Both the position numbers and the translations under genes were made by a program. The notes below the pieces were generated by a model, which was not told where the DNA came from, ran no database searches, and saw only the letters and a program-made list of their open reading frames with translations. From positions 1 to 64,000 of the forward strand of contig JAQTUE010000016.1 in NCBI GenBank assembly GCA_028710415.1: a DNA stretch of 64,000 nucleotides, given 5' to 3'. The DNA is from Paludibacter sp. (GTDB lineage Bacteria; Bacteroidota; Bacteroidia; Bacteroidales; Paludibacteraceae). This document shows positions 1 through 64,000 of this stretch, piece by piece; positions within the stretch are counted from its first letter, which is position 1, and every line of letters starts with the position of its first letter.

Positions 1-171
1 CCGGACTATGCTTTTTTGACTTCCGATGTTACATTTTATAAACTGAACATAAAGTTCCGACTTCCAATTAAAACCGGTTTATTGCTAAATGTTTCAACTG
101 AAGCTGCATTACAGTCCGCAAAAGAGAAGAAGGCATTTTCAACTGGAATAAATATAGCCCTGAATTTTTAA
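1..171 (+). CDS. C-terminal end of an outer-membrane barrel-like protein (partial)
   Basis: The frame is open from base 1 and closes with TAA at 169-171, giving the last 56 residues of a gene that starts before the window. The residues alternate polar and hydrophobic in beta-strand fashion and the protein ends in Leu-Asn-Phe. A terminal aromatic residue after an amphipathic strand is the usual ending of Gram-negative outer-membrane beta-barrels. The family cannot be named from this fragment. It lies 32 bases before the S46 peptidase gene on the same strand, so co-transcription is possible. It could instead be a periplasmic beta protein. Confidence 0.5.
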   Translation, partial: PDYAFLTSDVTFYKLNIKFRLPIKTGLLLNVSTEAALQSAKEKKAFSTGINIALNF

Positions 172-203
172 ATTGAAAAGTAATCATCCTAAAAATAATA
201 AAT

Positions 204-2321
204 ATGATATTTTTGAAAAGAACGTCACTGATAATCCTCTTATTTTCCTGTTTCACCATTGTGAAGGCAGATGAAGGTATGTGGACGATTTCGAACCTGA
301 ATTCTACTTTGGTTCAAAAGATGAAAGATAGTGGATTGCAATTGAGTCCTGAGAAAATTTACAATGAGAAACTGCCTAGCTTAAAGGATGCAGCAATGAT
401 TTTCGACAATGGCTGTACCGCCGAACTGGTATCTGCCAATGGATTGATTTTTACCAATCATCATTGTGGCAGGGATCGGGTACAACAAGTAAGTACTGAT
501 GTGCACAATTATATCCGTGATGGATTTTGGGCCAGTTCCCGAAACACCGAAATTCCAATTAAAGGATTGACTGTGAAATTCCTGATAAAAACAATAGAAG
601 TAACCCAACAGGCAACTGATTTGCTTAAGACAAAATCAAGTCGGAAAGTCATGTCAGAAATTGAAAAACAATATACCGATACTATCAACGGTTATTCAGC
701 CAGCCTGGATGGATATAGTACCGGACAATACTTTGTTGCAGTATATCAGATTTTCAATGATGTCCGTCTGGTAGGTGTACCACCCGAAAGCATTGGTAAT
801 TTTGGAGGCGAAACCGATAACTTTGAATGGCCACGTCAATCGGCTGATTTTTCAGTATTCCGTGTATATGCTAATAAGAATAATTTGCCGGCAAGTTACT
901 CCCCCGAAAATAAACCTTATCAACCAAAGATATTTTTACCGATATCGCTTTCCGGAGTGCATGAAAACGATTTTGAGATGACAATTGGTTTTCCCTGGCA
1001 GACTCAACGGTATATCAATTCATATGATTTGAATGAAGAACAAGAACTAAAAAACCGTGCAACAGTAATTACGAAAGGGAAATTTATTGATGTCCTCAAG
1101 AAAGAAATGGACAGTGACGAAAGCATCCGGTTGAAATACTCGAATAAAAACTTCTCAGCAGGAAATAGTTATAAACTCGCCCTTGGTACCCTGAAGCTGG
1201 TTAATCTTAGCCCGGCGTTAGCTAATAAACAAAAAAACGAACAAGAGTTCCAGGCATGGGTAGATGCCAACCCTGAACGGCAAAAAAAATATGGTAATTG
1301 CCTTTCGATTTTAAAGAAGAATTATGAGCTTCAATACAATCCCAAATATGCTCATGCGGTAATAACTGGAGCATTATTTGCCGATGCCAGCCTGTTTGGC
1401 ATCAGGTCCCGGAATATTGTTGAACTGCTCACTAAAGGTGACACCCAGCTTTTAGACAAAGCTGTAGAAAATTACAGGCAATGGCATACTACATTTGCGA
1501 AAAGTTATGATTTGGCGACAGACAAAAAGATTGCCCGATCCATGATTATACTGGTAAAAAAAGAAGTAAAGAAAGAATATCTGCCTGATTTTTATTCCAT
1601 TATAGAAACCAGGTATCAGGGTAATGTGGATAAATATGTTGATGATTTATATGCAAATTCCATATACTCGACTACTACGGGCATTGATAAATTCCTAAAA
1701 GAACCTACATTGTCAATCAAAGAGGATCCACTTTACATTTTCGGCGTTTCTATTTATGATAAACTTATTGAATTAAGAAAACTGACAGTCGACCAAGGTG
1801 CTGAAATACGGAAAACAAGCCACTTGTATGAAGAAGGTATCAGAGAAAAAGAGGCAGGAATCCTGAAATATCCGGAAGCTAATTTTACGATGCGACTTAC
1901 TTATGGAAAAGTTGGTGGTGCTTCTCCCCGCGATGGGTTGACTTACAAAAGCCAGACTACATTGAAAGGGGTCATTGAGAAAGAAGATTCGACCACTTAC
2001 GAGTTTTTGGTATCTCCCAGACTTAAAGATTTGTATGCCAAAAAAGACTACGGCCGTTATGGGGAAAAGGGGCAGTTATATACTTGTTTCCTGACAAATA
2101 CAGATATCACCGGCGGCAACTCCGGAAGTCCTGTGATGAATGGAAAAGGTGAACTTACAGGTCTTGCTTTTGATGGGAATTGGGAATCACTGGCAGGGAG
2201 CATTATTTATGAACCGGAAAAAAACCGCTCCATAAATGTAGATATCCGGTATGTATTGTTTGTGATCGACAAATTTGCCGGATCAAAATATATCATGAAT
2301 GAATTGACTATAAATAAGTAG
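204..2321 (+). CDS. dpp7: S46 family dipeptidyl-peptidase, DPP7-like
   Basis: Predicted periplasmic serine exopeptidase that removes dipeptides from peptide N-termini. The 705 residues match the usual S46 length. A signal peptide covers about residues 1-22. The chymotrypsin-like triad is visible: His in TNHHCG (about residue 86), Asp in the ETDNFEWPRQSADF segment (about 210-220), and Ser640 in GGNSGSP. In Porphyromonas gingivalis enzymes, the residue 18 after the catalytic Ser sets P1 preference: Gly in DPP7 (hydrophobic P1), Arg in DPP11 (acidic P1). Here that position is Gly in the AFDGNWE segment, so DPP7-type specificity is inferred. The peptidases nearby (M16 at 3.1 kb, PepD at 34 kb) fit an amino-acid-using anaerobe. 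Confidence 0.92.
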   Translation: MIFLKRTSLIILLFSCFTIVKADEGMWTISNLNSTLVQKMKDSGLQLSPEKIYNEKLPSLKDAAMIFDNGCTAELVSANGLIFTNHHCGRDRVQQVSTDVHNYIRDGFWASSRNTEIPIKGLTVKFLIKTIEVTQQATDLLKTKSSRKVMSEIEKQYTDTINGYSASLDGYSTGQYFVAVYQIFNDVRLVGVPPESIGNFGGETDNFEWPRQSADFSVFRVYANKNNLPASYSPENKPYQPKIFLPISLSGVHENDFEMTIGFPWQTQRYINSYDLNEEQELKNRATVITKGKFIDVLKKEMDSDESIRLKYSNKNFSAGNSYKLALGTLKLVNLSPALANKQKNEQEFQAWVDANPERQKKYGNCLSILKKNYELQYNPKYAHAVITGALFADASLFGIRSRNIVELLTKGDTQLLDKAVENYRQWHTTFAKSYDLATDKKIARSMIILVKKEVKKEYLPDFYSIIETRYQGNVDKYVDDLYANSIYSTTTGIDKFLKEPTLSIKEDPLYIFGVSIYDKLIELRKLTVDQGAEIRKTSHLYEEGIREKEAGILKYPEANFTMRLTYGKVGGASPRDGLTYKSQTTLKGVIEKEDSTTYEFLVSPRLKDLYAKKDYGRYGEKGQLYTCFLTNTDITGGNSGSPVMNGKGELTGLAFDGNWESLAGSIIYEPEKNRSINVDIRYVLFVIDKFAGSKYIMNELTINK

Positions 2322-2354
2322 ATTTTGAACGCTAACAATTTAAAATTAAACAAG

Positions 2355-2942
2355 ATGAAAAAACAATTAATCGCGTTGCTAGTACTATTTGCTGCAACCA
2401 ACTTCTTATCGCTAAGTAATGCATCTACTCCGGTAGAGAATGTAAAAGTGTATTCTGTTGAAGAAATTATTGAAATGGCTCCTAAATTAGTTGGACAGAC
2501 TGTCCAGGTAAAAGGGTTGGTTCAGCACATTTGTGACAAAACAGGTCGTAAGTTGTTTCTTGCAACTGCGGATGGCTCAAAAACATTCCGTTTTAATGCA
2601 GGTGATAAAATTGACGTTTTTAATGAAAATGCCTTGGACAGCACCGTACTTGCTATTGGAGTTATTGTAGAACAAAAAATGACACTTGAAGACCTGAACA
2701 AACAAGAAGCAACTTTAATTGCTGCAGAAAAAGTGGCAAAAGCCAAAAAAACAAAAGTCCAGGAAGTTGCCGACCATTGTACTTCTGAAGCGAAAGCCAA
2801 TGGTGAGAATGTTACTGTAACACCACTGCAACGTGTTCAAATACTAAAGGATAAATTAAACAAACAAATTCAGGAAGGTAAGAACAATTATCTGTCGTTT
2901 TATAACGCAGATAAATGTAATGAATACCACATCATTAAATAA
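2355..2942 (+). CDS. secreted protein with a probable OB-fold-like domain
   Basis: A 195-residue protein with a clear signal peptide (MKKQLIALLVLF, Ala-rich c-region to about residue 24). The ATG at 2355 is chosen over an in-frame TTG at 2325 because the signal peptide begins there. Residues about 30-120 (VGQTVQVKGLVQHICDK, then KLFLATADGS and FRFNAGDKI) resemble small OB-fold domains of the tRNA_anti-like or CcmE-like kind that occur in secreted Bacteroidota proteins. The rest is Lys/Glu-rich and probably helical, with single cysteines. It follows the S46 gene by 33 bases and precedes the M16 peptidase. The function is unknown and the fold call is by eye. Confidence 0.7.
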   Translation: MKKQLIALLVLFAATNFLSLSNASTPVENVKVYSVEEIIEMAPKLVGQTVQVKGLVQHICDKTGRKLFLATADGSKTFRFNAGDKIDVFNENALDSTVLAIGVIVEQKMTLEDLNKQEATLIAAEKVAKAKKTKVQEVADHCTSEAKANGENVTVTPLQRVQILKDKLNKQIQEGKNNYLSFYNADKCNEYHIIK

Positions 2943-2966
2943 CACTTCCTTGATTTGTTAAGCTAA

Positions 2967-3017
2967 ATCCCAATGGATGGAATAAATGAAAATTTTTTAT
3001 TCCATCCCAAAGGGATT
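2967..3017 (+). terminator. hairpin between the OB-fold-like gene and the M16 gene
   Basis: A perfect 12-bp stem (GGATGGAATAAA at 2975-2986 with its complement at 2996-3007) is flanked by outer AATCCC/GGGATT arms (2967-2972, 3012-3017). No long T-tract follows, so it may be a weak terminator or an mRNA-processing hairpin. Confidence 0.5.
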
Positions 3018-3099
3018 GCTATGCATATCTTTTAAGGAAGAGTGAAGTTTAATGTTTCATTTATACCATTTTTTCAATACAATATTAATAATAAATAGT

Positions 3100-5904
3100 A
3101 TGAGATTAATCAAATTAATTTTAATTTTTTGCTTTGGGATTTTTATATCGGGCGTTGCTCAAAAATACAACCTCAGCGATCAACTTTCGGTAGATAAAAA
3201 CATAAGAGTCGGGAAATTACCCAATGGGTTAACCTACTATATACGAAAAAACATAGTTCCAAAAGACAGGGTTGAGTTGCGCTTAGCCATCAATGCTGGC
3301 TCTATACTTGAAGATGATGATCAACAGGGACTGGCACATTTTACCGAACATATGGCTTTTAATGGAACAAAGCATTTTAGTAAAAATGAATTGATTAGTT
3401 ATCTTCAATCCGTAGGCATTAAATTTGGAAAGGATCTGAATGCGTATACCAGTTTCAATGAAACGGTGTATCGATTATTGGTGCCAACCGAAAAAGAAGA
3501 AGTGGTTGACAATGCTCTGTTGGTCCTGGAAGACTGGGCACACAACATTACTTTCGATCCTAAAGAGATAGAAAGTGAACGCGGAGTGATTACTGAGGAA
3601 TGGCGTATAGGCAGGGGCGCCAACCAAAGGTTACAAGATGTGTATTTCCCGGTTGTATACCATCAGTCCCGATATGCACAACGTTTACCTATTGGTAAAA
3701 AGGAAGTTATTGACGGGTTCAAGCCAGAAACAATTCGCCGTTATTATAATGACTGGTATCGTCCTGATTTAATGGCTGTAGTTGTAGTAGGTGATATAGA
3801 TGTGGACAAATATGAACAAAAAATAAAAGATCATTTCAATACGATTCCAACACGTACCACTGAAAGGCCACGTCCTGTTTTTGATGTTCCCAATCATTCT
3901 TCTACATTATTTTCTATCAATACCGATAAGGAGGCAACACAAACACAGGTGATGGTTTATTCCAAAACCGGACACAAAGACGAAACGACTCTTGGCGATT
4001 ATCGTGGCTTTATTATTGAGCAGTTATATCATTTAATACTAAACGAACGTTTAGGCGAATTGGGACGCTCTGAAAATCCTCCATATGTTTCGGCAAACTC
4101 CCATTATCAGGCAATTGCTCGAAATAAGGATGCCTTTAATGTTTCGGCAAGAGTAAAACAAGATGGTGTGGAACGAGGACTGAAAGCCATTTTGGAAGAA
4201 GTGGAACGGGTAAAAAGATTCGGTTTTACAGAAAGTGAACTCGATCGTGCAAAGAAAAATGTATTTACGAAATACGAACGCACCTATAATGAAAGAGATA
4301 AATCGGAATCGGATGGTTATGCTTCAGAACTTGTTCGTAACTTTTTAGCCAAGGAGCCAATTCCTGGTGTCCCTTTCGAATGCGAATTTGAGAAAAATCA
4401 ATTGCCTACTATCACCTTGAAAGAAGTGAATGATTTCGACAATACATTTTTATCTGATTCAAACCGTGTGATTGTTGTCACAGGCCCTGCAAAAGAAGGA
4501 GTGAAAATGCCAACGGAAGAAAGTTTGCTTGCTATCGTGAACCAGGTGCCTAAGACCGAACTTACAGCTCTTGAAGATAAAAAGGTAACCTTTGTATGGC
4601 CGGGAAAAAAACCGACACCAGGTACCATTGTTAAGGAAGAAAAAGACGAATCACTTAATATGACAACCCTCACCTTGTCGAATGGTGCTAAAGTGTTTTT
4701 AAAACCAACAGATTTTAAAAATGATGAAATTTATGGTATTGCTTATAGCAAAGGTGGACACAGCTTATGCAGTGATTCCGATTTCTATTCTGCTATTTAT
4801 GCTTCCACTCTGGTTAATGAAAGTGGCATAGCTAATTTATCAAAAACGGATAAAATGAAAGCATTTGTTGGAAAAGAAGTCTCGGTATCTCCCTTTATTA
4901 ATGCAACCAGTGAAGGACTTAGCGGCAAAACCAGTCCTAAAGATCTCGAAACATTTATGCAATTGACGAACCTCTATTTTACACAGGCTCAAATAGACAG
5001 TACTGCATTTAAAACCTTTATCACTAAAACCAAATCGAGCTTATCTACCCTGCAGCTCAATCCTCAGAAGTACTTCGAGGATCAGGTCTCACGAACTATG
5101 TCCTGTAATAATCCTCGTGGTGGTGGTTTCCCCACTCCAGCCGATTTGGATAAAGTGGATATGAATCGTTCGCTTGAAATATACAAAGAACGGTTTGCTA
5201 ATGCCGGAGATTTTAACTTTGTTTTTGTAGGTTCATTTAATCCCGATCAAATCAAACCACTGATCGAAACATATATTGCCAGCCTACCTGCTACTAAAGG
5301 TCATGAAAAATGTAAAGACCTGGGCATTCGTCCTCCAAAAGGCAAGGTCGAAAAGGTTGTCAATAAAGGTTCTGATCAGAAAAGCAGCGTAAACCTGACA
5401 TTTACCAATGCCGTTAAATTCACGGACAAAGAAGAATACCTGCTTGAATCGTTGAATGACGTCCTGACCATCAAGTTTATGGAGAATTTACGTGAAAAGA
5501 AAAGTGGAGTATACGGTGTCCGTTCTTCGGGGAGGGTAAATAAATTCCCGTACGAAAACTATGTGGAACATGTAACCTTCCAATGTGCGCCTGAAAACGT
5601 AGAATCACTCATTACAGCTGCTCTTGATGAGATTGAAAAGGTGAAAAAAAATGGGGTAGATGACAAAGACCTCACCAAGGTTCGACTAGCTCAAAAGAAC
5701 GAACTTGAAATGAATTTGAAGACCAATGTATACTGGGCCAATGAAATGACCAGTGATGTAGTGAATGGTAAGAAAATAACTGACGGAAAGGACGGATTCC
5801 AGCAAATAGAACAATTGTCTTCCAAGGATTTGCAACAATTTGCAAAGAAGATCTTTGGCAGTAATTATAGCCGTTTTGTGTTACTTCCCGAAATTAAAAA
5901 GTAA
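3100..5904 (+). CDS. M16 family zinc metallopeptidase (PqqL-like, two-lobed)
   Basis: A periplasmic or outer-membrane-associated peptidase of the insulinase/pitrilysin family. The ATG at 3100 starts a signal peptide (MRLIKLILIFCFGIFISG) and is preferred over the upstream in-frame start at 3052. The inverted zinc motif HxxEH is intact as HFTEH in GLAHFTEHMAFNG, about residue 80 of the mature reading, with the third-ligand Glu in the ESERGVITEEW segment downstream. About 934 residues give two tandem M16 halves. The C-terminal half (from about residue 520) lacks HxxEH, as is usual for the non-catalytic lobe. An FMN-binding-domain gene follows 24 bases downstream, so the two probably share a transcript. 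Confidence 0.93.
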   Translation: MRLIKLILIFCFGIFISGVAQKYNLSDQLSVDKNIRVGKLPNGLTYYIRKNIVPKDRVELRLAINAGSILEDDDQQGLAHFTEHMAFNGTKHFSKNELISYLQSVGIKFGKDLNAYTSFNETVYRLLVPTEKEEVVDNALLVLEDWAHNITFDPKEIESERGVITEEWRIGRGANQRLQDVYFPVVYHQSRYAQRLPIGKKEVIDGFKPETIRRYYNDWYRPDLMAVVVVGDIDVDKYEQKIKDHFNTIPTRTTERPRPVFDVPNHSSTLFSINTDKEATQTQVMVYSKTGHKDETTLGDYRGFIIEQLYHLILNERLGELGRSENPPYVSANSHYQAIARNKDAFNVSARVKQDGVERGLKAILEEVERVKRFGFTESELDRAKKNVFTKYERTYNERDKSESDGYASELVRNFLAKEPIPGVPFECEFEKNQLPTITLKEVNDFDNTFLSDSNRVIVVTGPAKEGVKMPTEESLLAIVNQVPKTELTALEDKKVTFVWPGKKPTPGTIVKEEKDESLNMTTLTLSNGAKVFLKPTDFKNDEIYGIAYSKGGHSLCSDSDFYSAIYASTLVNESGIANLSKTDKMKAFVGKEVSVSPFINATSEGLSGKTSPKDLETFMQLTNLYFTQAQIDSTAFKTFITKTKSSLSTLQLNPQKYFEDQVSRTMSCNNPRGGGFPTPADLDKVDMNRSLEIYKERFANAGDFNFVFVGSFNPDQIKPLIETYIASLPATKGHEKCKDLGIRPPKGKVEKVVNKGSDQKSSVNLTFTNAVKFTDKEEYLLESLNDVLTIKFMENLREKKSGVYGVRSSGRVNKFPYENYVEHVTFQCAPENVESLITAALDEIEKVKKNGVDDKDLTKVRLAQKNELEMNLKTNVYWANEMTSDVVNGKKITDGKDGFQQIEQLSSKDLQQFAKKIFGSNYSRFVLLPEIKK

Positions 5905-5928
5905 TAATAAGTAGAATTAAATTTTTAG

Positions 5929-6453
5929 ATGATGTTTAAAAAATTTCTAATTGTGCTGGTTTTATTTTCCAGTGCCCTTCATGGACAAGAAAGAGTACGG
6001 GATCCCAAAGATAAGAAACCAGTTTTCCATGAAGTATCAAATCAGGATGTAGTAAAAAGTATTTATCCCGAAGCAGTTAAGGTGGAGAAGGTGAATGATT
6101 ATTGGTATCGTGTTTTAGATACTGAAAATAAACCTTTAGGATATGCTATGTCGAGTGTTCCTTATTGCCTTAATATTAAGGGATATAACAACCATACACC
6201 GGTTATGATACTAACAGATAAAAAATGGATCATAAAAAAAGTAGCCCTGCTCTCAAACTGGGAAACTTTAAGTTATATCCGCAAGCTGGAGAAGAAAGGA
6301 TTCTTTAATTTATGGGTTGGAAAAACTCTCAGTGAAGCAAAATCTGTAAAGCCGGATGGATATACCGGAGCTACCATGACTGTAGTGGCTGTAACAAAGA
6401 ATGTTGATTTTCTTCTTAAAAAAGGGGGGAAAGCCTTGCCGGTAAAGAATTAA
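5929..6453 (+). CDS. secreted FMN-binding-domain protein (RnfG/NqrC-like)
   Basis: A 174-residue protein with a signal peptide (to about residue 19, ending HGQ) and a C-terminal FMN_bind-like domain. The motif TGATMT in GYTGATMTVVAV fits the flavinylation pattern [S/T/D]GA[T/S]x[S/T], in which ApbE links FMN covalently to the Thr. The Trp/Tyr-rich segment around NDYWYRVLD and the PVMILTD strand also fit this family. Such proteins carry electrons outside the cytoplasm, either in Rnf/Nqr complexes or as stand-alone flavoproteins. No rnf, nqr or apbE gene is in view, so the partner is unknown. It lies directly after the M16 gene and before a strong hairpin. Confidence 0.75.
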   Translation: MMFKKFLIVLVLFSSALHGQERVRDPKDKKPVFHEVSNQDVVKSIYPEAVKVEKVNDYWYRVLDTENKPLGYAMSSVPYCLNIKGYNNHTPVMILTDKKWIIKKVALLSNWETLSYIRKLEKKGFFNLWVGKTLSEAKSVKPDGYTGATMTVVAVTKNVDFLLKKGGKALPVKN

Positions 6454-6478
6454 ATTTAGAATGAAACCTGACTATATT

Positions 6479-6512
6479 AAAAATGGAATATGCCAATGCT
6501 TGTTCCATTTTT
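6479..6512 (+). terminator. Rho-independent terminator after the FMN-binding gene
   Basis: A 10-bp perfect stem (AAAAATGGAA at 6479-6488, complement at 6503-6512) around a 14-base loop. The descending arm ends in a T run. It probably ends the transcript of the M16 and FMN-binding genes. Confidence 0.75.
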
Positions 6513-6775
6513 AAAATAGCAGTTTGATACAAAAAGGTGGTTCACGTAAAGTTCCTAAATTAATAATTGACAATTTGCGAGTACTTTTTCATAAAGAAAT
6601 ATGATAATAAAAGGGTATCATTTTTAGTGTCAAACAGCTATAAAAGTTTTGAATACCAATGAACAAATTATAGTGTTGTATTGTCCAAAACAGGTTCACA
6701 TGATAGGTCAATTAATTAGTAAATAGAACAAATTCAATCGCATGCATCATGGTGAGTGTATTGCAAGAAAAGCAA

Positions 6776-6783
6776 TAAGTTTG
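6776..6783 (+). promoter_or_regulatory. possible -7 element of the beta-helix gene
   Basis: TAAGTTTG fits the Bacteroides-type -7 consensus TAnnTTTG and lies 65 bases before the ATG at 6848, but no TTG is found at the right distance upstream. The rest of 6513-6847 is AT-rich and shows no gene. Confidence 0.4.
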
Positions 6784-6847
6784 TAAAAGCTAACGTGCAA
6801 TAACTCTCATTTAAAATTCCACAACAAACAATTTAATAATTAAAAGT

Positions 6848-9640
6848 ATGAAACACTTTACTTCAAAATTTCTTTTGATTGCTTTGTTCGCCTTTTTAGG
6901 CTTGAGCGCAATTGCACAAACAACCATTCAGGTTGGAGCAGGTAGTACCTACACCAAAATTCAAAGTGCTTATGACAACGGAATACCGGCTGATATTACT
7001 TCCGCAGGTGCTTACGTGATTGAACTTCAGGCGGATTATAATCCTGCCGGTGAAACCTATCCCATTACCCTGGGAGCTAAAACAGGAGCTAGTGCTACCA
7101 ATTCTATTACCATTAAACCGGCCACAGGAGTAACGAAAACGTTGAGTTGCCCCAATCAAACGGTTAACTTACCCGGTTGTGTGATTAATTCTGGAACTTC
7201 CATCACTGTGCCTGACGGTACCGGACTTTCAAACAGTATATATATTTCAAATGTCAAATATACCACTGCGATTCTAGGAGTGAGTGGAACAACAGTAACT
7301 GTTGGAACACAAACAACAACGAGCGGAACCTATGACATGGTTGCAGGTCCGGCTGTAGGAACAACAACCCTATACTTAAACGGCGCACAATTTGTGACCA
7401 TTGATGGGGTTGACAGAACAGGAACTACCCAACTAATCATTGACAATCCAAATAGAATAGCCTCCCAGAGTATTTTATTTAAAAACGATGCTTCGAACAA
7501 TACCATAAAAAACTGTACCGTGAAAGGCGCAAGTCAAATTTCAATTGCTGCTGTAACCGGAACAATATTTGATAATGGTACAATTTATATTTATAATACA
7601 ACTTCTACAGCTCCGGAAAAAGGGAATGATAACAATACGATCGATCATTGTGATATCGTTAATGGAAGTTCAATTCCTCTTACACATGTTTGCATCAGCG
7701 GATCTGCCACAGCCACAAATGACAACAATAAAATTACCAATTGTAATTTAGACAATGCTTGTTTGACTGTTAATACCTCAACTCTTACACCGGGTTATGT
7801 TGTGGTTTCTTCAAATACAACCAATACCGAGATCTCGAATAACCGAATGTATGCATCTGGAACGATAAGTCCAGCAGGCACCTATTCATATGGAATTATA
7901 ACTTCAAGTGGAATAAATACAAGTATCACTTCGAATATCGTAGGATATGGGGCTAAAGATGGATCTGGGAAATTTACTATTCCTGCAACTGCAACTGGAC
8001 CTTTGATGGCTGGGATTTATATAAAAGCAGGTTCCGCTACCGTTACGAATAATACAGTTGCAGGTTTTAATATCTTCTGCATGAACTTTAGTGGCATTTG
8101 GTTAGCAACAACAGCTAGTGGATCTGTAACGGGGAATGTGATCAATGATATTAAAAGTTCCACTACTTATCATACAGTGGCATTAGCCGGAATCTATTCA
8201 CAAACTTCAGGTACTGTTAGCTATTCAAATAATACGATCAGTAATTTTTCGAACGTGAATACATTAGCTTCTGACTTTGCCATGACAAAAGGACTCTATG
8301 TCGCAACTGCCTCTTCGTCAACGGCAAGTGGAAATACAATCTTCAATCTTACTGCAGGAGATCCTTCAGCAACAGCTCTTTCTAATCTGGCAATTGGAAT
8401 TGATGCAACAAAGAATATCGCTACTATTGAAAAAAATCTCATTTATAATATCAATGCTTTTAGTACTGCTAATACTGCCGTGATAAATGGAATAAAATTA
8501 AATGCAGGTGTTGATGCCGGATTTACCATCAAAAATAACGTGATTCGATTGGGAACTGATGTATTATCAAATGCCAACATTTATGGTATCTATCAAATTG
8601 CTGCTACGGCAGCAACCAATAAATTCTATATTTATCACAACAGCGTTTACATTGGGGGTACAGCACCTTCAACCACTCCTGTAGCAACCTATGCTTATAA
8701 CCGGACTACATCCGGCATTGTAGGAGTCATCGATTTGCGTAATAATATCTTATCGAACCAACGTGTTCAGGGTGCAGCTGAAAATCATTATGCTGTAGGA
8801 TTGTTGGCAGCCACTGATTTAGGGACAAGCAATTATAATATTTATCAATACAACGGCCAGTTTGGAATCATTGGTGCAACTAATAAGGCTGATCTGACAG
8901 CATGGCAAGGTGCTCTATATGCTGGCAATGATGCCAACAGTTATTCTTCGAATCCGCAATTTGTGGCACCAACGGCAGCTACTCCTGATTTGAAGATAAT
9001 CCCGAATGTCTATTCGGATGTTGATGCAAAAGGTTTTGATTTATCGGTAGTGGATGACTATTTTGGTTCAACCCGCAGCGGATTGTCTCCAACTGATATC
9101 GGAGCCTATGCATATACTTCGGATCTTGTAGCTCCAACAGTGACGATAAGTTCTACAACTCCAGAAATAACTAACGTTAATCCAATCCCTGTTACAATTA
9201 CTTTTAGTGAAGCAGTCACAGGTTTTGACATTACTGATTTAAATGTATCGAATGGTAATGCCGGTAATTTTGTTGCTGTAAATGCTACTACGTATACTGC
9301 GGATATTACACCTGCAGCCTATGGCCTTATAACTGTTGATATTGCGGCCGGTGCAGCCAGTGATGCCGTAACAAACGGCAATGTCGCAGCCACACAATTT
9401 ACACGTACGTATGATTTAGGCTCTGATGTACAAAATGTAAAAAGCCAGGTATTTGCTTATCCATCAAATAATGGAATTGTTATTATCGCTAAGCCGGGCC
9501 AGAATGCAACCATTTATTCCGCAACAGGCCAATTGGTCAAGAAATCAACCTTGTCTTCTGATAAAACCTTCATTGCTCTTCCACAAGGACTTTATGTTGT
9601 GTCGGTTGAAGCCTTTAAGTCAAAAGTTTTGGTGAAGTAA
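6848..9640 (+). CDS. large secreted parallel beta-helix protein with Ig-like and T9SS sorting domains
   Basis: A 930-residue surface or secreted protein. It has a signal peptide at 1-23 (FLGLSAIAQ). About residues 25-720 are rich in short Asn/Thr/Ser strands with NNTI, NNT and GIY turns, typical of right-handed parallel beta-helix folds (pectate-lyase or NosD-like). At about 765-858 there is one bacterial Ig-like domain (APTVTISSTTPE, then ITFSEAVTGFDITDLNV) of the Big_12 type. At about 861-930 there is a type A T9SS C-terminal domain ending SKVLVK. Export by T9SS with anchoring to A-LPS or release is inferred from that tail. Beta-helix proteins are often polysaccharide lyases or adhesins, but no catalytic residues can be assigned. 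It is flanked by terminators, so it is probably monocistronic. Confidence 0.85.
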   Translation: MKHFTSKFLLIALFAFLGLSAIAQTTIQVGAGSTYTKIQSAYDNGIPADITSAGAYVIELQADYNPAGETYPITLGAKTGASATNSITIKPATGVTKTLSCPNQTVNLPGCVINSGTSITVPDGTGLSNSIYISNVKYTTAILGVSGTTVTVGTQTTTSGTYDMVAGPAVGTTTLYLNGAQFVTIDGVDRTGTTQLIIDNPNRIASQSILFKNDASNNTIKNCTVKGASQISIAAVTGTIFDNGTIYIYNTTSTAPEKGNDNNTIDHCDIVNGSSIPLTHVCISGSATATNDNNKITNCNLDNACLTVNTSTLTPGYVVVSSNTTNTEISNNRMYASGTISPAGTYSYGIITSSGINTSITSNIVGYGAKDGSGKFTIPATATGPLMAGIYIKAGSATVTNNTVAGFNIFCMNFSGIWLATTASGSVTGNVINDIKSSTTYHTVALAGIYSQTSGTVSYSNNTISNFSNVNTLASDFAMTKGLYVATASSSTASGNTIFNLTAGDPSATALSNLAIGIDATKNIATIEKNLIYNINAFSTANTAVINGIKLNAGVDAGFTIKNNVIRLGTDVLSNANIYGIYQIAATAATNKFYIYHNSVYIGGTAPSTTPVATYAYNRTTSGIVGVIDLRNNILSNQRVQGAAENHYAVGLLAATDLGTSNYNIYQYNGQFGIIGATNKADLTAWQGALYAGNDANSYSSNPQFVAPTAATPDLKIIPNVYSDVDAKGFDLSVVDDYFGSTRSGLSPTDIGAYAYTSDLVAPTVTISSTTPEITNVNPIPVTITFSEAVTGFDITDLNVSNGNAGNFVAVNATTYTADITPAAYGLITVDIAAGAASDAVTNGNVAATQFTRTYDLGSDVQNVKSQVFAYPSNNGIVIIAKPGQNATIYSATGQLVKKSTLSSDKTFIALPQGLYVVSVEAFKSKVLVK

Positions 9641-9669
9641 ATGTAATTTTATAATTGAATATCAGTGTG

Positions 9670-9707
9670 GCCGTATCTTTAATAGAGGTACGGCTGCTTT
9701 GTTTTTT
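9670..9707 (+). terminator. Rho-independent terminator after the beta-helix gene
   Basis: The stem GCCGTA/TACGGC (9670-9675 with 9689-9694) is followed by a T-rich tail including six consecutive T. It lies 30 bases after the stop codon. Confidence 0.75.
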
Positions 9708-10369
9708 ATGGTTCGAAATTATATTCCTTCAAAAAAAATGATAAATGAAGTATGGAAAACTTGTCGCATTTATTTTTGAGCCGTTCCTGCCCTGTTTTCC
9801 GCAACGGGATACCCTCTGAAAATTTGACAACATTCTACAGTACAGCCTGCTTATCATCATTTTTCATCAAGTTTGACTTTATCTGTTTAGATTTCGGAGG
9901 TGTATAAGTTCGTTGATACCTGGTAGGAGTTCATTCAACAGATTAAAACACCGTCCATTAAAATTCAGGCATTTCTTTTGATTCTTTTTTTTATGTCTCA
10001 TTGTCATGATATCACCACGATGTCACTTACAACCAAAAAATAACCAACTAGTAAACCAGTAATAATCCATATATAATCCATCCTTATATAAATATGGATT
10101 ATATATGGATCATATATGGATTATTATTGGATTATATATGGATTATCGGCGACATCATGGCGACATCCTAGTGATACCAGGGTGGACAAATAAACCAACT
10201 TATAGCACTTGTCCGTTGAATAAGGCTTATTTCCTGTTGTGTGGAGGGAATAGGCAAAAAGGGAAATCGGATATGTCCTGTTTTAGGTATGAAAATGCTG
10301 GATGAAAGGTGTTTTATTGACTTTTCAAGAGGGCTGCCTTTCAAGGTTAAACAGAAGGTTGTTCCTAGT
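9708..10369. other. intergenic region of 660 bases without a convincing gene
   Basis: No open frame here shows family features. The only organised structure is the palindromic element at 10007-10185. Short frames that cross it consist of repeated Met-Asp-Tyr-Ile-Trp-like codons produced by the repeat itself and are not genes. Confidence 0.6.
10007..10185 (+). repeat. palindromic MITE-like element, copy A
   Basis: An element of about 180 bp made of alternating ATAATCCAT and ATGGATTAT blocks that can fold on itself, bordered by GATGTCGCC-type inverted ends. The core at 10053-10147 (95 bp) is, by direct base comparison, identical to the reverse complement of 51740-51834. The flanks are only similar. 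No coding capacity is seen. The structure fits a non-autonomous palindromic element. The family is not recognised. Confidence 0.85.
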
Positions 10370-10798
10370 TCAATATTCTGACAACAGGAGTGTTTGTATT
10401 GCAATATTGCTTTTATCAGCACCATGCTTGATAACACAGTCCTTTATACGCTTGCGGAACTTCCAGCAGGTCATTTGGTTTAAGCCCAATTGGTCCGAAT
10501 ATTCATACGAGGATATATCCTTGCCTTCCACACAGACCGTATAAGCGATATAGAATGCTTTGTTAATAGGAAACTTGCAGTTGTGGAACAAGGTGTGGGC
10601 GGTAGCCGATTCTTCAGTCTTACAGCGCGTACAGCGTCGGGAACCGGTTGTCTTACCTTCGCAATAGTTATCGTGTCCACATTTACGGCATACAAATCCA
10701 TTCTCCCACTTCACTTCAGCAATAAAATTCAGGGTTTTATCACTATCCTTGAAAAATTCCTCGGCTAGTTCTTTCTTTATTTGTTTCTTTAGTAACAT
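10370..10798 (-). CDS. solo zinc-ribbon protein related to the N-terminus of IS1595-type transposases
   Basis: A 142-residue protein with two CxxC pairs (CRKCGHDNYC and CTRC), as in the zinc ribbon that heads IS1595 transposases, then the typical FHNCKFPINKAFY helix and a helix-turn-helix-like stretch (SSYEYSDQLGLNQ, CWKFRKRI). The DDE nuclease (ISXO2) domain that should follow is absent, and no frame downstream supplies it. The ATG at 10798 is preferred to one at 10834 because a TACTTTTG -7 box (10832-10839) would leave the earlier ATG upstream of transcription. It is either a truncated transposase or a domesticated DNA-binding protein. The divergent arrangement with the arsM-like operon and the iterons between them make a regulatory role worth testing. 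Confidence 0.65.
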   Translation of the reverse strand: MLLKKQIKKELAEEFFKDSDKTLNFIAEVKWENGFVCRKCGHDNYCEGKTTGSRRCTRCKTEESATAHTLFHNCKFPINKAFYIAYTVCVEGKDISSYEYSDQLGLNQMTCWKFRKRIKDCVIKHGADKSNIAIQTLLLSEY

Positions 10799-10831
10799 GG
10801 TTTTCTCAGTTATTGGGATGAAATCAGGATA

Positions 10832-10839
10832 CAAAAGTA
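10832..10839 (-). promoter_or_regulatory. possible -7 element for the zinc-ribbon gene
   Basis: On the minus strand the bases read TACTTTTG, matching TAnnTTTG, 34 bases before the ATG at 10798. A matching -33 TTG is not evident; that position falls in the iteron array. Confidence 0.5.
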
Positions 10840-10857
10840 ATAAAAACTTTTTAATTG

Positions 10858-10926
10858 GTGATATAAAAGTAATTTAATTAGTGATATTAATGTAATTTAA
10901 GTAGTGATACTATTGTAATTTAAAAT
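10858..10926. repeat. three 23-bp tandem iterons between divergent genes
   Basis: Three head-to-tail units at 10858-10880, 10881-10903 and 10904-10926 share GTGATA, six variable bases, then GTAATTTAA. A degenerate fourth may lie at 10835-10857. Two helical turns of period put each unit on about the same DNA face, as in operator arrays. The third unit contains the -33 TTG of the promoter for the gene at 11146. Confidence 0.8.
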
Positions 10927-10942
10927 AGAATACATATCTTTG
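10913..10942 (+). promoter_or_regulatory. promoter of the ArsM-like/radical SAM operon
   Basis: TTG at 10913-10915, 19 bases, then TATCTTTG at 10935-10942: a full match to the Bacteroides-type -33/-7 promoter. The -33 box lies inside the third iteron, so a protein bound to the array would block or modulate it. Confidence 0.75.
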
Positions 10943-11055
10943 CCCCGTGATTCAGTTGAATGAACTTAAACGATTTACTATTTTACAATTTACAATTTTA
11001 CTATTTACCATTTACCAATTCTTATTCTCCTAATATCAATTGCCTTAATCAACTT

Positions 11056-11143
11056 AATTAACCAATTAACCAATTAACCAATCAACCAATCAACCAATTA
11101 ACCAGTCAACCAATTAACCAGTCAACCAATCAACCAATCAACC
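11056..11143 (+). repeat. octamer tandem repeat in the leader of the ArsM-like gene
   Basis: Eleven consecutive 8-base units of the form A(A/G)T(T/C)AACC end two bases before the ATG at 11146. The leader before them (from about 10970) is also built of TTTACNATTT-like words. Across about 175 bases there are only about five G. The leader is therefore almost free of G and should stay unstructured. Slippage of whole octamers would alter leader length but not the reading frame. Confidence 0.85.
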
Positions 11144-11145
11144 AA

Positions 11146-11814
11146 ATGATAACAGAAGCAATCAACGAACGATACACGCAACTGAGTGAAACAACCTGTT
11201 GCTTATCCTGCGGTGGAGCCATTAATTATGCGAAGCCACAAACCGGAGAAATATGTGTCGACCTTGGCAGCGGCCGTGGAAATGATGTCATCAGGATGGC
11301 CGAAACAGTTGGGGAAACCGGACATGCCTACGGGATTGATATTTCGGAAGGAATGATTGCGAAAGCCAACGCCAACATACTAAAATTTGAAGTAAAGAAT
11401 GCAACAATTCTGAAGGCTGAACTTGAAAATTTTCCGTTTGAAAACAACAGTACCGACCTGGTGATATCAAACTGCACCATTAATCATAGTTCCGACAAGC
11501 AGGCTGTATGGAATGAAATCTACAGGATATTGAAAACGGGTGGTCGATTTGTGGTGAGCGATATTTATGCAACGAAAGAAATTGCCAAAGAGTACCGGGA
11601 AGATCCTGTTGCCATTGCTGAATGCTGGGCAGGAGCTGAAACCAAGGATTCGTATTTGAGGATGTTGAAACTGGCAGGATTCCATGAGATCCGCATTTAC
11701 GAAGAATCGGCACCATATGCAAAAGGGAAAGCAGAGGTTGCCAGCTTTACAATCAGTGGGGTAAAAACTGATTCTAAAAAGAGCAACTACCAGGATATTT
11801 GCTGGAATGCATGA
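11146..11814 (+). CDS. arsM: ArsM-like SAM-dependent methyltransferase
   Basis: A cytoplasmic class I methyltransferase of 222 residues. The SAM-binding glycine motif is DLGSGRGND (about 37-45), followed by the acidic end of strand 2 (YGIDISEGM). Post-motifs FENNSTDLVISNC and ILKTGGRFVVSD are as in ArsM arsenite methyltransferases. Three cysteine sites line up with the three that bind As(III) in known ArsM: Cys18-Cys19/Cys22 near the N-terminus, Cys110 in SNCTIN and Cys160 in AECWAGA. It is shorter than most ArsM (usually 260 residues or more). No arsR, arsB or arsC is near. The substrate could be arsenite, another thiophilic metalloid, or the neighbouring Cys-rich peptide; only the methyltransferase fold is firm. 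The gene starts two bases after an octamer repeat. Confidence 0.75.
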   Translation: MITEAINERYTQLSETTCCLSCGGAINYAKPQTGEICVDLGSGRGNDVIRMAETVGETGHAYGIDISEGMIAKANANILKFEVKNATILKAELENFPFENNSTDLVISNCTINHSSDKQAVWNEIYRILKTGGRFVVSDIYATKEIAKEYREDPVAIAECWAGAETKDSYLRMLKLAGFHEIRIYEESAPYAKGKAEVASFTISGVKTDSKKSNYQDICWNA

Positions 11815-11956
11815 CCCCTAACCCCTCCCGATAAATCGGGATAAATTGCGGGGAACAAGATAAGAAATTGTTTACATATAAAGATCTAATCAATTCTTTA
11901 TATTTAGAAAATCAAAAGATATTTCATTTCCAATTAATCAATTCAAATCAAGAAGT

Positions 11957-12064
11957 ATGAAGAGTGTAGTGAAGAAGAGTTGCTGTTCAGGCAACAATGT
12001 CGAGTCGAAGCAGGCACAATGTTGTGCTAAGGTTTCAATTATTGTGGCTGGCTGTCACGATTAA
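11957..12064 (+). CDS. 35-residue Cys-rich peptide, candidate RiPP precursor or metal-binding peptide
   Basis: A short gene read directly from the bases. It has an ATG at 11957 behind an A-rich leader (CAAATCAAGAAGT) and a TAA at 12062. The peptide starts MKSVVKKSCCSG, has a second Cys pair in QAQCCAK and ends VSIIVAGCHD. Cys residues fall at 9, 10, 22, 23 and 33 and His at 34. Five Cys in 35 residues is far above chance for this genome. It lies between the ArsM-like gene and a radical SAM/SPASM gene, the enzyme class that modifies ribosomal peptides. No Gly-Gly leader site and no match to a precursor family I know. It may be a modified natural product, a peptide cofactor or a metalloid-binding peptide. 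Confidence 0.65.
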   Translation: MKSVVKKSCCSGNNVESKQAQCCAKVSIIVAGCHD

Positions 12065-12071
12065 AAAGAAC

Positions 12072-12132
12072 CCCTAACCCCTAAAGGGGAATAAGATAAC
12101 TCATTTCACTTTAATGGTTAGGGTAGTTTTTT
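12072..12132 (+). terminator. attenuator or terminator between the peptide and radical SAM genes
   Basis: CCCTAACC at 12072-12079 pairs with GGTTAGGG at 12116-12123 and is followed by TAG and six T. An alternative internal hairpin, CCCCTAAAGGGG, lies within the loop. Partial termination here would make more of the peptide than of the enzyme, a common ratio in RiPP operons. Confidence 0.55.
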
Positions 12133-12252
12133 AAAAATTAATCTCTTGCAATATAGAAGGTGTTGGATGATTAATATATCTATCAGGGATAAATCATATT
12201 ACAGTGAATAATTCTAACTTAATTCCCGTCGGATGACGGAGTAAGGGTAAAC

Positions 12253-13551
12253 ATGCAATCGAAACACAATATTATCACCAAAATAAAGAACTCAGAAGAT
12301 TACTTCCTGGTCAATCCGTTGAGTAAATCGGCTGATATCATCAGTGCGAATGAAGTCAGGATGCTGAAACACCAGCTTGATCCAAGCGGGGAATTCACGC
12401 AAAAGGGATACCTGACTAATGAAGCATCAGAGAAAAGAGCTTTTAAACTTGCTTACCTGGACTTTACAGAAAAACGGGAAGCTGACGAGACCCAATTGTT
12501 CTTTGTTCCCAATTATTCGTGCAACTTCGCTTGTACCTATTGTTACCAGGAAGGCTATAATCCGGTTCAACAGGTATTGAGCACTGAAATTATAGATTCT
12601 TTTTTTGACTATGTAAAAGTTGAATTTGCAGGCCGTCCGAAATATGTAACGGTATTCGGTGGGGAGCCATTGCTTCCCGGGGAGAACCAACGGAAGCTGA
12701 TTGCTTATTTCCTTGAAAAGTCAACTGAAGCAAAACTGGATGTGGCTTTTGTTACCAACGGGTATACACTCTTAGCTTACCTTGATTTGCTGAAAACAGC
12801 CAGTATCCGTGAAGTGCAGGTGACCCTGGACGGTACGGAAGAAATTCATGATGCACGTCGGTTTATGAAAGGGAAACAACCTACATTCAGCCGGATTGTT
12901 GAAGGAATCGATGCCAGCCTGGAAGCCGGTATTTCCATTAACCTGCGCATGGTAGCCGATAAGGAAAATATTGATAACCTGCCTGCCCTTGCCCGTTTTG
13001 CCATAGATAAAGGGTGGACAAGCTCACCGTTATTTAAAACGCAGATCGGTAGGAATTACGAATTGCATTATTGCAACAGTACGCCTGAGAAACTATTCGA
13101 CAGGGCTTTGTTGTATGAAAAAATATATGAACTGCTTCAGGAACATCCTTATATTGCCGAATTTTATAAACCTGCTTTCTCAATAGCACGCTATATTTCG
13201 GAACATGAAGCAGTGCCAACACCTTTATTCGACTCATGTACGGCATGCAAAACGGAATGGGCATTTGACTTTACTGGGGCCATTTATTCTTGCACCGCCA
13301 CAGTAGGCAAACAGGGAGAAGAACTGGGTACTTTTTATCCATCGGTTACCAAAAACGAAGCTGTGATATCGGAATGGCAAAACCGGGATGTGACTACCAT
13401 TGAAGAATGTAAAAGCTGTTCAGTAGCACTTGCCTGTGGAGGAGGCTGTGCCTCGGTAGCTAAAAATAAGAACGGGAATATTAATTCGCCGGATTGCAGG
13501 CCGATAAAAGAATTGCTGGCATTGGGAGCGGCGCAGTATTTGAAAGTTTGA
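12253..13551 (+). CDS. radical SAM/SPASM peptide-modifying enzyme
   Basis: A 432-residue enzyme. The radical SAM cluster motif CxxxCxxC is Cys90-Cys94-Cys97 in SCNFACTYCYQ, followed by the GGEP motif (FGGEPLL). The N-terminal 80 residues resemble the small winged-helix-like extension common in peptide maturases. The C-terminal SPASM region has a Cys series (DSCTACKTEW, YSCTAT, EECKSCSVALACGGGCAS, PDCRP) able to hold two auxiliary 4Fe-4S clusters. This layout is that of sactipeptide and thioether synthases and anaerobic sulfatase-maturing enzymes. No sulfatase gene is in the window, and a Cys-rich peptide lies just upstream, so peptide modification is the favoured role. A thioredoxin-fused reductase follows 52 bases downstream and may supply reducing power. 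Confidence 0.85.
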   Translation: MQSKHNIITKIKNSEDYFLVNPLSKSADIISANEVRMLKHQLDPSGEFTQKGYLTNEASEKRAFKLAYLDFTEKREADETQLFFVPNYSCNFACTYCYQEGYNPVQQVLSTEIIDSFFDYVKVEFAGRPKYVTVFGGEPLLPGENQRKLIAYFLEKSTEAKLDVAFVTNGYTLLAYLDLLKTASIREVQVTLDGTEEIHDARRFMKGKQPTFSRIVEGIDASLEAGISINLRMVADKENIDNLPALARFAIDKGWTSSPLFKTQIGRNYELHYCNSTPEKLFDRALLYEKIYELLQEHPYIAEFYKPAFSIARYISEHEAVPTPLFDSCTACKTEWAFDFTGAIYSCTATVGKQGEELGTFYPSVTKNEAVISEWQNRDVTTIEECKSCSVALACGGGCASVAKNKNGNINSPDCRPIKELLALGAAQYLKV

Positions 13552-13603
13552 AGGGTTTGAAAGGTTTGGGAGTTAAGTTAGAAAGTAAATTATTCATAGT
13601 ATT

Positions 13604-14878
13604 ATGAAAGAGATAACAGCAGTAGAGTTTGAGCAGGAGGTGCTTCAGGGAGGGAAAGTAATCCTTGACTTTTACTCATCAGAATGTCCGCCCTGTGAAG
13701 CAGTAGCCCCGAAATTTGAAGCGTTGGCAACACTATACGGGAAGAAAATTAAATTTCTAAAGATATTCAGGCAACAAAACAGGGTGCTGGCAACTGAGCT
13801 TGGAGTCAGTTCATCGCCCACCTTGCTGTTCTTCGATGCAGGGAAACAAGTAGCAACCTCTTTGCATGGCGGGATAAAAAAAGCAGAGATTCAGGAACGT
13901 TTGGATAAGATGATTTCTGCAGAAGAAGTAACTGAGATTAAATCGAATCAAAAATCATTTGTAACGGAATATGATGTAGCCATTTTAGGAGGTGGACCTG
14001 CCGGACTGACTGCCGGAATTTATTTAGGGCAGGCTAAGATAAATACAGTTTTAATAGACCCTGCTTTACCCGGTGGTTATATGGGTATCACACATAAAGT
14101 ATCAAATTATCCTGGATTTACAGAACCTCAGCCCGGATTTATGTTGGCGCATTTTATGAGTGAACAGGCTAAGGGAAGTGGCATTGATTTTAAGGTAGCT
14201 GTGGATATAAGCTCCGTTGATTTGAAGAAGAAAGAAATTTTAATAGATCAACTGGAAACTATTCGTGCCGGGAAAATCATCATTGCCACGGGTACTTCCC
14301 CAAATCCAATGAATATCCCCGGAGAGAAAGAGTATCAGGGCAAGGGCATTTCTTATTGCGCAACCTGTGATGCTAAATATTATGAGGATAAGGATGTTGT
14401 GGTAATCGGAGGAGGAAACTCTGCAGTAGAGGAATCACTTTATATTACAAAATTTGCCAAAACGGTAACTATTGTTCATCGGTCTGATAAATTGAGAGCG
14501 AATGAAATAGCCATAGAAAACGTACTGTCCCATCCGAAAATAAACATCCTTTTTGGGCATCAACCACGTAGCTTTGTGCGACAAGGTGAGAAAATGATGA
14601 CCACTATTGAGAATCTGAAATCTAAGGAAGTTTCTACGTTGGTGTCTGACGGTGTATTTGTATTCATTGGCCTTAAATCAAATGTGGAAGTCTTTGGAGA
14701 GTCACTGCCAGAAGCAGATAAATGGGGATACCTTATTACAGATGAAGATATGAAAACCAGTATGCCAGATGTATTTGCCATTGGTGATATTACGAGTAAG
14801 AAATACCGGCAGATTACGACTGCTGTGGCTGATGGGACTATTGCGGCAATTGCAATATCAAAAGAAATTTTAAACTAA
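13604..14878 (+). CDS. thioredoxin-thioredoxin reductase fusion
   Basis: A 424-residue cytoplasmic flavoenzyme. Residues 1-105 form a thioredoxin domain with the unusual active site Cys28-Pro-Pro-Cys31 in SSECPPCEA. A linker leads to a low-molecular-weight thioredoxin-reductase domain from about residue 122: FAD motif GGGPAGLTAG, redox pair CATC (Cys252, Cys255), NADPH motif GGGNSAVEES and the closing FAIGDI segment. Most reductases use a separate thioredoxin or carry it C-terminally, so an N-terminal fusion is less common. The CPPC site differs from CGPC in redox tuning. Placement after the radical SAM gene suggests a dedicated reductant for cysteine-rich products of this operon. Confidence 0.9.
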   Translation: MKEITAVEFEQEVLQGGKVILDFYSSECPPCEAVAPKFEALATLYGKKIKFLKIFRQQNRVLATELGVSSSPTLLFFDAGKQVATSLHGGIKKAEIQERLDKMISAEEVTEIKSNQKSFVTEYDVAILGGGPAGLTAGIYLGQAKINTVLIDPALPGGYMGITHKVSNYPGFTEPQPGFMLAHFMSEQAKGSGIDFKVAVDISSVDLKKKEILIDQLETIRAGKIIIATGTSPNPMNIPGEKEYQGKGISYCATCDAKYYEDKDVVVIGGGNSAVEESLYITKFAKTVTIVHRSDKLRANEIAIENVLSHPKINILFGHQPRSFVRQGEKMMTTIENLKSKEVSTLVSDGVFVFIGLKSNVEVFGESLPEADKWGYLITDEDMKTSMPDVFAIGDITSKKYRQITTAVADGTIAAIAISKEILN

Positions 14879-14883
14879 CTCTA

Positions 14884-14916
14884 ACCTTTTCCAAAGGTTC
14901 AAACTTTGGAAAAGGT
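14884..14916. repeat. TTTCCAAAG hairpin element, copy 1
   Basis: Inverted arms ACCTTTTCCAAAG (14884-14896) and CTTTGGAAAAGGT (14904-14916). The same design recurs at 15588-15618 and 35541-35573, so this is a dispersed intergenic palindrome that may also act as a processing site or terminator. Confidence 0.75.
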
Positions 14917-14949
14917 GTAAATAAAATAAACAATTAAAAAATAAATGGT

Positions 14950-15165
14950 ATGAAAACAAATGTTGGAACTATTGACACGGTAGTCAGGATACTGATTGCC
15001 CTGATTGTAATTGGATTGTATTTTATGAATGTTGTTTCCGGAACACTGGCCATTGTATTGCTTGTTGTTGCAGGGGTATTCTTCATTACCGGTTTAGTTA
15101 AGTTTTGCCCATTGTATATGATGCTTGGAATCAATTCAGGCAAGAAGAAAGTATCAGTTAAATAA
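14950..15165 (+). CDS. DUF2892 inner-membrane protein (YgaP-like membrane domain)
   Basis: A 71-residue protein with two hydrophobic segments (VRILIALIVIGLYF and TLAIVLLVVAGVFFIT) and the conserved FCPLYMMLGI ending. This is the DUF2892 pattern, which in E. coli YgaP is fused to a rhodanese domain. Here the membrane part is separate and a rhodanese gene follows 19 bases downstream, so the pair probably does together what YgaP does in one chain: sulfur handling at the inner membrane. The start at ATG 14950 follows an A-rich leader. The protein ends in a basic Lys-rich tail on the cytoplasmic side. Confidence 0.85.
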   Translation: MKTNVGTIDTVVRILIALIVIGLYFMNVVSGTLAIVLLVVAGVFFITGLVKFCPLYMMLGINSGKKKVSVK

Positions 15166-15184
15166 TTACTCAATCAACAGAATT

Positions 15185-15574
15185 ATGAAAATTAGAATTT
15201 TAATCCCGGTATTGCTTCTGTTCTTATCGACATTTACAGTCCTGGAAGCTCAGACTAAAACAGAAGTAAATTCAAAACAGGCCAGTGTCCTGTTACAAAA
15301 AGACAGCAAACTGATTGTCCTGGATGTGCGTACCCCGGAAGAATTTAAGGAAGGCCATATTAAAGGAGCCATCAACATTGACATCCGTCAGGAAGATGCA
15401 TTCAGTAAAATTGATAAACTCAACAAGAATGCAAAATATTTAGTGTACTGCCGTACTAACCACCGGAGTGGACTGGCAGTGGATCATATGCTGCAAAACG
15501 GTTTTAGCAATGTGTACCAAATGATGGATGGTTTCCCCGGTTGGGCAGCCAATAAGCTGGCAATACAAAAATAA
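15185..15574 (+). CDS. exported single-domain rhodanese
   Basis: A 129-residue sulfurtransferase. The ATG at 15185 begins a signal peptide (MKIRILIPVLLLFLS, cleavage after about LEAQ). An in-frame ATG at 15125 would overlap the DUF2892 gene and is rejected. The rhodanese domain shows LIVLDVRTPEEFKEGHI, the active-site loop CRTNHRS with its persulfide-forming Cys in YLVYCRTNHRS, and the DGFPGW end motif. It therefore acts in the periplasm, unlike the cytoplasmic rhodanese at 17998. It belongs to the row of thiol and persulfide genes from 13.6 to 19.3 kb. Confidence 0.88.
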   Translation: MKIRILIPVLLLFLSTFTVLEAQTKTEVNSKQASVLLQKDSKLIVLDVRTPEEFKEGHIKGAINIDIRQEDAFSKIDKLNKNAKYLVYCRTNHRSGLAVDHMLQNGFSNVYQMMDGFPGWAANKLAIQK

Positions 15575-15587
15575 TCAATAAACAACA

Positions 15588-15618
15588 ACTATTCCAAAGT
15601 TTCAAACTTGGGAAAAGT
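15588..15618. repeat. TTTCCAAAG hairpin element, copy 2
   Basis: Inverted arms around ATTCCAAAGT and ACTTGGGAAAAGT (15588-15600 and 15606-15618), a less perfect copy of the palindromes at 14884 and 35541. Confidence 0.65.
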
Positions 15619-15647
15619 CAGAAGATATAAAAAAACAGAGTATAGGT

Positions 15648-17948
15648 ATGGAAAAGATTGTAATAATAGGTGGAGTGGCAGCAGGTGCGACAGCCGCAGC
15701 CAAAGTAAGACGGATTTCACCGGATACTGAAATCACAATGCTCGAATCAGGGCCTGACATTTCATTTGCCAATTGCGGACTACCGTATTTTATTGGCGGT
15801 GACATAAAAAGCAGGTCGAAACTGATATTGCAGAGCCCTGAAAGTTTCAAGGAACAATATGATGTAAATGTGTATATAAACACCAAAGTGACTGCCATTG
15901 ACAGGACCGGGCATCTGGTTCAGACTACGAATACTGAAAGTGGTGTTCAACAAACCTTTGAATATACCAAACTGATTCTGGCACAAGGAGGACGCCCTAT
16001 TACCCCAACATTGTCCGGTGCTGACTACGATCATGTTTTTCAGCTTTGGACATTGGAAGATATGGATAAAATATCCAACTACTTAGATGAAAAGAAGCCA
16101 AAAACTGCTGTTGTAGTGGGAGGTGGATTTATCGGGTTGGAAATGGTGGAAGCCCTGGTAAAAAGAGGCTTGAAAGTACATGTAGTGGAAATGATGCCTC
16201 ATGTGATGGCCATCATGGAAGCTGAAACTGCCGGGTTTATTGAAAACGAAATGTTGTCGTACGGTGTTGGGATTCATGTTAATACCGGTGTTACTGAGAT
16301 TACTCACAAGGCAGTTAAACTGGATAACGGCAAAATGATAGAAGCAGATATGGTATTGCTTTCCATTGGAGTGAGACCAACTTTGCAACTGGCGATAGAT
16401 GCCGGACTTGAATTGGGTGAAGCGGGTGGTTTACTCGTAAACTCACAGTTGCAAACAAATGACCTAGATATATTTGCAGCAGGTGACATGGTTGAAATTG
16501 AGCACCGGGTGAATGGAAAGAAAGTTCGTATTCCACTGGCAGGACCTGCAAACCGCCAGGGAAGAATTGCTGCAGAAAATGCATTGGGTGGCAACCACGA
16601 TTACAAAGGTGCTTTGGGGACTTCGGTAGTCCGTGTTTTCGAAGCAGTAGCCGGAACAACTGGCTTGTCATTAAAACAGGCCAGGTCATTGGGAATTGAT
16701 GCTGATGCCGTGGTGGTTCACAAAGAACATCACACGTCGTATTATCCCGGAGCAGAAACTGTTACAACCTTGTTGGTTTATGATCGTAATACTGCCATCA
16801 TCCTGGGTGGACAAACAGCCGGATATAAAGGTGCTGATAAAAGGCTGGATATTATTGCAACTGCAACAGCTGCAAAACTGACTATCCACGATATTGCGGA
16901 TGTTGATTTTGCTTATTCACCTCCCATCGGAACAGCCAATGATGCCATTAATATGGCTGCCTATACGGCTGAGAATAAAATGTCGGGTTTCAGTCCGTCA
17001 GTAACAGTATCTGAACTTGACCGTTTTGTTATTGGTAAGAATCCTGTTTTTGTGGATGTACGTGATGTCTTTGCATTTGAAAAAAGCCATATCAAAGGAG
17101 CAATTCATTTGCCTTTGGAATTACTGTTGCAGGAACTGAATTCCATACCTGTAAACCGTCCGGTTATTGTGTATGATGAAACCGGTAAAAAAGGGCATCA
17201 GGCACTTCGTATGCTTTTGGGAGCAGGTTTTAAATCGGTTACCAATATCTCTGGAGGACATACTTCCTTGCAACGCTATGCACGTGCTGTAGGATTTAAA
17301 AATATTCAGTTGGATTTATTGCCCGTTGAATCAAAATCGATCAATGTAGAAACAGAAGAAGCTGAGGCAACAACAAGCGAAGCCGTGGTCGATTTTAATT
17401 CCCCGATTGTAGTTGATGTGCGTTCAAAGGAAGAATTCAGGTCGGGGGCATATCCGGATGCTGTAAATATCCCATTGGACGAATTAATGAGCCGTTATGA
17501 AGAACTGGGAAATAACGGAGCCAGGGATATTACGGTTTATTGTGCTTCCGGAGCACGTTCGGCTTATGCTCAACGAACTTTGATGCAAATCGGTTATGAG
17601 AATGTAAAAAATGGAGGCGGATTGGCAGCCATGATGGCTCATCATGCTGCAAAACCAGCAGCACCTGTTGCTGCAGCTTCAACAACAGAATCGAATGAAC
17701 CTTTGATCGTAGATGTCCGTACCGCACAGGAATTTGCAGGTGGTGCCTATCCGGGTGCAATCAACATACCACTTGACGAAATTCAAAAGAGCATAACTAA
17801 ATTTGGAAGCCACTCGAGGGAAATAACCGTATATTGTGCTTCCGGTGCACGATCGGCTTATGGGCAACGGGTTTTACAACAACTGGGTTTTACAAATGTA
17901 AAAAATGGTGGTGGCATTATGCAAATGATGTCAAAAAAAATAAACTGA
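15648..17948 (+). CDS. CoA-disulfide/polysulfide reductase fused to three rhodanese domains
   Basis: A 766-residue cytoplasmic flavoprotein. Residues 1-450 form a CoA-disulfide reductase-like unit: FAD motif IGGVAAGATAAAK, the single redox Cys43 in FANCGLPYF, NADH motif VVGGGFIGLEM, and the dimerisation domain. Known CoADR-rhodanese enzymes (Npsr type) add one rhodanese domain and reduce polysulfide or CoA-persulfide. Here three follow. Domain 1 (about 470-560) has Asp510 where the catalytic Cys should be (VYDETGKKG), so it is probably inactive. Domain 2 (about 580-655) has Cys632 in CASGARS. Domain 3 (about 680-766) has Cys730 in the same loop. Domains 2 and 3 are very similar and look like a recent duplication. 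Confidence 0.92.
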   Translation: MEKIVIIGGVAAGATAAAKVRRISPDTEITMLESGPDISFANCGLPYFIGGDIKSRSKLILQSPESFKEQYDVNVYINTKVTAIDRTGHLVQTTNTESGVQQTFEYTKLILAQGGRPITPTLSGADYDHVFQLWTLEDMDKISNYLDEKKPKTAVVVGGGFIGLEMVEALVKRGLKVHVVEMMPHVMAIMEAETAGFIENEMLSYGVGIHVNTGVTEITHKAVKLDNGKMIEADMVLLSIGVRPTLQLAIDAGLELGEAGGLLVNSQLQTNDLDIFAAGDMVEIEHRVNGKKVRIPLAGPANRQGRIAAENALGGNHDYKGALGTSVVRVFEAVAGTTGLSLKQARSLGIDADAVVVHKEHHTSYYPGAETVTTLLVYDRNTAIILGGQTAGYKGADKRLDIIATATAAKLTIHDIADVDFAYSPPIGTANDAINMAAYTAENKMSGFSPSVTVSELDRFVIGKNPVFVDVRDVFAFEKSHIKGAIHLPLELLLQELNSIPVNRPVIVYDETGKKGHQALRMLLGAGFKSVTNISGGHTSLQRYARAVGFKNIQLDLLPVESKSINVETEEAEATTSEAVVDFNSPIVVDVRSKEEFRSGAYPDAVNIPLDELMSRYEELGNNGARDITVYCASGARSAYAQRTLMQIGYENVKNGGGLAAMMAHHAAKPAAPVAAASTTESNEPLIVDVRTAQEFAGGAYPGAINIPLDEIQKSITKFGSHSREITVYCASGARSAYGQRVLQQLGFTNVKNGGGIMQMMSKKIN

Positions 17949-17997
17949 AATCAGGTTTTGAATGAATAATTAGTCACTAATTTAAATTAAAATAATA

Positions 17998-18312
17998 ATG
18001 TTAGCAGCAATAAAAAAATTACTGGGTATTCAACCTAAGGTAAACTTTTCTGAATTAGTACAAGAAGGTGCTATTATTTTGGATGTCCGTACCAAAGGAG
18101 AATTTGGAATGGGTCATATTAAGGGTTCGGTGAATATTCCGGTTGAACAACTGGGCAAGAACCTTCACAAATTTAAGGATAAGCAACGGCCTATCATTAC
18201 CTGTTGTGCGTCAGGCATGAGGAGTGCCTCTGCAAAAGGCCTTCTTACATCGAATGGTTTTTCCAATGTGCACAATGGTGGCAGATGGCAAAGTTTGAAT
18301 TATAAATTGTGA
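17998..18312 (+). CDS. cytoplasmic single-domain rhodanese
   Basis: A 104-residue sulfurtransferase without a signal peptide. Key features are AIILDVRTKGEFGMGHI, the catalytic loop CASGMRS with Cys70 (preceded by a second Cys69), and the NVHNGGRW end. It begins 49 bases after the triple-rhodanese gene. Its loop is close to those of fused domains 2 and 3 (CASGARS), which suggests a shared origin within the cluster. It could carry persulfide sulfur between the flavoenzyme and other acceptors. Confidence 0.9.
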   Translation: MLAAIKKLLGIQPKVNFSELVQEGAIILDVRTKGEFGMGHIKGSVNIPVEQLGKNLHKFKDKQRPIITCCASGMRSASAKGLLTSNGFSNVHNGGRWQSLNYKL

Positions 18313-18331
18313 TAGTTAATACAATACGATT

Positions 18332-18754
18332 ATGGAGACATTCTTGATACTGATTGGCAGTCTGATAGGTGCCTTTGTGTTATTGAACATTTATGCCCGG
18401 GTTAAGATGAAAAATACACCCCAGGTTGTTGATCATAAAGATATACTGACCCTATCCGATAAGAACTTTACGCAACAGACGAAGGGGAAAGTAGTGTTAG
18501 TTGATTTCTGGGCTGCCTGGTGTGCCCCATGCCGTATGATGGCTCCGGTATTGAATGATGTAGCCGGTGACCTGACCGGTAATCAAAGGGTGGGTAAAAT
18601 AAACATTGAACAACAAAAGTTGCTTGTCAACCAGTTTAAAGTCCGCAGTATCCCAACCCTGATCCTGTTCAGCAATGGCAAGGAAGTAAAACGGTTTGTT
18701 GGGATTAAGCAGAAGGAATTTCTTATAAAAGAAATTCAAGAAGTTTCTATTTGA
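18332..18754 (+). CDS. membrane-anchored thioredoxin
   Basis: A 140-residue thioredoxin with an N-terminal hydrophobic helix (FLILIGSLIGAFVLLNIY), then a standard domain: VDFWAAWCAPC with redox Cys64 and Cys67, and the cis-Pro loop SIPT. The site WCAPC departs slightly from the usual WCGPC. The anchor is followed by positive residues (RVKMK), which by the positive-inside rule may leave the domain in the cytoplasm. Only 19 bases separate it from the rhodanese gene upstream. Confidence 0.88.
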   Translation: METFLILIGSLIGAFVLLNIYARVKMKNTPQVVDHKDILTLSDKNFTQQTKGKVVLVDFWAAWCAPCRMMAPVLNDVAGDLTGNQRVGKINIEQQKLLVNQFKVRSIPTLILFSNGKEVKRFVGIKQKEFLIKEIQEVSI

Positions 18755-18797
18755 TCAATTATAAAGTAATAGTAGTAATGACTTATAAATAAAGTAT

Positions 18798-19277
18798 ATG
18801 AAAAGGATCAATTATATTTACATAGGTTTAATGCTTGTGCTTATTGCAGCATCATTTTTATGGATTAACAGACAAAAAGAAGAAGCAAAAGCCAGGGTTT
18901 ATGAAGTAAAAAAGATGGAGCCAATTCATCTGACTAAAGCTGAGTTCTTATCAAAAGTTGACAACTTTCAAACAAATCCAACAGAATGGAAATATCTTGG
19001 CAATAAGCCCTGTATTATCGATTTTTACGCAACCTGGTGCGGACCTTGTAAAATGGTTGCACCTATATTGGACGATTTAGCTAAAGAATATGATGGTCAG
19101 ATTTATATCTACAAAGTAGATGTTGATGCCGAACCGGAACTTGCCAATGCTTTTGGCATTCAAAGTATTCCAACTTTATTCTTTTGTCCTATGAAAGGTG
19201 ACCGGCAGATTATGCAGGGCGGGATGCCAAAAGAATCATTCGAAAAGGCAATTGCTGAGATTTTGTTGAAGAAATAA
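18798..19277 (+). CDS. membrane-anchored thioredoxin, second
   Basis: A 159-residue thioredoxin. The N-terminal segment (YIYIGLMLVLIAASFLWI) is a signal anchor followed by a charged linker. The domain has FYATWCGPCKMVAPIL with Cys81 and Cys84 and cis-Pro in SIPTLFF. The anchor is preceded by Lys-Arg and the domain could face the periplasm, unlike its neighbour. With the exported rhodanese it would give a thiol relay on that side, but topology is inferred. It is the last intact gene of the redox operon. Confidence 0.88.
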   Translation: MKRINYIYIGLMLVLIAASFLWINRQKEEAKARVYEVKKMEPIHLTKAEFLSKVDNFQTNPTEWKYLGNKPCIIDFYATWCGPCKMVAPILDDLAKEYDGQIYIYKVDVDAEPELANAFGIQSIPTLFFCPMKGDRQIMQGGMPKESFEKAIAEILLKK

Positions 19278-19303
19278 GAAGGAAAACGAAGATTAGTAAT
19301 TGT

Positions 19304-19693
19304 ATGAAAAAAGCGTCTTAATTTATTATTTCCAAACGTATTGTCATTCTGGCCCTTTTTGGCGGTTTAACCTATTTCACTAAAACCTATTTTGATATAT
19401 CGATTTGGTACATCATTTTATTTGGAATTGGAACAGGTGTAATATTTGGGAAAGTTTTTTGCCGTTGAATGTGTTCGATAGGTTTTCTGATGGAGATGTT
19501 AATGGGAGGTGGTGGCAAAAACCAATTTTCAAGCATGTACCAGTACCATAAGATGGGTTGTCCGATTGCCTGGGTGTCAGGGCTGTTGAATAAATGGTCG
19601 CTGTTTCGGATTAAATTAAATACCGATACCTGCAAGAATTGTGGTGTCTGTGATAAAGAATGCTACATCTCAACCCTCGAACCGGTTAAATAA
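19304..19693 (+). pseudogene. decayed 4Fe-4S membrane protein (polyferredoxin-like)
   Basis: One frame reads through from ATG 19304 to TAA at 19691 with two internal stops: TAA at 19319-19321 (codon 6) and TGA at 19466-19468. Between them lies a hydrophobic helix region (IVILALFGGLTYF, IILFGIGTGVIFG). The second stop replaces the Trp of the conserved CRWMCP motif (here CR-stop-MCS), and the Pro is also changed to Ser. Downstream, CKNCGVCDKEC is a complete 4Fe-4S motif, but the frame ends soon after it. It probably passed electrons to the thioredoxins and rhodaneses before decay. Use of an ATG at 19469 to make a short ferredoxin is possible but unsupported. Confidence 0.75.
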
Positions 19694-19722
19694 GTACCCT
19701 AATGCAAAGGTAATTAATTAAA

Positions 19723-19753
19723 ATTGCATCCGGCAAGAACCGGATGCAATTTA
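19723..19753. terminator. terminator hairpin between convergent units
   Basis: An 11-bp perfect stem, ATTGCATCCGG (19723-19733) with its complement at 19740-19750 and a 6-base loop. It lies between the end of the redox operon and the convergent gene at 19888. Confidence 0.8.
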
Positions 19754-19887
19754 TGTAACAACCTGGTTGAAATGGAACAATCAACTCAGTTTTTGAATCA
19801 TTTTTTAATTGAAATGTAATACAACCAATTTTAAAAGATTGCGCTGCAAAATCAAATGAAAAACCTATTTACGTCATTATGAAAATA

Positions 19888-22509
19888 CTAATCTTTGATA
19901 CAACGCACACTCAGTCCATTTACTCTCTGACTTCCGCTCCTGCCAATACCGGCACTGCTGTAGCCTACACTCCTGAAAAATGAGTATATATCAGTTTGAG
20001 GGGTAGAAGTCCACCAAAAACATCCGGTACCAAGTACATCGAAGGTGCCATCATTATTTCCCCGGTAGCCACCCGGAACAGCTGTAAAACCAGTTTCATT
20101 GGTTGCACCTGTATTAGGACTTGCCCAATGAAGGGTTCCTGTTTCTTTTAACTTTCCACCAGCCACATCTAACCCCAGATAGTCGGTCAACGTAGTCCAT
20201 TCGACATCAGTGGGCACGTGCCATCCTGCAGGAGCCAGTTTGCCGGTATTTACCGAGTACCAGTTGTAAATAGCACCGTAAGTATTTTTATTCGCAATGG
20301 AATCGTTGTTATACCAGCAATAACCGGGTGTTGTTAGATTCCCCCAGGAAGCTTTTTCATTTACCCTTGGAATAGCAGTACCATCATTCAGTTTTGTAGT
20401 CTTCAGGTTTTCAACCATCCAGGTTTGGGTACCAATAGTTACTGTATGATATATATTTCCATCAGCATCGGTTACTGTCGGCGCAGGTAAATGGGCCGTT
20501 TTAAAGCTAACCTGATTACCATATGAAGTCCCTACACTATTTGTTGCATATGCCCTGACATAGTAGGTTGAATCAGCCTTTAATCCGGTCATTGAACTGG
20601 TAAATGCACCTTTCCCCTCGCCATCTATAGTTTTACTGTTTGCTGTAGTTGGATGTTCAGAAGTACTCCAGCAAACTCCCCTTGCAGTAATAGCTGCACC
20701 TCCGTCATTCAGTACATTCCCACCACTCAAAGCAGTTGTATCCGATATGGTGTTAACAGCATTCGTTATAACAGTTGCGACAGTAGCCACAGAATCTTTC
20801 ACGCAACGTACTGAGAAACCATAATGTTTGCTGTCGAAGTTATACCGGAAACAATTTACCTGATTGTAAAATAACTCTCTGTCCCAACCCCTTAAAGAAT
20901 CGCTCTGTGTTGTGGTCCAGAAATATCCATTATTCCCAACTTTGCGGAATGTACCATCACTATAACTGCGCAAACCACCGGGCAAGCCTGTAAATCCACT
21001 ACCATTTGTTGCACCCTGGTTTGGATTACACCAATGACTTAATCCGCCTTCCTTCATTTTAGCGCCTGCTTCAACTTCACCTCCAAGAGTAGTCGTTAAT
21101 TGGGTCCATTCTGCATCGGAAGCTACATGCCAGCCTGCAGGAGCTAGCTTGCCTGATTTCACTGCATACCAGTTGTACAAAGCCCCGTAAACATTCTTAT
21201 TTGCAATGGAATCATTGTTGTACCAACAATATCCGGGTGTCGTTAAATTTGCCCAGGCAGCATTTTCAGTTACCTTCGGAATCGCTGTACCATCATTGTA
21301 TTTCGATGATTTCAGGTTTTCAAGCATCCAGGTTTGATTTCCAATGGTAATCATATGATATATGTTCCCATCTGCATCGGTAACAGTCGGAACGGGAACA
21401 TGCAATGTTTTAAAACTTACCGGATCACCATACGCTGTACCCACACTGTTTGTGGCATATGCCCTGACATAATAGGTTGAATCGGCCATTAATCCGGTTA
21501 TAGAACCTGAAAATGTTCCAATACCGGTACCTATTGATGTTTTATTGTCAGCAATAGTGGGATTGGGCTTTGTACTCCAGCATATACCACGTGCAGTAAC
21601 AGCTGAATAACCATCGGAAGTGATAGTTCCACCACAGGTTGCCGAAATATCAGTAATTGAAGCAGGTACTGCAGTACTCAGGACAGGAATGGTCAATTCA
21701 TTTTTTATACAACGAACTGAAAAACCGTAATTTTTATTTAGATTATTAGCGCCCAGGTTTGGATAATTAGCACCACAGCCTCTGGCACATGCTAATGTTG
21801 TAGAATTCTCTGTGGAAGTCCATATATCATTTCCACCACCCAGAAGGTAATAGTAACCATCAACACCACGGTATCCGCCGGGAACCATTGAAAATCCTGA
21901 ACTATTATTTTGAGACTGATTGCAACTTGGTGCTCCTGTAATACTGCTGATATCCCAAAGTGTGGTTGTACACAATGACTTTGCGATCTTATTGTCTATT
22001 TTTGTTTTATCATAATTGTACCCGTTTGCAATTAAATAATTTTGCATAACTGCCCATTCTGCATCTGAAGCAACATGCCATCCTTCAGGAGCGATATTCC
22101 TGCTATCAACTACGACATGCCAGGTGTATAGTCTTCCATAAACAGGCACATTCGTTTCTACTCCATTGTAAGCCCATTGGTATTTCGGGAAAGTAGCATA
22201 CGTCAGATCCGTATAAACCGAACCGGTTGATCCGATAAGTTCCCCATTGCGGTATTTGGAAACTTTCAGGTTTTCTGTCATCCAGGTTTGGGTTCCGATT
22301 TTTACGGTATGATAAAGATTACCATCCTGGTCGGTAACTGTTTCGGGTGCAGGAATATTATAATTTTTATAAAACGTGACACTGTCTATGCCGGCTACAA
22401 CGAGCTTATTGACTACCAGACCTGACCGGTACACATACAATGTATCCTGTGCAACTGCAAAATTACAACTTAGAAATAATGCTATCAGTAATGTTCCAAA
22501 TATTTTCAT
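19888..22509 (-). CDS. secreted protein with three Fib_succ_major (FISUMP) domains
   Basis: An 873-residue protein with a signal peptide (to about residue 20, NFAVAQ). Three copies of the Fib_succ_major paralogous domain lie at about 55-270, 370-565 and 670-873. Each begins VTDxDGNxYHTVxIGxQTWM, has ENLK and APxGWHV motifs, a GGYR or GGLR segment and ends GFSVRCxKD. They are separated by two fibronectin-III-like domains (about 275-365 and 575-665) sharing ARGxCWST and YYVRAYATNSVGT. The function of FISUMP domains is unproven; surface or extracellular carbohydrate-related roles are often assumed. No T9SS tail is present, but its operon partner upstream has one. The high identity among copies invites recombination. 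Confidence 0.88.
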   Translation of the reverse strand: MKIFGTLLIALFLSCNFAVAQDTLYVYRSGLVVNKLVVAGIDSVTFYKNYNIPAPETVTDQDGNLYHTVKIGTQTWMTENLKVSKYRNGELIGSTGSVYTDLTYATFPKYQWAYNGVETNVPVYGRLYTWHVVVDSRNIAPEGWHVASDAEWAVMQNYLIANGYNYDKTKIDNKIAKSLCTTTLWDISSITGAPSCNQSQNNSSGFSMVPGGYRGVDGYYYLLGGGNDIWTSTENSTTLACARGCGANYPNLGANNLNKNYGFSVRCIKNELTIPVLSTAVPASITDISATCGGTITSDGYSAVTARGICWSTKPNPTIADNKTSIGTGIGTFSGSITGLMADSTYYVRAYATNSVGTAYGDPVSFKTLHVPVPTVTDADGNIYHMITIGNQTWMLENLKSSKYNDGTAIPKVTENAAWANLTTPGYCWYNNDSIANKNVYGALYNWYAVKSGKLAPAGWHVASDAEWTQLTTTLGGEVEAGAKMKEGGLSHWCNPNQGATNGSGFTGLPGGLRSYSDGTFRKVGNNGYFWTTTQSDSLRGWDRELFYNQVNCFRYNFDSKHYGFSVRCVKDSVATVATVITNAVNTISDTTALSGGNVLNDGGAAITARGVCWSTSEHPTTANSKTIDGEGKGAFTSSMTGLKADSTYYVRAYATNSVGTSYGNQVSFKTAHLPAPTVTDADGNIYHTVTIGTQTWMVENLKTTKLNDGTAIPRVNEKASWGNLTTPGYCWYNNDSIANKNTYGAIYNWYSVNTGKLAPAGWHVPTDVEWTTLTDYLGLDVAGGKLKETGTLHWASPNTGATNETGFTAVPGGYRGNNDGTFDVLGTGCFWWTSTPQTDIYSFFRSVGYSSAGIGRSGSQRVNGLSVRCIKD

Positions 22510-22528
22510 TGTTATTCCTCCGATGTTT

Positions 22529-23047
22529 TTAATCTTTTATAAATTTAGTGCTTTCAATTTTAGTTCCTGTTTGCAACCGGCACAGATAGAGTCCGTGTGG
22601 ATATGAACCTACCCGGATCTCAACAGTGTTTCTTCCATCAATGCTTGTCAATTGTTGCTGACTGACAACCTTACCCTGTATATTCAGGATTTGTATCAGC
22701 ACATTTTCATCTGCTTTCGAATCAAAACGTACCTGCAACACTTCCTTTGCCGGATTGGGATAAAGCACCAGATTGTTGTCAACAAAACCGGTTACCTCTT
22801 CAACGGATGTAATATTTGCAAAATTTATATTCCGCACATTTATCAAGTCAAAAAAACTATTACTGCCGTTTTTCTTTGATACAGTCATAACCCCCGACGA
22901 AAATGTCAGTTTTTGAAGATCACTCAGCACATACGAGGTTTGTGTGCCTGATTTATCCTTTACATTCAGTGATGTTTGTGCCTTCAATCCAGTGAGCCCT
23001 ATGGCAAACAGATAAGAAAGCATCCATAGTGTAATACTTTTTTTCAT
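22529..23047 (-). CDS. small secreted protein with T9SS C-terminal sorting domain
   Basis: A 172-residue protein. The ATG at 23047 (MKKSITLWMLSYLF) starts the signal peptide ending GLKAQ; ATGs at 23056 and 23077 are in frame and less likely. The N-terminal part (SLNVKDKSGTQTSYVLSDLQKLTFSSG) resembles a short segment at the start of the neighbouring FISUMP protein (LVVNKLVVAGIDSVTF). Residues about 95-172 are a type A T9SS sorting domain (LVLYPNPAKEVL, LQIL..QGKVV, PHGLYLCRLQTG, TKFIKD). With little besides a tail, it may be a secreted companion of the FISUMP protein that starts 19 bases downstream. Confidence 0.82.
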   Translation of the reverse strand: MKKSITLWMLSYLFAIGLTGLKAQTSLNVKDKSGTQTSYVLSDLQKLTFSSGVMTVSKKNGSNSFFDLINVRNINFANITSVEEVTGFVDNNLVLYPNPAKEVLQVRFDSKADENVLIQILNIQGKVVSQQQLTSIDGRNTVEIRVGSYPHGLYLCRLQTGTKIESTKFIKD

Positions 23048-23359
23048 ATTCTCCATTATTTTATTCAGTAGATACAATCATTTTCCATCTGAAATTCAGT
23101 GATTTTTAGAGTGCCTTAAATATCTTTGATTATCAAATTTTTCTTTTTAATGTCCTGATTGTTTGGTATTATCATCTGTCACAAAACAGAACACTTGAAT
23201 GAGTATAATTTATAATAATATGGACAAGTTCTTACTTAATTCTTTTTTTAAAGATTATATCTAAGTCTTTCATATAACTTTACCCTCCATTCAGTCTGAA
23301 CAGGTACGTTTCAGGCATTATGAAATATTGGTTTTAATTGATACCCTTGATTTACCCGG

Positions 23360-23390
23360 CAAATGTACAAAATTCAATTAACAAATACAA
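23360..23390 (-). promoter_or_regulatory. promoter of the T9SS/FISUMP gene pair
   Basis: On the minus strand: TTG (23390-23388), 20 bases, then TACATTTG (23367-23360), a full Bacteroides-type match. It lies 313 bases before the ATG at 23047, implying a long leader in which I see no further structure. Confidence 0.6.
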
Positions 23391-23742
23391 TCTTTTTTTA
23401 AAATAATTCTAAACAATCTGAAAGTATACCTAAATACATAGAGACGGCAATCTCGCCAATTAGCCAGATATGTGAATTTCAAACTTTATTTTAATTGTGT
23501 AATTGATCATATCTGTCATTGGGAATTCTTATTCCGATAACAAGCATGCATTTTTTCGTTTAATGATGGAGTATATGGGATGATTGGTATTATTCGATTA
23601 AAGGAAGAAAGGAGATATATTGGGAGTCGCGATTTCCATATCGCGATAGTCAGAACCTGCCCCCCTACCTCCAACTAGCATATCATTTTCTCATTTAAAG
23701 AAGAATATATATGGAGTCACTGAAAATAGCAGATACAAAATC
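23391..23742. other. 350-base gene-free stretch with a small palindrome
   Basis: No gene is seen. At 23627-23646 TCGCGAT and ATCGCGA flank TTCCAT. The 25 bases 23621-23645 recur, inverted, at 50476-50500. A degenerate ATTTTTTCGTTTAATGA word near 23551 has relatives near 23690 and 25411. Confidence 0.6.
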
Positions 23743-24762
23743 TCAATGATTCATTTTTGCTATCTCAACAGCTCGTCGGAGTTTATCGGCAAACCATTGT
23801 TTGGATGGTAACTCGGTAAGATACTGAGCCACCTTAATTTCCTTTTCGTCGAGCATCAACAATTCTATATGTTCTGTATTTCCCTCACTGCAAAGCAATA
23901 AACCAATGGGTTTTTCTTCTCCGGGTTGCATTTCATTCACTTCGAGCCAACGCAGATATAATTCCATATTTGATTTGTATTTTGGTTTAAACTTACCTAA
24001 TTTCAAATCAATTGCCACTAACCGATGGAGCTTACGGTGATAGAACAGCAAATCGAGATGATAGTCAACTGAATCGACACTGATTCGTTTTTGTCTTTCT
24101 AAAAAGGCAAAACCAACTCCCAACTCCAATATAAATGCTTGAATATTGTCAATTAATGCTTGTTCTAATTCGCTTTCAGAATAATGATGTGAAAGCTGTA
24201 AGAAATCTAAAACATAGGTGTTTTTAAAAACCAAATCAGGGCTTATTTCTTTTTTATCACATAGATGTTGAAGGTCGTCGTTAATAATTTCTTCTGGTCT
24301 TGATGCTATTGCACTTCGTTCAAACATCATGCTGTCTATTTTGTCTCGAAGTACTCTTACACCCCAGTGATCAAATGCACAAAGCTCTGTGTAGAATTTT
24401 CTTTTTAGTTCGTTCTCTATACCTGAAAGTTCAATGAAATGGCTCCAACTCAATTGTTGCGACAGTGTCGCAATATTTTCGTCATTAAATGCTTTTGCAA
24501 CCTTAATCATTCTGGTTAAAGCTGTATAAGTATAACCTTTACCAAGTTGCATGGTCAATTGTTGCGACACTGTCGCAACAATTCTGTAACCATATTCCGC
24601 TCTGTTTTCTTTCAATATTTCCAGGTGTAGGTATTTCCCTATTTCATAAAATAAATGCGTGGTTTCTGCATTTACATAGATCGCTACACGGTTTCGGGCA
24701 GTATCTATAATTTGTAAAACACCTGAAATAATTTCCTTACTGCGTAATTCTATATCATTCAT
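23743..24762 (-). CDS. DUF1016 (YhcG-like) PDDEXK nuclease
   Basis: A 339-residue protein with both family domains. The N-terminal helical DUF1016 part (about 1-165) includes HLFYEIGKYL and LSWSHFIEL. The C-terminal PDDEXK nuclease core (about 180-330) includes the metal-binding Asp in YHLDLLFYH, the DLKLGKF strand in the position of ExK, and GLLLCSEG. Family members occur near phage, restriction and recombination genes and are thought to act on DNA, but the biological role is not settled. It is preceded by two broken relatives at 24774-25245. Two 17-bp palindromes lie inside its coding sequence at the two SQQL codons sets. Confidence 0.88.
   Translation of the reverse strand: MNDIELRSKEIISGVLQIIDTARNRVAIYVNAETTHLFYEIGKYLHLEILKENRAEYGYRIVATVSQQLTMQLGKGYTYTALTRMIKVAKAFNDENIATLSQQLSWSHFIELSGIENELKRKFYTELCAFDHWGVRVLRDKIDSMMFERSAIASRPEEIINDDLQHLCDKKEISPDLVFKNTYVLDFLQLSHHYSESELEQALIDNIQAFILELGVGFAFLERQKRISVDSVDYHLDLLFYHRKLHRLVAIDLKLGKFKPKYKSNMELYLRWLEVNEMQPGEEKPIGLLLCSEGNTEHIELLMLDEKEIKVAQYLTELPSKQWFADKLRRAVEIAKMNH
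24457..24578. repeat. paired 17-bp palindromes inside the DUF1016 gene
   Basis: TTGCGACAGTGTCGCAA at 24457-24473 and TTGCGACACTGTCGCAA at 24562-24578 differ only at the centre. Both encode the SQQL part of TLSQQL/TVSQQL. A related palindrome, TGCCGACAGTGTCGGCA, is at 24894-24910 in the neighbouring pseudogene. The stretch between the two corresponds to the duplicated fragment at 25135-25245. Confidence 0.8.
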
Positions 24763-24773
24763 AACTTTACGTT

Positions 24774-25094
24774 TTAATATTTTTCACTAAAGTCACTTGT
24801 TAATATATTTTCGTCTTGATACAGTTCAAAGAACTATATCATTTTAGTCAGATTCCGTGCACTAATCCCTTTGCCATATTCATGTATCAATTCTGCCGAC
24901 AGTGTCGGCAAAATCTCTTTCCCATAATCAGCCCTGCCATTGGTAAGAAGGTGCTGATGGTATTGTTTGCCAATATTCCAATACAACATGGTTAACTCTT
25001 CATTAACAAACAATGCTACATGTTGCCTGCTACTTTCAATCAATTTCTTCAGTTCTGTAAACAAGGGCATTGTGCCTTTTTCTAAATTGCTCAT
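24774..25094 (-). pseudogene. truncated DUF1016 paralogue with a nonsense codon
   Basis: From ATG 25094 the frame gives 86 residues of a DUF1016 N-terminus (LFVNEELTMLYWNIGKQYHQ, ISARNLTKMI) and stops at TAG (24836-24834). Reading past the stop gives FFELYQDENILT, the expected continuation, so the TAG probably replaced a Gln CAG. The frame then ends at 24774, just before the intact gene. The nuclease domain is missing, leaving a remnant rather than a working protein. Confidence 0.75.
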
Positions 25095-25134
25095 AGTACT
25101 TAAAATTAAGATTATAATGATTCATAACAGTTAA

Positions 25135-25245
25135 AGACAGTGTTGCAATATTTTCGTCACTAAATGCTTTTGCAAGCTTAATAATTCTAGTTAAAACTGT
25201 ATAAGTATGACCTTTACCAAGCTGCATAGTCAATTGTTGTGACAT
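25135..25245 (-). pseudogene. duplicated fragment of the DUF1016 nuclease gene
   Basis: The minus strand encodes SQQLTMQLGKGHTYT and onward to ENIATLS, nearly the same as the intact gene between its two internal palindromes (37 residues with only a few changes). Sequence on either side is unrelated. The fragment starts and ends at the SQQL/TLS positions where the palindromes lie, which points to those palindromes as break points. Confidence 0.75.
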
Positions 25246-25578
25246 GTCTCTTGCATTATCAATAGACTCCAGCTTTAGCTGGAGATAATGAAATCAATCA
25301 TTGTATTGGCTTTAGCCAAAATATCTCACCCTGTGGAGTCGCAATTATATACAGATTTACAAAGGATTATGCCTGTAATTGCAAATTGTTATCCGGCAGC
25401 AAGCAATAACATTTTTTCATTTAATGAAGGACATATCCGGAGTGACAGGTACATTACACCTACTCCCGCAAGTTTCCTTTATCGAAATAACAAACCTCCC
25501 AGCAATGTCTGACCATTGCGGTGAGGTTTAGAGAGTTATTAGGTGTTATTTCATTATCAACATATCTCATACATTACC
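25246..25578. other. 330-base gene-free stretch with two hairpins
   Basis: CTCCAGCTTTAGCTGGAG at 25265-25282 is a perfect small palindrome with its TTA/TAA-like centre. A longer hairpin has arms 25492-25507 and 25514-25529 (AAACCTC and GCAATG blocks, 14 of 16 pairs), and could end transcripts arriving from 25579. No gene is supported. Confidence 0.55.
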
Positions 25579-25812
25579 CTACCTTCGTGTAAAAGTAAAA
25601 TACAATAATAAGGAAATTATCATAATCACAAGAATACCTACAAAAGCATTTGAAGCATCTTGTCCCATATTATTTACATTATCTTTATTGCCTCCAGTTA
25701 AATTTTTTATTGATTTTTCCTTGCCAACAATTTTAAAATATAAAGACCGAGTATAAAGACCTATAATTCTTGCAATTATACGCCTGAAAATAATTTCAAT
25801 AAGAAAATTCAT
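25579..25812 (-). CDS. small hypothetical membrane protein
   Basis: A 77-residue frame with a basic N-terminal half (EIIFRRIIARIIGLYTRSLYFKIVGK), a polar middle (NLTGGNKDNVNNMGQD) and one strong C-terminal transmembrane helix (FVGILVIMIISLLLYFTF) ending TRR. The composition fits a real single-span protein. No family is recognised. It belongs to a minus-strand group of small unknown genes (25.6-27.1 kb) in a repeat-rich area, which suggests acquired or fast-evolving DNA. Confidence 0.55.
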   Translation of the reverse strand: MNFLIEIIFRRIIARIIGLYTRSLYFKIVGKEKSIKNLTGGNKDNVNNMGQDASNAFVGILVIMIISLLLYFTFTRR

Positions 25813-25927
25813 AAGCCCAGTTTTTATTTTTTATCCTTTACAGTTTTTGTTTTTTTGCACAGTTCATTACAACAGAGCCTGTTACCAATTGCCCATTAAC
25901 CCAGCCAATTCCCCCGTCCCAACAGAT

Positions 25928-26339
25928 ATATACAAACTTATATAAATGTAAAATAATCATGATTGTCTAACATATTGAATTCTTTATCTATGGTTTCAGA
26001 AACTTTTGCTACTTCAATACATTGTTTACCTTCTGAGAATATTATTAGAGAGAATACTGATTCAATATTATTGTCTTTCCAAATGATAATTTCAATATCA
26101 GAGAAATAGGATTTATCAATGCCATTCCTTGAAATTGATAAATCACCTATTTCAAATCTGTTCTTACTAAGAAAGAGACTCAAATCATTTAACTTATCTT
26201 TAATTGCATTGAAAACATTATTTTCAACTAATTCATATTGTGATGTATTCATATTTAATTTGCATTTTCTGATTTATGTTCAACCCTGTACCGCAAGAAA
26301 TATACAAACTTATATAAATGTAAAATGATCATGCTTGTC
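25928..26339. repeat. 40-bp direct repeat bracketing a small gene
   Basis: ATATACAAACTTATATAAAT and the next 20 bases occur at 25928-25967 and again at 26300-26339 with two differences. The first copy covers the last codons and stop of the gene at 25938-26252. The second lies just upstream of that gene, so it looks like the tail of a lost tandem copy. Confidence 0.75.
25938..26252 (-). CDS. hypothetical protein, 104 residues
   Basis: An acidic, soluble protein without a signal peptide or membrane segment. It has an N-terminal helical part (LVENNVFNAIKDKLNDLSLFLSKN) and then alternating beta strands (DIEIIIWKD, SVFSLIIFSEG, CIEVAKV). The pattern resembles small immunity-like or SMI1-like proteins in general shape, but no motif supports a name. 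It is bracketed by a 40-bp direct repeat whose left copy overlaps its 3' end, evidence for an earlier tandem duplication. Confidence 0.6.
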   Translation of the reverse strand: MNTSQYELVENNVFNAIKDKLNDLSLFLSKNRFEIGDLSISRNGIDKSYFSDIEIIIWKDNNIESVFSLIIFSEGKQCIEVAKVSETIDKEFNMLDNHDYFTFI

Positions 26340-26443
26340 GTTGGAATTTTCAATTATAACTGCAATCTATTTTCTAATTTAATCAAAACATATCCGAAAG
26401 CACAAGGCACATTAAAAACAACCTAAGCTCATTCTGAGATTTA

Positions 26444-27055
26444 TTATTTTTCATTTATAAAGTCATTGTTAATATATTTAAATGGAATATGTGGATAATC
26501 ATGCATACTGGTAACTTCAGGCCAACTATATTCTTTTACTATAACACCATTTATTTTTAATTCTACACTATCATTTTTAAACTGATTATCAGGAAAAAAT
26601 ATATAATCGAATATTTTACTTTTTTTAGTTGGGTAGATAAAATTTGAGAATAGCTTTTCAAACTTATTCTTAGAATTAACATCTGACAATACTATCAATT
26701 CGCTTTTGTTTTTAGTTAGATAGCCAATGATTCTTCTATTCTGATAGAATATAAAAAAGTCTCTCAATTCATCTTTTTCGTGAAATGAAAACCAAAATTG
26801 AGGAATTGAATCAATGAATCGTAAATCAAGTACAATTATTTTTCGTTTTTCAATGCTACAATTTTTTCCATATTCAGCAGTAAATTTATTGATAATTGAA
26901 TCAAGCTTATGGTTTGAAATCTCAAATTTTTGTAAATTAAAGCCACATGGTACTGGCTTACATGAAATTAATAAGAAAATTAAAATCGGAATTAATACTG
27001 AAAAATTAATTCTATTCACTAGCACTTTCGGTGTTTTTAATACCATTTGTTTCAT
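26444..27055 (-). CDS. hypothetical lipoprotein
   Basis: A 203-residue protein. The N-terminus is basic, followed by a hydrophobic run and a lipobox-like site (LIPILIFLLISCKP), so lipid attachment at Cys about 32 is likely. The rest has Phe/Tyr-rich beta strands (PQFWFSFHEKDELRDFFIFY) and no recognised domain. Lipoproteins of unknown role are frequent in Bacteroidota accessory regions. A possible promoter lies at 27268-27300. Confidence 0.65.
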   Translation of the reverse strand: MKQMVLKTPKVLVNRINFSVLIPILIFLLISCKPVPCGFNLQKFEISNHKLDSIINKFTAEYGKNCSIEKRKIIVLDLRFIDSIPQFWFSFHEKDELRDFFIFYQNRRIIGYLTKNKSELIVLSDVNSKNKFEKLFSNFIYPTKKSKIFDYIFFPDNQFKNDSVELKINGVIVKEYSWPEVTSMHDYPHIPFKYINNDFINEK

Positions 27056-27267
27056 AATATAAATTCATTAGTCATAACATTTAAAACCCTATCCCTGAAA
27101 ACATCCTTGTACATTCAAAATTCAAGATCATCATCTTTTGGCTAAAGCCAATTCCTTTTTATTATTTTCAAGAATGGGCCAAAGCCCAATCCTAATGATT
27201 TAGAATTTCACTTGTATTGTCATTTGATAAGCTTATACTGGAGGAACTAAAATCTGAATTTACCCTG

Positions 27268-27300
27268 CAAATATACCAGTATTTTTAATATTTCATACAA
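27268..27300 (-). promoter_or_regulatory. possible promoter of the lipoprotein gene
   Basis: On the minus strand: TTG (27300-27298), 22 bases, then TATATTTG (27275-27268). The -7 box is a full match but the spacing is long. It lies 213 bases before the start codon. Between gene and box are the mirrored words TTGGCTAAAGCCAA (27137-27150) and GGGCCAAAGCCC. Confidence 0.45.
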
Positions 27301-27368
27301 AATAACACAATTTTATTAAGATTACAATAAAATTCTAAATATTAAGAGAGCAGGTTGTCATCCCTTCA

Positions 27369-27494
27369 CTACCGACCCGCTTGCTATTAACGAACCAGGC
27401 GATATACAAAGCAAGCGGGTCGATAATCAGAAAAAGCGGGTCGGTAAATAAAACAAGCAGGTCACCGTTCAGAAAAAAGGGGTCGGTATACGGG
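27369..27494. repeat. 21-bp tandem repeat with an inverted copy
   Basis: Four head-to-tail 21-base units at 27411-27431, 27432-27452, 27453-27473 and 27474-27494 share AAGCGGGTCGRTAA. A fifth copy in inverted orientation (TACCGACCCGCTTG) lies at 27369-27389. A frame across it on the minus strand is repeat-generated and is not taken as a gene. Confidence 0.75.
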
Positions 27495-27600
27495 CTTGCG
27501 GGAAGGTGATAAGACAACTTCCTTTTTTGGGTTCTTTCATTTGGTTTGATCCTGGTCTTCATTTGGTCGCACTTTCCAGGGGGTTACCTGAGAGTTTCGA

Positions 27601-27634
27601 GGGGGTTTCGAGGGCTAGGGCCCTCGGAACCCCC
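27601..27634. repeat. GC-rich hairpin
   Basis: GGGGGTTTCGAGGGC (27601-27615) pairs with 27620-27634, one G-T type mismatch in 15, with a 4-base loop. It is strikingly GC-rich for this AT-rich genome and abuts the C-tract repeats. Confidence 0.8.
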
Positions 27635-27682
27635 AGCCAACCCCCAGCCAACCCCCAGGCAACCCCCTCGCAACCCCCTGCC
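27628..27682 (-). repeat. 11-bp repeat with five G5 tracts (G-quadruplex type) on the minus strand
   Basis: Five 11-base units AACCCCC(A/T)NNC follow each other. The minus strand therefore carries five runs of five G spaced by six bases, a textbook G-quadruplex-forming pattern. The plus-strand side before it (27578-27620) also has G5, G5, G3, G3 runs. Confidence 0.8.
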
Positions 27683-27967
27683 AAGTAAGACCAGAATCAC
27701 TTCGAATTAAAAGGCAGTTAAGGACACACTAAAATTGAAATGTTGTGCCTGCACGATGCCGCTTTCATGACGAAAAGAAGGCCGGAAGATGCCTTTTTTG
27801 ACAAAATAGGCCCAAACCTGACAGCGTCGCAGACCTGTCAGCATTTCCGGAATCGAATAAAAAGAGTGGCCTGCCGGATTTATTTTGATAAAAAATGAAC
27901 TAAAAACTGCTTGTATGAAGGGCTCACTGAATAAATTTATAGAATTATCATAATTACATTAGTATAA

Positions 27968-28001
27968 TAGTTGATTTTGTCAACTATATGCAGTATCTTT
28001 G
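27968..28001 (+). promoter_or_regulatory. promoter and operator of the MarR gene
   Basis: TTG at 27971-27973, 20 bases, then TATCTTTG at 27994-28001. A perfect palindrome, TAGTTGA (27968-27974) and TCAACTA (27980-27986) with five bases between, overlaps the -33 box, as expected for MarR autorepression. Confidence 0.75.
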
Positions 28002-28022
28002 CGGCCAATTAACAATAAATCT

Positions 28023-28463
28023 ATGGAATCAAAGAAATATCCTTTTGGAATGACCGTTGGCGGAATGATGCACGAAGTGATGCGTTTGCTGAAAAAATGC
28101 GTTATCGAGCACGGCAATATCACCTTAACCATGGAGCAGCTTGCATTGCTTATTGCCATTTCGTGCAACAAGGATGAAGTAATACTCCAGGACATGGCCA
28201 CCTCCATGGGAAAAGACAAATCGGCGATATTGAGAACTATCGATTCGATAGAAGCGAAGGAGCTGATAAAAAGAGTCTCGGATACAACGGACCGGAGAAA
28301 GAAATACCTGATGATCACTAAAAAGGGAGAGCGGGTGATTGAACAGTATATGGAGATAGAACTCGAACTGACTAATGAGCTTCAAAAAGGACTCAGCGAA
28401 GAGGAAATTGCGACATTTTATAAAGTGGTGAATCATATAAAAACGAGAACAAAGGAAATTTGA
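28023..28463 (+). CDS. MarR family transcriptional regulator
   Basis: A 146-residue winged-helix protein. The start is taken at ATG 28023; an earlier TTG at 27999 lies inside the -7 box. The recognition region (VILQDMATSMGKDKSAILRTIDSIEAKELIKRV) and the wing with the Asp-Arg-Arg signature (DTTDRRKKYLMITKKG) are standard for MarR. An N-terminal helix and C-terminal helix supply dimerisation. The regulator probably represses itself through the palindrome at 27968-27986. A second, imperfect copy follows the gene. No efflux pump or enzyme gene is next to it, which is unusual for MarR loci. Confidence 0.9.
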   Translation: MESKKYPFGMTVGGMMHEVMRLLKKCVIEHGNITLTMEQLALLIAISCNKDEVILQDMATSMGKDKSAILRTIDSIEAKELIKRVSDTTDRRKKYLMITKKGERVIEQYMEIELELTNELQKGLSEEEIATFYKVVNHIKTRTKEI

Positions 28464-28478
28464 AAGTTGACTAAAAAC

Positions 28479-28497
28479 TAGTTGATAAAATCAATGA
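28479..28497. promoter_or_regulatory. second MarR-type palindrome downstream of the gene
   Basis: TAGTTGA (28479-28485), five bases, TCAATGA (28491-28497). The left arm equals that of the promoter operator, and the right arm differs by one or two bases. The next gene starts 1.1 kb away. Confidence 0.5.
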
Positions 28498-28815
28498 TTG
28501 ATACTGTAAACAATTAAACAATAAAGCACTATAGGGATCGAATTAAACATTTTAGTATCCTCCTTGATAACTTTTCATTTTTACAATTAAAATTTTCAAT
28601 CATAATCTGTGAATGGATATTTACTTTTAACAATCATCAACTTAAGGTGCTGAATGACTTTAATTTACACAGATTAATTCTTTAATAAAAGAAACAGAAC
28701 ACATAAGTAATGAATGTAAAAGATTGTCCACTGATTACTCTGATTTACACTTATTAATAATTTTAAAGATTTTCAGTATAGGGTCCTAATGCTTCAAAAA
28801 ATCCTGATTTGTACT
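28498..28815. other. 320-base gene-free stretch
   Basis: AT-rich sequence with no supported gene, promoter or hairpin. Short words such as GATTTACAC and CAGATTCACAG recur here and in the following tandem repeat, so it may be worn-down repeat DNA. Confidence 0.5.
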
Positions 28816-29362
28816 CACGAAAAGTCTATCGAAACAGTTACAATTTTCGACCAAAATGTCGGAGCTACGCTCTTTATAAACTTTTCTACTTTTAATCTAC
28901 CAAAATGTTGGAGCTACGCACCTTATTAAGGCTTTAAAAAGGAAAAGAGTTCCGAAATTATGGTAGGAATCTATTTTGCTACTGATTTAAAAGGGATAGA
29001 GTCCCGACATTTTGGTAGAAATAAGAATAATATGTTTCTGAAACATTCCTATTAACAGGGCAGATTCACAGATAAGTTACACGAAAAGTAGATCGAAACA
29101 GTTACAACTTTCGACCAAAATGTCGGAGCTACGCTCTTTATAAACTTTTCTACTTTTAATCTACCAAAATGTTGGAGCTACGCACCTTATTACGGCTTTA
29201 AAAAGGAACAGAGTTCCGAAATTTTGGTAGGAGTATGTTTTGTGAATAATTTAAAAGGGACAGATGGCACATTCCGACCTGTCGGAAGTCCCGACATTTT
29301 GGTAGAAATAAGAAAAAAATATTTATGAAACATTCCTATTAACAGTGCAGATTCACAGATAA
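28816..29362. repeat. 264-bp tandem repeat, two copies with internal inverted words
   Basis: Unit 1 spans 28816-29079 and unit 2 spans 29080-29362. Both start CACGAAAAGT and end CAGATTCACAGATAA. Unit 2 carries about 20 extra bases near 29265-29285. Inside each unit the word CCAAAATGTYGGAGCTACGC appears twice, and its complement (GACATTTTGGTAG type) twice, so each unit can fold into a large cruciform. No protein is encoded. It resembles dispersed palindromic debris rather than a CRISPR. Confidence 0.85.
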
Positions 29363-29599
29363 ATAAATACAAATAATTTGGTTTAGGACGTTTTGTGGAT
29401 AATCATATTAAAGTAATTCCCGCCTTAGTCCGTCATCATACGGGTTAGGTCAGGAAAAAAGAAGCAGCAATTAATTCTAAACCGGGTAGTCATAAAACCG
29501 GTAAAAAGCTGACAACAGAGTTATTAAACAAATAGAAACAGGGTTCTTTTCCCAAAAGAAGGCAGGGAACCTAATCGCTATAGCAAGATTTTTAAATTG

Positions 29600-32143
29600 A
29601 TGAAAATAAAGATTTTAATCCTGACCTTTTTCCTTGGCATTGTGCCTTTCATGGCCTATTCGGAAACAGACAGGCCGGTAGCCTACGAAGGAATTGTACT
29701 GGACAAAGTGAGTAACGAGCCGATTCCCTATGTCTCCATAGTGCTTTCGGATCGTGGTGTGATTACCAAAACAAATGAACAGGGAAAATTTACGTTGTTC
29801 ACAAAATCGAATGTTACCTCCAAAAGCAAGATAAAGGTAACTTGCGTGGGCTATAAGTCAGAGTTGCTGACATTGCCAGCCGATCAAAAAGAGCTTGAAA
29901 TAAAACTGACTCCGCAAACGGAATCGCTCACCGAAGTCACCGTCAAGAAAGAAAAATACATCAATAAAAACAATCCGGCGGTAGAACTGATCAAAAAAGT
30001 AATTGAGAATAAGGACCGCAACCGGAAAGAGGCAATCGAGTATTACGAGAACGAAAAATACGAAAAAATTCAGTTTGCCATCAATAACATCACCCCCGAT
30101 TTAAAGAATAAGAAGATATTCAAGCATTTTCAATTTGTATTTGATAACATTGATTCCCTGAAGAATGCCGGCCAGAAGATATTGCCCGTGTACATGAAGG
30201 AGGAAATATCAAATTATTATTTCCAGCGCAACCCCCGCAAGGTGAAGGAGGTTGTAACGGCCCACAAAGCAGTGTCCTTTGCCGGATTTGACAACAAAGG
30301 GATAGAAGACAACATTAAGTACCTGTACCAGGACATAAATATTTACGATAACAACATCTCCTTCTTATCCACCCAGTTCCTTAGTCCAATTGCAGGTTCA
30401 GCACCGGTCTATTACCGGTATTATATCCTGGACACCATACAGTCGGGGAAAGATAAATGCGTGAAAATGTATTTCGGGTCGAGAAATAAGGAAGACATGC
30501 TTTTCCAGGGATATTTGTACATCATGCTCGATGGGAGTTATGCCATAAAAAGGGTGGAACTGTCGGTGAGCAAGGACATCAACCTGAACTGGATCAAGGA
30601 TGTGAAGGTGATACAGGAATTTGAAAAGAAGGAAAACAACGACTGGGTAATGTCCTCCGACCAGATATCCATCAACTTTGGGATCACAAAAAAAAGCCGT
30701 GGATTATTTGGTCAGAAAATAGTCACCTACTCCAACTATAAGTTTAATAGCCTGCAACCGGAAAGTGTGTTCAAGGGAAAGAGCATCCAAATGCTCGACA
30801 GTGCCAAACACAGGGACAATGAATACTGGGATTTGCACCGGCAGTTAAAACTCACGAATTCGGAGGCGGGAACCTATACTGCCATGGATAGTGTACAAAA
30901 AGTTCCGGTATTCAGGCGTGCCATCAATCTGGCGACGGTCGTATTATTCGGGTACGAGGACCTTGGCAAATTCGAGATAGGACCTGTCAATACTTTTTAC
31001 ATGTACAATCCCATTGAGGGAGTCAGGCTGCGTTTTGGCGGAAGGTCAACGGATAAATTCAGCAAGAATATCAACCTGGAGACCTATGCGGCCTATGGAT
31101 TTACCGATAACAGATTCAAGTATTACCTGGGTGGAAGCTATTCGTTTACGGACAGGGGCTTGCTGGCCTTTCCGGTAAAATCGCTAAAAATGAGTATCCA
31201 GAATGAAACCCAACTGCCAGGACAGCAGATGCAATTCCTGATGGAAGACAACTTCCTGTTATCTATAAAGAGGGGGGTAAATGATAAACTTTTTTACAAT
31301 AAAACCTTCAAAGTGGAACACCTGAACGAGTTTGAAAACCACTTTTCGTATACCCTCGGTTACAAGTTTACCAACCAGGCCCCGGGAGGCAGCTTACGCT
31401 TCAATTACACGGATTACCTGGCGGATCATAACGATGTCAGCAACCTGAATATCTCGGAGTTTTATCTGAACCTGAGATATGCACCCCACGAGAGTTTTTA
31501 TCAGGGAAAAACATTCCGCATACCCTATTACAGCAAATATCCGATTTTTGAGCTGAGATACAATGTCGGGTCGAAAGCACTGAAGAATGATTATAATTAT
31601 CAAATGCTCAGGTTCTCAATACGGAAGAGGTTCTTTTTCTCGGTATTAGGTTATTCGGACGTAGTGTGGGAAGCAGGAAAGATTTTCGGAAAGGTACCCT
31701 ACCCGCTTCTGAATATCCCACAAGCCAACCAAACGTATTCGTACCAGATTGAGTCGTACAACATGATGAACTTCCTGGAATTTGTGACCGACCAATATAC
31801 TTCCTTATTGGTGGATCATACTTTCAACGGGTTCTTCTTTAACAAGATTCCACTCATAAAGCATTTGAACTGGAGGGAAATGGTGACCTGCAAGGTTTTG
31901 TATGGGAATGTAAGCAAAACGAATGACCCTGCTGTAAATGGCGATTTATTCAAATTACCTGTGGAACCAGATGGTACGCCTATTACCTATACATTGGGGG
32001 AAACACCTTATATTGAAGGAAGCATCGGGGTAGGCAATATTTTCAAGATATTCAGGATTGACTTAGTGAGGCGGTTTACATACCTGGACAATCCAAATGT
32101 TTCGAAATACGGGATCAGGATGCGATTCAGGCTGGACTTCTAG
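29600..32143 (+). CDS. outer-membrane protein with carboxypeptidase-like regulatory domain (DUF5686 type)
   Basis: An 847-residue protein. The start is at ATG 29600, directly after an in-frame TTG. The signal peptide ends at about MAYSE. Residues about 28-120 form a CarboxypepD_reg-like beta domain (YEGIVLDKVSNEPIPYVSIVLSD, GKFTLFTKS, VTCVGYKSE). The remainder fits DUF5686, a Bacteroidota family predicted to form an outer-membrane beta-barrel, with many amphipathic aromatic strands and a terminal Phe (RMRFRLDF). The role is unknown; related proteins are sometimes tied to envelope stress or nutrient uptake. There is no partner gene within 550 bases. Confidence 0.85.
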   Translation: MKIKILILTFFLGIVPFMAYSETDRPVAYEGIVLDKVSNEPIPYVSIVLSDRGVITKTNEQGKFTLFTKSNVTSKSKIKVTCVGYKSELLTLPADQKELEIKLTPQTESLTEVTVKKEKYINKNNPAVELIKKVIENKDRNRKEAIEYYENEKYEKIQFAINNITPDLKNKKIFKHFQFVFDNIDSLKNAGQKILPVYMKEEISNYYFQRNPRKVKEVVTAHKAVSFAGFDNKGIEDNIKYLYQDINIYDNNISFLSTQFLSPIAGSAPVYYRYYILDTIQSGKDKCVKMYFGSRNKEDMLFQGYLYIMLDGSYAIKRVELSVSKDINLNWIKDVKVIQEFEKKENNDWVMSSDQISINFGITKKSRGLFGQKIVTYSNYKFNSLQPESVFKGKSIQMLDSAKHRDNEYWDLHRQLKLTNSEAGTYTAMDSVQKVPVFRRAINLATVVLFGYEDLGKFEIGPVNTFYMYNPIEGVRLRFGGRSTDKFSKNINLETYAAYGFTDNRFKYYLGGSYSFTDRGLLAFPVKSLKMSIQNETQLPGQQMQFLMEDNFLLSIKRGVNDKLFYNKTFKVEHLNEFENHFSYTLGYKFTNQAPGGSLRFNYTDYLADHNDVSNLNISEFYLNLRYAPHESFYQGKTFRIPYYSKYPIFELRYNVGSKALKNDYNYQMLRFSIRKRFFFSVLGYSDVVWEAGKIFGKVPYPLLNIPQANQTYSYQIESYNMMNFLEFVTDQYTSLLVDHTFNGFFFNKIPLIKHLNWREMVTCKVLYGNVSKTNDPAVNGDLFKLPVEPDGTPITYTLGETPYIEGSIGVGNIFKIFRIDLVRRFTYLDNPNVSKYGIRMRFRLDF

Positions 32144-32222
32144 ATTGAGAATGAATCGGAAAGTCTTTATTCAATAGACATTATTCAGATTAGATAACTA
32201 TACAATTGAAAACAAGAAATTT

Positions 32223-32433
32223 ACCACTAAGCCACTAAGTACACTAAGTTACACAAAGATTAAATTCTTTCCTTAAAGATAAAGGACACGAAGGATAAAA
32301 ATACTTGTTTAATGCTTAAATATAATCTTGAATATCAAAGATATAGAGTAATACAAACACATGTATTTTTATCTTAATGCCTCCATATTATTTGTATTTT
32401 TGTGGTGCTTAGTGTACTTAGCGCCTTAGTGGT
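32223..32433. repeat. MITE-like element with 26-bp inverted ends
   Basis: ACCACTAAGCCACTAAGTAC and onward (32223-32248) is matched by the reverse complement of 32408-32433 with two mismatches. The 211-bp element has no coding frame. It fills most of the 550-base gap between the DUF5686-type gene and 32695. The rest of the gap (32434-32694) shows no gene. Confidence 0.8.
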
Positions 32434-32694
32434 TATTTTTATTTACTTGTTTGTTTTTGAAAACACTAGCTTTTTAATCGATATAAACTCTAATAAAAAC
32501 AAACTTAAAAGAGCTAAAAACGTTACATATTGAAACATACTGAAAGACTTTTTGCATCTTTATACCAATTTCAAGCTACACGGAATTTATCAATATCTTA
32601 CAACAACCCAAAACACCTGTAATGAGTTACTCAGAAACAAATTAAAAGAATACTTATACAATTAAAAGTTTACTTACAACATTCAATTCACCAC

Positions 32695-33396
32695 ATGAAA
32701 TCAGAAAAAAGCCAAACGACGAGCGAAGTTTTAAAAATCATTTCCCAGGACCGGGGGCGGACCAATATACTGCGAAAATACGAACAAAAAACGCTGGCCT
32801 ATCTGGTTCAACGCGTACCATCGTGGATCAGTTCGGACATGCTCACAGGCATTGGGTTTTCAGGCAGCATAATCATATTACTGGGCTTTATCTTAGCTTC
32901 GTACTTTGGGGAAGTATACCTGTTACTTGGTGTTTTTGGGTTTATGGTATGTTGGTTTGGCGATTCACTGGATGGCCGGATAGCCTATTTCCGCAAAAAA
33001 CAACGAAAATGGTATGGGTTTGCACTTGACCTGACTGCCGACTGGATTGGCATTGTTTTAATGGGATGGGGATTTGTGGTTTATATTGATGACAGTTTTG
33101 AAATCCTAGGCTTTTGTTTTGTGGTCCTCTACGGTTGGGAAATGCTTACCACCTTATTACGCTATAAAATCACCGATACTTATTCGATTGATTCCGGCTT
33201 ATTCGGACCTACAGAAGTCAGGATCGTAATTTCATTGATCCTGATACTGGAAGTGTTCTTCAAAGGTTCCATCGTGTATTCTGCATCAATTGCCTGCCTG
33301 TTGTTGTTTATTACGAATATATTAGATACTAACAAATTATTAAAACTGGCCGATGATCGGGATATTAAAGAAAGAGAGCAAAATAGCGTCAAATAA
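32695..33396 (+). CDS. CDP-alcohol phosphatidyltransferase family membrane protein
   Basis: A 233-residue protein with about five or six transmembrane helices. The signature region reads GDSLDGRIAYF, then YGFALDLTADW. It keeps the Asp residues of the family pattern D-x2-D-G-x2-A-R-x8-9-G-x3-D-x3-D, but Tyr stands where Arg follows Ala. The family joins a CDP-linked lipid or polyol to an alcohol acceptor, in phospholipid or inositol-lipid synthesis. The Tyr change may shift substrate or lower activity. The 3' end overlaps the GtrA gene by 44 bases, implying translational coupling. Confidence 0.78.
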   Translation: MKSEKSQTTSEVLKIISQDRGRTNILRKYEQKTLAYLVQRVPSWISSDMLTGIGFSGSIIILLGFILASYFGEVYLLLGVFGFMVCWFGDSLDGRIAYFRKKQRKWYGFALDLTADWIGIVLMGWGFVVYIDDSFEILGFCFVVLYGWEMLTTLLRYKITDTYSIDSGLFGPTEVRIVISLILILEVFFKGSIVYSASIACLLLFITNILDTNKLLKLADDRDIKEREQNSVK

Positions 33397-33802
33397 ATGG
33401 GTTCAAAGGGCATTTGTATTTGCAAAGGCTCAGGTTTCTGCTTTCATTGGAGGCGTACTCGATTATTCGATCATGGTTTTTGTAACCGAAGTATTTCATG
33501 TGCATTACACGATTTCCATTGCCATAGGTGGAATTGTAGGGGCATTAGTGAATTTCAGCTTAAACAGGTACTGGACATTCCCTACCAAGCAACAAAGGTA
33601 TGAACACTCTGCAAAAAAACAGTTGCTCAAATTCGTGTTGGTGGTAGCAAACAGCATTGTATTAAAATCATCAGGAACTTATTTAGTCACTACATTTTTG
33701 AGAATGGACTATAAGATCAGCCGTTTATTCGTGGACTTGTTTGTATCCATAGCCATAAATTATAACCTCCAACGATATTGGGTTTTTAAAAATGCGAAGT
33801 GA
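33353..33802 (+). CDS. GtrA family membrane protein (first of two)
   Basis: A 149-residue protein with four hydrophobic helices typical of GtrA (VSAFIGGVLDYSIMVFV, ISIAIGGIVGALVNFSLNRYWTF, and two more) and the closing YNLQRYWVFKN motif. GtrA proteins are thought to flip lipid-linked sugars. The ATG at 33353 overlaps the previous gene by 44 bases; a later start is possible, but the first basic residues fit. The pairing with a CDP-alcohol transferase suggests one lipid-linked pathway. A paralogue is at 46030. Confidence 0.85.
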   Translation: MIGILKKESKIASNKWVQRAFVFAKAQVSAFIGGVLDYSIMVFVTEVFHVHYTISIAIGGIVGALVNFSLNRYWTFPTKQQRYEHSAKKQLLKFVLVVANSIVLKSSGTYLVTTFLRMDYKISRLFVDLFVSIAINYNLQRYWVFKNAK

Positions 33803-33971
33803 TTTGAATGAATCATTGAATTCTATGTTTACTTTTGAATAATCTACTTCAATATAGTGTGGTAGCACCATAGTGTCATGCGTAATGAAAATTCATAAAT
33901 AGAGGCTTTGAAATGTTATGGAATTAAAGGAAAAGAGTGAAAAATGACCCTTTATTTTCACTTTTTTACTG

Positions 33972-33979
33972 TATCTTTG
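33972..33979 (+). promoter_or_regulatory. probable -7 element of pepD
   Basis: TATCTTTG matches the Bacteroides-type -7 box, 48 bases before the pepD start. No good -33 TTG is found at 19-21 bases upstream. Confidence 0.5.
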
Positions 33980-34026
33980 TCGGTAGCATTTTTAGCTTAT
34001 TAATTTACTCATAACATTTTATTCAT

Positions 34027-35478
34027 ATGAAAACACTTCAACCGTCACTGGTATGGAACTTTTTCCACGAAATAACCCAAATACCCAGGCCTTCGAAAAA
34101 GGAAGAACGCATCATTGCTTACCTGAAAGATTTTGGTAAAGAGCACAACCTGGCTACCAAATCGGACGAAGCAGGCAACGTACTGATCAGCAAACCTGCC
34201 ACTGTCGGGTACGAAAAACATAAAACCATTATCCTGCAATCGCATATCGACATGGTGTGCGAGAAAAACAGCGACGTAGTACATAATTTTGATACCGACC
34301 CGATACAGACTTACATTGATGGAGACTGGGTGAAAGCCAAAGGAACTACCCTGGGAGCTGACAACGGCATTGGGATGTCGATGATGCTGGCTGTACTGGC
34401 TTCGGACGACTTGAAGCATCCAGCCCTGGAATGCCTGTTTACGGTGGATGAAGAAACGGGATTGACAGGTGCATTTGCCCTGAAACAAAACTTCCTGAGT
34501 GGCGAGATTGTAATTAACCTGGATTCGGAAGACGATGGCGAGGTATTCGTGGGATGTGCCGGTGGTATTGATACCGTTGCGAAATTAAGCTATAAAACAG
34601 AAAAAACTCCTGAACATTATTTTGGGTTTACTGTTTCGGTAAAAGGACTGCAAGGTGGACATTCGGGTGATGACATTGACAAAGGGCTGGGCAATGCCAA
34701 CAAGATTCTGAACCGCTTCCTGTGGAGCCTGAATAAGAATATGGATTTACGCCTGTTCAGTTTTGATGGCGGTAACCTGCGCAATGCCATCCCGAGGGAA
34801 GCAGTTGCCATTGCCTGTGTTCCATTTTCAGAAAAAGAAACTATCCGGGTAATGTTCAATCATTACGTTCATGACCTGGAAATTGAGATAGGGGATGTAG
34901 AACCAAAGATGAAACTGGAACTGCAATCGGAACCTTTACAGGAAAACGTTATGGATAAGAAATCTTCGAATGCATTGTTGAATGTACTCTATGCCTGTCC
35001 TCACGGGGTTATTGCCATGAGCCGGGACATGCCGGGACTGGTGGAAACATCAACCAACCTGGCATCCGTAAAGATGAAAGCAGGCAACATCGTAGAAATA
35101 ACCACCAGCCAACGCAGCTCGGTTGAATCGTCAAAACATGACATCAAACAACAAATTGAAGCAGTGTTTACACTGAGCGGTGCAGAAGTAACCCACGGGG
35201 ATGGTTACCCGGGATGGAAGCCTAATCTGAAATCAGAGATCCTTAAGGTTGCCACCGACAGTTACGTGAAACTACATAAAAGCCAGCCAAAGGTTCGTGC
35301 CATACATGCCGGACTGGAATGCGGCTTATTCCTTGAAAAGTATCCGTTCCTGGATATGATCTCCATAGGGCCTACCATGAAAGGCGTCCATTCACCGGAT
35401 GAAAGACTTAGCATCTCGGCTACTAAAAAATGCTGGGAATGGCTGAAGGAGATACTTGCATCAAGCGTTGAGCGCTGA
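34027..35478 (+). CDS. pepD: aminoacyl-histidine dipeptidase (M20 family)
   Basis: A 483-residue cytoplasmic zinc dipeptidase that cleaves Xaa-His and other dipeptides. Metal-site motifs are in order: LQSHIDMVCE (His and Asp), TLGADNGIGM (bridging Asp), FTVDEETGLTG (catalytic Glu pair) and NLDSEDDG, with a late His in HAGLECGLF. The lid domain sits at about 200-320. The length is normal for PepD. The last codons run into a short direct repeat after the stop. It has its own promoter and probably forms a single-gene unit. Confidence 0.95.
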   Translation: MKTLQPSLVWNFFHEITQIPRPSKKEERIIAYLKDFGKEHNLATKSDEAGNVLISKPATVGYEKHKTIILQSHIDMVCEKNSDVVHNFDTDPIQTYIDGDWVKAKGTTLGADNGIGMSMMLAVLASDDLKHPALECLFTVDEETGLTGAFALKQNFLSGEIVINLDSEDDGEVFVGCAGGIDTVAKLSYKTEKTPEHYFGFTVSVKGLQGGHSGDDIDKGLGNANKILNRFLWSLNKNMDLRLFSFDGGNLRNAIPREAVAIACVPFSEKETIRVMFNHYVHDLEIEIGDVEPKMKLELQSEPLQENVMDKKSSNALLNVLYACPHGVIAMSRDMPGLVETSTNLASVKMKAGNIVEITTSQRSSVESSKHDIKQQIEAVFTLSGAEVTHGDGYPGWKPNLKSEILKVATDSYVKLHKSQPKVRAIHAGLECGLFLEKYPFLDMISIGPTMKGVHSPDERLSISATKKCWEWLKEILASSVER

Positions 35479-35521
35479 GCATCAAGCGTTGAGTATTAAG
35501 CGTTGAGTATCGAGCATCGAG
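35458..35521 (+). repeat. short imperfect repeat at the pepD 3' end
   Basis: The words GCATCAAGCGTTGAG and TAAGCGTTGAGTAT recur four to five times in 64 bases, beginning inside the last pepD codons. The stop codon lies in the first unit, so slippage could alter the protein tail. Confidence 0.65.
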
Positions 35522-35540
35522 GAATTAATTGGTATTGAAT

Positions 35541-35573
35541 AACTTTTCCAAAGTTCTAAACTTTGGAAAAGTT
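35541..35573. repeat. TTTCCAAAG hairpin element, copy 3
   Basis: A perfect 15-bp stem (AACTTTTCCAAAGTT, 35541-35555, with 35559-35573) and a 3-base loop. It is the best copy of the element also seen at 14884 and 15588. It may end pepD transcripts. Confidence 0.8.
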
Positions 35574-35590
35574 GTAGGAGAAAACAGAAA

Positions 35591-36820
35591 ATGAAGACAC
35601 CTAATAAGCGTAAAATCATCAATGACCCCGTATTCGGATTTATCACGATCCCGAACGACTTCTTGTATGATATTATCCAGCACCCGTATTTTCAACGGAT
35701 GAACCGCATCAAGCAATTGGGGCTTACATCTACTGTTTATCCCGGGGCACAGCACACCAGACTGCAACATTCGCTGGGAGCTATGTATCTGATGGGGGAA
35801 GCAATTGCCCAATTACGGCTTGTAGGGACTGAAATCACTCCTGCCGAGGCAGATGGGGCTCTTGCCTGTATATTGCTGCATGATGTCGGCCATGGCCCGT
35901 TTTCACACACCCTGGAGCATAGTGTGGTGAGTGAAATCAGCCACGAGGAAATATCCCTGCTGATGATGCGCAAAATAAACCTGGAAATGGATGGCAGGCT
36001 GGATATAGCTTTGGACATATTCACCAACTTATACCCAAAGAAATTCCTGCATCAATTGGTATCAGGTCAACTGGATATGGACCGGATGGATTATCTGAGC
36101 AGGGACAGTTTCTTTTCAGGAGTCAGCGAGGGGATTATTGGTTCGGCCAGGATCATTAAAATGTTAAACATTCATAATGACCAACTAGTAGTTGAAGCTA
36201 AAGGTATTTATTCAATAGAAAAGTTTTTAGTGGCACGTCGTTTGATGTACTGGCAAGTCTACCTGCACAAGACCGCAGTTGCAGCAGAGAAAATGCTAAT
36301 GAACATTTTGAAACGGGCTAAAGAGCTGTCAGGCAATAATGTAGAATTATTTGCTTCACCGGCATTACATTATTTTTTATACAACGAGGTAAATAAACAT
36401 ATCTTTTTGAACCATACTGAAGCCCTTGATCATTTTGCCATGCTCGATGATTCGGATGTTATCAGTGCCATAAAAGTTTGGTCTGCACATCAGGATATTG
36501 TGTTATCAACATTGTGTAAAGCATTTACAAACAGAAAGTTATTCAAAGTAGAAATACGAACCGACCTGATTGATGAATCAGTAAGGCAAGATTATTTAAG
36601 ACAATACCGTGAACATTTTGGCGTTAGTACAAGTGAGGCCGAATACTTTATGGGTGATGAAACAGTAAGCACCGACACTTATAGTCCGGAAGACGATAAC
36701 ATCAATATTCTGTACAAAGATGGCACGATAAAAGACATTGCAGATGCATCGGATATGCTGAATATAAGCGTCCTGACTAAAAAAGTAGTAAAACATTTCT
36801 TTTGTTATTACCGTTTGTAA
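35591..36820 (+). CDS. HD superfamily phosphohydrolase (SAMHD1-like)
   Basis: A 409-residue cytoplasmic metal-dependent phosphohydrolase. The HD-domain ligands are visible: His in HTRLQHSLG, the His-Asp pair in LLHDVGHGPFSHTLE, and Asp in QLDMDRMDYLSRDS. This set is that of dGTPase/SAMHD1-type HD proteins, which hydrolyse nucleoside triphosphates or related phosphates. The substrate is not fixed by sequence. The C-terminal 120 residues are less conserved. The gene starts 18 bases after hairpin copy 3 and precedes the lipid A genes, with a separate promoter for the latter. Confidence 0.88.
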   Translation: MKTPNKRKIINDPVFGFITIPNDFLYDIIQHPYFQRMNRIKQLGLTSTVYPGAQHTRLQHSLGAMYLMGEAIAQLRLVGTEITPAEADGALACILLHDVGHGPFSHTLEHSVVSEISHEEISLLMMRKINLEMDGRLDIALDIFTNLYPKKFLHQLVSGQLDMDRMDYLSRDSFFSGVSEGIIGSARIIKMLNIHNDQLVVEAKGIYSIEKFLVARRLMYWQVYLHKTAVAAEKMLMNILKRAKELSGNNVELFASPALHYFLYNEVNKHIFLNHTEALDHFAMLDDSDVISAIKVWSAHQDIVLSTLCKAFTNRKLFKVEIRTDLIDESVRQDYLRQYREHFGVSTSEAEYFMGDETVSTDTYSPEDDNINILYKDGTIKDIADASDMLNISVLTKKVVKHFFCYYRL

Positions 36821-36924
36821 CAACATTCGTTCAAATTGATACATTTTCCATGTTAAAGTGCTAAAATCAGGGTTACTTTTACATGTTAGGGTGTAGATTT
36901 TATGGTTAATTGAAAATTGTTTAG

Positions 36925-36932
36925 TACTTTTG
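36925..36932 (+). promoter_or_regulatory. probable -7 element of the lpx operon
   Basis: TACTTTTG fits TAnnTTTG, 116 bases before the lpxD start. The -33 side has no clear TTG at 19-21 bases. Confidence 0.5.
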
Positions 36933-37048
36933 CAACCAATTTTTTAATAAGTTATCGAAAAATTAGATTGGATAAAAGTCATACAGCATACACCCTTTTG
37001 ACTAAAACACTCAATTTCTAATTGTTCATTATTAATTATTAATTACTT

Positions 37049-38101
37049 ATGGAGTTTACTGCTCAACAAATTGCAGATTTTTTAGGAGGTGAGATTCAAG
37101 GCGATCCTGCTATAAAAGTATCTGACTTCTCCAAGATTGAAGAAGGGAAACCCGGTACATTGAGTTTTTTATCAAACCCAAAATACAGCCAATATATTTA
37201 TGATAGCCAGGCCAGTATTATACTTGTCAACAAAGATTTTCAACCGGAAAGAGAAGTTCAATCTACTCTGATACTGGTTGATGATGCTTATCAGTCGCTG
37301 GCCAGGTTATTATCCATGGTTGATCAGGCAAAACCAAAGAAAACAGGTATCTCTCCGCTGGCTTATATCTCTGAAAGTGCTGTTATTGGTGAGAATGCTT
37401 ACATAGCCCCTTTCGTATACATTGGCGAGCAGGTTACCATTGGTAAAAATGCAAGCCTGCATCCGCACAGCTGTGTGGAAGACGGAGCTAAATTAGGTGA
37501 GAACGCAACTTTATATGCAGGTGTAAAAGTGTATTACAACTGCGTGATTGGAAACAATTGCACGCTCCATTCAGGATCCGTAATCGGTTCGGATGGTTTT
37601 GGCTTTGCACCCACTGAAGATGGAAGCTACAAAAAAATACCTCAAATGGGGAATGTTGTGTTGGAAGACAACATAGAGATAGGAGCAAATACAGTTGTCG
37701 ACAGGGCAACATTAGGAAGTACAATTATTCGTCAAGGCGTAAAAATAGACAATCTGGTGCAGATAGCACACAATGTGGAAGTTGGCACCAATACCGTTAT
37801 AGCAGCACAAACCGGCATTTCAGGTTCTACCAAATTAGGCAAACAATGCATACTTGCCGGACAGGTTGGAATAGCCGGACATTTACACATAGCCGATGGC
37901 ACCATATTCGGAGCCCAGACAGGTGTTCCAAACAATGTAAAGAAACCAAACCAGACCCTTCAGGGATATCCGGCCATACCGGTCATGAGTTTTCACAGGG
38001 CATCGGTGATTTATAAGAACCTGCCAGACCTGCAAAAAACGGTTTACGCATTAGAAAAGAAAATCCAGGAATTAGAAAATAGAATAAGTAGTATTTCTTA
38101 A
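37049..38101 (+). CDS. lpxD: UDP-3-O-acylglucosamine N-acyltransferase
   Basis: A 350-residue cytoplasmic enzyme that adds the N-linked acyl chain in the third step of lipid A synthesis. The N-terminal uridine-binding domain (about 1-100) is followed by a left-handed beta-helix of hexapeptide repeats ([22 protein letters not shown] and on). The catalytic His lies in [10 protein letters not shown], and the C-terminal helix ends the trimer-forming core. The stop is six bases before the lpxC-fabZ start. Confidence 0.96.
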
Positions 38102-38107
38102 GAAAGT

Positions 38108-39490
38108 ATGTCGAAACAAAACACTATTAAACAAGCCTTTACTCTTTCAGGAAAAGGTTTACACTCCGGTTTGGAAATCATTTTAACCTTCGTGCCGGCT
38201 CCCGAAAATCATGGAATAAAAATCAAACGTATTGATTTACCGGAACAGCCGGAGATGGATGCAGTAGCAGAATATGTTGCTGAAACTACCCGTGGCACAG
38301 TATTAAAAAAAGGAGATGTTCAGATAAGTACCATCGAACATGTACTTTCTGCCTTATATGCTTTAGGAATTGATAATTGCATGCTTGAAGTGAATGCACC
38401 TGAATTCCCGATTTTGGATGGTAGTGCAAAATACTTTGTTGAAGGAATCCAAAAAGTTGGGATTGAAGAACAGACAGCTGAGAAAGATTACTACATAGTT
38501 CGTAAAAAAATAGAATACTTTGTTCCTGAAACCGGGGCGAAAATAACCATACTCCCTGATGACACATTCAGTGTCGACGTTCATATTGGCTTTGACTCAA
38601 AGGTTTTAAGCAACCAATTTGCAAGCTTATCATCATTGGACAATTATGTGAAGGAAATTTCGAGTGCCCGAACATTTGTATTTGTACACGAAATAGAACC
38701 CTTGGTTAAGATGAACCTGATAAAAGGTGGTGATCTTAAAAATGCCATTGTCATCTACGACCGTCAGGTATCACAATCTGATTTTGATAATTTAGCCGAC
38801 CTAATGGGCCAACCTCACCAGGATGCCAATAAATTAGGGTATCTGAATGGAGGAATTAAATTTCCAAATGAACCTGCTTCCCATAAATTACTGGATATCA
38901 TTGGTGATTTAGCACTGATAGGCAAACCCCTACGTGGGAAAGTAATTGCAACCTACCCCGGGCATAAAATCAATACGGATATTGCAAAAGTTATCCGCAA
39001 AGAAATAAAGAAACAGGATGTTCAGTCTCCTATCTACGATGATACCATCCCTCCTGTTTTGGATGTGAATGCTATCCGTAAACTATTACCACACCGCTGG
39101 CCGTTTTTAATGGTGGATAAAGTCATTGAAATGCGCGACAAAGTGATTGTTGGAGTTAAAAATGTGACTGTAAATGAAACATTCTTTATGGGTCATTTCC
39201 CTGAAGAACCGGTTATGCCAGGCGTATTGATCGTAGAAGCAATGGCACAAACAGGCGGCTTGCTGGTATTGCATGGACTGGAAGATGCTCATCGTTATTC
39301 CACCTACTTTTTGAAAATTGACAATGTCAAGTTCCGTCAGAAAGTAGTACCCGGTGATACGCTGGTATTTCACCTTGAAATGACTGACGAAATTCGCCGT
39401 GGTTGCGCCCTCATGCGTGGTCGTGCCTTTGTTGGTGGCAAAGTTGTTTGCGAGGCAGAATTTATGGCACAAATTGTGAAGAACAAATAA
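38108..39490 (+). CDS. lpxC-fabZ: bifunctional UDP-3-O-acyl-GlcNAc deacetylase / 3-hydroxyacyl-ACP dehydratase
   Basis: A 460-residue fusion seen in Bacteroidota. Residues 1-310 are LpxC, the zinc deacetylase that commits to lipid A: TIEHVLSALYALG with a zinc-ligand His, and SHKLLDIIGDLALIG with further ligands. Residues about 320-460 are FabZ: hot-dog fold with catalytic His in LLPHRWPFLMVD and Glu in MPGVLIVEAMAQTGG. The fusion puts 3-hydroxyacyl-ACP use for lipid A and for membrane lipid elongation in one chain, so their balance can be set by translation of one gene. Confidence 0.97.
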   Translation: MSKQNTIKQAFTLSGKGLHSGLEIILTFVPAPENHGIKIKRIDLPEQPEMDAVAEYVAETTRGTVLKKGDVQISTIEHVLSALYALGIDNCMLEVNAPEFPILDGSAKYFVEGIQKVGIEEQTAEKDYYIVRKKIEYFVPETGAKITILPDDTFSVDVHIGFDSKVLSNQFASLSSLDNYVKEISSARTFVFVHEIEPLVKMNLIKGGDLKNAIVIYDRQVSQSDFDNLADLMGQPHQDANKLGYLNGGIKFPNEPASHKLLDIIGDLALIGKPLRGKVIATYPGHKINTDIAKVIRKEIKKQDVQSPIYDDTIPPVLDVNAIRKLLPHRWPFLMVDKVIEMRDKVIVGVKNVTVNETFFMGHFPEEPVMPGVLIVEAMAQTGGLLVLHGLEDAHRYSTYFLKIDNVKFRQKVVPGDTLVFHLEMTDEIRRGCALMRGRAFVGGKVVCEAEFMAQIVKNK

Positions 39491-39576
39491 GACTTCAGAC
39501 ACAAGACATAAAACAGAAAAAGACTGAGAGGGTCTGTCAAATATATAGAAACTAAAAAATTGATACTCAAATAAGA

Positions 39577-40356
39577 ATGAAACAACCTTTAGCATATATT
39601 CATCCTGACGCAAAAATTGCACCATCAGTGGTAATTGAACCATTTGTAACCATTGATAAAAATGTAGTTATCGGTGAAGGATCCCGTATCGGTTCGAATG
39701 TAACCATCCTTGAAGGAGTACGTATAGGTAAAAACTGTACTATTTTCCCGGGAGCAGTCATTGGGGCCGTGCCACAGGATTTAAAATTCAAAGGCGAGGA
39801 TACGTTGGTTGTTATCGGAGATAATACTACCATACGCGAGTATGTGACGATTAACAGGGGTACAGCTGCTAAAGGCAAGACCGTAGTAGGTGACAATTGC
39901 TTAATTATGGCCTATTGCCACATTGCGCATGACTGCGTGGTTGGAAACACAGTCATCATGGCCAACGCCTGCCAGCTGGCCGGTGAGGTTGAGATCGATG
40001 ATTTTGCTATATTAGGTGGTGGTTGCTTAGTACACCAATTTACGCGTATCGGATCCCATGTTATGTTACAGGGTGGATCAAAGATTGGCAAGGATGTTCC
40101 TCCATTCGTAAAAGCAGGCCGGGAGCCTCTTTCATATGCGGGGATCAATTCTATCGGCCTTCGTCGCAGGGGTTATACCAACGAACAAATCCGCGATATC
40201 CAGGATATTTACCGTTACCTGTATTTATCGGGCATGAACACTTCACATGCTATTGAGCGCATTGAAGCTGAACTTCCTGCCACCAAAGAACGTGACGAGA
40301 TATTACTTTTTGTACGCAACTCCCCACGCGGGATTATCAAAGGATACTTTGAATAA
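39577..40356 (+). CDS. lpxA: UDP-N-acetylglucosamine acyltransferase
   Basis: A 259-residue enzyme that performs the first, reversible acylation of UDP-GlcNAc. It forms a beta-helix of hexapeptide repeats from residue 5 to about 180. The catalytic His sits in AYCHIAHDCVVGN. The C-terminal helical domain includes the GLRRRGYTNEQIRDIQDIYR segment typical of LpxA. It lies 86 bases after lpxC-fabZ in the order lpxD, lpxC-fabZ, lpxA. Confidence 0.97.
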   Translation: MKQPLAYIHPDAKIAPSVVIEPFVTIDKNVVIGEGSRIGSNVTILEGVRIGKNCTIFPGAVIGAVPQDLKFKGEDTLVVIGDNTTIREYVTINRGTAAKGKTVVGDNCLIMAYCHIAHDCVVGNTVIMANACQLAGEVEIDDFAILGGGCLVHQFTRIGSHVMLQGGSKIGKDVPPFVKAGREPLSYAGINSIGLRRRGYTNEQIRDIQDIYRYLYLSGMNTSHAIERIEAELPATKERDEILLFVRNSPRGIIKGYFE

Positions 40357-40360
40357 CAGA

Positions 40361-40448
40361 GGTAAGGAGTAAGAGGTAAGAAGTAAGTATTTGAGTTCAT
40401 AATCTTTTATGTCATCCAATGCTTACTTCTTACCTCTTACCTCTTACC
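40361..40448 (+). terminator. long hairpin after lpxA
   Basis: 27-base arms built from GGTAAG/AAGTAAG words (40361-40387 and 40422-40448) pair with two mismatches around a 34-base loop. It separates the lpx operon from glnS. There is no T-tract, so it may work as an mRNA-stabilising 3' structure. Confidence 0.6.
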
Positions 40449-40487
40449 ACTTTTTAAATGCTTCTTATAACTTTTAAATAGAATAAT

Positions 40488-42182
40488 ATGGACGTTGAAA
40501 AAAGCGAAGAAGCTCCTAAAAAAAGCTTGAATTTTATAGAAGCTTTTGTGGAGCAGGATTTGAAAGATGGAAAGAACGGTGGTCGTATCCAGACACGTTT
40601 TCCACCTGAACCTAACGGCTATTTACATATTGGCCATGCCAAGGCGATATGCCTTGATTTTGGCATTGCCGACAACTATAATGGAGCCTGCAACCTGCGT
40701 TTTGATGACACGAATCCTGTCAAAGAAGATGTGGAATATGTAGATTCTATCCAGGAAGACATTAAATGGCTTGGTTATCACTGGAAAGACATTTATTATG
40801 CATCCGACTATTTCCAACAATTGTGGGATTTGGCTATAGAGCTTATCAAACAGGGAAAAGCATATGTTGATGAACAATCGGCAGAAACTATTGCCAAACA
40901 AAAAGGCACACCGACAGTTCCGGGAACAGAAAGCCCGTTTCGTAACCGCCCTGTAGAAGAAAACCTGGCACTTTTCACTAAAATGAATTCAGGAGAAGTT
41001 CCTGAAGGAGCTATGGTGTTACGTGCTAAAATTGATATGGCTTCCTCGAACATGCATTTCCGCGATCCGCTGATGTACCGTGTTATTACTTCTCACCCGC
41101 ATCACCGTACCGGTTGGACATGGAAAGCATACCCCATGTATGATTATGCCCATGGTCAATCCGATTACTTCGAAGGAGTGACTCATTCACTTTGCACCCT
41201 GGAGTTTGAAGTACACAGGCCTTTATACGATTGGTTTATCGACCAGTTCAAAAACTCTGATTACCGTCCACGCCAAATTGAATTCAACCGACTGAACTTA
41301 ACCTATACCGTAATGAGCAAACGCAAAATGCTCCAACTGGTACAGGAAGAACTGGTAAGTGGTTGGGATGATCCCCGCATGCCTACAATTTGCGGCCTGC
41401 GTCGTCGTGGATATTCCCCTGAATCCATTCATCATTTCATAGATAAAATCGGATATACTAAATTTGAAGCACTGAATGATATTGGCCTTCTGGAACATTC
41501 TGTCCGTGAAAGCCTGAATAAAACTTCTATCCGTGTAAATGCAGTCCTTGATCCGGTCAAACTGATTATCACCAATTACCCTGATGGACAGGTTGAGATG
41601 TTGGAAACAACAAACAATCCAGAAGATGAATCGGCAGGAACACGCGAATTAGCTTTCACGAAAGAATTGTACATTGAACGCGATGACTTCATGGAAGAAG
41701 CCCCAAAGAAATACTTCCGTATGACTCCGGGACAGGAAGTGCGATTGAAAAGCGGGTATATTGTAAAATGTACCGGTTGTAAAAAAGATTCAGAGGGTAA
41801 GATAGAAGAAATCTATTGTGAATATGATTCCCAGACTAAAAGCGGAATGCCGGAAGCAAACCGCAAAGTCAAGGGTACACTACACTGGGTATCGGCAGCT
41901 CACAGCTTAACGGCAGAAGTCAGGCTGTATGACCGTTTGTTCAGTGTTGAAAACCCAACAGCTGATGAACGCGATTTCCGCGATTTACTTAATCCAGATT
42001 CATTAAAAGTACTTACCAATTGTAAGGTAGAAGCTTCCCTGAAAGATGTAAAGCCATTGGATCATTTTCAGTTTCAACGTATCGGTTATTTTAATGTGGA
42101 TCTTGATTCTACACAGGACAAGTTGGTATTCAACCGCACTGCTTCTTTAAAAGATAGCTGGGCAAAAGAACAGGGAAGATAA
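40488..42182 (+). CDS. glnS: glutaminyl-tRNA synthetase
   Basis: A 564-residue class I synthetase that charges tRNA-Gln. The HIGH signature appears in PPEPNGYLHIGHAKA and the KMSKS-like loop as VMSKRKM. The C-terminal anticodon-binding beta-barrels are present (about 340-560). The length is normal. Its presence implies direct Gln charging, and the two tRNA-Gln genes at 53.6-53.9 kb are its substrates. It is followed by a perfect 26-bp hairpin. Confidence 0.97.
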   Translation: MDVEKSEEAPKKSLNFIEAFVEQDLKDGKNGGRIQTRFPPEPNGYLHIGHAKAICLDFGIADNYNGACNLRFDDTNPVKEDVEYVDSIQEDIKWLGYHWKDIYYASDYFQQLWDLAIELIKQGKAYVDEQSAETIAKQKGTPTVPGTESPFRNRPVEENLALFTKMNSGEVPEGAMVLRAKIDMASSNMHFRDPLMYRVITSHPHHRTGWTWKAYPMYDYAHGQSDYFEGVTHSLCTLEFEVHRPLYDWFIDQFKNSDYRPRQIEFNRLNLTYTVMSKRKMLQLVQEELVSGWDDPRMPTICGLRRRGYSPESIHHFIDKIGYTKFEALNDIGLLEHSVRESLNKTSIRVNAVLDPVKLIITNYPDGQVEMLETTNNPEDESAGTRELAFTKELYIERDDFMEEAPKKYFRMTPGQEVRLKSGYIVKCTGCKKDSEGKIEEIYCEYDSQTKSGMPEANRKVKGTLHWVSAAHSLTAEVRLYDRLFSVENPTADERDFRDLLNPDSLKVLTNCKVEASLKDVKPLDHFQFQRIGYFNVDLDSTQDKLVFNRTASLKDSWAKEQGR

Positions 42183-42217
42183 TCTTAATTTTAAGTGCCG
42201 TCTCATGTGGTAATACG

Positions 42218-42273
42218 ATTATACATATAAAAAGCCTTTGCAACTTATTGCAAAGGCTTTTTATATGTATAAT
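42218..42273. terminator. bidirectional terminator between glnS and the minus-strand unit
   Basis: A perfect 26-bp stem (42218-42243 with 42248-42273), loop CTTA, GC-rich core AGCCTTTGCAA and flanking T/A runs on both strands. It can stop glnS from the left and the gene at 42308 from the right. Confidence 0.9.
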
Positions 42274-42307
42274 TTTCAATAATATGTTCTACGAAAATTC
42301 CAACCTG

Positions 42308-42832
42308 TTATTTCACTTTCTTGCTTTTCCCTTCCAGATAAGGAGTAAATACTTCCCCATCACGTGACATTTCAAATTTTGTATTAATCATGTCATTATC
42401 CAACAAAGTATAAGTCAGGCGAAATACCGGTACATTGTTTATTTTAGTGCTTGTAAACACAATTGACTTATCGGAACATAATACGGAATAATTAATTGTG
42501 TGTCCTTCATTGTCAAAGTAAATAGCTTTTGATGGCATTCCTGTATAATCAGGATAAATGATCATTAAATCATCATGGGTAATTTCTGACTTCGTATCAG
42601 TTTTTGGGAAATAGGTATGCCCTTTCCTGACCAGTATCTTTTTGTCCAGGTCAAAGTTGAAAGTAAAAGTACCATTCCCCTGGCCTGGCTGTCCGGCACC
42701 ATCTCCTACCCATTTACCAATCAATTTATCAAAGTTAGACCAGATTGGACCTGATTGTCCAAAACAAATTACTGAAACTCCAACAAGCATTAAAAGCGTT
42801 ATCAGCTTTCTCTTCAAATTAAAAACTGTCAT
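42308..42832 (-). CDS. small secreted protein, DUF1579-like
   Basis: A 174-residue protein with a signal peptide (LITLLMLVGVSVICFGQ). The opening of the mature part (NFDKLIGKWVGDGAGQPGQGNGTFTFNFDLDKKILVRKG) resembles lipocalin-like DUF1579 barrels, which begin with a LxGxWxGxG stretch. About eight beta strands follow. No catalytic motif is visible; ligand binding is the usual guess for this fold. It is the last gene of a three-gene minus-strand unit, 14 bases after the propeller gene. Confidence 0.7.
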   Translation of the reverse strand: MTVFNLKRKLITLLMLVGVSVICFGQSGPIWSNFDKLIGKWVGDGAGQPGQGNGTFTFNFDLDKKILVRKGHTYFPKTDTKSEITHDDLMIIYPDYTGMPSKAIYFDNEGHTINYSVLCSDKSIVFTSTKINNVPVFRLTYTLLDNDMINTKFEMSRDGEVFTPYLEGKSKKVK

Positions 42833-42846
42833 ATCGTATTTTTTAT

Positions 42847-43872
42847 TTATTTCAAACCAATTTCCAGCACTGTAAAAGTTCCCGGCTTTATTGAGGCCCT
42901 TGGATGAGGATTCTGTGCAGTTGCTGCAGGGGTCTCACCGTACAAAGCAGTTGGCAGGTAAAGTTTATGGGTTTTGGTATTCACGGTAATTGTCCTGGCT
43001 CCTTTTTGAGTCGGGAAGCTTTCCAACACCGTAAATGTATTCGCATTCTTTTCCTGCACAACAGTCATGGTTCCTTCCCCGTTTGATGCATAGATTCTTT
43101 TCAATCCGGGATCAAAAGAGACTCCATCTACTCCTTCCCCGATTTTGATTGTCGTAACAACTTTTCCGGTTGCATAATCAACAACTACCATTTTCTTATT
43201 TTCACACACCGAGAACAGGAGGTAATTCTTTATGTCTATAGCCAGACCACTTGGTGCTTTTCCCGGTGAAACAGAGAATGTTTTTTCTACTTTCAGTGTT
43301 TTGATATTGATCACGCTGATGGAATTCTTATCTTCTATATTGACATAAATCCTCCCTTTCATATCATTCACCGGGAATTCCGGTTTCCCTGTCAAAGCAA
43401 TCGTACCAATCACGGTGTTCGTTTTTGCATCAATCACTGTTGAATTTGAACTTCTACCATTGAAGGTAAAAACCTTATGGGAAATAGGGTCATAAATGAT
43501 TGCATCGGGATTTTCCCCGGTCACTTTTACCTTTTCAATAAATTTCAATGTATTCAGCTCAATAATGGTCACTGAGGCATCACGGCCATTGCTTATAAAT
43601 CCCTTGTCAAGATCCTTTGCCAGGGCAATCCCATGAACCCCTTTGGTATCAGGTATGGTTCCTACCAATGTTTTTGTGGCAATGTCCACTACATTCATTT
43701 CATTTCCATGGGATACATATAGCCTGTTGGCAGCCTCGTCCATGGTGATATAGTCCCAACCACCATTTCCTTTGATAGGAATCTTATTAATGAGTTTATA
43801 GTCAGACTGGGCTGAAGTAAAGCCTGCACATAAGAATATAAGGGCACTTAAAACTAAAATTGATTTATTCAT
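42847..43872 (-). CDS. secreted YVTN beta-propeller protein (YncE-like)
   Basis: A 341-residue protein. The ATG at 43872 starts a signal peptide (MNKSILVLSALIFLCAGFTSAQ); the ATG at 43908 would add an odd leader. The rest is about seven short repeats of the YVTN type (NRLYVSHGNEMNVVDIATKTLVGTI, HKVFTFNGR, GRIYVNIEDKNSISVINIKTLKV and so on), forming a seven-bladed propeller. Such proteins bind ligands or partners in the periplasm; enzymatic roles are unproven. It sits between a HAMP-domain gene and a DUF1579-like gene with short gaps (36 and 14 bases), so the three probably work together. Confidence 0.85.
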   Translation of the reverse strand: MNKSILVLSALIFLCAGFTSAQSDYKLINKIPIKGNGGWDYITMDEAANRLYVSHGNEMNVVDIATKTLVGTIPDTKGVHGIALAKDLDKGFISNGRDASVTIIELNTLKFIEKVKVTGENPDAIIYDPISHKVFTFNGRSSNSTVIDAKTNTVIGTIALTGKPEFPVNDMKGRIYVNIEDKNSISVINIKTLKVEKTFSVSPGKAPSGLAIDIKNYLLFSVCENKKMVVVDYATGKVVTTIKIGEGVDGVSFDPGLKRIYASNGEGTMTVVQEKNANTFTVLESFPTQKGARTITVNTKTHKLYLPTALYGETPAATAQNPHPRASIKPGTFTVLEIGLK

Positions 43873-43908
43873 ATTGTGTTGTTTTAAAGTGAGTAATAAA
43901 AAAAACAA

Positions 43909-44874
43909 TTATGATTTAATTATTTTCGATAGTTCCTGTTCTACTTCCTTTATCAACTCAGATTGCTTTTGCAATATTTCGTTCTTGTTTGTTTTGGAAA
44001 TTGATTCCAACAAAGTACTAACCGATCCTAGCAGAGACTGAATATTCTCAAGCACCAGGTTATTGTCAATAGTAGGTTCCTCTAACACAGTTTGTTTTTT
44101 GACCACTGGCTTCTGGTAATTATGTTCTAATTTTTCAGCCATATAATTGATTGCTTCTGCCAATTCTTTAAACTCATCATTTGTAGAGATAGGTATGCGG
44201 TTCTTGAAATCAGAATTGGCAATATCTTTGATACTTTCTGTAATTTTCCGGATTGAGCCTGCAATATAGCCGGGGAAGTTTATCATGAAAGAGAATGTAA
44301 TCAGGAAACAAACCATAAGAACGATCGAAAGTATCTTATACATATGCCTGATCATAACATTCAGGCTTTCATTCTTTTGAACGATGGATTGCATGTTCAA
44401 CGTTGATACCGTAAAGATCCTGGCCTTTAATTCATTCGTCAATGGCAATATATTCACGGAATAGTAAGTCACCTTATCAGGGATATTGTCAACGTTTTGT
44501 AGCAACACCATGGATTTATATTTCAAATAGCCCTGCCTGATACTTTCAACCTGTTCCTTTTCACCAAATTCAGTAATATTCTGTTCCTCCAGGTTCAGGT
44601 TCTCTTCAAACTTAGTGAACGAACCTTTTAAGGAAGATTTATCAGCTTTAAATTGTTTGTTTAAAAAGATTGAATTTACAGCGGTATTGGTCTCATCAAT
44701 CGCCTGAATCATATTCTCTGAATAATGAACCGACCTGTAATTGTTCTTAATAACCATTTCGGAACTGTATTTGATAGACGAAATATAATAAATGCTTAGG
44801 GCACCTATCAATACAAATTCTACAAAAAGAAACAATATCCCAAATAATACTTTCGTCCTGATTTTAAATTTCAT
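43909..44874 (-). CDS. HAMP-domain membrane receptor without an output domain
   Basis: A 321-residue protein starting at ATG 44874 (MKFKIRTKVLFG). A first transmembrane helix (ILFLFVEFVLIGALSIYYI), a helical extracytoplasmic sensor of about 150 residues like the four-helix sensor of KinB-type kinases, a second helix (YKILSIVLMVCFLITFSFMI), and then a HAMP domain (SIRKITESIKDIANSDFKNRIPI) follow in order. The C-terminus is a short coiled coil (about 250-321). There is neither a histidine kinase nor a methyl-accepting region, so it is a truncated receptor or a sensor acting on a separate partner. It heads the propeller/DUF1579-like unit. Confidence 0.8.
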   Translation of the reverse strand: MKFKIRTKVLFGILFLFVEFVLIGALSIYYISSIKYSSEMVIKNNYRSVHYSENMIQAIDETNTAVNSIFLNKQFKADKSSLKGSFTKFEENLNLEEQNITEFGEKEQVESIRQGYLKYKSMVLLQNVDNIPDKVTYYSVNILPLTNELKARIFTVSTLNMQSIVQKNESLNVMIRHMYKILSIVLMVCFLITFSFMINFPGYIAGSIRKITESIKDIANSDFKNRIPISTNDEFKELAEAINYMAEKLEHNYQKPVVKKQTVLEEPTIDNNLVLENIQSLLGSVSTLLESISKTNKNEILQKQSELIKEVEQELSKIIKS

Positions 44875-44920
44875 GTTTTTGAATTTAATTTGTTTGTATT
44901 CCAGCTTAACATTTACGTAG

Positions 44921-44928
44921 CAAAGATA
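44921..44928 (-). promoter_or_regulatory. probable -7 element of the HAMP gene unit
   Basis: Minus strand TATCTTTG, 46 bases before the ATG at 44874; no TTG at the best -33 distance. Confidence 0.5.
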
Positions 44929-44964
44929 ATTTAATTTAAACAACTGTGTTATTTTATAACAAAA

Positions 44965-44992
44965 ATCCCGTCTGAAATATTTCAGACGGGAT
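44965..44992 (-). terminator. terminator of rsmA
   Basis: A 14-bp perfect palindrome (ATCCCGTCTGAAAT and complement, no spacer) followed on the minus strand by a T run; it lies 43 bases after the rsmA stop. Confidence 0.85.
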
Positions 44993-45035
44993 CTTTTTGT
45001 ATCATTTTAGCTGAAAAAACTATTATTTTGCCTGT

Positions 45036-45818
45036 TTACTTTGTGGCAAGGGCTGCTTCCACCCTATTGGTCAGGTCAATAAAGGCAGCCACGTCGAGGC
45101 GTTCAGGGCGTAAGTCAAACAATGGATCGGCATACATGGGATGGCCTTGCTCCACCAATGGTTTTAATGAATTGCGCAGCGTCTTGCGTCGTTGATTAAA
45201 GGATGTTTTTACAACAGCCTTAAAAAGCTGTTCGTCACATTTAATTTGTGAAACATCGTTCCGTGTGAAGCGGATCACTGCTGAATCCACTTTTGGAGGC
45301 GGATCAAATACGGTTGGTGGCACGGTGAACAGATACTCTATTTTATAATATGCCTGCATTAACACGCTCAGGATACCATATGTCTTGCTACCTGCCGGTG
45401 CAGCAATCCGTTCAGCTACTTCCTTTTGAATCATACCTGCCAGGCATGGGATCGAATCCTTGTTTTCAAGCATTTTAAAGAAAATCTGGCTGGAGATATT
45501 ATACGGGAAATTACCTATTATGCAGAACTTATCGTGGAAGTAACTCTTCAGGTCCATTTTCAAAAAGTCAGCTTCAATCACATTAAGCTCTGGATAATGC
45601 TTGTGCAGGTAGACAACTGATTCAGCGTCCAGTTCAACAGCCGTTAGGTCAATCAGTGGATTTTCTATCAGAAACTGGGTCAATACCCCCATTCCCGGAC
45701 CTATTTCCAGTACTGATGTTTTTCCGTCGAGTATCAGGCTGTCAGCTATCTGACGGGCAATACCCATATCTTTCAGGAAATGTTGTCCCAGGTACTTTTT
45801 TGCTTTTACTTGTATCAT
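45036..45818 (-). CDS. rsmA: 16S rRNA (adenine1518-N6/adenine1519-N6)-dimethyltransferase
   Basis: A 260-residue KsgA-type methyltransferase that dimethylates two adjacent adenines near the 3' end of 16S rRNA during small-subunit maturation. N-terminal motif KKYLGQHFLKD, SAM motif VLEIGPGMGVLT, adenine-pocket motif GNFPYNIS, and the C-terminal QRRKTLRNSLK segment are all present. It has a normal length and a strong terminator. Confidence 0.96.
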   Translation of the reverse strand: MIQVKAKKYLGQHFLKDMGIARQIADSLILDGKTSVLEIGPGMGVLTQFLIENPLIDLTAVELDAESVVYLHKHYPELNVIEADFLKMDLKSYFHDKFCIIGNFPYNISSQIFFKMLENKDSIPCLAGMIQKEVAERIAAPAGSKTYGILSVLMQAYYKIEYLFTVPPTVFDPPPKVDSAVIRFTRNDVSQIKCDEQLFKAVVKTSFNQRRKTLRNSLKPLVEQGHPMYADPLFDLRPERLDVAAFIDLTNRVEAALATK

Positions 45819-45909
45819 ATCGTTGTTGAATCCTGCTGAAAATCCGTTTTTTAAAATGAATATTTATAAAATGACTTAAGAGGCTGTGGTCCTTTTAGTA
45901 ATTTAATTG

Positions 45910-45917
45910 TATCTTTG
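45910..45917 (+). promoter_or_regulatory. probable -7 element of the GtrA/flippase pair
   Basis: TATCTTTG, 113 bases before the start at 46030; -33 side not convincing. Confidence 0.5.
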
Positions 45918-46029
45918 CACTAAGGAATAAAAATACCTTTTTTTGTTGCTTACAAAAGTAACTAATTTTGTTCATAGTTCCATAGTTTGAAGCATAAACT
46001 CCAGTAAAGAACCAGTCATTAAAAACTGA

Positions 46030-46536
46030 ATGAGAAAATTATTTGAACTCATAGGCCTGCAAATCCGTTGGTTTATTGATTTATTTTATCCACCTTTCCG
46101 TAAATATATGGCCCTTCAATTCTTCCGGTATGGAGTCTCAGGGGTTGCCAATATGATTTTCGACTGGACCTTGTACTTTTTAGTCTATCACTTTGTGTTG
46201 CACCAACAAATGCTGCATGTGGGTATCCTCACCTTCAGTTCGCATATCGGGGCACTCTTTATTACTTTCCCCATTACCTTCCTCTCCGGGTTTTTACTTC
46301 AGAAATACGTTACATTCACTTCTTCAGAATTACGGGGAAGGGTGCAATTGTTCCGTTATTTCCTGGTGTTATTGGCGAATCTGGTATTGAACTATGCCGG
46401 GTTGAAATTACTGGTCGATTTCATTCACTTATATCCGACACCTGCTAAAATGATTGTTACCATCTTCACCACTATGTTTAGTTATTTCTCCCAAAAGAAA
46501 TATACTTTTAAGAAAATAGATACTCAAATCCTATAA
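46030..46536 (+). CDS. GtrA family membrane protein (second of two)
   Basis: A 168-residue protein with four transmembrane helices and GtrA signatures (FRYGVSGVANMIFDWTLYF near the start, FSYFSQKKYTFKK at the end). It is likely to take part in lipid-linked sugar flipping. It differs clearly from the protein at 33353. It is followed 14 bases later by a flippase-like gene, so this pair is a better candidate for a complete glycolipid transport step. Confidence 0.85.
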   Translation: MRKLFELIGLQIRWFIDLFYPPFRKYMALQFFRYGVSGVANMIFDWTLYFLVYHFVLHQQMLHVGILTFSSHIGALFITFPITFLSGFLLQKYVTFTSSELRGRVQLFRYFLVLLANLVLNYAGLKLLVDFIHLYPTPAKMIVTIFTTMFSYFSQKKYTFKKIDTQIL

Positions 46537-46549
46537 CGGAAACTACAGC

Positions 46550-47539
46550 ATGGATAGTACCCGTTTATTCTCATCCATCACAAAACATTCCGGGAATCTG
46601 TCTTCAAAGTCTGCGGTAGACTTCCTGGGAGTACTTTTTTTCATACTTTCCGTTGCCTTCTTAGTATATAAACTGTTTACCTTCCATCAATACGCCGAAC
46701 TTGCCGCTCAATGGCAACAGACACCCCTATCCAGGGCATGGTGGTTAGCTTATGTTGTATTTCTATTGCCCTTAAACTGGCTATTGGAAGCCGTAAAATG
46801 GAGAATGCTCACTTCCCGGGTACAAAAAATTAGTCTCAACACTGCTGTCAAGGCTATCCTGTCAGGAATATCGACAGGTTTCTTTACACCAAACAGGGTG
46901 GGCGAACTGGTAGGTAGAATTGCTTTCCTCAAACCTGAGCACAGAAATGCAGGTGTTACACTAAGTATTGTAAACAGCCTGACCCAGAATATCGTTATGG
47001 CATTGTATGGAATTCCGGCATGTATCCTGTTTTTTTCGTACACTTCAGGATTACGGCACGATATGATACAATATGTCTCGATAACCCTGATTGGAATACT
47101 ATTCATTGGAATAATCTATTTTACCCTCCCGCATTGGAGCCGGCAATTAAAATCCGGCAGTTTATCGGTGAGGATAAAAACATTTACAGATTGCCTGTCA
47201 GCCTACAACCTGAAAGATTTGGTTCAGATACTGGCAGTTTCTATGCTCAGATATATTGTTTTTTGCATGCAGTTCTACTTCATGTTACGGTTTTTCAACA
47301 TTGCCTTAACCCCATGGCAAGCTCTGGTTTCCATCCCAACCACTTATTTATTTGTAACCTTCACCCCTTCCCTGGCATTCTCAGAAGCCGCTGTGCGCAG
47401 TTCGTTTGCTGTATTGATCATAGGCGCTTTTTCAGGTCAGGTTATCAATATAGCGCTTGCAGGCGTTTGTATCTGGGTGATAAACTTCATTGTTCCTATG
47501 TTGATCGGGTCAGTAGTGATGATAAAGAGAAGTATATGA
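46550..47539 (+). CDS. lysylphosphatidylglycerol synthase TM-region / flippase-like membrane protein
   Basis: A 329-residue protein with about eight hydrophobic helices in the pattern of the LPG_synthase_TM family (PF03706, formerly UPF0104): a membrane-embedded EAVKWRMLT segment and GISTGFFTPNRVGELVGR. The family includes lipid flippases and the membrane half of MprF, but here no aminoacyl-transferase domain is present. The exact lipid carried is unknown. Confidence 0.8.
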   Translation: MDSTRLFSSITKHSGNLSSKSAVDFLGVLFFILSVAFLVYKLFTFHQYAELAAQWQQTPLSRAWWLAYVVFLLPLNWLLEAVKWRMLTSRVQKISLNTAVKAILSGISTGFFTPNRVGELVGRIAFLKPEHRNAGVTLSIVNSLTQNIVMALYGIPACILFFSYTSGLRHDMIQYVSITLIGILFIGIIYFTLPHWSRQLKSGSLSVRIKTFTDCLSAYNLKDLVQILAVSMLRYIVFCMQFYFMLRFFNIALTPWQALVSIPTTYLFVTFTPSLAFSEAAVRSSFAVLIIGAFSGQVINIALAGVCIWVINFIVPMLIGSVVMIKRSI

Positions 47540-47591
47540 ATTCAACAAATACAAACTTAGAATGTTATAACTAAAGATTTCACATACTACA

Positions 47592-47624
47592 TTGTCCAAT
47601 ATTTAATTGTAGATTGTATCTTTG
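47592..47624 (+). promoter_or_regulatory. promoter of the toxin-antitoxin operon
   Basis: TTG at 47592-47594, 22 bases, TATCTTTG at 47617-47624. The antitoxin start at 47652 lies 27 bases downstream; an earlier in-frame start at 47622 would fall within the -7 box. Confidence 0.55.
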
Positions 47625-47651
47625 TATGTTCATTTTTTAAAACACAACATT

Positions 47652-47864
47652 ATGACAGTCATTGCCAACATTGATATAAGCACTCCTACCGGCCGTAAAA
47701 TTGTTCGCGAGTTGGAAAAACACAAACGGGTAGTTCAAATCACATATCCTGAACCAATTGTTGAAGAAGTTGTAGAGGAAGAAACAATATCACTGGATGA
47801 AGCTGAAGAGTATTTATGGAATAAATTGGAAGAAAGTTATGGAGTAGATTTGCGTACTTTATGA
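47652..47864 (+). CDS. antitoxin of a type II toxin-antitoxin module
   Basis: A 70-residue protein: MTVIANIDISTPTGRKIVREL at the start, a helical LEKHKRVVQITYP middle, and an acidic C-terminus (EEVVEEE, DEAEEYLWNKLEE). The basic N-terminal part likely binds DNA and the acidic tail likely binds the toxin, as in RelB-type antitoxins. The last four bases overlap the toxin start (ATGA). A paralogue with the same first 39 residues lies at 48380. Confidence 0.8.
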   Translation: MTVIANIDISTPTGRKIVRELEKHKRVVQITYPEPIVEEVVEEETISLDEAEEYLWNKLEESYGVDLRTL

Positions 47865-48166
47865 ATAAATATCAAATAAAGTTTTTAAAGAAATCTATTC
47901 AAGATCTCGATCAACTGAATGTATTTATTTCAGAAACATATAAAGCACCTTTAACAGCCAAAAGATATACAGAAGGTATTCTATCTTCAATTCGGTCCTT
48001 AAGCATATATGCCGAATCTATTCCAATATCTACACGCAAATCCATTATCTCGAAATATGGAGATAATATACGGCGGGTAAACTACAAAAAGCATGCTATA
48101 ATTTATACTGTTAAAAATAATATTATAGTAATACGCCGAATAATTATTGCAAGTTTGATTAAATGA
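47861..48166 (+). CDS. RelE/ParE-like toxin
   Basis: A 101-residue basic protein. It follows the RelE/ParE fold order: KYQIKFLKKSIQDLDQLNVFI helix pair, then strands RRVNYKKHAIIYTVKNNIIVIRRII. RelE members cleave mRNA on the ribosome and ParE members block gyrase; the catalytic signature is not clear enough here to choose. It overlaps the antitoxin by four bases. Confidence 0.82.
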   Translation: MNKYQIKFLKKSIQDLDQLNVFISETYKAPLTAKRYTEGILSSIRSLSIYAESIPISTRKSIISKYGDNIRRVNYKKHAIIYTVKNNIIVIRRIIIASLIK

Positions 48167-48379
48167 TTAAAACTAATATTGTAAAAGTCAATACTATAAT
48201 TTTTAGTTTTAGGTCCATAGAAATGCTTTAATTATTGAAATATAAACAAATCAAGAGTTCATGTAAATGCAACTAATACTTTGAATAATGTTTTATTATT
48301 ATTAGTTTCATACCACGCAATTTATGATTATTAATTTTAGATTGAATCTTACTAAGATTATTCTTTAAACCACAACATT

Positions 48380-48592
48380 ATGACTGTCATTGCCAACATT
48401 GATGTTAGTACTCCTACCGGCCGTAAAATTGTTCGTGAGTTGGAAAAACACAAACGGGTAGTTCAAATCACATATCCTGATGTAGAAACTATACCAGAGG
48501 GATCAATTACTTTGGAAGAGGGAATTGAAGAATTATGGAATCATTTGGAAAATCGTTTTGGGTATGATCTTCGAAAACAAGAAACATTATAA
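48380..48592 (+). CDS. orphan antitoxin paralogue
   Basis: A 70-residue protein almost identical in its first 39 residues to the antitoxin at 47652 (TVIANIDVSTPTGRKIVREL, KRVVQITYP), with a different acidic tail (PEGSITLEEGIEELWNHLE). The leader bases ACCACAACATTATGA are also shared. No toxin gene follows. The tail difference suggests it no longer neutralises the same toxin, or neutralises one elsewhere, while it may still bind the same operator. Confidence 0.8.
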   Translation: MTVIANIDVSTPTGRKIVRELEKHKRVVQITYPDVETIPEGSITLEEGIEELWNHLENRFGYDLRKQETL

Positions 48593-48709
48593 AATTTAAG
48601 TTTCCTTGAGAAAGCAGTTTCTATTGGCTAATAAATACAAAATTAACCGAGCTAAAATAATTGTTTATCTAAATTGAAAGGAGTATCTAATTTCTAAAAC
48701 CATTCAACC

Positions 48710-49438
48710 TTAATAGAACACAGGCATTACAAAGGGTCTGGTCACCCATTTCCTGAGAAATACATCGTACTCATTCTCGGCGCCCAATATCAATCCCCAG
48801 TTATTGTTTACTTTGAACTCCAGTGAGCCTCCATAATTTGAATGAGGATACAACGGTGAAATGAATGGTGATATAGCCACTTTGCTTCCTGTTATCGAGT
48901 ATTGTCCAAACAGGTTCAGCCCTATCCTTTCGGATAAATTGATTTTAAAGTTACCGTTTAACCCGGCATCATTGAAAAAACTATTGTATATATTAAACTT
49001 TGCAGCATAGATCCCGGCTGAAATAACTCCTACATTTTCTATCTGAAAGTTATAATTTCCCATAACTGAATTCAATCCACCCAACCCAATGAAGTTCGAT
49101 TGAATGTGTGATGTACTGATAACGCTAATGTCATTGAGCACAAAATGATTTCTCTGGTTATTTTCCAGCTCAAACTGGTTAATGAAATAATAATGTTGAT
49201 ATTCAGGCAGGAGAGGTAAGATATAGCTTTTCGGGAATTTATATTCCAGAAAAGGATTAAATTCAAACGCATTCTTTCTGGAAGATGAAAGTTGGTCAAG
49301 CTGATTCGTTGCACCGGGTCTTTGTATAAAGTACAGTTGTCTTTTCAGAAAAAGGGAATCATCATTTTCCCTCGTTGTTTTTTGACCAAAACAACCGGCA
49401 GAGGCTAAAACCAACACTATTAATAGTGATTTTTTCAT
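48710..49438 (-). CDS. hypothetical secreted or outer-membrane protein
   Basis: A 242-residue protein with a signal peptide (KKSLLIVLVLASAGCFGQ; a Cys at the end could be a lipid site, but the lipobox is poor). The body has repeated amphipathic strands with aromatic ends (FNPFLEYKFP, INLSERIGLNLFGQYS, GGSLEFKVNNNWGLILGAENEY) and ends PVFY, as in small outer-membrane barrels. No family name is supported. It follows the phosphatase gene on the same strand after 64 bases, so it may share its transcript. Confidence 0.6.
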   Translation of the reverse strand: MKKSLLIVLVLASAGCFGQKTTRENDDSLFLKRQLYFIQRPGATNQLDQLSSSRKNAFEFNPFLEYKFPKSYILPLLPEYQHYYFINQFELENNQRNHFVLNDISVISTSHIQSNFIGLGGLNSVMGNYNFQIENVGVISAGIYAAKFNIYNSFFNDAGLNGNFKINLSERIGLNLFGQYSITGSKVAISPFISPLYPHSNYGGSLEFKVNNNWGLILGAENEYDVFLRKWVTRPFVMPVFY

Positions 49439-49502
49439 TGATAATCAACCTTTGGATTTTTTGCGTACATGTTAAGAAACTGTACAATCAGGAAGTCTAT
49501 CG

Positions 49503-50360
49503 TTACTTCTTTTCCAACTCCAGGTCCACTCTCCCTAAATACAGCCCGCTTTTCCCTATCTGGGCAATCACCATATTTTTACCGGCCGCATTTTTTACAC
49601 TTGTATTGGTGATCATACTGTGCGAATGTCCACCAATAATCACATCAATATACCTTGTTTTCCGGGCAACTTCAAAATCATTTACTTCATGCTTTGTACT
49701 GTCACTTCCTAAATGGGATAAACAAATAATAACATCGCAATGTTCTCTTTTCTTCAATAAATAGGATACTTCATTTGCTTTTTCTATCGGGTCCTCATAC
49801 ACAATCCCCTTGTAGTTTTTTTCAAATATCAGGCTGACAGGATTAACATCAAGTGCCATGATTCCAATTCGTAAGCCTGCCCTGTCAATGACAGTATACG
49901 GTTTTACCAGACTATACAATGCGGTATTATTCAGCTTATAATTTGAACTGATCATAGGAAATCTGGCATTTTTCAATACTACTGCCAGGGTATCAATTCC
50001 GTTATCAAATTCATGGTTCCCCAATGTTCCGGCATCATACTTCATCCGGTTCATAGCATCAATTTCCACCCTTCCGTTAAAGAAATTAAAGTATGGTGTT
50101 CCCTGCGAATAATCACCTGCATCCACCAGCAATACATTTTTCTCGTTGGCACGGATTTTTTCAATCATTCCCATCCTGCGTGCATAGCCTCCCATGTCAG
50201 CAGTCTTGAGTGACGACTTATCCGTAGGTTCTACCTGGCTGTGGGTATCGTTGGTATGCAATATCACCAGTTTTATTTTTTGTTGTGCCAATACGGTGAA
50301 TGTCGAAAATATCAACAGGATCAGCATGCCACGAAACTTGAATCTATTATTATCTTTCAT
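49503..50360 (-). CDS. secreted metallophosphatase (N-terminal half of a 5'-nucleotidase)
   Basis: A 285-residue calcineurin-like phosphoesterase. A signal peptide ends at about VLAQ. Metal-site motifs are HTNDTHSQ, DAGDYSQGTP, LGNHEFDNG, CLSHLGSD and GGHSHSM, the full UshA/5'-nucleotidase catalytic set. The substrate-binding 5_nucleotid_C domain is absent from this chain, but is encoded by the next gene upstream (50704-51459). The two together make a complete periplasmic 5'-nucleotidase in reversed order. Confidence 0.9.
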   Translation of the reverse strand: MKDNNRFKFRGMLILLIFSTFTVLAQQKIKLVILHTNDTHSQVEPTDKSSLKTADMGGYARRMGMIEKIRANEKNVLLVDAGDYSQGTPYFNFFNGRVEIDAMNRMKYDAGTLGNHEFDNGIDTLAVVLKNARFPMISSNYKLNNTALYSLVKPYTVIDRAGLRIGIMALDVNPVSLIFEKNYKGIVYEDPIEKANEVSYLLKKREHCDVIICLSHLGSDSTKHEVNDFEVARKTRYIDVIIGGHSHSMITNTSVKNAAGKNMVIAQIGKSGLYLGRVDLELEKK

Positions 50361-50475
50361 TTTATATCTTTTTTTTCCGGATAGTTATTTTCAAAAAACT
50401 ATTTTTACTTTTAATGTTGAAATGTCTTCGACGATGTCAGGTTTGTTATAAATAGAGAATCCTTGTCTATATATT

Positions 50476-50501
50476 TCGCGATATGGAAATCGCGAGTCCC
50501 A
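50476..50501 (-). repeat. small palindrome, inverted copy of the one at 23621
   Basis: CGCGATATGGAAATCGCGAG folds on itself and is the reverse complement, with one difference, of 23621-23645. Confidence 0.65.
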
Positions 50502-50534
50502 AATGTTAGTTATTTAATAGAAATCAGATTCTCT

Positions 50535-50703
50535 GCCAACTTCTAATTACTAACTTCTTACAAAAAAATAAGTTAAACTACATACTACTTTTTTATACCG
50601 ACTACTTTCTATTTATTACTTACTTTTTTCTAACTTCGACCTACTACCTTCTTTTTCTTCCTTCTACCTACTACCTACTTTTTTTCTTTCTACCTACTAC
50701 AAA
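50535..50703 (-). repeat. pyrimidine-rich tract between the nucleotidase half-genes
   Basis: About 170 bases made of CTACTTACTTTTT and CTTCTACCTACTAC words with few G on the plus strand, so the minus-strand transcript is purine-rich here (GTAGTAGGTAGAA words). It joins the two half-genes and could slip or hold transcript unstructured. The stop of the upstream half-gene is at its edge. Confidence 0.6.
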
Positions 50704-51459
50704 CTACTTACTAATTGTAATTCTTCCGTCCAGTTTCGATTGTATTTTATTGCCTTTCCTGGTTTCGTTTTTTATATAGTCCAACAGCATATCCCTCACT
50801 TTGATTCCTGTGTTTACACGTTTGACATGTTGGGCTAACTGGATCATTTTATCGTTTCCACCTGCCAGGTAATCGTTGGTGGCAATGGTGTAAAGCTTGT
50901 CTTTGTCCAGTGGCTTCCCATCAATGGTTATATTCGTTGCTTTTCCATGATCAATCACCATGCGTAATCCCGAAACTCCTTCCCCACCCATGCTGGCAAA
51001 GTACTGGAGCAATTCGTCAAGCTTATCGCCTTTCAACCACAAAATCACCAGCTCATTTTCAAAAGGCATCAGCTCAAACACTTTCCCTACCGTAATATTT
51101 CCAGCCGGTACCACGGTGCGCAATCCACCCAGGTTCACAATTCCAATATCCACTTTCTCTCCCAGAAACACGGTAGCCGTTCGTTTATATACATCGGCAC
51201 TAAAATTAGAGAGCAGGCTTTCCGGGCCATGGCCTTTCATGGTCTCAGCTGCCTGGCCGATCACCACATTCATCTTAGCACCAACGCGTTCTTTCAACGG
51301 CTGCAGATAACTCTCATAATTTTTATCAGCTATCGCTTCCGTACTACTGTCAAGTGCAATTTTAGTAGAAGTGGCATGGGTGACTACCCACGTCTTATGA
51401 CTGCATGACACTGATGCAAAAATGAATAAAAATATTATAAAACTATTTTTGACGTTCAT
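50704..51459 (-). CDS. 5'-nucleotidase C-terminal domain protein
   Basis: A 251-residue probable lipoprotein (signal MNVKNSFIIFLFIFASVSC). The ATG at 51459 begins the signal; an ATG at 51501 is less likely. The body is the 5_nucleotid_C domain: VVIGQAAETM, ESLLSNFSADVYKR, VDIGIVNLGGLRT, ITVGKVFELMPFENELV and TIATNDYLAGGND. This domain binds the nucleoside in UshA-like enzymes and normally follows the phosphatase domain in one chain. Here it is a separate, upstream gene. Confidence 0.9.
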   Translation of the reverse strand: MNVKNSFIIFLFIFASVSCSHKTWVVTHATSTKIALDSSTEAIADKNYESYLQPLKERVGAKMNVVIGQAAETMKGHGPESLLSNFSADVYKRTATVFLGEKVDIGIVNLGGLRTVVPAGNITVGKVFELMPFENELVILWLKGDKLDELLQYFASMGGEGVSGLRMVIDHGKATNITIDGKPLDKDKLYTIATNDYLAGGNDKMIQLAQHVKRVNTGIKVRDMLLDYIKNETRKGNKIQSKLDGRITISK

Positions 51460-51706
51460 CGGAATTTGATTTTTAAATAAAGTATCTTGTTTGAAAAACA
51501 AAGTACGAAAGTACTTAAAATTAATTTACATGCCAAAAAGCAAAATAAAGTTTCTTTTTAATGCAGGCCCAGCCATTTTTGTTGGAAACAATTTACGAAT
51601 AGTACACCTGATGTTTAGATAAGTATTCGAATGCGATAAGATGCGATCACATTGAACTAATCTGGAATTAAATAATCCCGGATTTTTCATTTGTCATCGC
51701 TTCTGA

Positions 51707-51892
51707 GTGACAATATCATGATGTCGCCACGATGTTGCTGATAATCCATATATAATCCAATAATAATCCATATATGATCCATATATAATCCATATTTATA
51801 TAAGGATGGATTATATATGGATTATTACTGGTTTATTATTTTGTTATTTTTTTGTTATAAGCGACATCATGGCGACATCATGGCAATATCAC
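51707..51892 (-). repeat. palindromic MITE-like element, copy B
   Basis: The inverted partner of the element at 10007-10185; its core 51740-51834 is the exact reverse complement of 10053-10147. Ends GTGACAATATC and GATATTGCC-type form imperfect 22-bp inverted repeats. It lies in the 720-base gap between the nucleotidase gene and tyrS, which otherwise shows only the tyrS promoter. Confidence 0.85.
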
Positions 51893-52092
51893 GGCTATGT
51901 AAAAATTGAACTTAATACTAAAAATCATGCATTCAAAAAGTTCATTATTTTAAAATTGCAGGGTTTTATCTTTTGTTTGGTTATTGGAGCTTGACACTTA
52001 ATCACTTCCGGGAATCGATTGTCACTATTTTAGTTTTCTTTAAATTTCACAGGAAGAATGCTCGTATTTGAAACCCGAACATCTCTAAGTTT

Positions 52093-52123
52093 TTGTAGGT
52101 AAAAGCAAATTGTCGTATATTTG
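52093..52123 (+). promoter_or_regulatory. promoter of tyrS
   Basis: TTG at 52093-52095 (within TTTTG), 20 bases, TATATTTG at 52116-52123. A full Bacteroides-type match, 53 bases before the start codon. Confidence 0.75.
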
Positions 52124-52176
52124 CATGTTCGTAAAAGAGTCAGGAATTAAACATCGCATAAAAAGCATAAATACAA

Positions 52177-53469
52177 ATGAATTTTATTGAAGAATTGCAG
52201 TGGAGGGGCATGATCCATACCATGATGCCGGGAACAGAAGAACAATTGGCAAAAGAAATGACGTCGGCGTACGTGGGCATTGACCCTACAGCAGATTCGT
52301 TACACATTGGCCATTTGGTGAGTGTTATGATGCTGAAACATTTTCAACGTGCAGGTCACAAACCGATTGCATTGGTAGGTGGTGCTACCGGAATGATTGG
52401 CGACCCATCAGGAAAATCGGCTGAACGGAATTTATTGGATGAGGCAGCCCTTCGTCATAATCAGGATTGTATACAGGCTCAACTGGAAAAGTTCCTTGAT
52501 TTCACCAGCAATTCACCCAATGCAGCCGAAATGGTGAATAATTACGACTGGATGAAAGGATATTCCTTCCTGAATTTCATTCGGGATATCGGAAAACATA
52601 TCACCGTGAACTACATGATGGCTAAAGAATCGGTAAAAAAACGACTTAGCAGCGAATCGAACGTAGGCATGTCGTTTACCGAGTTTTCATACCAATTGCT
52701 ACAAGGCTATGATTTTCTGCATTTGTATCAGGAAAAGAACTGTAAACTGCAAATGGGAGGCTCTGACCAATGGGGAAACATTACCACCGGCACCGAACTG
52801 ATCCGTCGCAAGACCGGAGGAGAAGCTTTCGCGTTGGTATGTCCTTTGATTACGAAGGCTGATGGTGGTAAATTTGGAAAAACAGAAAGTGGCAACGTGT
52901 GGCTGGACCGCCGGTATACCTCGCCTTATAAATTCTACCAGTTCTGGTTGAACGTGAGTGACACCGATGCTGAGAAATACATCAAGATCTTTACGGCCAT
53001 TGCGAAAGAAGAAATTGACAGCCTGATTGCTGAACATGCCCTGGCTCCTCATTTGCGTATCCTTCAGAAAAGGCTGGCACAGGATGTAACCGTGATGGTT
53101 CATTCCGAAGAAGATTACCAGGCAGCGGTGGAAGCTTCGAACATATTGTTCGGGAATTCTACCTCCGAAGCATTGAAAAAACTGGATGAAGAAACCCTGC
53201 TGGCCGTATTTGATGGGGTTCCCCAATTCACGATTCCGAAGGAATTGCTGGCTACGGGAGTCAAAGCGATCGACCTGCTGACCGAAACAGCCGCTGTTTT
53301 CCCATCAAAAGGGGACATGCGCAAGCTGGTTCAGTCCGGAGGGGTAAGCATTAACAAAGAAAAACTGGAAAACCAGGACGAGCTGCTGGATAGTTCAAAA
53401 CTGCTCAACAACAAATATTTATTGGTCCAGAAAGGCAAGAAGAATTATTATTTGCTAACGGCAGAGTAA
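52177..53469 (+). CDS. tyrS: tyrosyl-tRNA synthetase
   Basis: A 430-residue class I synthetase. The HIGH motif is [10 protein letters not shown], the Tyr/ATP-binding motif [14 protein letters not shown], and the KMSKS-type loop is KFGKT. Residues about 350-430 are the S4-like RNA-binding domain ([16 protein letters not shown]). The length is normal for the bacterial TyrRS. Confidence 0.96.
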
Positions 53470-53507
53470 AGATATAAACACTTATTTAGATTATTTTCTC
53501 AAAAGGG

Positions 53508-53538
53508 TTTGGAAAAAAGAAAATAAGATGTATCTTTG
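53508..53538 (+). promoter_or_regulatory. promoter of tRNA-Gln (UUG)
   Basis: TTTG at 53508-53511, 19 bases, TATCTTTG at 53531-53538: full consensus, 28 bases before the tRNA. Confidence 0.8.
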
Positions 53539-53566
53539 CAGCGCTTTAGAAATGAAGCCCAACGAT

Positions 53567-53640
53567 TGTCTCATGGTGTAATGGTAGCACTGCAGTTTTT
53601 GGTTCTGCCTGACCAAGTTCGAGTCTTGGTGAGACAACCA
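53567..53640 (+). tRNA. tRNA-Gln (anticodon UUG)
   Basis: A 74-base cloverleaf with acceptor arms TGTCTCA/TGAGACA, T-loop TTCGAGT, D-arm with AATGGTA, and anticodon loop TTTTGGT giving UUG. CCA is encoded. It has a private promoter and terminator. Confidence 0.95.
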
Positions 53641-53650
53641 ATCAAGGTAA

Positions 53651-53688
53651 TCGGTTGAATTTCAAAAAGGAAGTTCAACCGGTTTTTT
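53651..53688 (+). terminator. terminator between the two tRNA-Gln genes
   Basis: Stem CGGTTGAA (53652-53659) with TTCAACCG (53674-53681) followed by a six-T tail. Confidence 0.85.
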
Positions 53689-53702
53689 GTTTCGCAAAAG
53701 CA

Positions 53703-53732
53703 TTGTTTACAAGAAATATTTTTGTAATTTTG
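53703..53732 (+). promoter_or_regulatory. promoter of tRNA-Gln (CUG)
   Basis: TTG at 53703-53705, 19 bases, TAATTTTG at 53725-53732; a clean Bacteroides-type promoter placed after the first tRNA terminator. Confidence 0.75.
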
Positions 53733-53811
53733 TACCATTAAAAACGTTGGGCCGAAAGCCTACAGTACAAGGATGTGATTTCCGCACATAAAAAGGGGAG
53801 CAACAGCGTAT

Positions 53812-53882
53812 TGTCTCATGGTGTAATGGTAGCACTGTAGTTTCTGGATCTGCCTGTCAAGGTTCGAATCCTTGTGAGACAA
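53812..53882 (+). tRNA. tRNA-Gln (anticodon CUG)
   Basis: A 71-base cloverleaf with the same acceptor stem as the first copy and T-loop TTCGAAT; anticodon loop TTCTGGA gives CUG. The 3' CCA is not encoded (CAA follows), unlike in the first copy. Confidence 0.95.
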
Positions 53883-53898
53883 CAATTCAAAATGATAA

Positions 53899-53935
53899 AT
53901 GCCTGATAGTCAAATATGACTTTCAGGCATTTTTG
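53899..53935 (+). terminator. terminator after the tRNA pair
   Basis: ATGCCTGA (53899-53906) pairs with TCAGGCAT (53923-53930); four to five T follow. Confidence 0.85.
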
Positions 53936-54371
53936 GATTTATTTTAAGACTTGCACAAAACTTGCACAAAACATTGTTCAAAATCACTTGAAATACTTGT
54001 GGAGAACTTGCTCAAGAGTTGCTAAGAAAATTCTTTGAAATGTAAACAAGGTCTAAATCATTTAATAAAAAATCCCCATAACATGGTTATTTCAGAGAAT
54101 TGAAAACTCATTTATTGAGTTTAGTGGGTGAAAGTAAAAAGTGAAAATCTTATTTATTCATTTGATTTATTGCTGACTATTTTCTCATTAAAATTACTTT
54201 TTCAAATCTAAGGAACATTTCTGTTTTAGAAGATAGGTCCATATACATCGAGAACATACTCTACAAAGCTCACCAGATTAAATCTAAAGCATTCCATTAA
54301 CCCGGGAAACAACTACTTCAGATTGCCCGGAGAACAACGCATTCAAAGCTTAAATAGTCTCATTGGATCCC
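53936..54371. other. 430-base gene-free stretch
   Basis: AT-rich, with a short direct repeat (CTTGCACAAAA at 53953 and 53964) and no supported gene. The converging GH3 gene ends at its right edge. Confidence 0.6.
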
Positions 54372-56567
54372 TTATCTAACGTTCACATCAACTTTACCTT
54401 TCATATCACGGGAAGAACTGCCCAGCATAAGGGTGTAACTTCCAGGTTCCACCTCCCATGCCCTTTTGTTTTCGTTGTAATAGGCAAAACTGCTTACAGG
54501 TACCTCCAAGGTTACCATCTTAGTCTCACCAGCTTTGAGGAATACTTTCTTGAAAGCTTTCAGTTCCTTTGCAGCACGGGTTACAGAAGATTTGGATTTA
54601 CTCATGTAGAGTTGCGCTGTTTCGGCACCATCGATTTTACCGGTGTTTGTCAATGAAAAGGATACTTTCACGATACCATCAGCCTTTACCCCTGTCTCAT
54701 CAACCGTTGGTTTCGAAAAGTCGAAAGTGGTGTAACTCATGCCGTAACCAAAGGGAAACAGTGGAGCTATTTTTTTTGTATCCAGCCAACGGTAACCCAC
54801 CAGGATATCCTCTTTGTACTGAACATTCACACTATCACCGGGATAACAAAGTTTATCAAAGGAGTGAGCACCGATATCGTTAAGTTTCTTCGGAAATGAG
54901 AATGGTAATTTTCCGGATGGATTCACATCGCCCGAGAGTACATCAGCCAACGCATTTCCGGCTTCCGAACCCAAATACCAAGCCTGCACAACGGCTGGAG
55001 TATTTTGCAACCAAGGCATCGTAATTGCATTCCCACTTGCCAAAATCACAACAATATTTTGGTTTACTTTCCGTAATGATTCAATTAGCTTATCCTCCCC
55101 AAATGGCAGACTAAGCGACTTGCGGTCGCCACTTTCACAATCCTGAAAATAATTCTTATTTAAACCTCCTACAAAAAACACCACATCAGCCGTTTTAGCT
55201 ACCTCAACAGCTGCATTCAGCAGAGAATCAGCGTTTAGTTTAGATGGTTCTTCACGCCCGTAGAGCGAAGGCCCTGAAGCATATCCCATACTGTAAACAA
55301 TATGTTCTTTGCCATATTTGTCTTTTAAGCCTTGCAAAGGAGATACTTCGTAAGCTACTTTAAGTGAAGTGGAACCTCCACCTACAACCAAACTGCGGGC
55401 AGCATTCTCACCGATGACGGCGATTTTCTTATATTTCCCCGCAGGGATTGGTAACATATTATTCTCATTTTTCAACAATACAATGGCTTCCTGAGCAATT
55501 TTGCGGGCAACCTCGCTATGTTCGGGCGATACGAAACGTCCAAACGGGCGATTAGCACTCATAGTGGTGCGGAAAATTATGCGCAAAATTCTACGAGCCT
55601 TATCATCAAGTTTGGCCATGTCGTATTTTCCTTCCTTAATTCCTTTCAGGAATGGGTTGGCCAAATAATAACTGGAGAATGGGAAATGACCTTGAGTTGT
55701 CAACCCATTCGTATAAGTACCCATTTCAATGTCAAGACCATTGTTTACAGCCTCATCAGTATTGTGTACGCCGCCCCAGTCGCTAACAACTACACCATCG
55801 AATTTCCAGTCCTGTTTCAGTATTTTATTCAATAGTAAGTCACTATGACAACAATGCTCGCCTCTGAATTTGTTGTACGCACCCATAATCGACCACGCTT
55901 TTCCTTCTTGAACAGCCGCTTTGAAAGCCGGAAGATAAATTTCGTGCAATGCGCGGTCGCTAAGGTTTACATTTATTTCTCCGCGACTAATTTCCTGATT
56001 GTTCAGCGCAAAATGCTTAACACAAGCCGCCACACCGCAGGATTGTACACCCTGAATATAAGGAACAACCAAGCGCGATGCCAGATAAGGATCTTCGCCC
56101 ATGTATTCAAAGTTGCGGCCATTAAGCGGGCTACGGTAGATATTTACCCCGGGACCCAACAAGATGGTCTTTTCGCGATGACGTGCTTCTTCTCCAATAG
56201 ATTTACCAAACTGCAATGCCATTTCGGGATTGAAAGTTGCAGCCAGTGCCGTAAGAGCAGGAAAGGCAGTACACGAATCATTCGTCCATTGAGCACCACT
56301 CCATTCATCCCATAATTTTTCGTCGCTCACACCGTGCGAACCATCCGACGACCATACATCAGGGATCCCCAAACGAGCAACTCCCTTAGAGCTAAACTTT
56401 GATTGAGCATGACAAAGCTCCACCTTTTCTTTGGTAGTCAGCAACGAAAGGGCATTTTCCACCCGATCTTCAATAGGTTTGGTTACATCAAGGTATACCT
56501 GCGTTTTTTGCTGCGCAGTTACCATTATAGAGATTCCTAAAACTATTGACAGAATTATTGATTTCAT
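54372..56567 (-). CDS. bglX: glycoside hydrolase family 3 beta-glucosidase
   Basis: A 731-residue secreted enzyme. The ATG at 56567 (MKSIILSIVLGISIMVTAQQ) starts the signal peptide. The GH3 N-terminal barrel holds the nucleophile Asp in VVVSDWGGVH; the C-terminal sandwich (about 370-600) has the KIAVIGENA segment and acid/base region; a fibronectin-III-like domain closes the protein (GAETAQLYM). It releases glucose, or in some members xylose, from the non-reducing ends of beta-linked oligosaccharides. It is the last gene of the glycan-degrading run. Confidence 0.93.
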   Translation of the reverse strand: MKSIILSIVLGISIMVTAQQKTQVYLDVTKPIEDRVENALSLLTTKEKVELCHAQSKFSSKGVARLGIPDVWSSDGSHGVSDEKLWDEWSGAQWTNDSCTAFPALTALAATFNPEMALQFGKSIGEEARHREKTILLGPGVNIYRSPLNGRNFEYMGEDPYLASRLVVPYIQGVQSCGVAACVKHFALNNQEISRGEINVNLSDRALHEIYLPAFKAAVQEGKAWSIMGAYNKFRGEHCCHSDLLLNKILKQDWKFDGVVVSDWGGVHNTDEAVNNGLDIEMGTYTNGLTTQGHFPFSSYYLANPFLKGIKEGKYDMAKLDDKARRILRIIFRTTMSANRPFGRFVSPEHSEVARKIAQEAIVLLKNENNMLPIPAGKYKKIAVIGENAARSLVVGGGSTSLKVAYEVSPLQGLKDKYGKEHIVYSMGYASGPSLYGREEPSKLNADSLLNAAVEVAKTADVVFFVGGLNKNYFQDCESGDRKSLSLPFGEDKLIESLRKVNQNIVVILASGNAITMPWLQNTPAVVQAWYLGSEAGNALADVLSGDVNPSGKLPFSFPKKLNDIGAHSFDKLCYPGDSVNVQYKEDILVGYRWLDTKKIAPLFPFGYGMSYTTFDFSKPTVDETGVKADGIVKVSFSLTNTGKIDGAETAQLYMSKSKSSVTRAAKELKAFKKVFLKAGETKMVTLEVPVSSFAYYNENKRAWEVEPGSYTLMLGSSSRDMKGKVDVNVR

Positions 56568-56773
56568 ATGTGAATAATTTATTTTATAGAACATAAGGAA
56601 CTCGCATGCCAGATTCTCATTGCCTTTGGCGAACCTGCTTGTTCATGCTTCGTTTCATATTATAATAATTTGTTTATAAATGTAAAATGAAACGGACATG
56701 TTGCAATATATTAATATCATATTCAGTATAGTTTTGAAGCAACACATTCATCTCATTTGCAAATAATTGTATT

Positions 56774-59596
56774 TTACAATTTCACGACAATTTTAGAACC
56801 ATTATATTGAATAGTTTTAGGTTCTGAGATTGATTTGCCAATGGCAATAACACGAAATGTACGGTTGGGGAGCATTCCTTCGAAGCTGCCCTTACGATCG
56901 CCAATAGTAAGCGTACTTTCAGCTTCGTTGTATACGAAATTAATGGTAGCAAAATTGCCTTTTTCATAATTATAGTTTGTGCCTTCGTCTTCGTACAAAC
57001 TGAACTTGCCATCTTTACCCTGATACACACGAATTTCGATGTCATCGGCTTTCTTTTCGGAAGCATATTGCATCACCGGACCAACAGGCAGGATTGTACC
57101 CGCAGGTACGAATAAGGGGATATGTTCAAGCGGAGCTTCAACATTTATTTTTTGACCGCCGTCTATGAGTTTGTTTGAGTAGAAATCGTACCATTTGTTT
57201 CCTGCAGGGAAATAAACCTCGCGGTTGCGTGCTTTGTAACTGTAAACCGGGCAAACCATCAATGCAGAGCCCAACAGGAATTGATCACTAACTCCATAAG
57301 TATGTTTATCTGCTGTATAACTCATTGCCAGCGAACGCATCAACGTATAATCGTTATGGTAGGCCATTCCTGCCAACGAGTAGATGTATGGCATCAGGCG
57401 GTAACGCAGTTCGTCATAATAGACAAGGCTTTTGTAAACCGGATGATTCTCAGGGGCAAGATTATAAATTTCGCGGTAAGGGAATTGCCCGTGGCTACGG
57501 AAAAGAGGGGCAAACGATCCGAACTGAAACCAACGCAGGTTCAATTCACGCCATTCATTAAGATCGGCATTTTCACTACCCGTTTTATCAAAAATTTGCT
57601 GGGCGGTATCATAACGTTTTTCCACGCAGAAGCCGCCAATATCCATGGTCCAGAAAGGGACACCCGACATGGCAAAGTTGAGTCCTGCCGATATTTGCGA
57701 CTTCATATCTTCCCAACGGGTAGCAATATCGCCACTCCATGTAGCAGTGGAGTAGCGTTGCAAGCCTGCAAAACCTGAACGGGTAAGCAAGAAAACACGT
57801 TTGTTGTTATCCGCTTCACGTTGTCCTTTGTAGATAGCATCTGCATTCATCAGGGCATAAGCGTTGAAATATTTGTTTGAGGACCCTAATGCTGTTGGTC
57901 CACATAATTTCTTGCGATAATCCATATCGGTACAATCCCTTACATTAGGTTCGGAAGCATCCATCCACCACGCATCAAATCCTTTTACATAAAGGTTGTC
58001 TTTCATCTGATTCCAGAATAATTTGCGAGCACCGGCACTGTAGGCATCGTAGAAAGATCCGACATAACCAGGACCAACCCAATCACGGATACTGTCTTTA
58101 GCAGCCTGCATATACATCCAACCTTTTTGTTCAAATTGTTTAAAATGGTCGGTTGTGACATAAAACTTCGGCCATACCGAAATCATGATATGAGCGTTCT
58201 CTTTGTGTAACGAATCCACCATGCCTTTTGCATCCGGGAATCGGGCAAGGTCGAATTTGTGGCTTCCCCACTCAGATTCAGGCCAGTAGTTCCAGTCAAG
58301 CACGATATTGTCGAGCGGAATGTTCCGTTTGCGGTATTCGGATACCACGTTCAACAATTCATCCTGCGTTTTGTAACGTTCGCGACTTTGCCAATAACCC
58401 ATAGCCCATTTTGGCATAATACTGGCCTTGCCGGTCAGGGTGCGGTAACCGCTGATTACGTTATCCATATTTTTACCTGCAATGAAATAATAATCCATCT
58501 TGTCTCCCATTTCCGACCAAAAGGATATGTTGCCGTTTTTCTCCAACTGGCTTGATGATAATGCTTTTAGTCCGATATAAGAAACACCGCCATCGGGTTT
58601 CCATTCTAATTTTATTCTGGTGCGTTCTCCTTTTTTCAATGGAAAACGGTAACGGTATGTATTCGGATTCCACGAGGTTCTCCAACGTTCGGGCACTACC
58701 AACGAATCGTTAAGCCACACTTTGGTGTATCCGGCATAGTAAAGACTAAATTTGAAAGTATCCGTTTGATTGGCAACAATAGCTCCTTCCCAAACTATTG
58801 AACCATCATTGAACTTAAATTCGGTTGGAAAATTTTTTACAGTTTTAATATTTTCGTAATCTATGGACGATTCCTGACGGACAATCGGAGCTTGATCCTT
58901 TTGAGTGTATGTAGCAGTAAGAGAACCCTCTTTACCGTCCTTATTATAGAGAGTAAACTGGTTCAGGTCTTTGTAATCGCGGGGATCACCGTACTTGCTC
59001 TGTGAATAATTATCCCACAATATCCCGTAATTATTGGTAGACATGATGAAAGGGATGGACACCTTCGTATTGTACTGGAAAAGATCCTCGCTTTTGTTTT
59101 TGTAGTTGAAATCATCCGACTGATGTTGTCCCAACCCGTATATCGCTTCACCGGGAGTACCTGTGAAAACCTGCTGCATGGTGTAACCTTTATCGTTTTC
59201 TACAGCAAAGGGCTTGAAACTTCTCCCACCTTTTACCTCTTGAAGCAATACTTTCCCTGAATTGTCTAAAAATGAGATTTTACCTGTTAGCAGGTCAACC
59301 TTTACGGTAAGTTCATCAGTGGTCAGTTGGGCAAATTGCTTATTATCTGTTACTTTAAAATGCGTTTTTGGTTCTAATCCAGCCACAACACAAAGACTGG
59401 GTACGTTCGGTAGAACGTTTTCAGGAGATGCCTGCACCCTGACAATCCGGCTGTTGACAACGCTGATTTCGATAGTTTTCGCAGCACCATTTTTAGGCGA
59501 GACCTTCATGCCGTTAGGCAATGTTTGAACAGAGCCGACTGAAAACATGCATCCTGCAATTGCCAGAAATACAATAGAGAGAGAGATTCGTTTCAT
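56774..59596 (-). CDS. GH31 alpha-xylosidase/alpha-glucosidase with PA14 insert
   Basis: A 940-residue exported enzyme. The N-terminus has a lipobox-like end (FLAIAGC), so it may be a lipoprotein. The galactose-mutarotase-like N-domain (about 30-215) is followed by a PA14 insert (about 225-370, IVWEGAIVANQTDTFKFSLYYAGYTKVWLNDSL). The GH31 barrel has its catalytic Asp in GFDAWWMDASEPN. The C-terminal beta domains end the chain. The PA14 insertion at this point is known from alpha-xylosidases of xyloglucan loci (Cellvibrio Xyl31A, Bacteroides GH31), so alpha-xylosidase is the favoured activity; sequence alone does not exclude alpha-glucosidase. Confidence 0.9.
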   Translation of the reverse strand: MKRISLSIVFLAIAGCMFSVGSVQTLPNGMKVSPKNGAAKTIEISVVNSRIVRVQASPENVLPNVPSLCVVAGLEPKTHFKVTDNKQFAQLTTDELTVKVDLLTGKISFLDNSGKVLLQEVKGGRSFKPFAVENDKGYTMQQVFTGTPGEAIYGLGQHQSDDFNYKNKSEDLFQYNTKVSIPFIMSTNNYGILWDNYSQSKYGDPRDYKDLNQFTLYNKDGKEGSLTATYTQKDQAPIVRQESSIDYENIKTVKNFPTEFKFNDGSIVWEGAIVANQTDTFKFSLYYAGYTKVWLNDSLVVPERWRTSWNPNTYRYRFPLKKGERTRIKLEWKPDGGVSYIGLKALSSSQLEKNGNISFWSEMGDKMDYYFIAGKNMDNVISGYRTLTGKASIMPKWAMGYWQSRERYKTQDELLNVVSEYRKRNIPLDNIVLDWNYWPESEWGSHKFDLARFPDAKGMVDSLHKENAHIMISVWPKFYVTTDHFKQFEQKGWMYMQAAKDSIRDWVGPGYVGSFYDAYSAGARKLFWNQMKDNLYVKGFDAWWMDASEPNVRDCTDMDYRKKLCGPTALGSSNKYFNAYALMNADAIYKGQREADNNKRVFLLTRSGFAGLQRYSTATWSGDIATRWEDMKSQISAGLNFAMSGVPFWTMDIGGFCVEKRYDTAQQIFDKTGSENADLNEWRELNLRWFQFGSFAPLFRSHGQFPYREIYNLAPENHPVYKSLVYYDELRYRLMPYIYSLAGMAYHNDYTLMRSLAMSYTADKHTYGVSDQFLLGSALMVCPVYSYKARNREVYFPAGNKWYDFYSNKLIDGGQKINVEAPLEHIPLFVPAGTILPVGPVMQYASEKKADDIEIRVYQGKDGKFSLYEDEGTNYNYEKGNFATINFVYNEAESTLTIGDRKGSFEGMLPNRTFRVIAIGKSISEPKTIQYNGSKIVVKL

Positions 59597-59671
59597 TCGA
59601 TTTTTATTTTATATTTTCTAGGATTTTCTTTGTTTATCTTTTTTTTAGGGATTTACTTTGTTGAATTTTCA

Positions 59672-61753
59672 TTATTCACTCCATACCAATACCCCGGCAG
59701 GTTTCAATACTTTTTCGCCAACTAATATCTTAGAAGTTACAGGCAGGTTCATTGCATAGTCTTGAGAAGAATAATTTACAGCAACATAAAACCCATTGCG
59801 CCAATAAACATACACCCCCTGGGGATAATCTTCAGTTGTGGCTCCTGATTCGACATAAGTATTGCGTAAAATATCTTTTTCCAGATTCGAATCATCGGTA
59901 TCCACTCCTATGTAGGTTACAGAACCTTTCCCAATCTTGTGTTTCACAACAGCAGTTTTACCTTTGTAGAACTGGTTGTCATAAGTCGCCAGCACTTCCG
60001 TATTTTTATCGGCCATAAGCATATCGGCCCAATTGTTCCAGTAGTAATGGGTCGATTTCATTAAAATATCGCCTTTTGCGTAGCCGGAAAGCATATCGGT
60101 TGCTTTTAAATGTGCGCCTATCAGGCCTGAAATTGGTGCAGCAATTTCACTTTCCCAGAAATGTCCTGCCCGATCTTTGGTAGCTGTACGGCAAGTTACA
60201 ATCAAATGCCCTCCATTCGATACATAATTATTCCATTTCTTTACTAAAGCGGAATCAACCATTTCGTAAGCAGGTATTATCACGACCTTATATTTTGACA
60301 AATCGGCTGTTTCCGGGACTACGTCAACAGTTGCCCCCAGGGATTTACCTAATTCCAAAAACTTAACCGGGTAGTTCCAGGCATCCCATTGGAAGGTTTG
60401 TTTTTGCCTGTCGATAGTCCAGTAATTTTCGAGATTCCAAACAATTGCAGTGGATCGGGCAGCTAGTTTCTCGGGCATTTTAGCATCAGGCTTGTATTGT
60501 TTACGGAGTTCTTTTATCTCTTTCATAAACTGCATATACTCCTCCCCACCGGGCGAAGGTGTTACGCCATCTGTCAGTATCATACCCGCATGGTATTGTT
60601 CAGAGCTATACAAAAGCTGACGGAAACGATAGGAACAGGCCAGTTTCCCACCCGCAGCAAAGGTATGATACAGCCACATACGCACAGTACCCGGCAAAAG
60701 CAGCGGATTGTAACCACCCCAGTTTACCGGTCCGGGCTGAATTTCCATCACTCCCGACATACCGCCTACGGATTTATAATATTCTGCTCCAAACAGGATT
60801 ACTTTGCTATTTCCCAAGCGAAATCCTTGATCACCAAGATTGTCAGTGCCACCATTTGGATAAGCAGTATAGGCAGCAAAATCGAGTTTTTTCGTACGCC
60901 GTGGGTCAGCACCTGTGCATATTGCTGTATAATTGGTGGTGATATATTGGTTCTTCGAAATGAAGTTCCGCAATGCTTCTGCCTGAAAGTCCAGGAATTC
61001 CCCTTGCGCATCGGCTGAGTAACGTTTAAAATCAAGCAGAGCGTGAGGATTGTTGCCCCACCAACCCACCAAGTTGGTATTAGGGATAATAACCTGATCG
61101 AAATTATTGAACCATTGGCTCCAGAAGGCTGCCCCCCAGGCTTGGTTCAACGTATCGATGGTTTTATACTTGTTTTTCAGCCACTGCCTGAAAGCTTCTT
61201 GCGATGATGGACTGTAGTCCGCATTTGCTGGAGGCTCATTATCAATTTGCCATCCGGTCACATTTTTATTTTGCCCATAACGTTTGGCCATTTCGGTTAC
61301 GATTTTATCGACAAACATGCGATATTTGGCATTGACGATTGATTCCAGTCCACGTGTGCCGTTCTCGGCACGAATGTAATGGCCATCCATGCAAAATGTT
61401 TCGGGGTAGTTTATACGCATCCATGTCGGTGTTGTTGCCGAAGGAGTACACATGACCACCTTAAGGTTGTATTTGGCGCATATGTTCACTACTTTATCAA
61501 GCCATCCAAAGTCAAACTTCCCTTCCTCGGGTTCCATTTTGAACCAGGCAAACTCGGCAATGTGGACAAATTCAAAACCCATGTCCGAAATCTTCTTTAT
61601 ATCCCGTTCCCACTGGTTTTCGTTCCAATGTTCAGGATAATAATAAATACCGGTAGTAATCAGGTCTTTCTCAGGGAAAAACCGATTGGCATTTTGAGAA
61701 TTGACGGTCAATACTGAAATTGACACTAACACTACAATCAAGAACTTTTTCAT
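59672..61753 (-). CDS. GH42 beta-galactosidase
   Basis: A 693-residue secreted enzyme (signal to about NSQ). GH42 features: GIYYYPEHWNENQWERDIKKI at the start of the barrel, the acid/base Glu in GWQIDNEP, the nucleophile Glu in LFGAEYYKS, a trimerisation domain (about 410-620, including VDVVPETADLSKYKVVIIPAYEMV), and a small C-domain (PAGVLVWSE). It removes terminal beta-galactose from plant oligosaccharides, which matches a galactosylated xyloglucan or galactan substrate for this locus. Confidence 0.92.
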   Translation of the reverse strand: MKKFLIVVLVSISVLTVNSQNANRFFPEKDLITTGIYYYPEHWNENQWERDIKKISDMGFEFVHIAEFAWFKMEPEEGKFDFGWLDKVVNICAKYNLKVVMCTPSATTPTWMRINYPETFCMDGHYIRAENGTRGLESIVNAKYRMFVDKIVTEMAKRYGQNKNVTGWQIDNEPPANADYSPSSQEAFRQWLKNKYKTIDTLNQAWGAAFWSQWFNNFDQVIIPNTNLVGWWGNNPHALLDFKRYSADAQGEFLDFQAEALRNFISKNQYITTNYTAICTGADPRRTKKLDFAAYTAYPNGGTDNLGDQGFRLGNSKVILFGAEYYKSVGGMSGVMEIQPGPVNWGGYNPLLLPGTVRMWLYHTFAAGGKLACSYRFRQLLYSSEQYHAGMILTDGVTPSPGGEEYMQFMKEIKELRKQYKPDAKMPEKLAARSTAIVWNLENYWTIDRQKQTFQWDAWNYPVKFLELGKSLGATVDVVPETADLSKYKVVIIPAYEMVDSALVKKWNNYVSNGGHLIVTCRTATKDRAGHFWESEIAAPISGLIGAHLKATDMLSGYAKGDILMKSTHYYWNNWADMLMADKNTEVLATYDNQFYKGKTAVVKHKIGKGSVTYIGVDTDDSNLEKDILRNTYVESGATTEDYPQGVYVYWRNGFYVAVNYSSQDYAMNLPVTSKILVGEKVLKPAGVLVWSE

Positions 61754-61812
61754 AATCTGTTTTTAATTTTTTATTTTATACAGGACATTGACCTTTTTAA
61801 CCTGCAACCCTG

Positions 61813-63216
61813 TTATTTCTTAATCACTTTAAACGTTTTTGTCCAGTTTTTTCCTGTTATTTGTACAATATACATGTTGGGTTTCAGCGAAGAGCCGAAT
61901 GTGAATAAGCTATTGATCGCCGAATGTCCAATAACTTCAACTTGCTTGCCCAGCATATCGAATATCGAAATACGAATTAACTCATTGGGGTTGTCAATTT
62001 TCAGATTAAATGATGTCGTGAATGGATTGGGATATAATTCTAAAGCAACATCATTTAAGGCTACAGGAGTGCCTGTAATTGCATCTTTCGCTCCCTGCAT
62101 GATAGAACTCAACACATCTGTATCCTTTGTTTGCCCTGTTGAGAAGTTGAATACTCCTCCTGTGTCCCAACAATATGTGATAATTCCCCTATTCATTGCC
62201 GCCATTACAAAATAGCGGTAATAAGCTTTAATTGAAGCATTGTGAAGCGCCTGATCTGATGGAGGGCTGAGTGTTCTTCTGAATGCGCCATATTCACCAA
62301 TTATTACAGGAATCCCTTTATCGACGAACTTAGTTTTCATCCACCCTAAATATTTATCCATATCGCTTTCTTCACCCCAGGTTGAATTACGTGTAGCATC
62401 AGTAGTAGAATGATTGCCTTTTCCCCAGTAATAAAACATGTTGCCCCAGCTTGCATCTCCATTTAAACCACAGAAGTTCCAGGGGGTATAATAATGCACT
62501 TCCACTATCAAACGATTGGCAATACTATCAACAGGCATTTTGTTCATTAAATTATTAGTAGCAGTGATATCAGTTGAAGGACCTTGTATAACAAGTGTAC
62601 GTGAACTGTTATTCCCTCCTGTAGCACGAACTGCATTGATAAAGGTCTGATGATATGATAATAAAACAGACATTCCGGTCGCATCTGATACATTGGGTTC
62701 ATTTGCTCCGGCGAAAAGCAGATGGTCATTATAATTTTTGAAGTAATTGGCAATTTGTGTCCAATATCTTTTCTGCCTTGCATTAACAGTATCTTTATTC
62801 GCTAAGTTAACCCTGTTTTCCAGCCAACCCTTATCCCAGTGGGCATTCATAATTACATACATGCTATCGTTCATGCAATAGTCCACTACCTTTTTTACAT
62901 TGGCAAGCCATGCTACATCAATTTTACTGGTAATCGTATCGGAATGATAGAACCAGGCAACAGGAAGCCTGACGGTATTAAAGCCGGCAACTTTCACTGA
63001 ATCAATGGTTCTCTGAGTAGTCGAGCCAAAGGAATTACGAGGAACCCAGGTAGCTTCAAGCACGTTTCCCAGATTCCAGCCTATTTTCATTTTACTTGCT
63101 ATTTGTTGTGCAGTTGGCAACTCTGCTTTAACCGTTGCGGACATCAAAAGCCCGCTTGCAATAATGGTAACAAGTATAATCTGCCTAAAAGAACGAGACA
63201 ATAAAGTTATTTTCAT
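61813..63216 (-). CDS. GH5 endoglucanase with T9SS sorting domain
   Basis: A 467-residue secreted enzyme starting at ATG 63216; an earlier in-frame ATG at 63291 lacks a signal-like start. The signal ends at about VKA. The GH5 barrel begins MKIGWNLGNVLEATW, with acid/base Glu in LLFAGANEPNVS and nucleophile Glu in IPVIIGEYGAF. Residues about 390-467 are a type A T9SS tail (LELYPNPFTTSF, LIRISIFDMLGKQV, KTFKVIKK). An endo-beta-1,4-glucanase or xyloglucanase displayed on the cell surface is inferred. The exo-enzymes downstream lack the tail and act in the periplasm. Confidence 0.92.
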   Translation of the reverse strand: MKITLLSRSFRQIILVTIIASGLLMSATVKAELPTAQQIASKMKIGWNLGNVLEATWVPRNSFGSTTQRTIDSVKVAGFNTVRLPVAWFYHSDTITSKIDVAWLANVKKVVDYCMNDSMYVIMNAHWDKGWLENRVNLANKDTVNARQKRYWTQIANYFKNYNDHLLFAGANEPNVSDATGMSVLLSYHQTFINAVRATGGNNSSRTLVIQGPSTDITATNNLMNKMPVDSIANRLIVEVHYYTPWNFCGLNGDASWGNMFYYWGKGNHSTTDATRNSTWGEESDMDKYLGWMKTKFVDKGIPVIIGEYGAFRRTLSPPSDQALHNASIKAYYRYFVMAAMNRGIITYCWDTGGVFNFSTGQTKDTDVLSSIMQGAKDAITGTPVALNDVALELYPNPFTTSFNLKIDNPNELIRISIFDMLGKQVEVIGHSAINSLFTFGSSLKPNMYIVQITGKNWTKTFKVIKK

Positions 63217-63484
63217 TTTTAATACTTTTTTATTCAATTTATAGTTTACTCCATCTATTCCAGGGTCTTCTGTTAGTATCTTAACTCTCAATTTCGTGTA
63301 TTTTTTGACACAATATTACAGAATTAACTTCTAACTATTTTATTCAGACTATTCCATATAAGGTCTTAAAATCAAAATACGTAGTATTTTTATAATCCGT
63401 TTTTAATCCGCCAAATATGTGTATATCCGCGTTCTAATCTTAATTCTGGCTTGTCCAGGTTAGGAATAATATGGCATATTGAGT

Positions 63485-64000
63485 TTAATAAACCAATAGC
63501 TTTTTCGTCAAACTATTTTGATTATTTGAAAATCTGACCAGGTAAATACCAGGTTTTAGATTGACATCTAATTGGGTACGTTGCTTATCAAACACGGTTT
63601 GTTCTAAAGCAATCTGACCGTTTATTTCAATAAGCTGTATGGTTGTCAGACCTTTAAGCCCACCTAAATCAACGGTTAGCTTTTTTCCGTTCAAAGGATT
63701 AGGGAATAGGACAATATCATCAGGTTTTATAACCTGTGATACACTAGCTAATGTATCTTTTGAAACAGTTATATTGCAAATTGTTTTCAAGCTTCCATCA
63801 GTAGTAGTAGCAGTAATTACGGTTGAACCTTGTGATACGGCGGTTACCAGGCCCGATGCGCTTACGGTAGCAACATTGTTTTGACTTGAACTCCAACTTA
63901 CTGAATTCCTGGATGCATTGGTTGGAAGTACCGTGGTAACAAGCTGTTTGGTCTCCCTAATTTTAATTGTGCCCATTTTGGGGGATATTGTAACACTTGT
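63485..64000 (-). CDS. C-terminal part of a T9SS cargo protein with Ig-like domain (partial)
   Basis: The frame is open to the window edge, so the protein begins beyond 64000. At least 171 residues are seen: the end of a Big_2-type Ig-like domain (VSWSSSQNNVATVSASGLVTAVSQGSTVITATTTDG), then a linker and a type A T9SS sorting domain (IVLFPNPLNGKKLTV, LKPGIYLVRFSNN, TKKLLVY). Big_2 linkers are common in surface glycanases and binding proteins of this phylum. It is the upstream gene of the glycan-degrading run. The 268-base gap to the GH5 start shows no promoter that I trust. Confidence 0.85.
   Translation of the reverse strand, partial: TSVTISPKMGTIKIRETKQLVTTVLPTNASRNSVSWSSSQNNVATVSASGLVTAVSQGSTVITATTTDGSLKTICNITVSKDTLASVSQVIKPDDIVLFPNPLNGKKLTVDLGGLKGLTTIQLIEINGQIALEQTVFDKQRTQLDVNLKPGIYLVRFSNNQNSLTKKLLVY

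Follow-up and report, generated by a model that had tools for sequence, protein, structure and literature searches.

A near-invariant cysteine peptide encoded between an ArsM-like methyltransferase and a radical SAM/SPASM enzyme: a possible peptide cofactor or carrier

What is the product of a 35-codon, cysteine-rich reading frame that lies between genes for an ArsM-like methyltransferase and a radical SAM/SPASM enzyme, and what might the cell use it for? The three genes were found in a 64,000-nucleotide stretch of Paludibacter DNA, here called the window, and are followed by a gene for a fused thioredoxin and thioredoxin reductase (Table 1). An initial annotation placed the three genes, whose coordinates all agree with the sequence on recheck, and proposed that the peptide is the substrate of the radical SAM enzyme, a metalloid carrier for the methyltransferase, or both. 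The reading preferred here is that the cassette both produces a ribosomal peptide and employs it as a cofactor or carrier, which would be RiPP-type, intracellular and thiol-based; judged from sequence comparisons, its chances appear to be about even.

Table 1. Features of the cassette and its surroundings (positions in the window)
Feature	Position	Strand	Remarks
Divergent IS1595-type zinc-ribbon protein	10370..10834	-	PF12760 the only domain above cut-off; present once in own genome
About three 23-bp direct repeats	10850..10923	.	Putative operator
ArsM-like class I SAM methyltransferase, 222 aa	11146..11814	+	Shorter than solved ArsM proteins
Precursor-like Cys peptide, 35 aa	11957..12064	+	Sequence MKSVVKKSCCSGNNVESKQAQCCAKVSIIVAGCHD
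Radical SAM/SPASM maturase, 432 aa	12253..13551	+	
Thioredoxin (CPPC)–thioredoxin reductase (CATC) fusion	13604..14878	+	
YgaP-like membrane protein (PF11127), accessory	14950..15165	+	Homologue in 18/83 loci
Rhodanese, accessory	15185..15574	+	Homologue in 25/83 loci; start by eye, listed ORF from 15125
CoA-disulfide-reductase-like flavoprotein with three rhodanese domains, accessory	15648..17948	+	Homologue in 22/83 loci
Rhodanese, accessory	17998..18312	+	
Thioredoxin-like protein, accessory	18332..18754	+	
Thioredoxin-like protein, accessory	18798..19277	+	

Is the short reading frame a gene at all? Relatives were collected (the best 80 of 184 were retained). Once identical radical SAM genes were collapsed and L002, which fell below the relative threshold, was left out, 83 distinct ones remained from loci L001 to L111 and the window. 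The conserved small ORF that the annotation had proposed to look for beside such genes is present upstream of 81 of the 83. In the other two loci (L064 and L085), the radical SAM gene is displaced, and the peptide and methyltransferase genes are still together elsewhere in the genome. Eleven of the 16 core residues are invariant in all 81 copies, while the core DNA has 81 different sequences, with free and heavy synonymous change. Because of this position and this invariance in the face of synonymous change, the ORF is a real gene and not a chance reading frame.

The peptide consists of a leader (about residues 1–19) and a core (residues 20–35) that reads AQCCAKxSxxxxGCHD-stop. With start codons assigned by regular expression, 66 of the 81 copies begin with M[KR]S[VL][VI], followed by a variable middle and the near-invariant 16-residue end, so that leader and core are separate in the 81 copies, as they are in RiPP precursors. 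Two CC pairs and a GCHD end had been singled out in the annotation: the pair at residues 22–23 and the GCHD end are conserved, but the pair at 9–10 is not, and 51 of the 81 copies contain only the three core cysteines. The expected CC-CC-GCH pattern therefore failed in its first element. The spacing within the core is fixed, and it is the leader that varies. The peptide has no match in Pfam or NCBIfam. A profile search with the peptide only, own genome excluded, gave strong matches in 395 phylum genomes (five) and 395 class genomes (two); all seven sit between a methyltransferase and a radical SAM gene, two repeating known peptides (L088 and L105) and five being new. Three weak matches (L118, L119 and L120; E 0.004–0.008) had no cassette gene in their loci and were treated as chance. 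No description of a peptide/radical SAM/methyltransferase system was found in the literature covered, which lay outside subscription journals and preprints, and GCHD, CCAK, arsenite and thioredoxin reductase are all absent from the available part of a Bacteroidales RiPP survey (PMC10352776).

Both parts of the description of the adjacent enzyme as a radical SAM protein with SPASM cysteines held throughout: the CX3CX2C motif (C90, C94 and C97) and eight SPASM cysteines (C329, 332, 347, 386, 389, 395, 399 and 415) are invariant in 83/83. It is best classed as a SPASM maturase nearest to CteB, and it lies below the cut-off of every family among the 25 of 74 NCBIfam matches listed. These include CefB (NF038107; 132 bits where the cut-off is 600, over enzyme residues 16–430), TIGR04463 (121/525), PapB (NF047865; 118/340), Clo7bot (113/600) and SCIFF (TIGR03974; 80/425). 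A firm grouping with sulfatase-maturing enzymes would have told against a role on the peptide, but on scores, the only measure used, the sulfatase-maturase model reached 69 bits (cut-off 349) and the four best RiPP-maturase models 113–132. The closest PDB entries by both sequence and fold are 5why and 5wgg, which we take to be CteB, followed by SuiB; the full-length Foldseek match to 5why/5wgg has a TM score of 0.51–0.54 with a large rmsd of about 17. The enzyme model is itself moderate (mean pLDDT 72.6, with the SPASM part mostly below 50; structure models were built from 41 and 37 rows), and in it the N-terminal residues, about 1–75, are predicted to form a b3-a3 arrangement consistent with a RiPP recognition element. 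The moderate model and the large rmsd count against the preferred reading, and so do the eight SPASM cysteines, which resemble those of fully ligated enzymes more than those of open-site CteB.

Several known systems offer partial parallels. The family name of CefB, the best NCBIfam match, implies a cysteine peptide partner, but one with a cysteine at every fifth residue, whereas the core here has three. The SCIFF peptide is highly conserved, with CteB as its thioether-forming maturase and the nearest solved structure to the present enzyme; here, on the other hand, the core has three cysteines, and the partners are an ArsM-like methyltransferase and a thioredoxin–thioredoxin reductase fusion. 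PapB-like spacing, Cys-X3-acceptor, is possible at C23–S27, but PapA carries Cys-X3-Asp/Glu motifs (PMC9413430), and the acceptor site here is without Asp or Glu.

The genes are also inherited together. Among 48 genomes of the genus, the peptide and the methyltransferase occur in an identical set of 28, on one contig in 27 of them, and the radical SAM gene occurs in those 28 plus two that have only partial copies; all three are absent from 18. Put another way, 28 of the 30 genomes with an enzyme match have the peptide, and the remaining two have part of the enzyme gene only. This is a short conserved ORF co-inherited with an adjacent modifying enzyme, as is typical of RiPP precursors. Two cases speak against the preferred reading. 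G252 has the peptide and methyltransferase, yet its match to the orthologous enzyme is fragmentary and contains two internal stops. In one genome the peptide occurs twice, the second copy lying next to DUF1847 and DUF302 genes, and neither a methyltransferase nor a radical SAM gene was seen within about 1.5 kb of it. Given that solo copy, the peptide may also serve some purpose independent of the methyltransferase. It also lends something to the idea that the product is an unmodified small cysteine protein, a metal buffer or regulator, whose operon mate acts on another substrate, and the modification is, after all, a prediction from sequence. This idea is nevertheless improbable, given the near all-or-none co-occurrence with the enzyme, a maturase fold nearest to that of CteB, and an N-terminus conserved apart from the core. 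The proposed role of the peptide as the radical SAM substrate is an inference with good support from co-occurrence, adjacency, the leader and core layout and CteB as best structural match, and the enzyme probably modifies the peptide.

Would such a product leave the cell? Radical SAM/SPASM enzymes of other bacteria make exported or antimicrobial peptides, but the chance of this here appears very slim: the core is near-invariant across Bacteroidota and one locus titled Spirochaetia, and no peptidase or ABC exporter was recognised among the recurrent neighbour genes scanned. The scan compared 122 hand-picked genes of 324 operon-chained neighbours with Pfam (families listed, 25 of 48) and found a thioredoxin domain in 34 of the 122.

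The methyltransferase is built like arsenic methylators. It shares the fold, the SAM-methyltransferase domain and the three As(III)-binding cysteine positions of ArsM, and its best Foldseek structures are CrArsM and CmArsM (E about 1e-18), with human AS3MT also found. Matches were present in 77 loci, 75 of them long enough and stop-free for alignment; six loci have none, namely L064, L085 and four that lie close to contig ends, one of which (L038) has a partial copy. The three ArsM-type sites noted in the annotation were borne out: C22, C110 and C160 align with the CmArsM triad, Cys72/174/224 (PMC7248198), and are kept in all 75 full-length copies, as are C19 and C37, with C18 in 74 of 75. The protein differs from ArsM in its length of 222 residues, in three further conserved cysteines and in having no ACR3 or ArsC found adjacent, and it scores 189 bits against the PRK11873 model, under the cut-off of 263. 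In the ArsM/ArsS arsenosugar pair, too, an ArsM-type enzyme works with a radical SAM enzyme, but the one here belongs to the type of the SPASM peptide maturases, and a conserved peptide gene lies between the two.

The cassette might alternatively serve metalloid detoxification, the three-cysteine peptide chaperoning As(III), Sb(III) or the like to the methyltransferase and the fusion acting as reductant. The invariant triad and the structural matches fit this, as do the three invariant thiols of the peptide, which include a vicinal pair and together resemble the As(III) site of ArsD. However, the ars operon context expected for ArsM is missing at the 83 loci, whose flanks are of unequal length: with probes from the own genome's ars operon, ACR3 and ArsC were each found near the cassette in 0/83 and an ArsR-like gene in 2/83. 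The own genome has a separate ars operon elsewhere, with its own ArsM-type protein (38% identity to the cassette methyltransferase). ACR3 occurs in 44 of the 48 genus genomes (41 above cut-off), with or without the module; it therefore does not discriminate and was dropped as a marker. Detoxification is thus possible but rather unlikely.

Genes of thiol and sulfur chemistry are frequent around the cassette. The fusion has a full-length homologue in 78 of the 83 loci, its cysteines 28/31 and 252/255 being kept in 77 of 78 (the remaining row has a gap at each), and together with the methyltransferase, peptide and radical SAM genes it makes up the only near-constant set. Common neighbour types are thioredoxins, rhodaneses, DUF302 (34 of 83 loci) and DUF1847 (31), with SQR-like genes in 20 and 8 and TauE in 7. 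A modified peptide could accordingly be a persulfide or thiol carrier, charged by rhodanese and reduced by the fusion, with the methyltransferase capping the sulfur or a peptide thiol. The rhodaneses, CoA-disulfide reductase–rhodanese, SQR-like, YgaP-like membrane, TauE, DUF302 and DUF1847 neighbours would suit this, as would the second peptide copy next to the latter two; a DUF302 gene of unknown function also lies inside sox clusters of sulfur oxidisers (PMC5037610). Against it, the sulfur genes vary between loci, it is not evident what an ArsM-type triad would do in sulfur chemistry, and the sulfur probes were drawn from the loci themselves, so that their counts are no fair contrast to those of the ars probes. 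A sulfane-sulfur role is likewise possible but rather unlikely; the neighbour genes favour thiol or sulfane-sulfur redox at least as much as metalloids.

Starting from the genes, their co-occurrence, the invariance and the cysteine sites, all of which are observed directly, we infer a cofactor or carrier pathway of five steps, the first two being firmer than the last three. The radical SAM/SPASM enzyme would bind the leader through its N-terminal domain and then add a cross-link within CCAKxS. This would most likely be a Cys thioether, for example between C23 and the invariant Ser at position 27. The product would remain in the cytoplasm, since the neighbours scanned include no recognisable peptidase or exporter that is shared, and its leftover thiols and C-terminal Cys-His-Asp would hold a soft, thiol-loving element or group, such as sulfane sulfur or a trivalent metalloid (As or Sb, for instance). 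The methyltransferase would receive this group at its three-Cys site and methylate it, or methylate it while peptide-bound, and the fusion would re-reduce both peptide and methyltransferase. The full version is doubtful as a whole: in it, the peptide, once modified, would act as a cofactor that can be used again and again, offering a metalloid or sulfane sulfur to a dedicated, ArsM-descended methyltransferase and being recycled by the fusion. If true, this would be a peptide cofactor for inorganic methyl chemistry.

How might the cassette be controlled? The zinc-ribbon protein, in which no transposase catalytic domain was found, is a possible regulator. Among the 62 loci that extend 1.5 kb or more upstream, 28 have its gene in divergent orientation no further than 2 kb from that of the methyltransferase. 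The 23-bp repeats are a possible operator. In a direct-repeat scan upstream of the methyltransferase, the best triple repeat beat 20 plain shuffles in only 10 of 32 loci, and in the window it was the AACCAATC array. AGTGAT occurs 54 times against 2.7 expected in the 32 intergenic regions upstream of the methyltransferase, a count that is not an independent test since the motif was picked by eye from the repeat-scan output. Rfam gave no match at gathering thresholds over 9600–20000, and a promoter and terminator scan gave 11 promoter sites where 12.2 were expected and 5 terminators where 3.8 were.

The hosts are Bacteroidota known mainly from metagenomes, with one locus titled Kapaibacterium and one Spirochaetia. 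A link to mercury methylation, an idea prompted by this host range, was rejected: of the 48 genomes of the genus, PF03599, a proxy for HgcA, was found in G276 and, with a score under the cut-off, in G251, and neither of these belongs to the 30 enzyme-positive ones. Nor does the system appear to be plasmid-borne, as the 176 plasmid records matching the enzyme are all below 60% identity (best among those listed, 30%).

The peptide thus defines a family outside Pfam and NCBIfam with near-fixed partners: a methyltransferase, a SPASM maturase and a thioredoxin–thioredoxin reductase. The invariance of its core suggests a housekeeping or cofactor-like role, which to our knowledge is unusual among RiPPs. 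Peptide and two enzymes are small enough for co-expression work. Taken together, the evidence suggests that the peptide is a cofactor or carrier of a new kind, used in the chemistry of sulfur or of metalloids.

The positions of the methyltransferase, peptide and radical SAM genes in the initial annotation are borne out by the window sequence (see table). The peptide, MKSVVKKSCCSGNNVESKQAQCCAKVSIIVAGCHD, matches no Pfam or NCBIfam model. Relatives of the radical SAM/SPASM enzyme were collected from 358 same-family genomes, 36 of which match at E values up to 1e-30 (one, G295, at merely 31% identity), and from a public set with one genome per species, where the best 80 of 184 relatives were used. 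Collapsing identical copies left 83 distinct loci, window included. The initial annotation had proposed a conserved small open reading frame beside homologous enzyme genes as a check, and a same-ended peptide is encoded upstream in 81 of the 83 loci.

Conservation is concentrated in the core, the last 16 residues (AQCCAKxSxxxxGCHD-stop), of which 11 (AQCCAK, S and GCHD) are identical in 81/81 copies and five are variable. The 81 core DNAs all differ and encode 28 core peptides. Since the invariant residues are encoded by freely varying synonymous codons, the sequences indicate that strong purifying selection acts on the peptide as a protein. Before the core, M[KR]S[VL][VI] fits the N-terminus in 66 of 81 copies (start codons having been set by regular expression), and the middle differs in both length and sequence. 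Of the two CC pairs initially described, the one at residues 22–23 lies in the invariant core, while that at 9–10 is a subgroup feature: 30 of the 81 copies have any cysteine before the core, and 51 have the three core cysteines only.

The peptide is also linked to its neighbors. Among 48 genomes of the genus, peptide and methyltransferase occur in the same 28, sharing one contig in 27 (a contig end splits them in G261). The enzyme is found in these 28 plus G248 and G256, each with a partial gene only; in the other 18 genomes, several of them incomplete, none of the three was found at the thresholds used. In G252 (contig 445), the orthologous enzyme match is a fragment with two internal stops, and peptide and methyltransferase are present. 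The fetched stretches of loci L064 and L085 have neither peptide nor methyltransferase; these occur together on another contig in the L064 genome and about 10 kb away, on a contig of equal length, in that of L085. Thus, methyltransferase and peptide remain together even where the enzyme gene lies apart from them. The peptide profile on its own, run against two evenly drawn sets (395 genomes each, one from the phylum and one from the class), gave seven strong matches outside the own genome, all seven between methyltransferase and enzyme (two, L112 and L121, repeat the L088 and L105 peptides), and three weak matches without cassette linkage.

Genes and repeats of the cassette region and the own-genome ars operon
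Feature	Location	Strand	Remarks
Tandem repeat ATATGGATTAT	window 10092–10146		five copies
IS1595-type zinc-ribbon gene	window 10370–10834	−	divergent, 5' of cassette
23-bp repeats	window 10850–10923		precede cassette
8-bp tandem array AATCAACC	window 11047–11145		12 copies; ends right before methyltransferase start codon
Methyltransferase	window 11146–11814	+	
Peptide	window 11957–12064	+	
Radical SAM/SPASM enzyme	window 12253–13551	+	
Trx-TrxR fusion	window 13604–14878	+	
ars operon	L131 (G000 contig 72) 3886–9886	−	names by eye except ACR3, ArsM-type

The peptide is very probably the substrate of the radical SAM/SPASM enzyme, as initially proposed. CX3CX2C, eight SPASM cysteines and one more (C274) are invariant in 83/83 enzymes. 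The top NCBIfam models are peptide maturases (CefB, 132 bits; TIGR04463, 121; PapB, 118; Clo7bot, 113); the sulfatase maturase model scores 69 bits, and the enzyme falls below the cut-off in all 25 families listed of 74. The closest solved relative by sequence is 5wgg, and the closest to the predicted fold are 5why/5wgg (presumably CteB), with SuiB next. (The model is only fair, with a pLDDT of 72.6, a poor SPASM end, and a TM to CteB of 0.51–0.54 with large rmsd.) The N-terminal 75 residues form a predicted β3-α3 unit resembling a recognition element.

Is the methyltransferase an arsenic enzyme? Arsenite methyltransferases are its best solved relatives, by sequence and by fold, and Cys 22/110/160 align with CmArsM Cys 72/174/224. 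These three, C19 and C37 are invariant in 75/75 methyltransferases, and C18 in 74/75. The protein has 222 residues versus 321–387 in solved ArsM proteins. With PRK11873, a model for arsenite methyltransferases, it scores 189 bits, the cut-off being 263. The own genome carries, on a different contig, an ars operon encoding ArsR, an ArsC-type phosphatase, a GNAT protein, a glutathione-synthesis-like fusion, ACR3 and an ArsM-type protein (266 aa) 38% identical to the module methyltransferase. The latter is therefore probably not the cell's standard arsenic enzyme, though it keeps the metalloid-binding triad.

In the window, the enzyme gene is followed by genes for the thioredoxin-thioredoxin reductase (Trx-TrxR) fusion, a membrane protein of the YgaP type, rhodaneses, a protein that resembles CoA-disulfide reductase and carries three rhodanese domains, and two thioredoxin-like proteins. 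When the 83 loci, with flanks of unequal length, were probed with genes of the own-genome ars operon, none showed ACR3 or ArsC and two showed an ArsR-like gene. Loci-derived probes found DUF302 (34), DUF1847 (31), rhodanese (25), CoA-disulfide reductase-rhodanese (22), SQR-like (20 and 8) and YgaP-TM (18) genes. The contrast is suggestive only, since the probe sets were chosen differently, the ars probes came from one genome and flank lengths differed. The DUF302 and DUF1847 genes, mostly downstream of the core cassette, may encode partners of the peptide. One genome has a second, solo peptide copy just upstream of DUF1847 and DUF302 genes (L141 of G1089, at ~5.1 kb; L138), and neither a methyltransferase nor a radical SAM gene lies within ~1.5 kb of it.

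The zinc-ribbon protein, encoded by a single-copy gene in the own genome and with no catalytic domain found, may be a regulator that derives from a transposase and has direct repeats as its operator. A similar divergent gene occurs in 28 of 62 loci having at least 1.5 kb upstream. AGTGAT, chosen by eye from repeat-scan output before counting, occurs 54 times (2.7 expected) in 32 intergenic regions with such a gene divergent to the methyltransferase, never reversed and with a successive spacing of 20–24 bp in 18/26 cases; 40 loci without the zinc-ribbon gene have 24 (5.0 expected).

Radical SAM-modified cysteine peptides are already a known kind. Neither Pfam, NCBIfam nor the literature searched shows this family of peptides or its combination with an ArsM-like methyltransferase and a Trx-TrxR fusion. 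No export or protease gene was recognized among recurrent neighbors (122 of 324 operon neighbors scanned; 25 of 48 families listed). Together with the near-invariant core, this makes a thiol cofactor or carrier that stays inside the cell the most likely product; its cargo would with equal probability be a metalloid, as first suggested, or sulfane sulfur.
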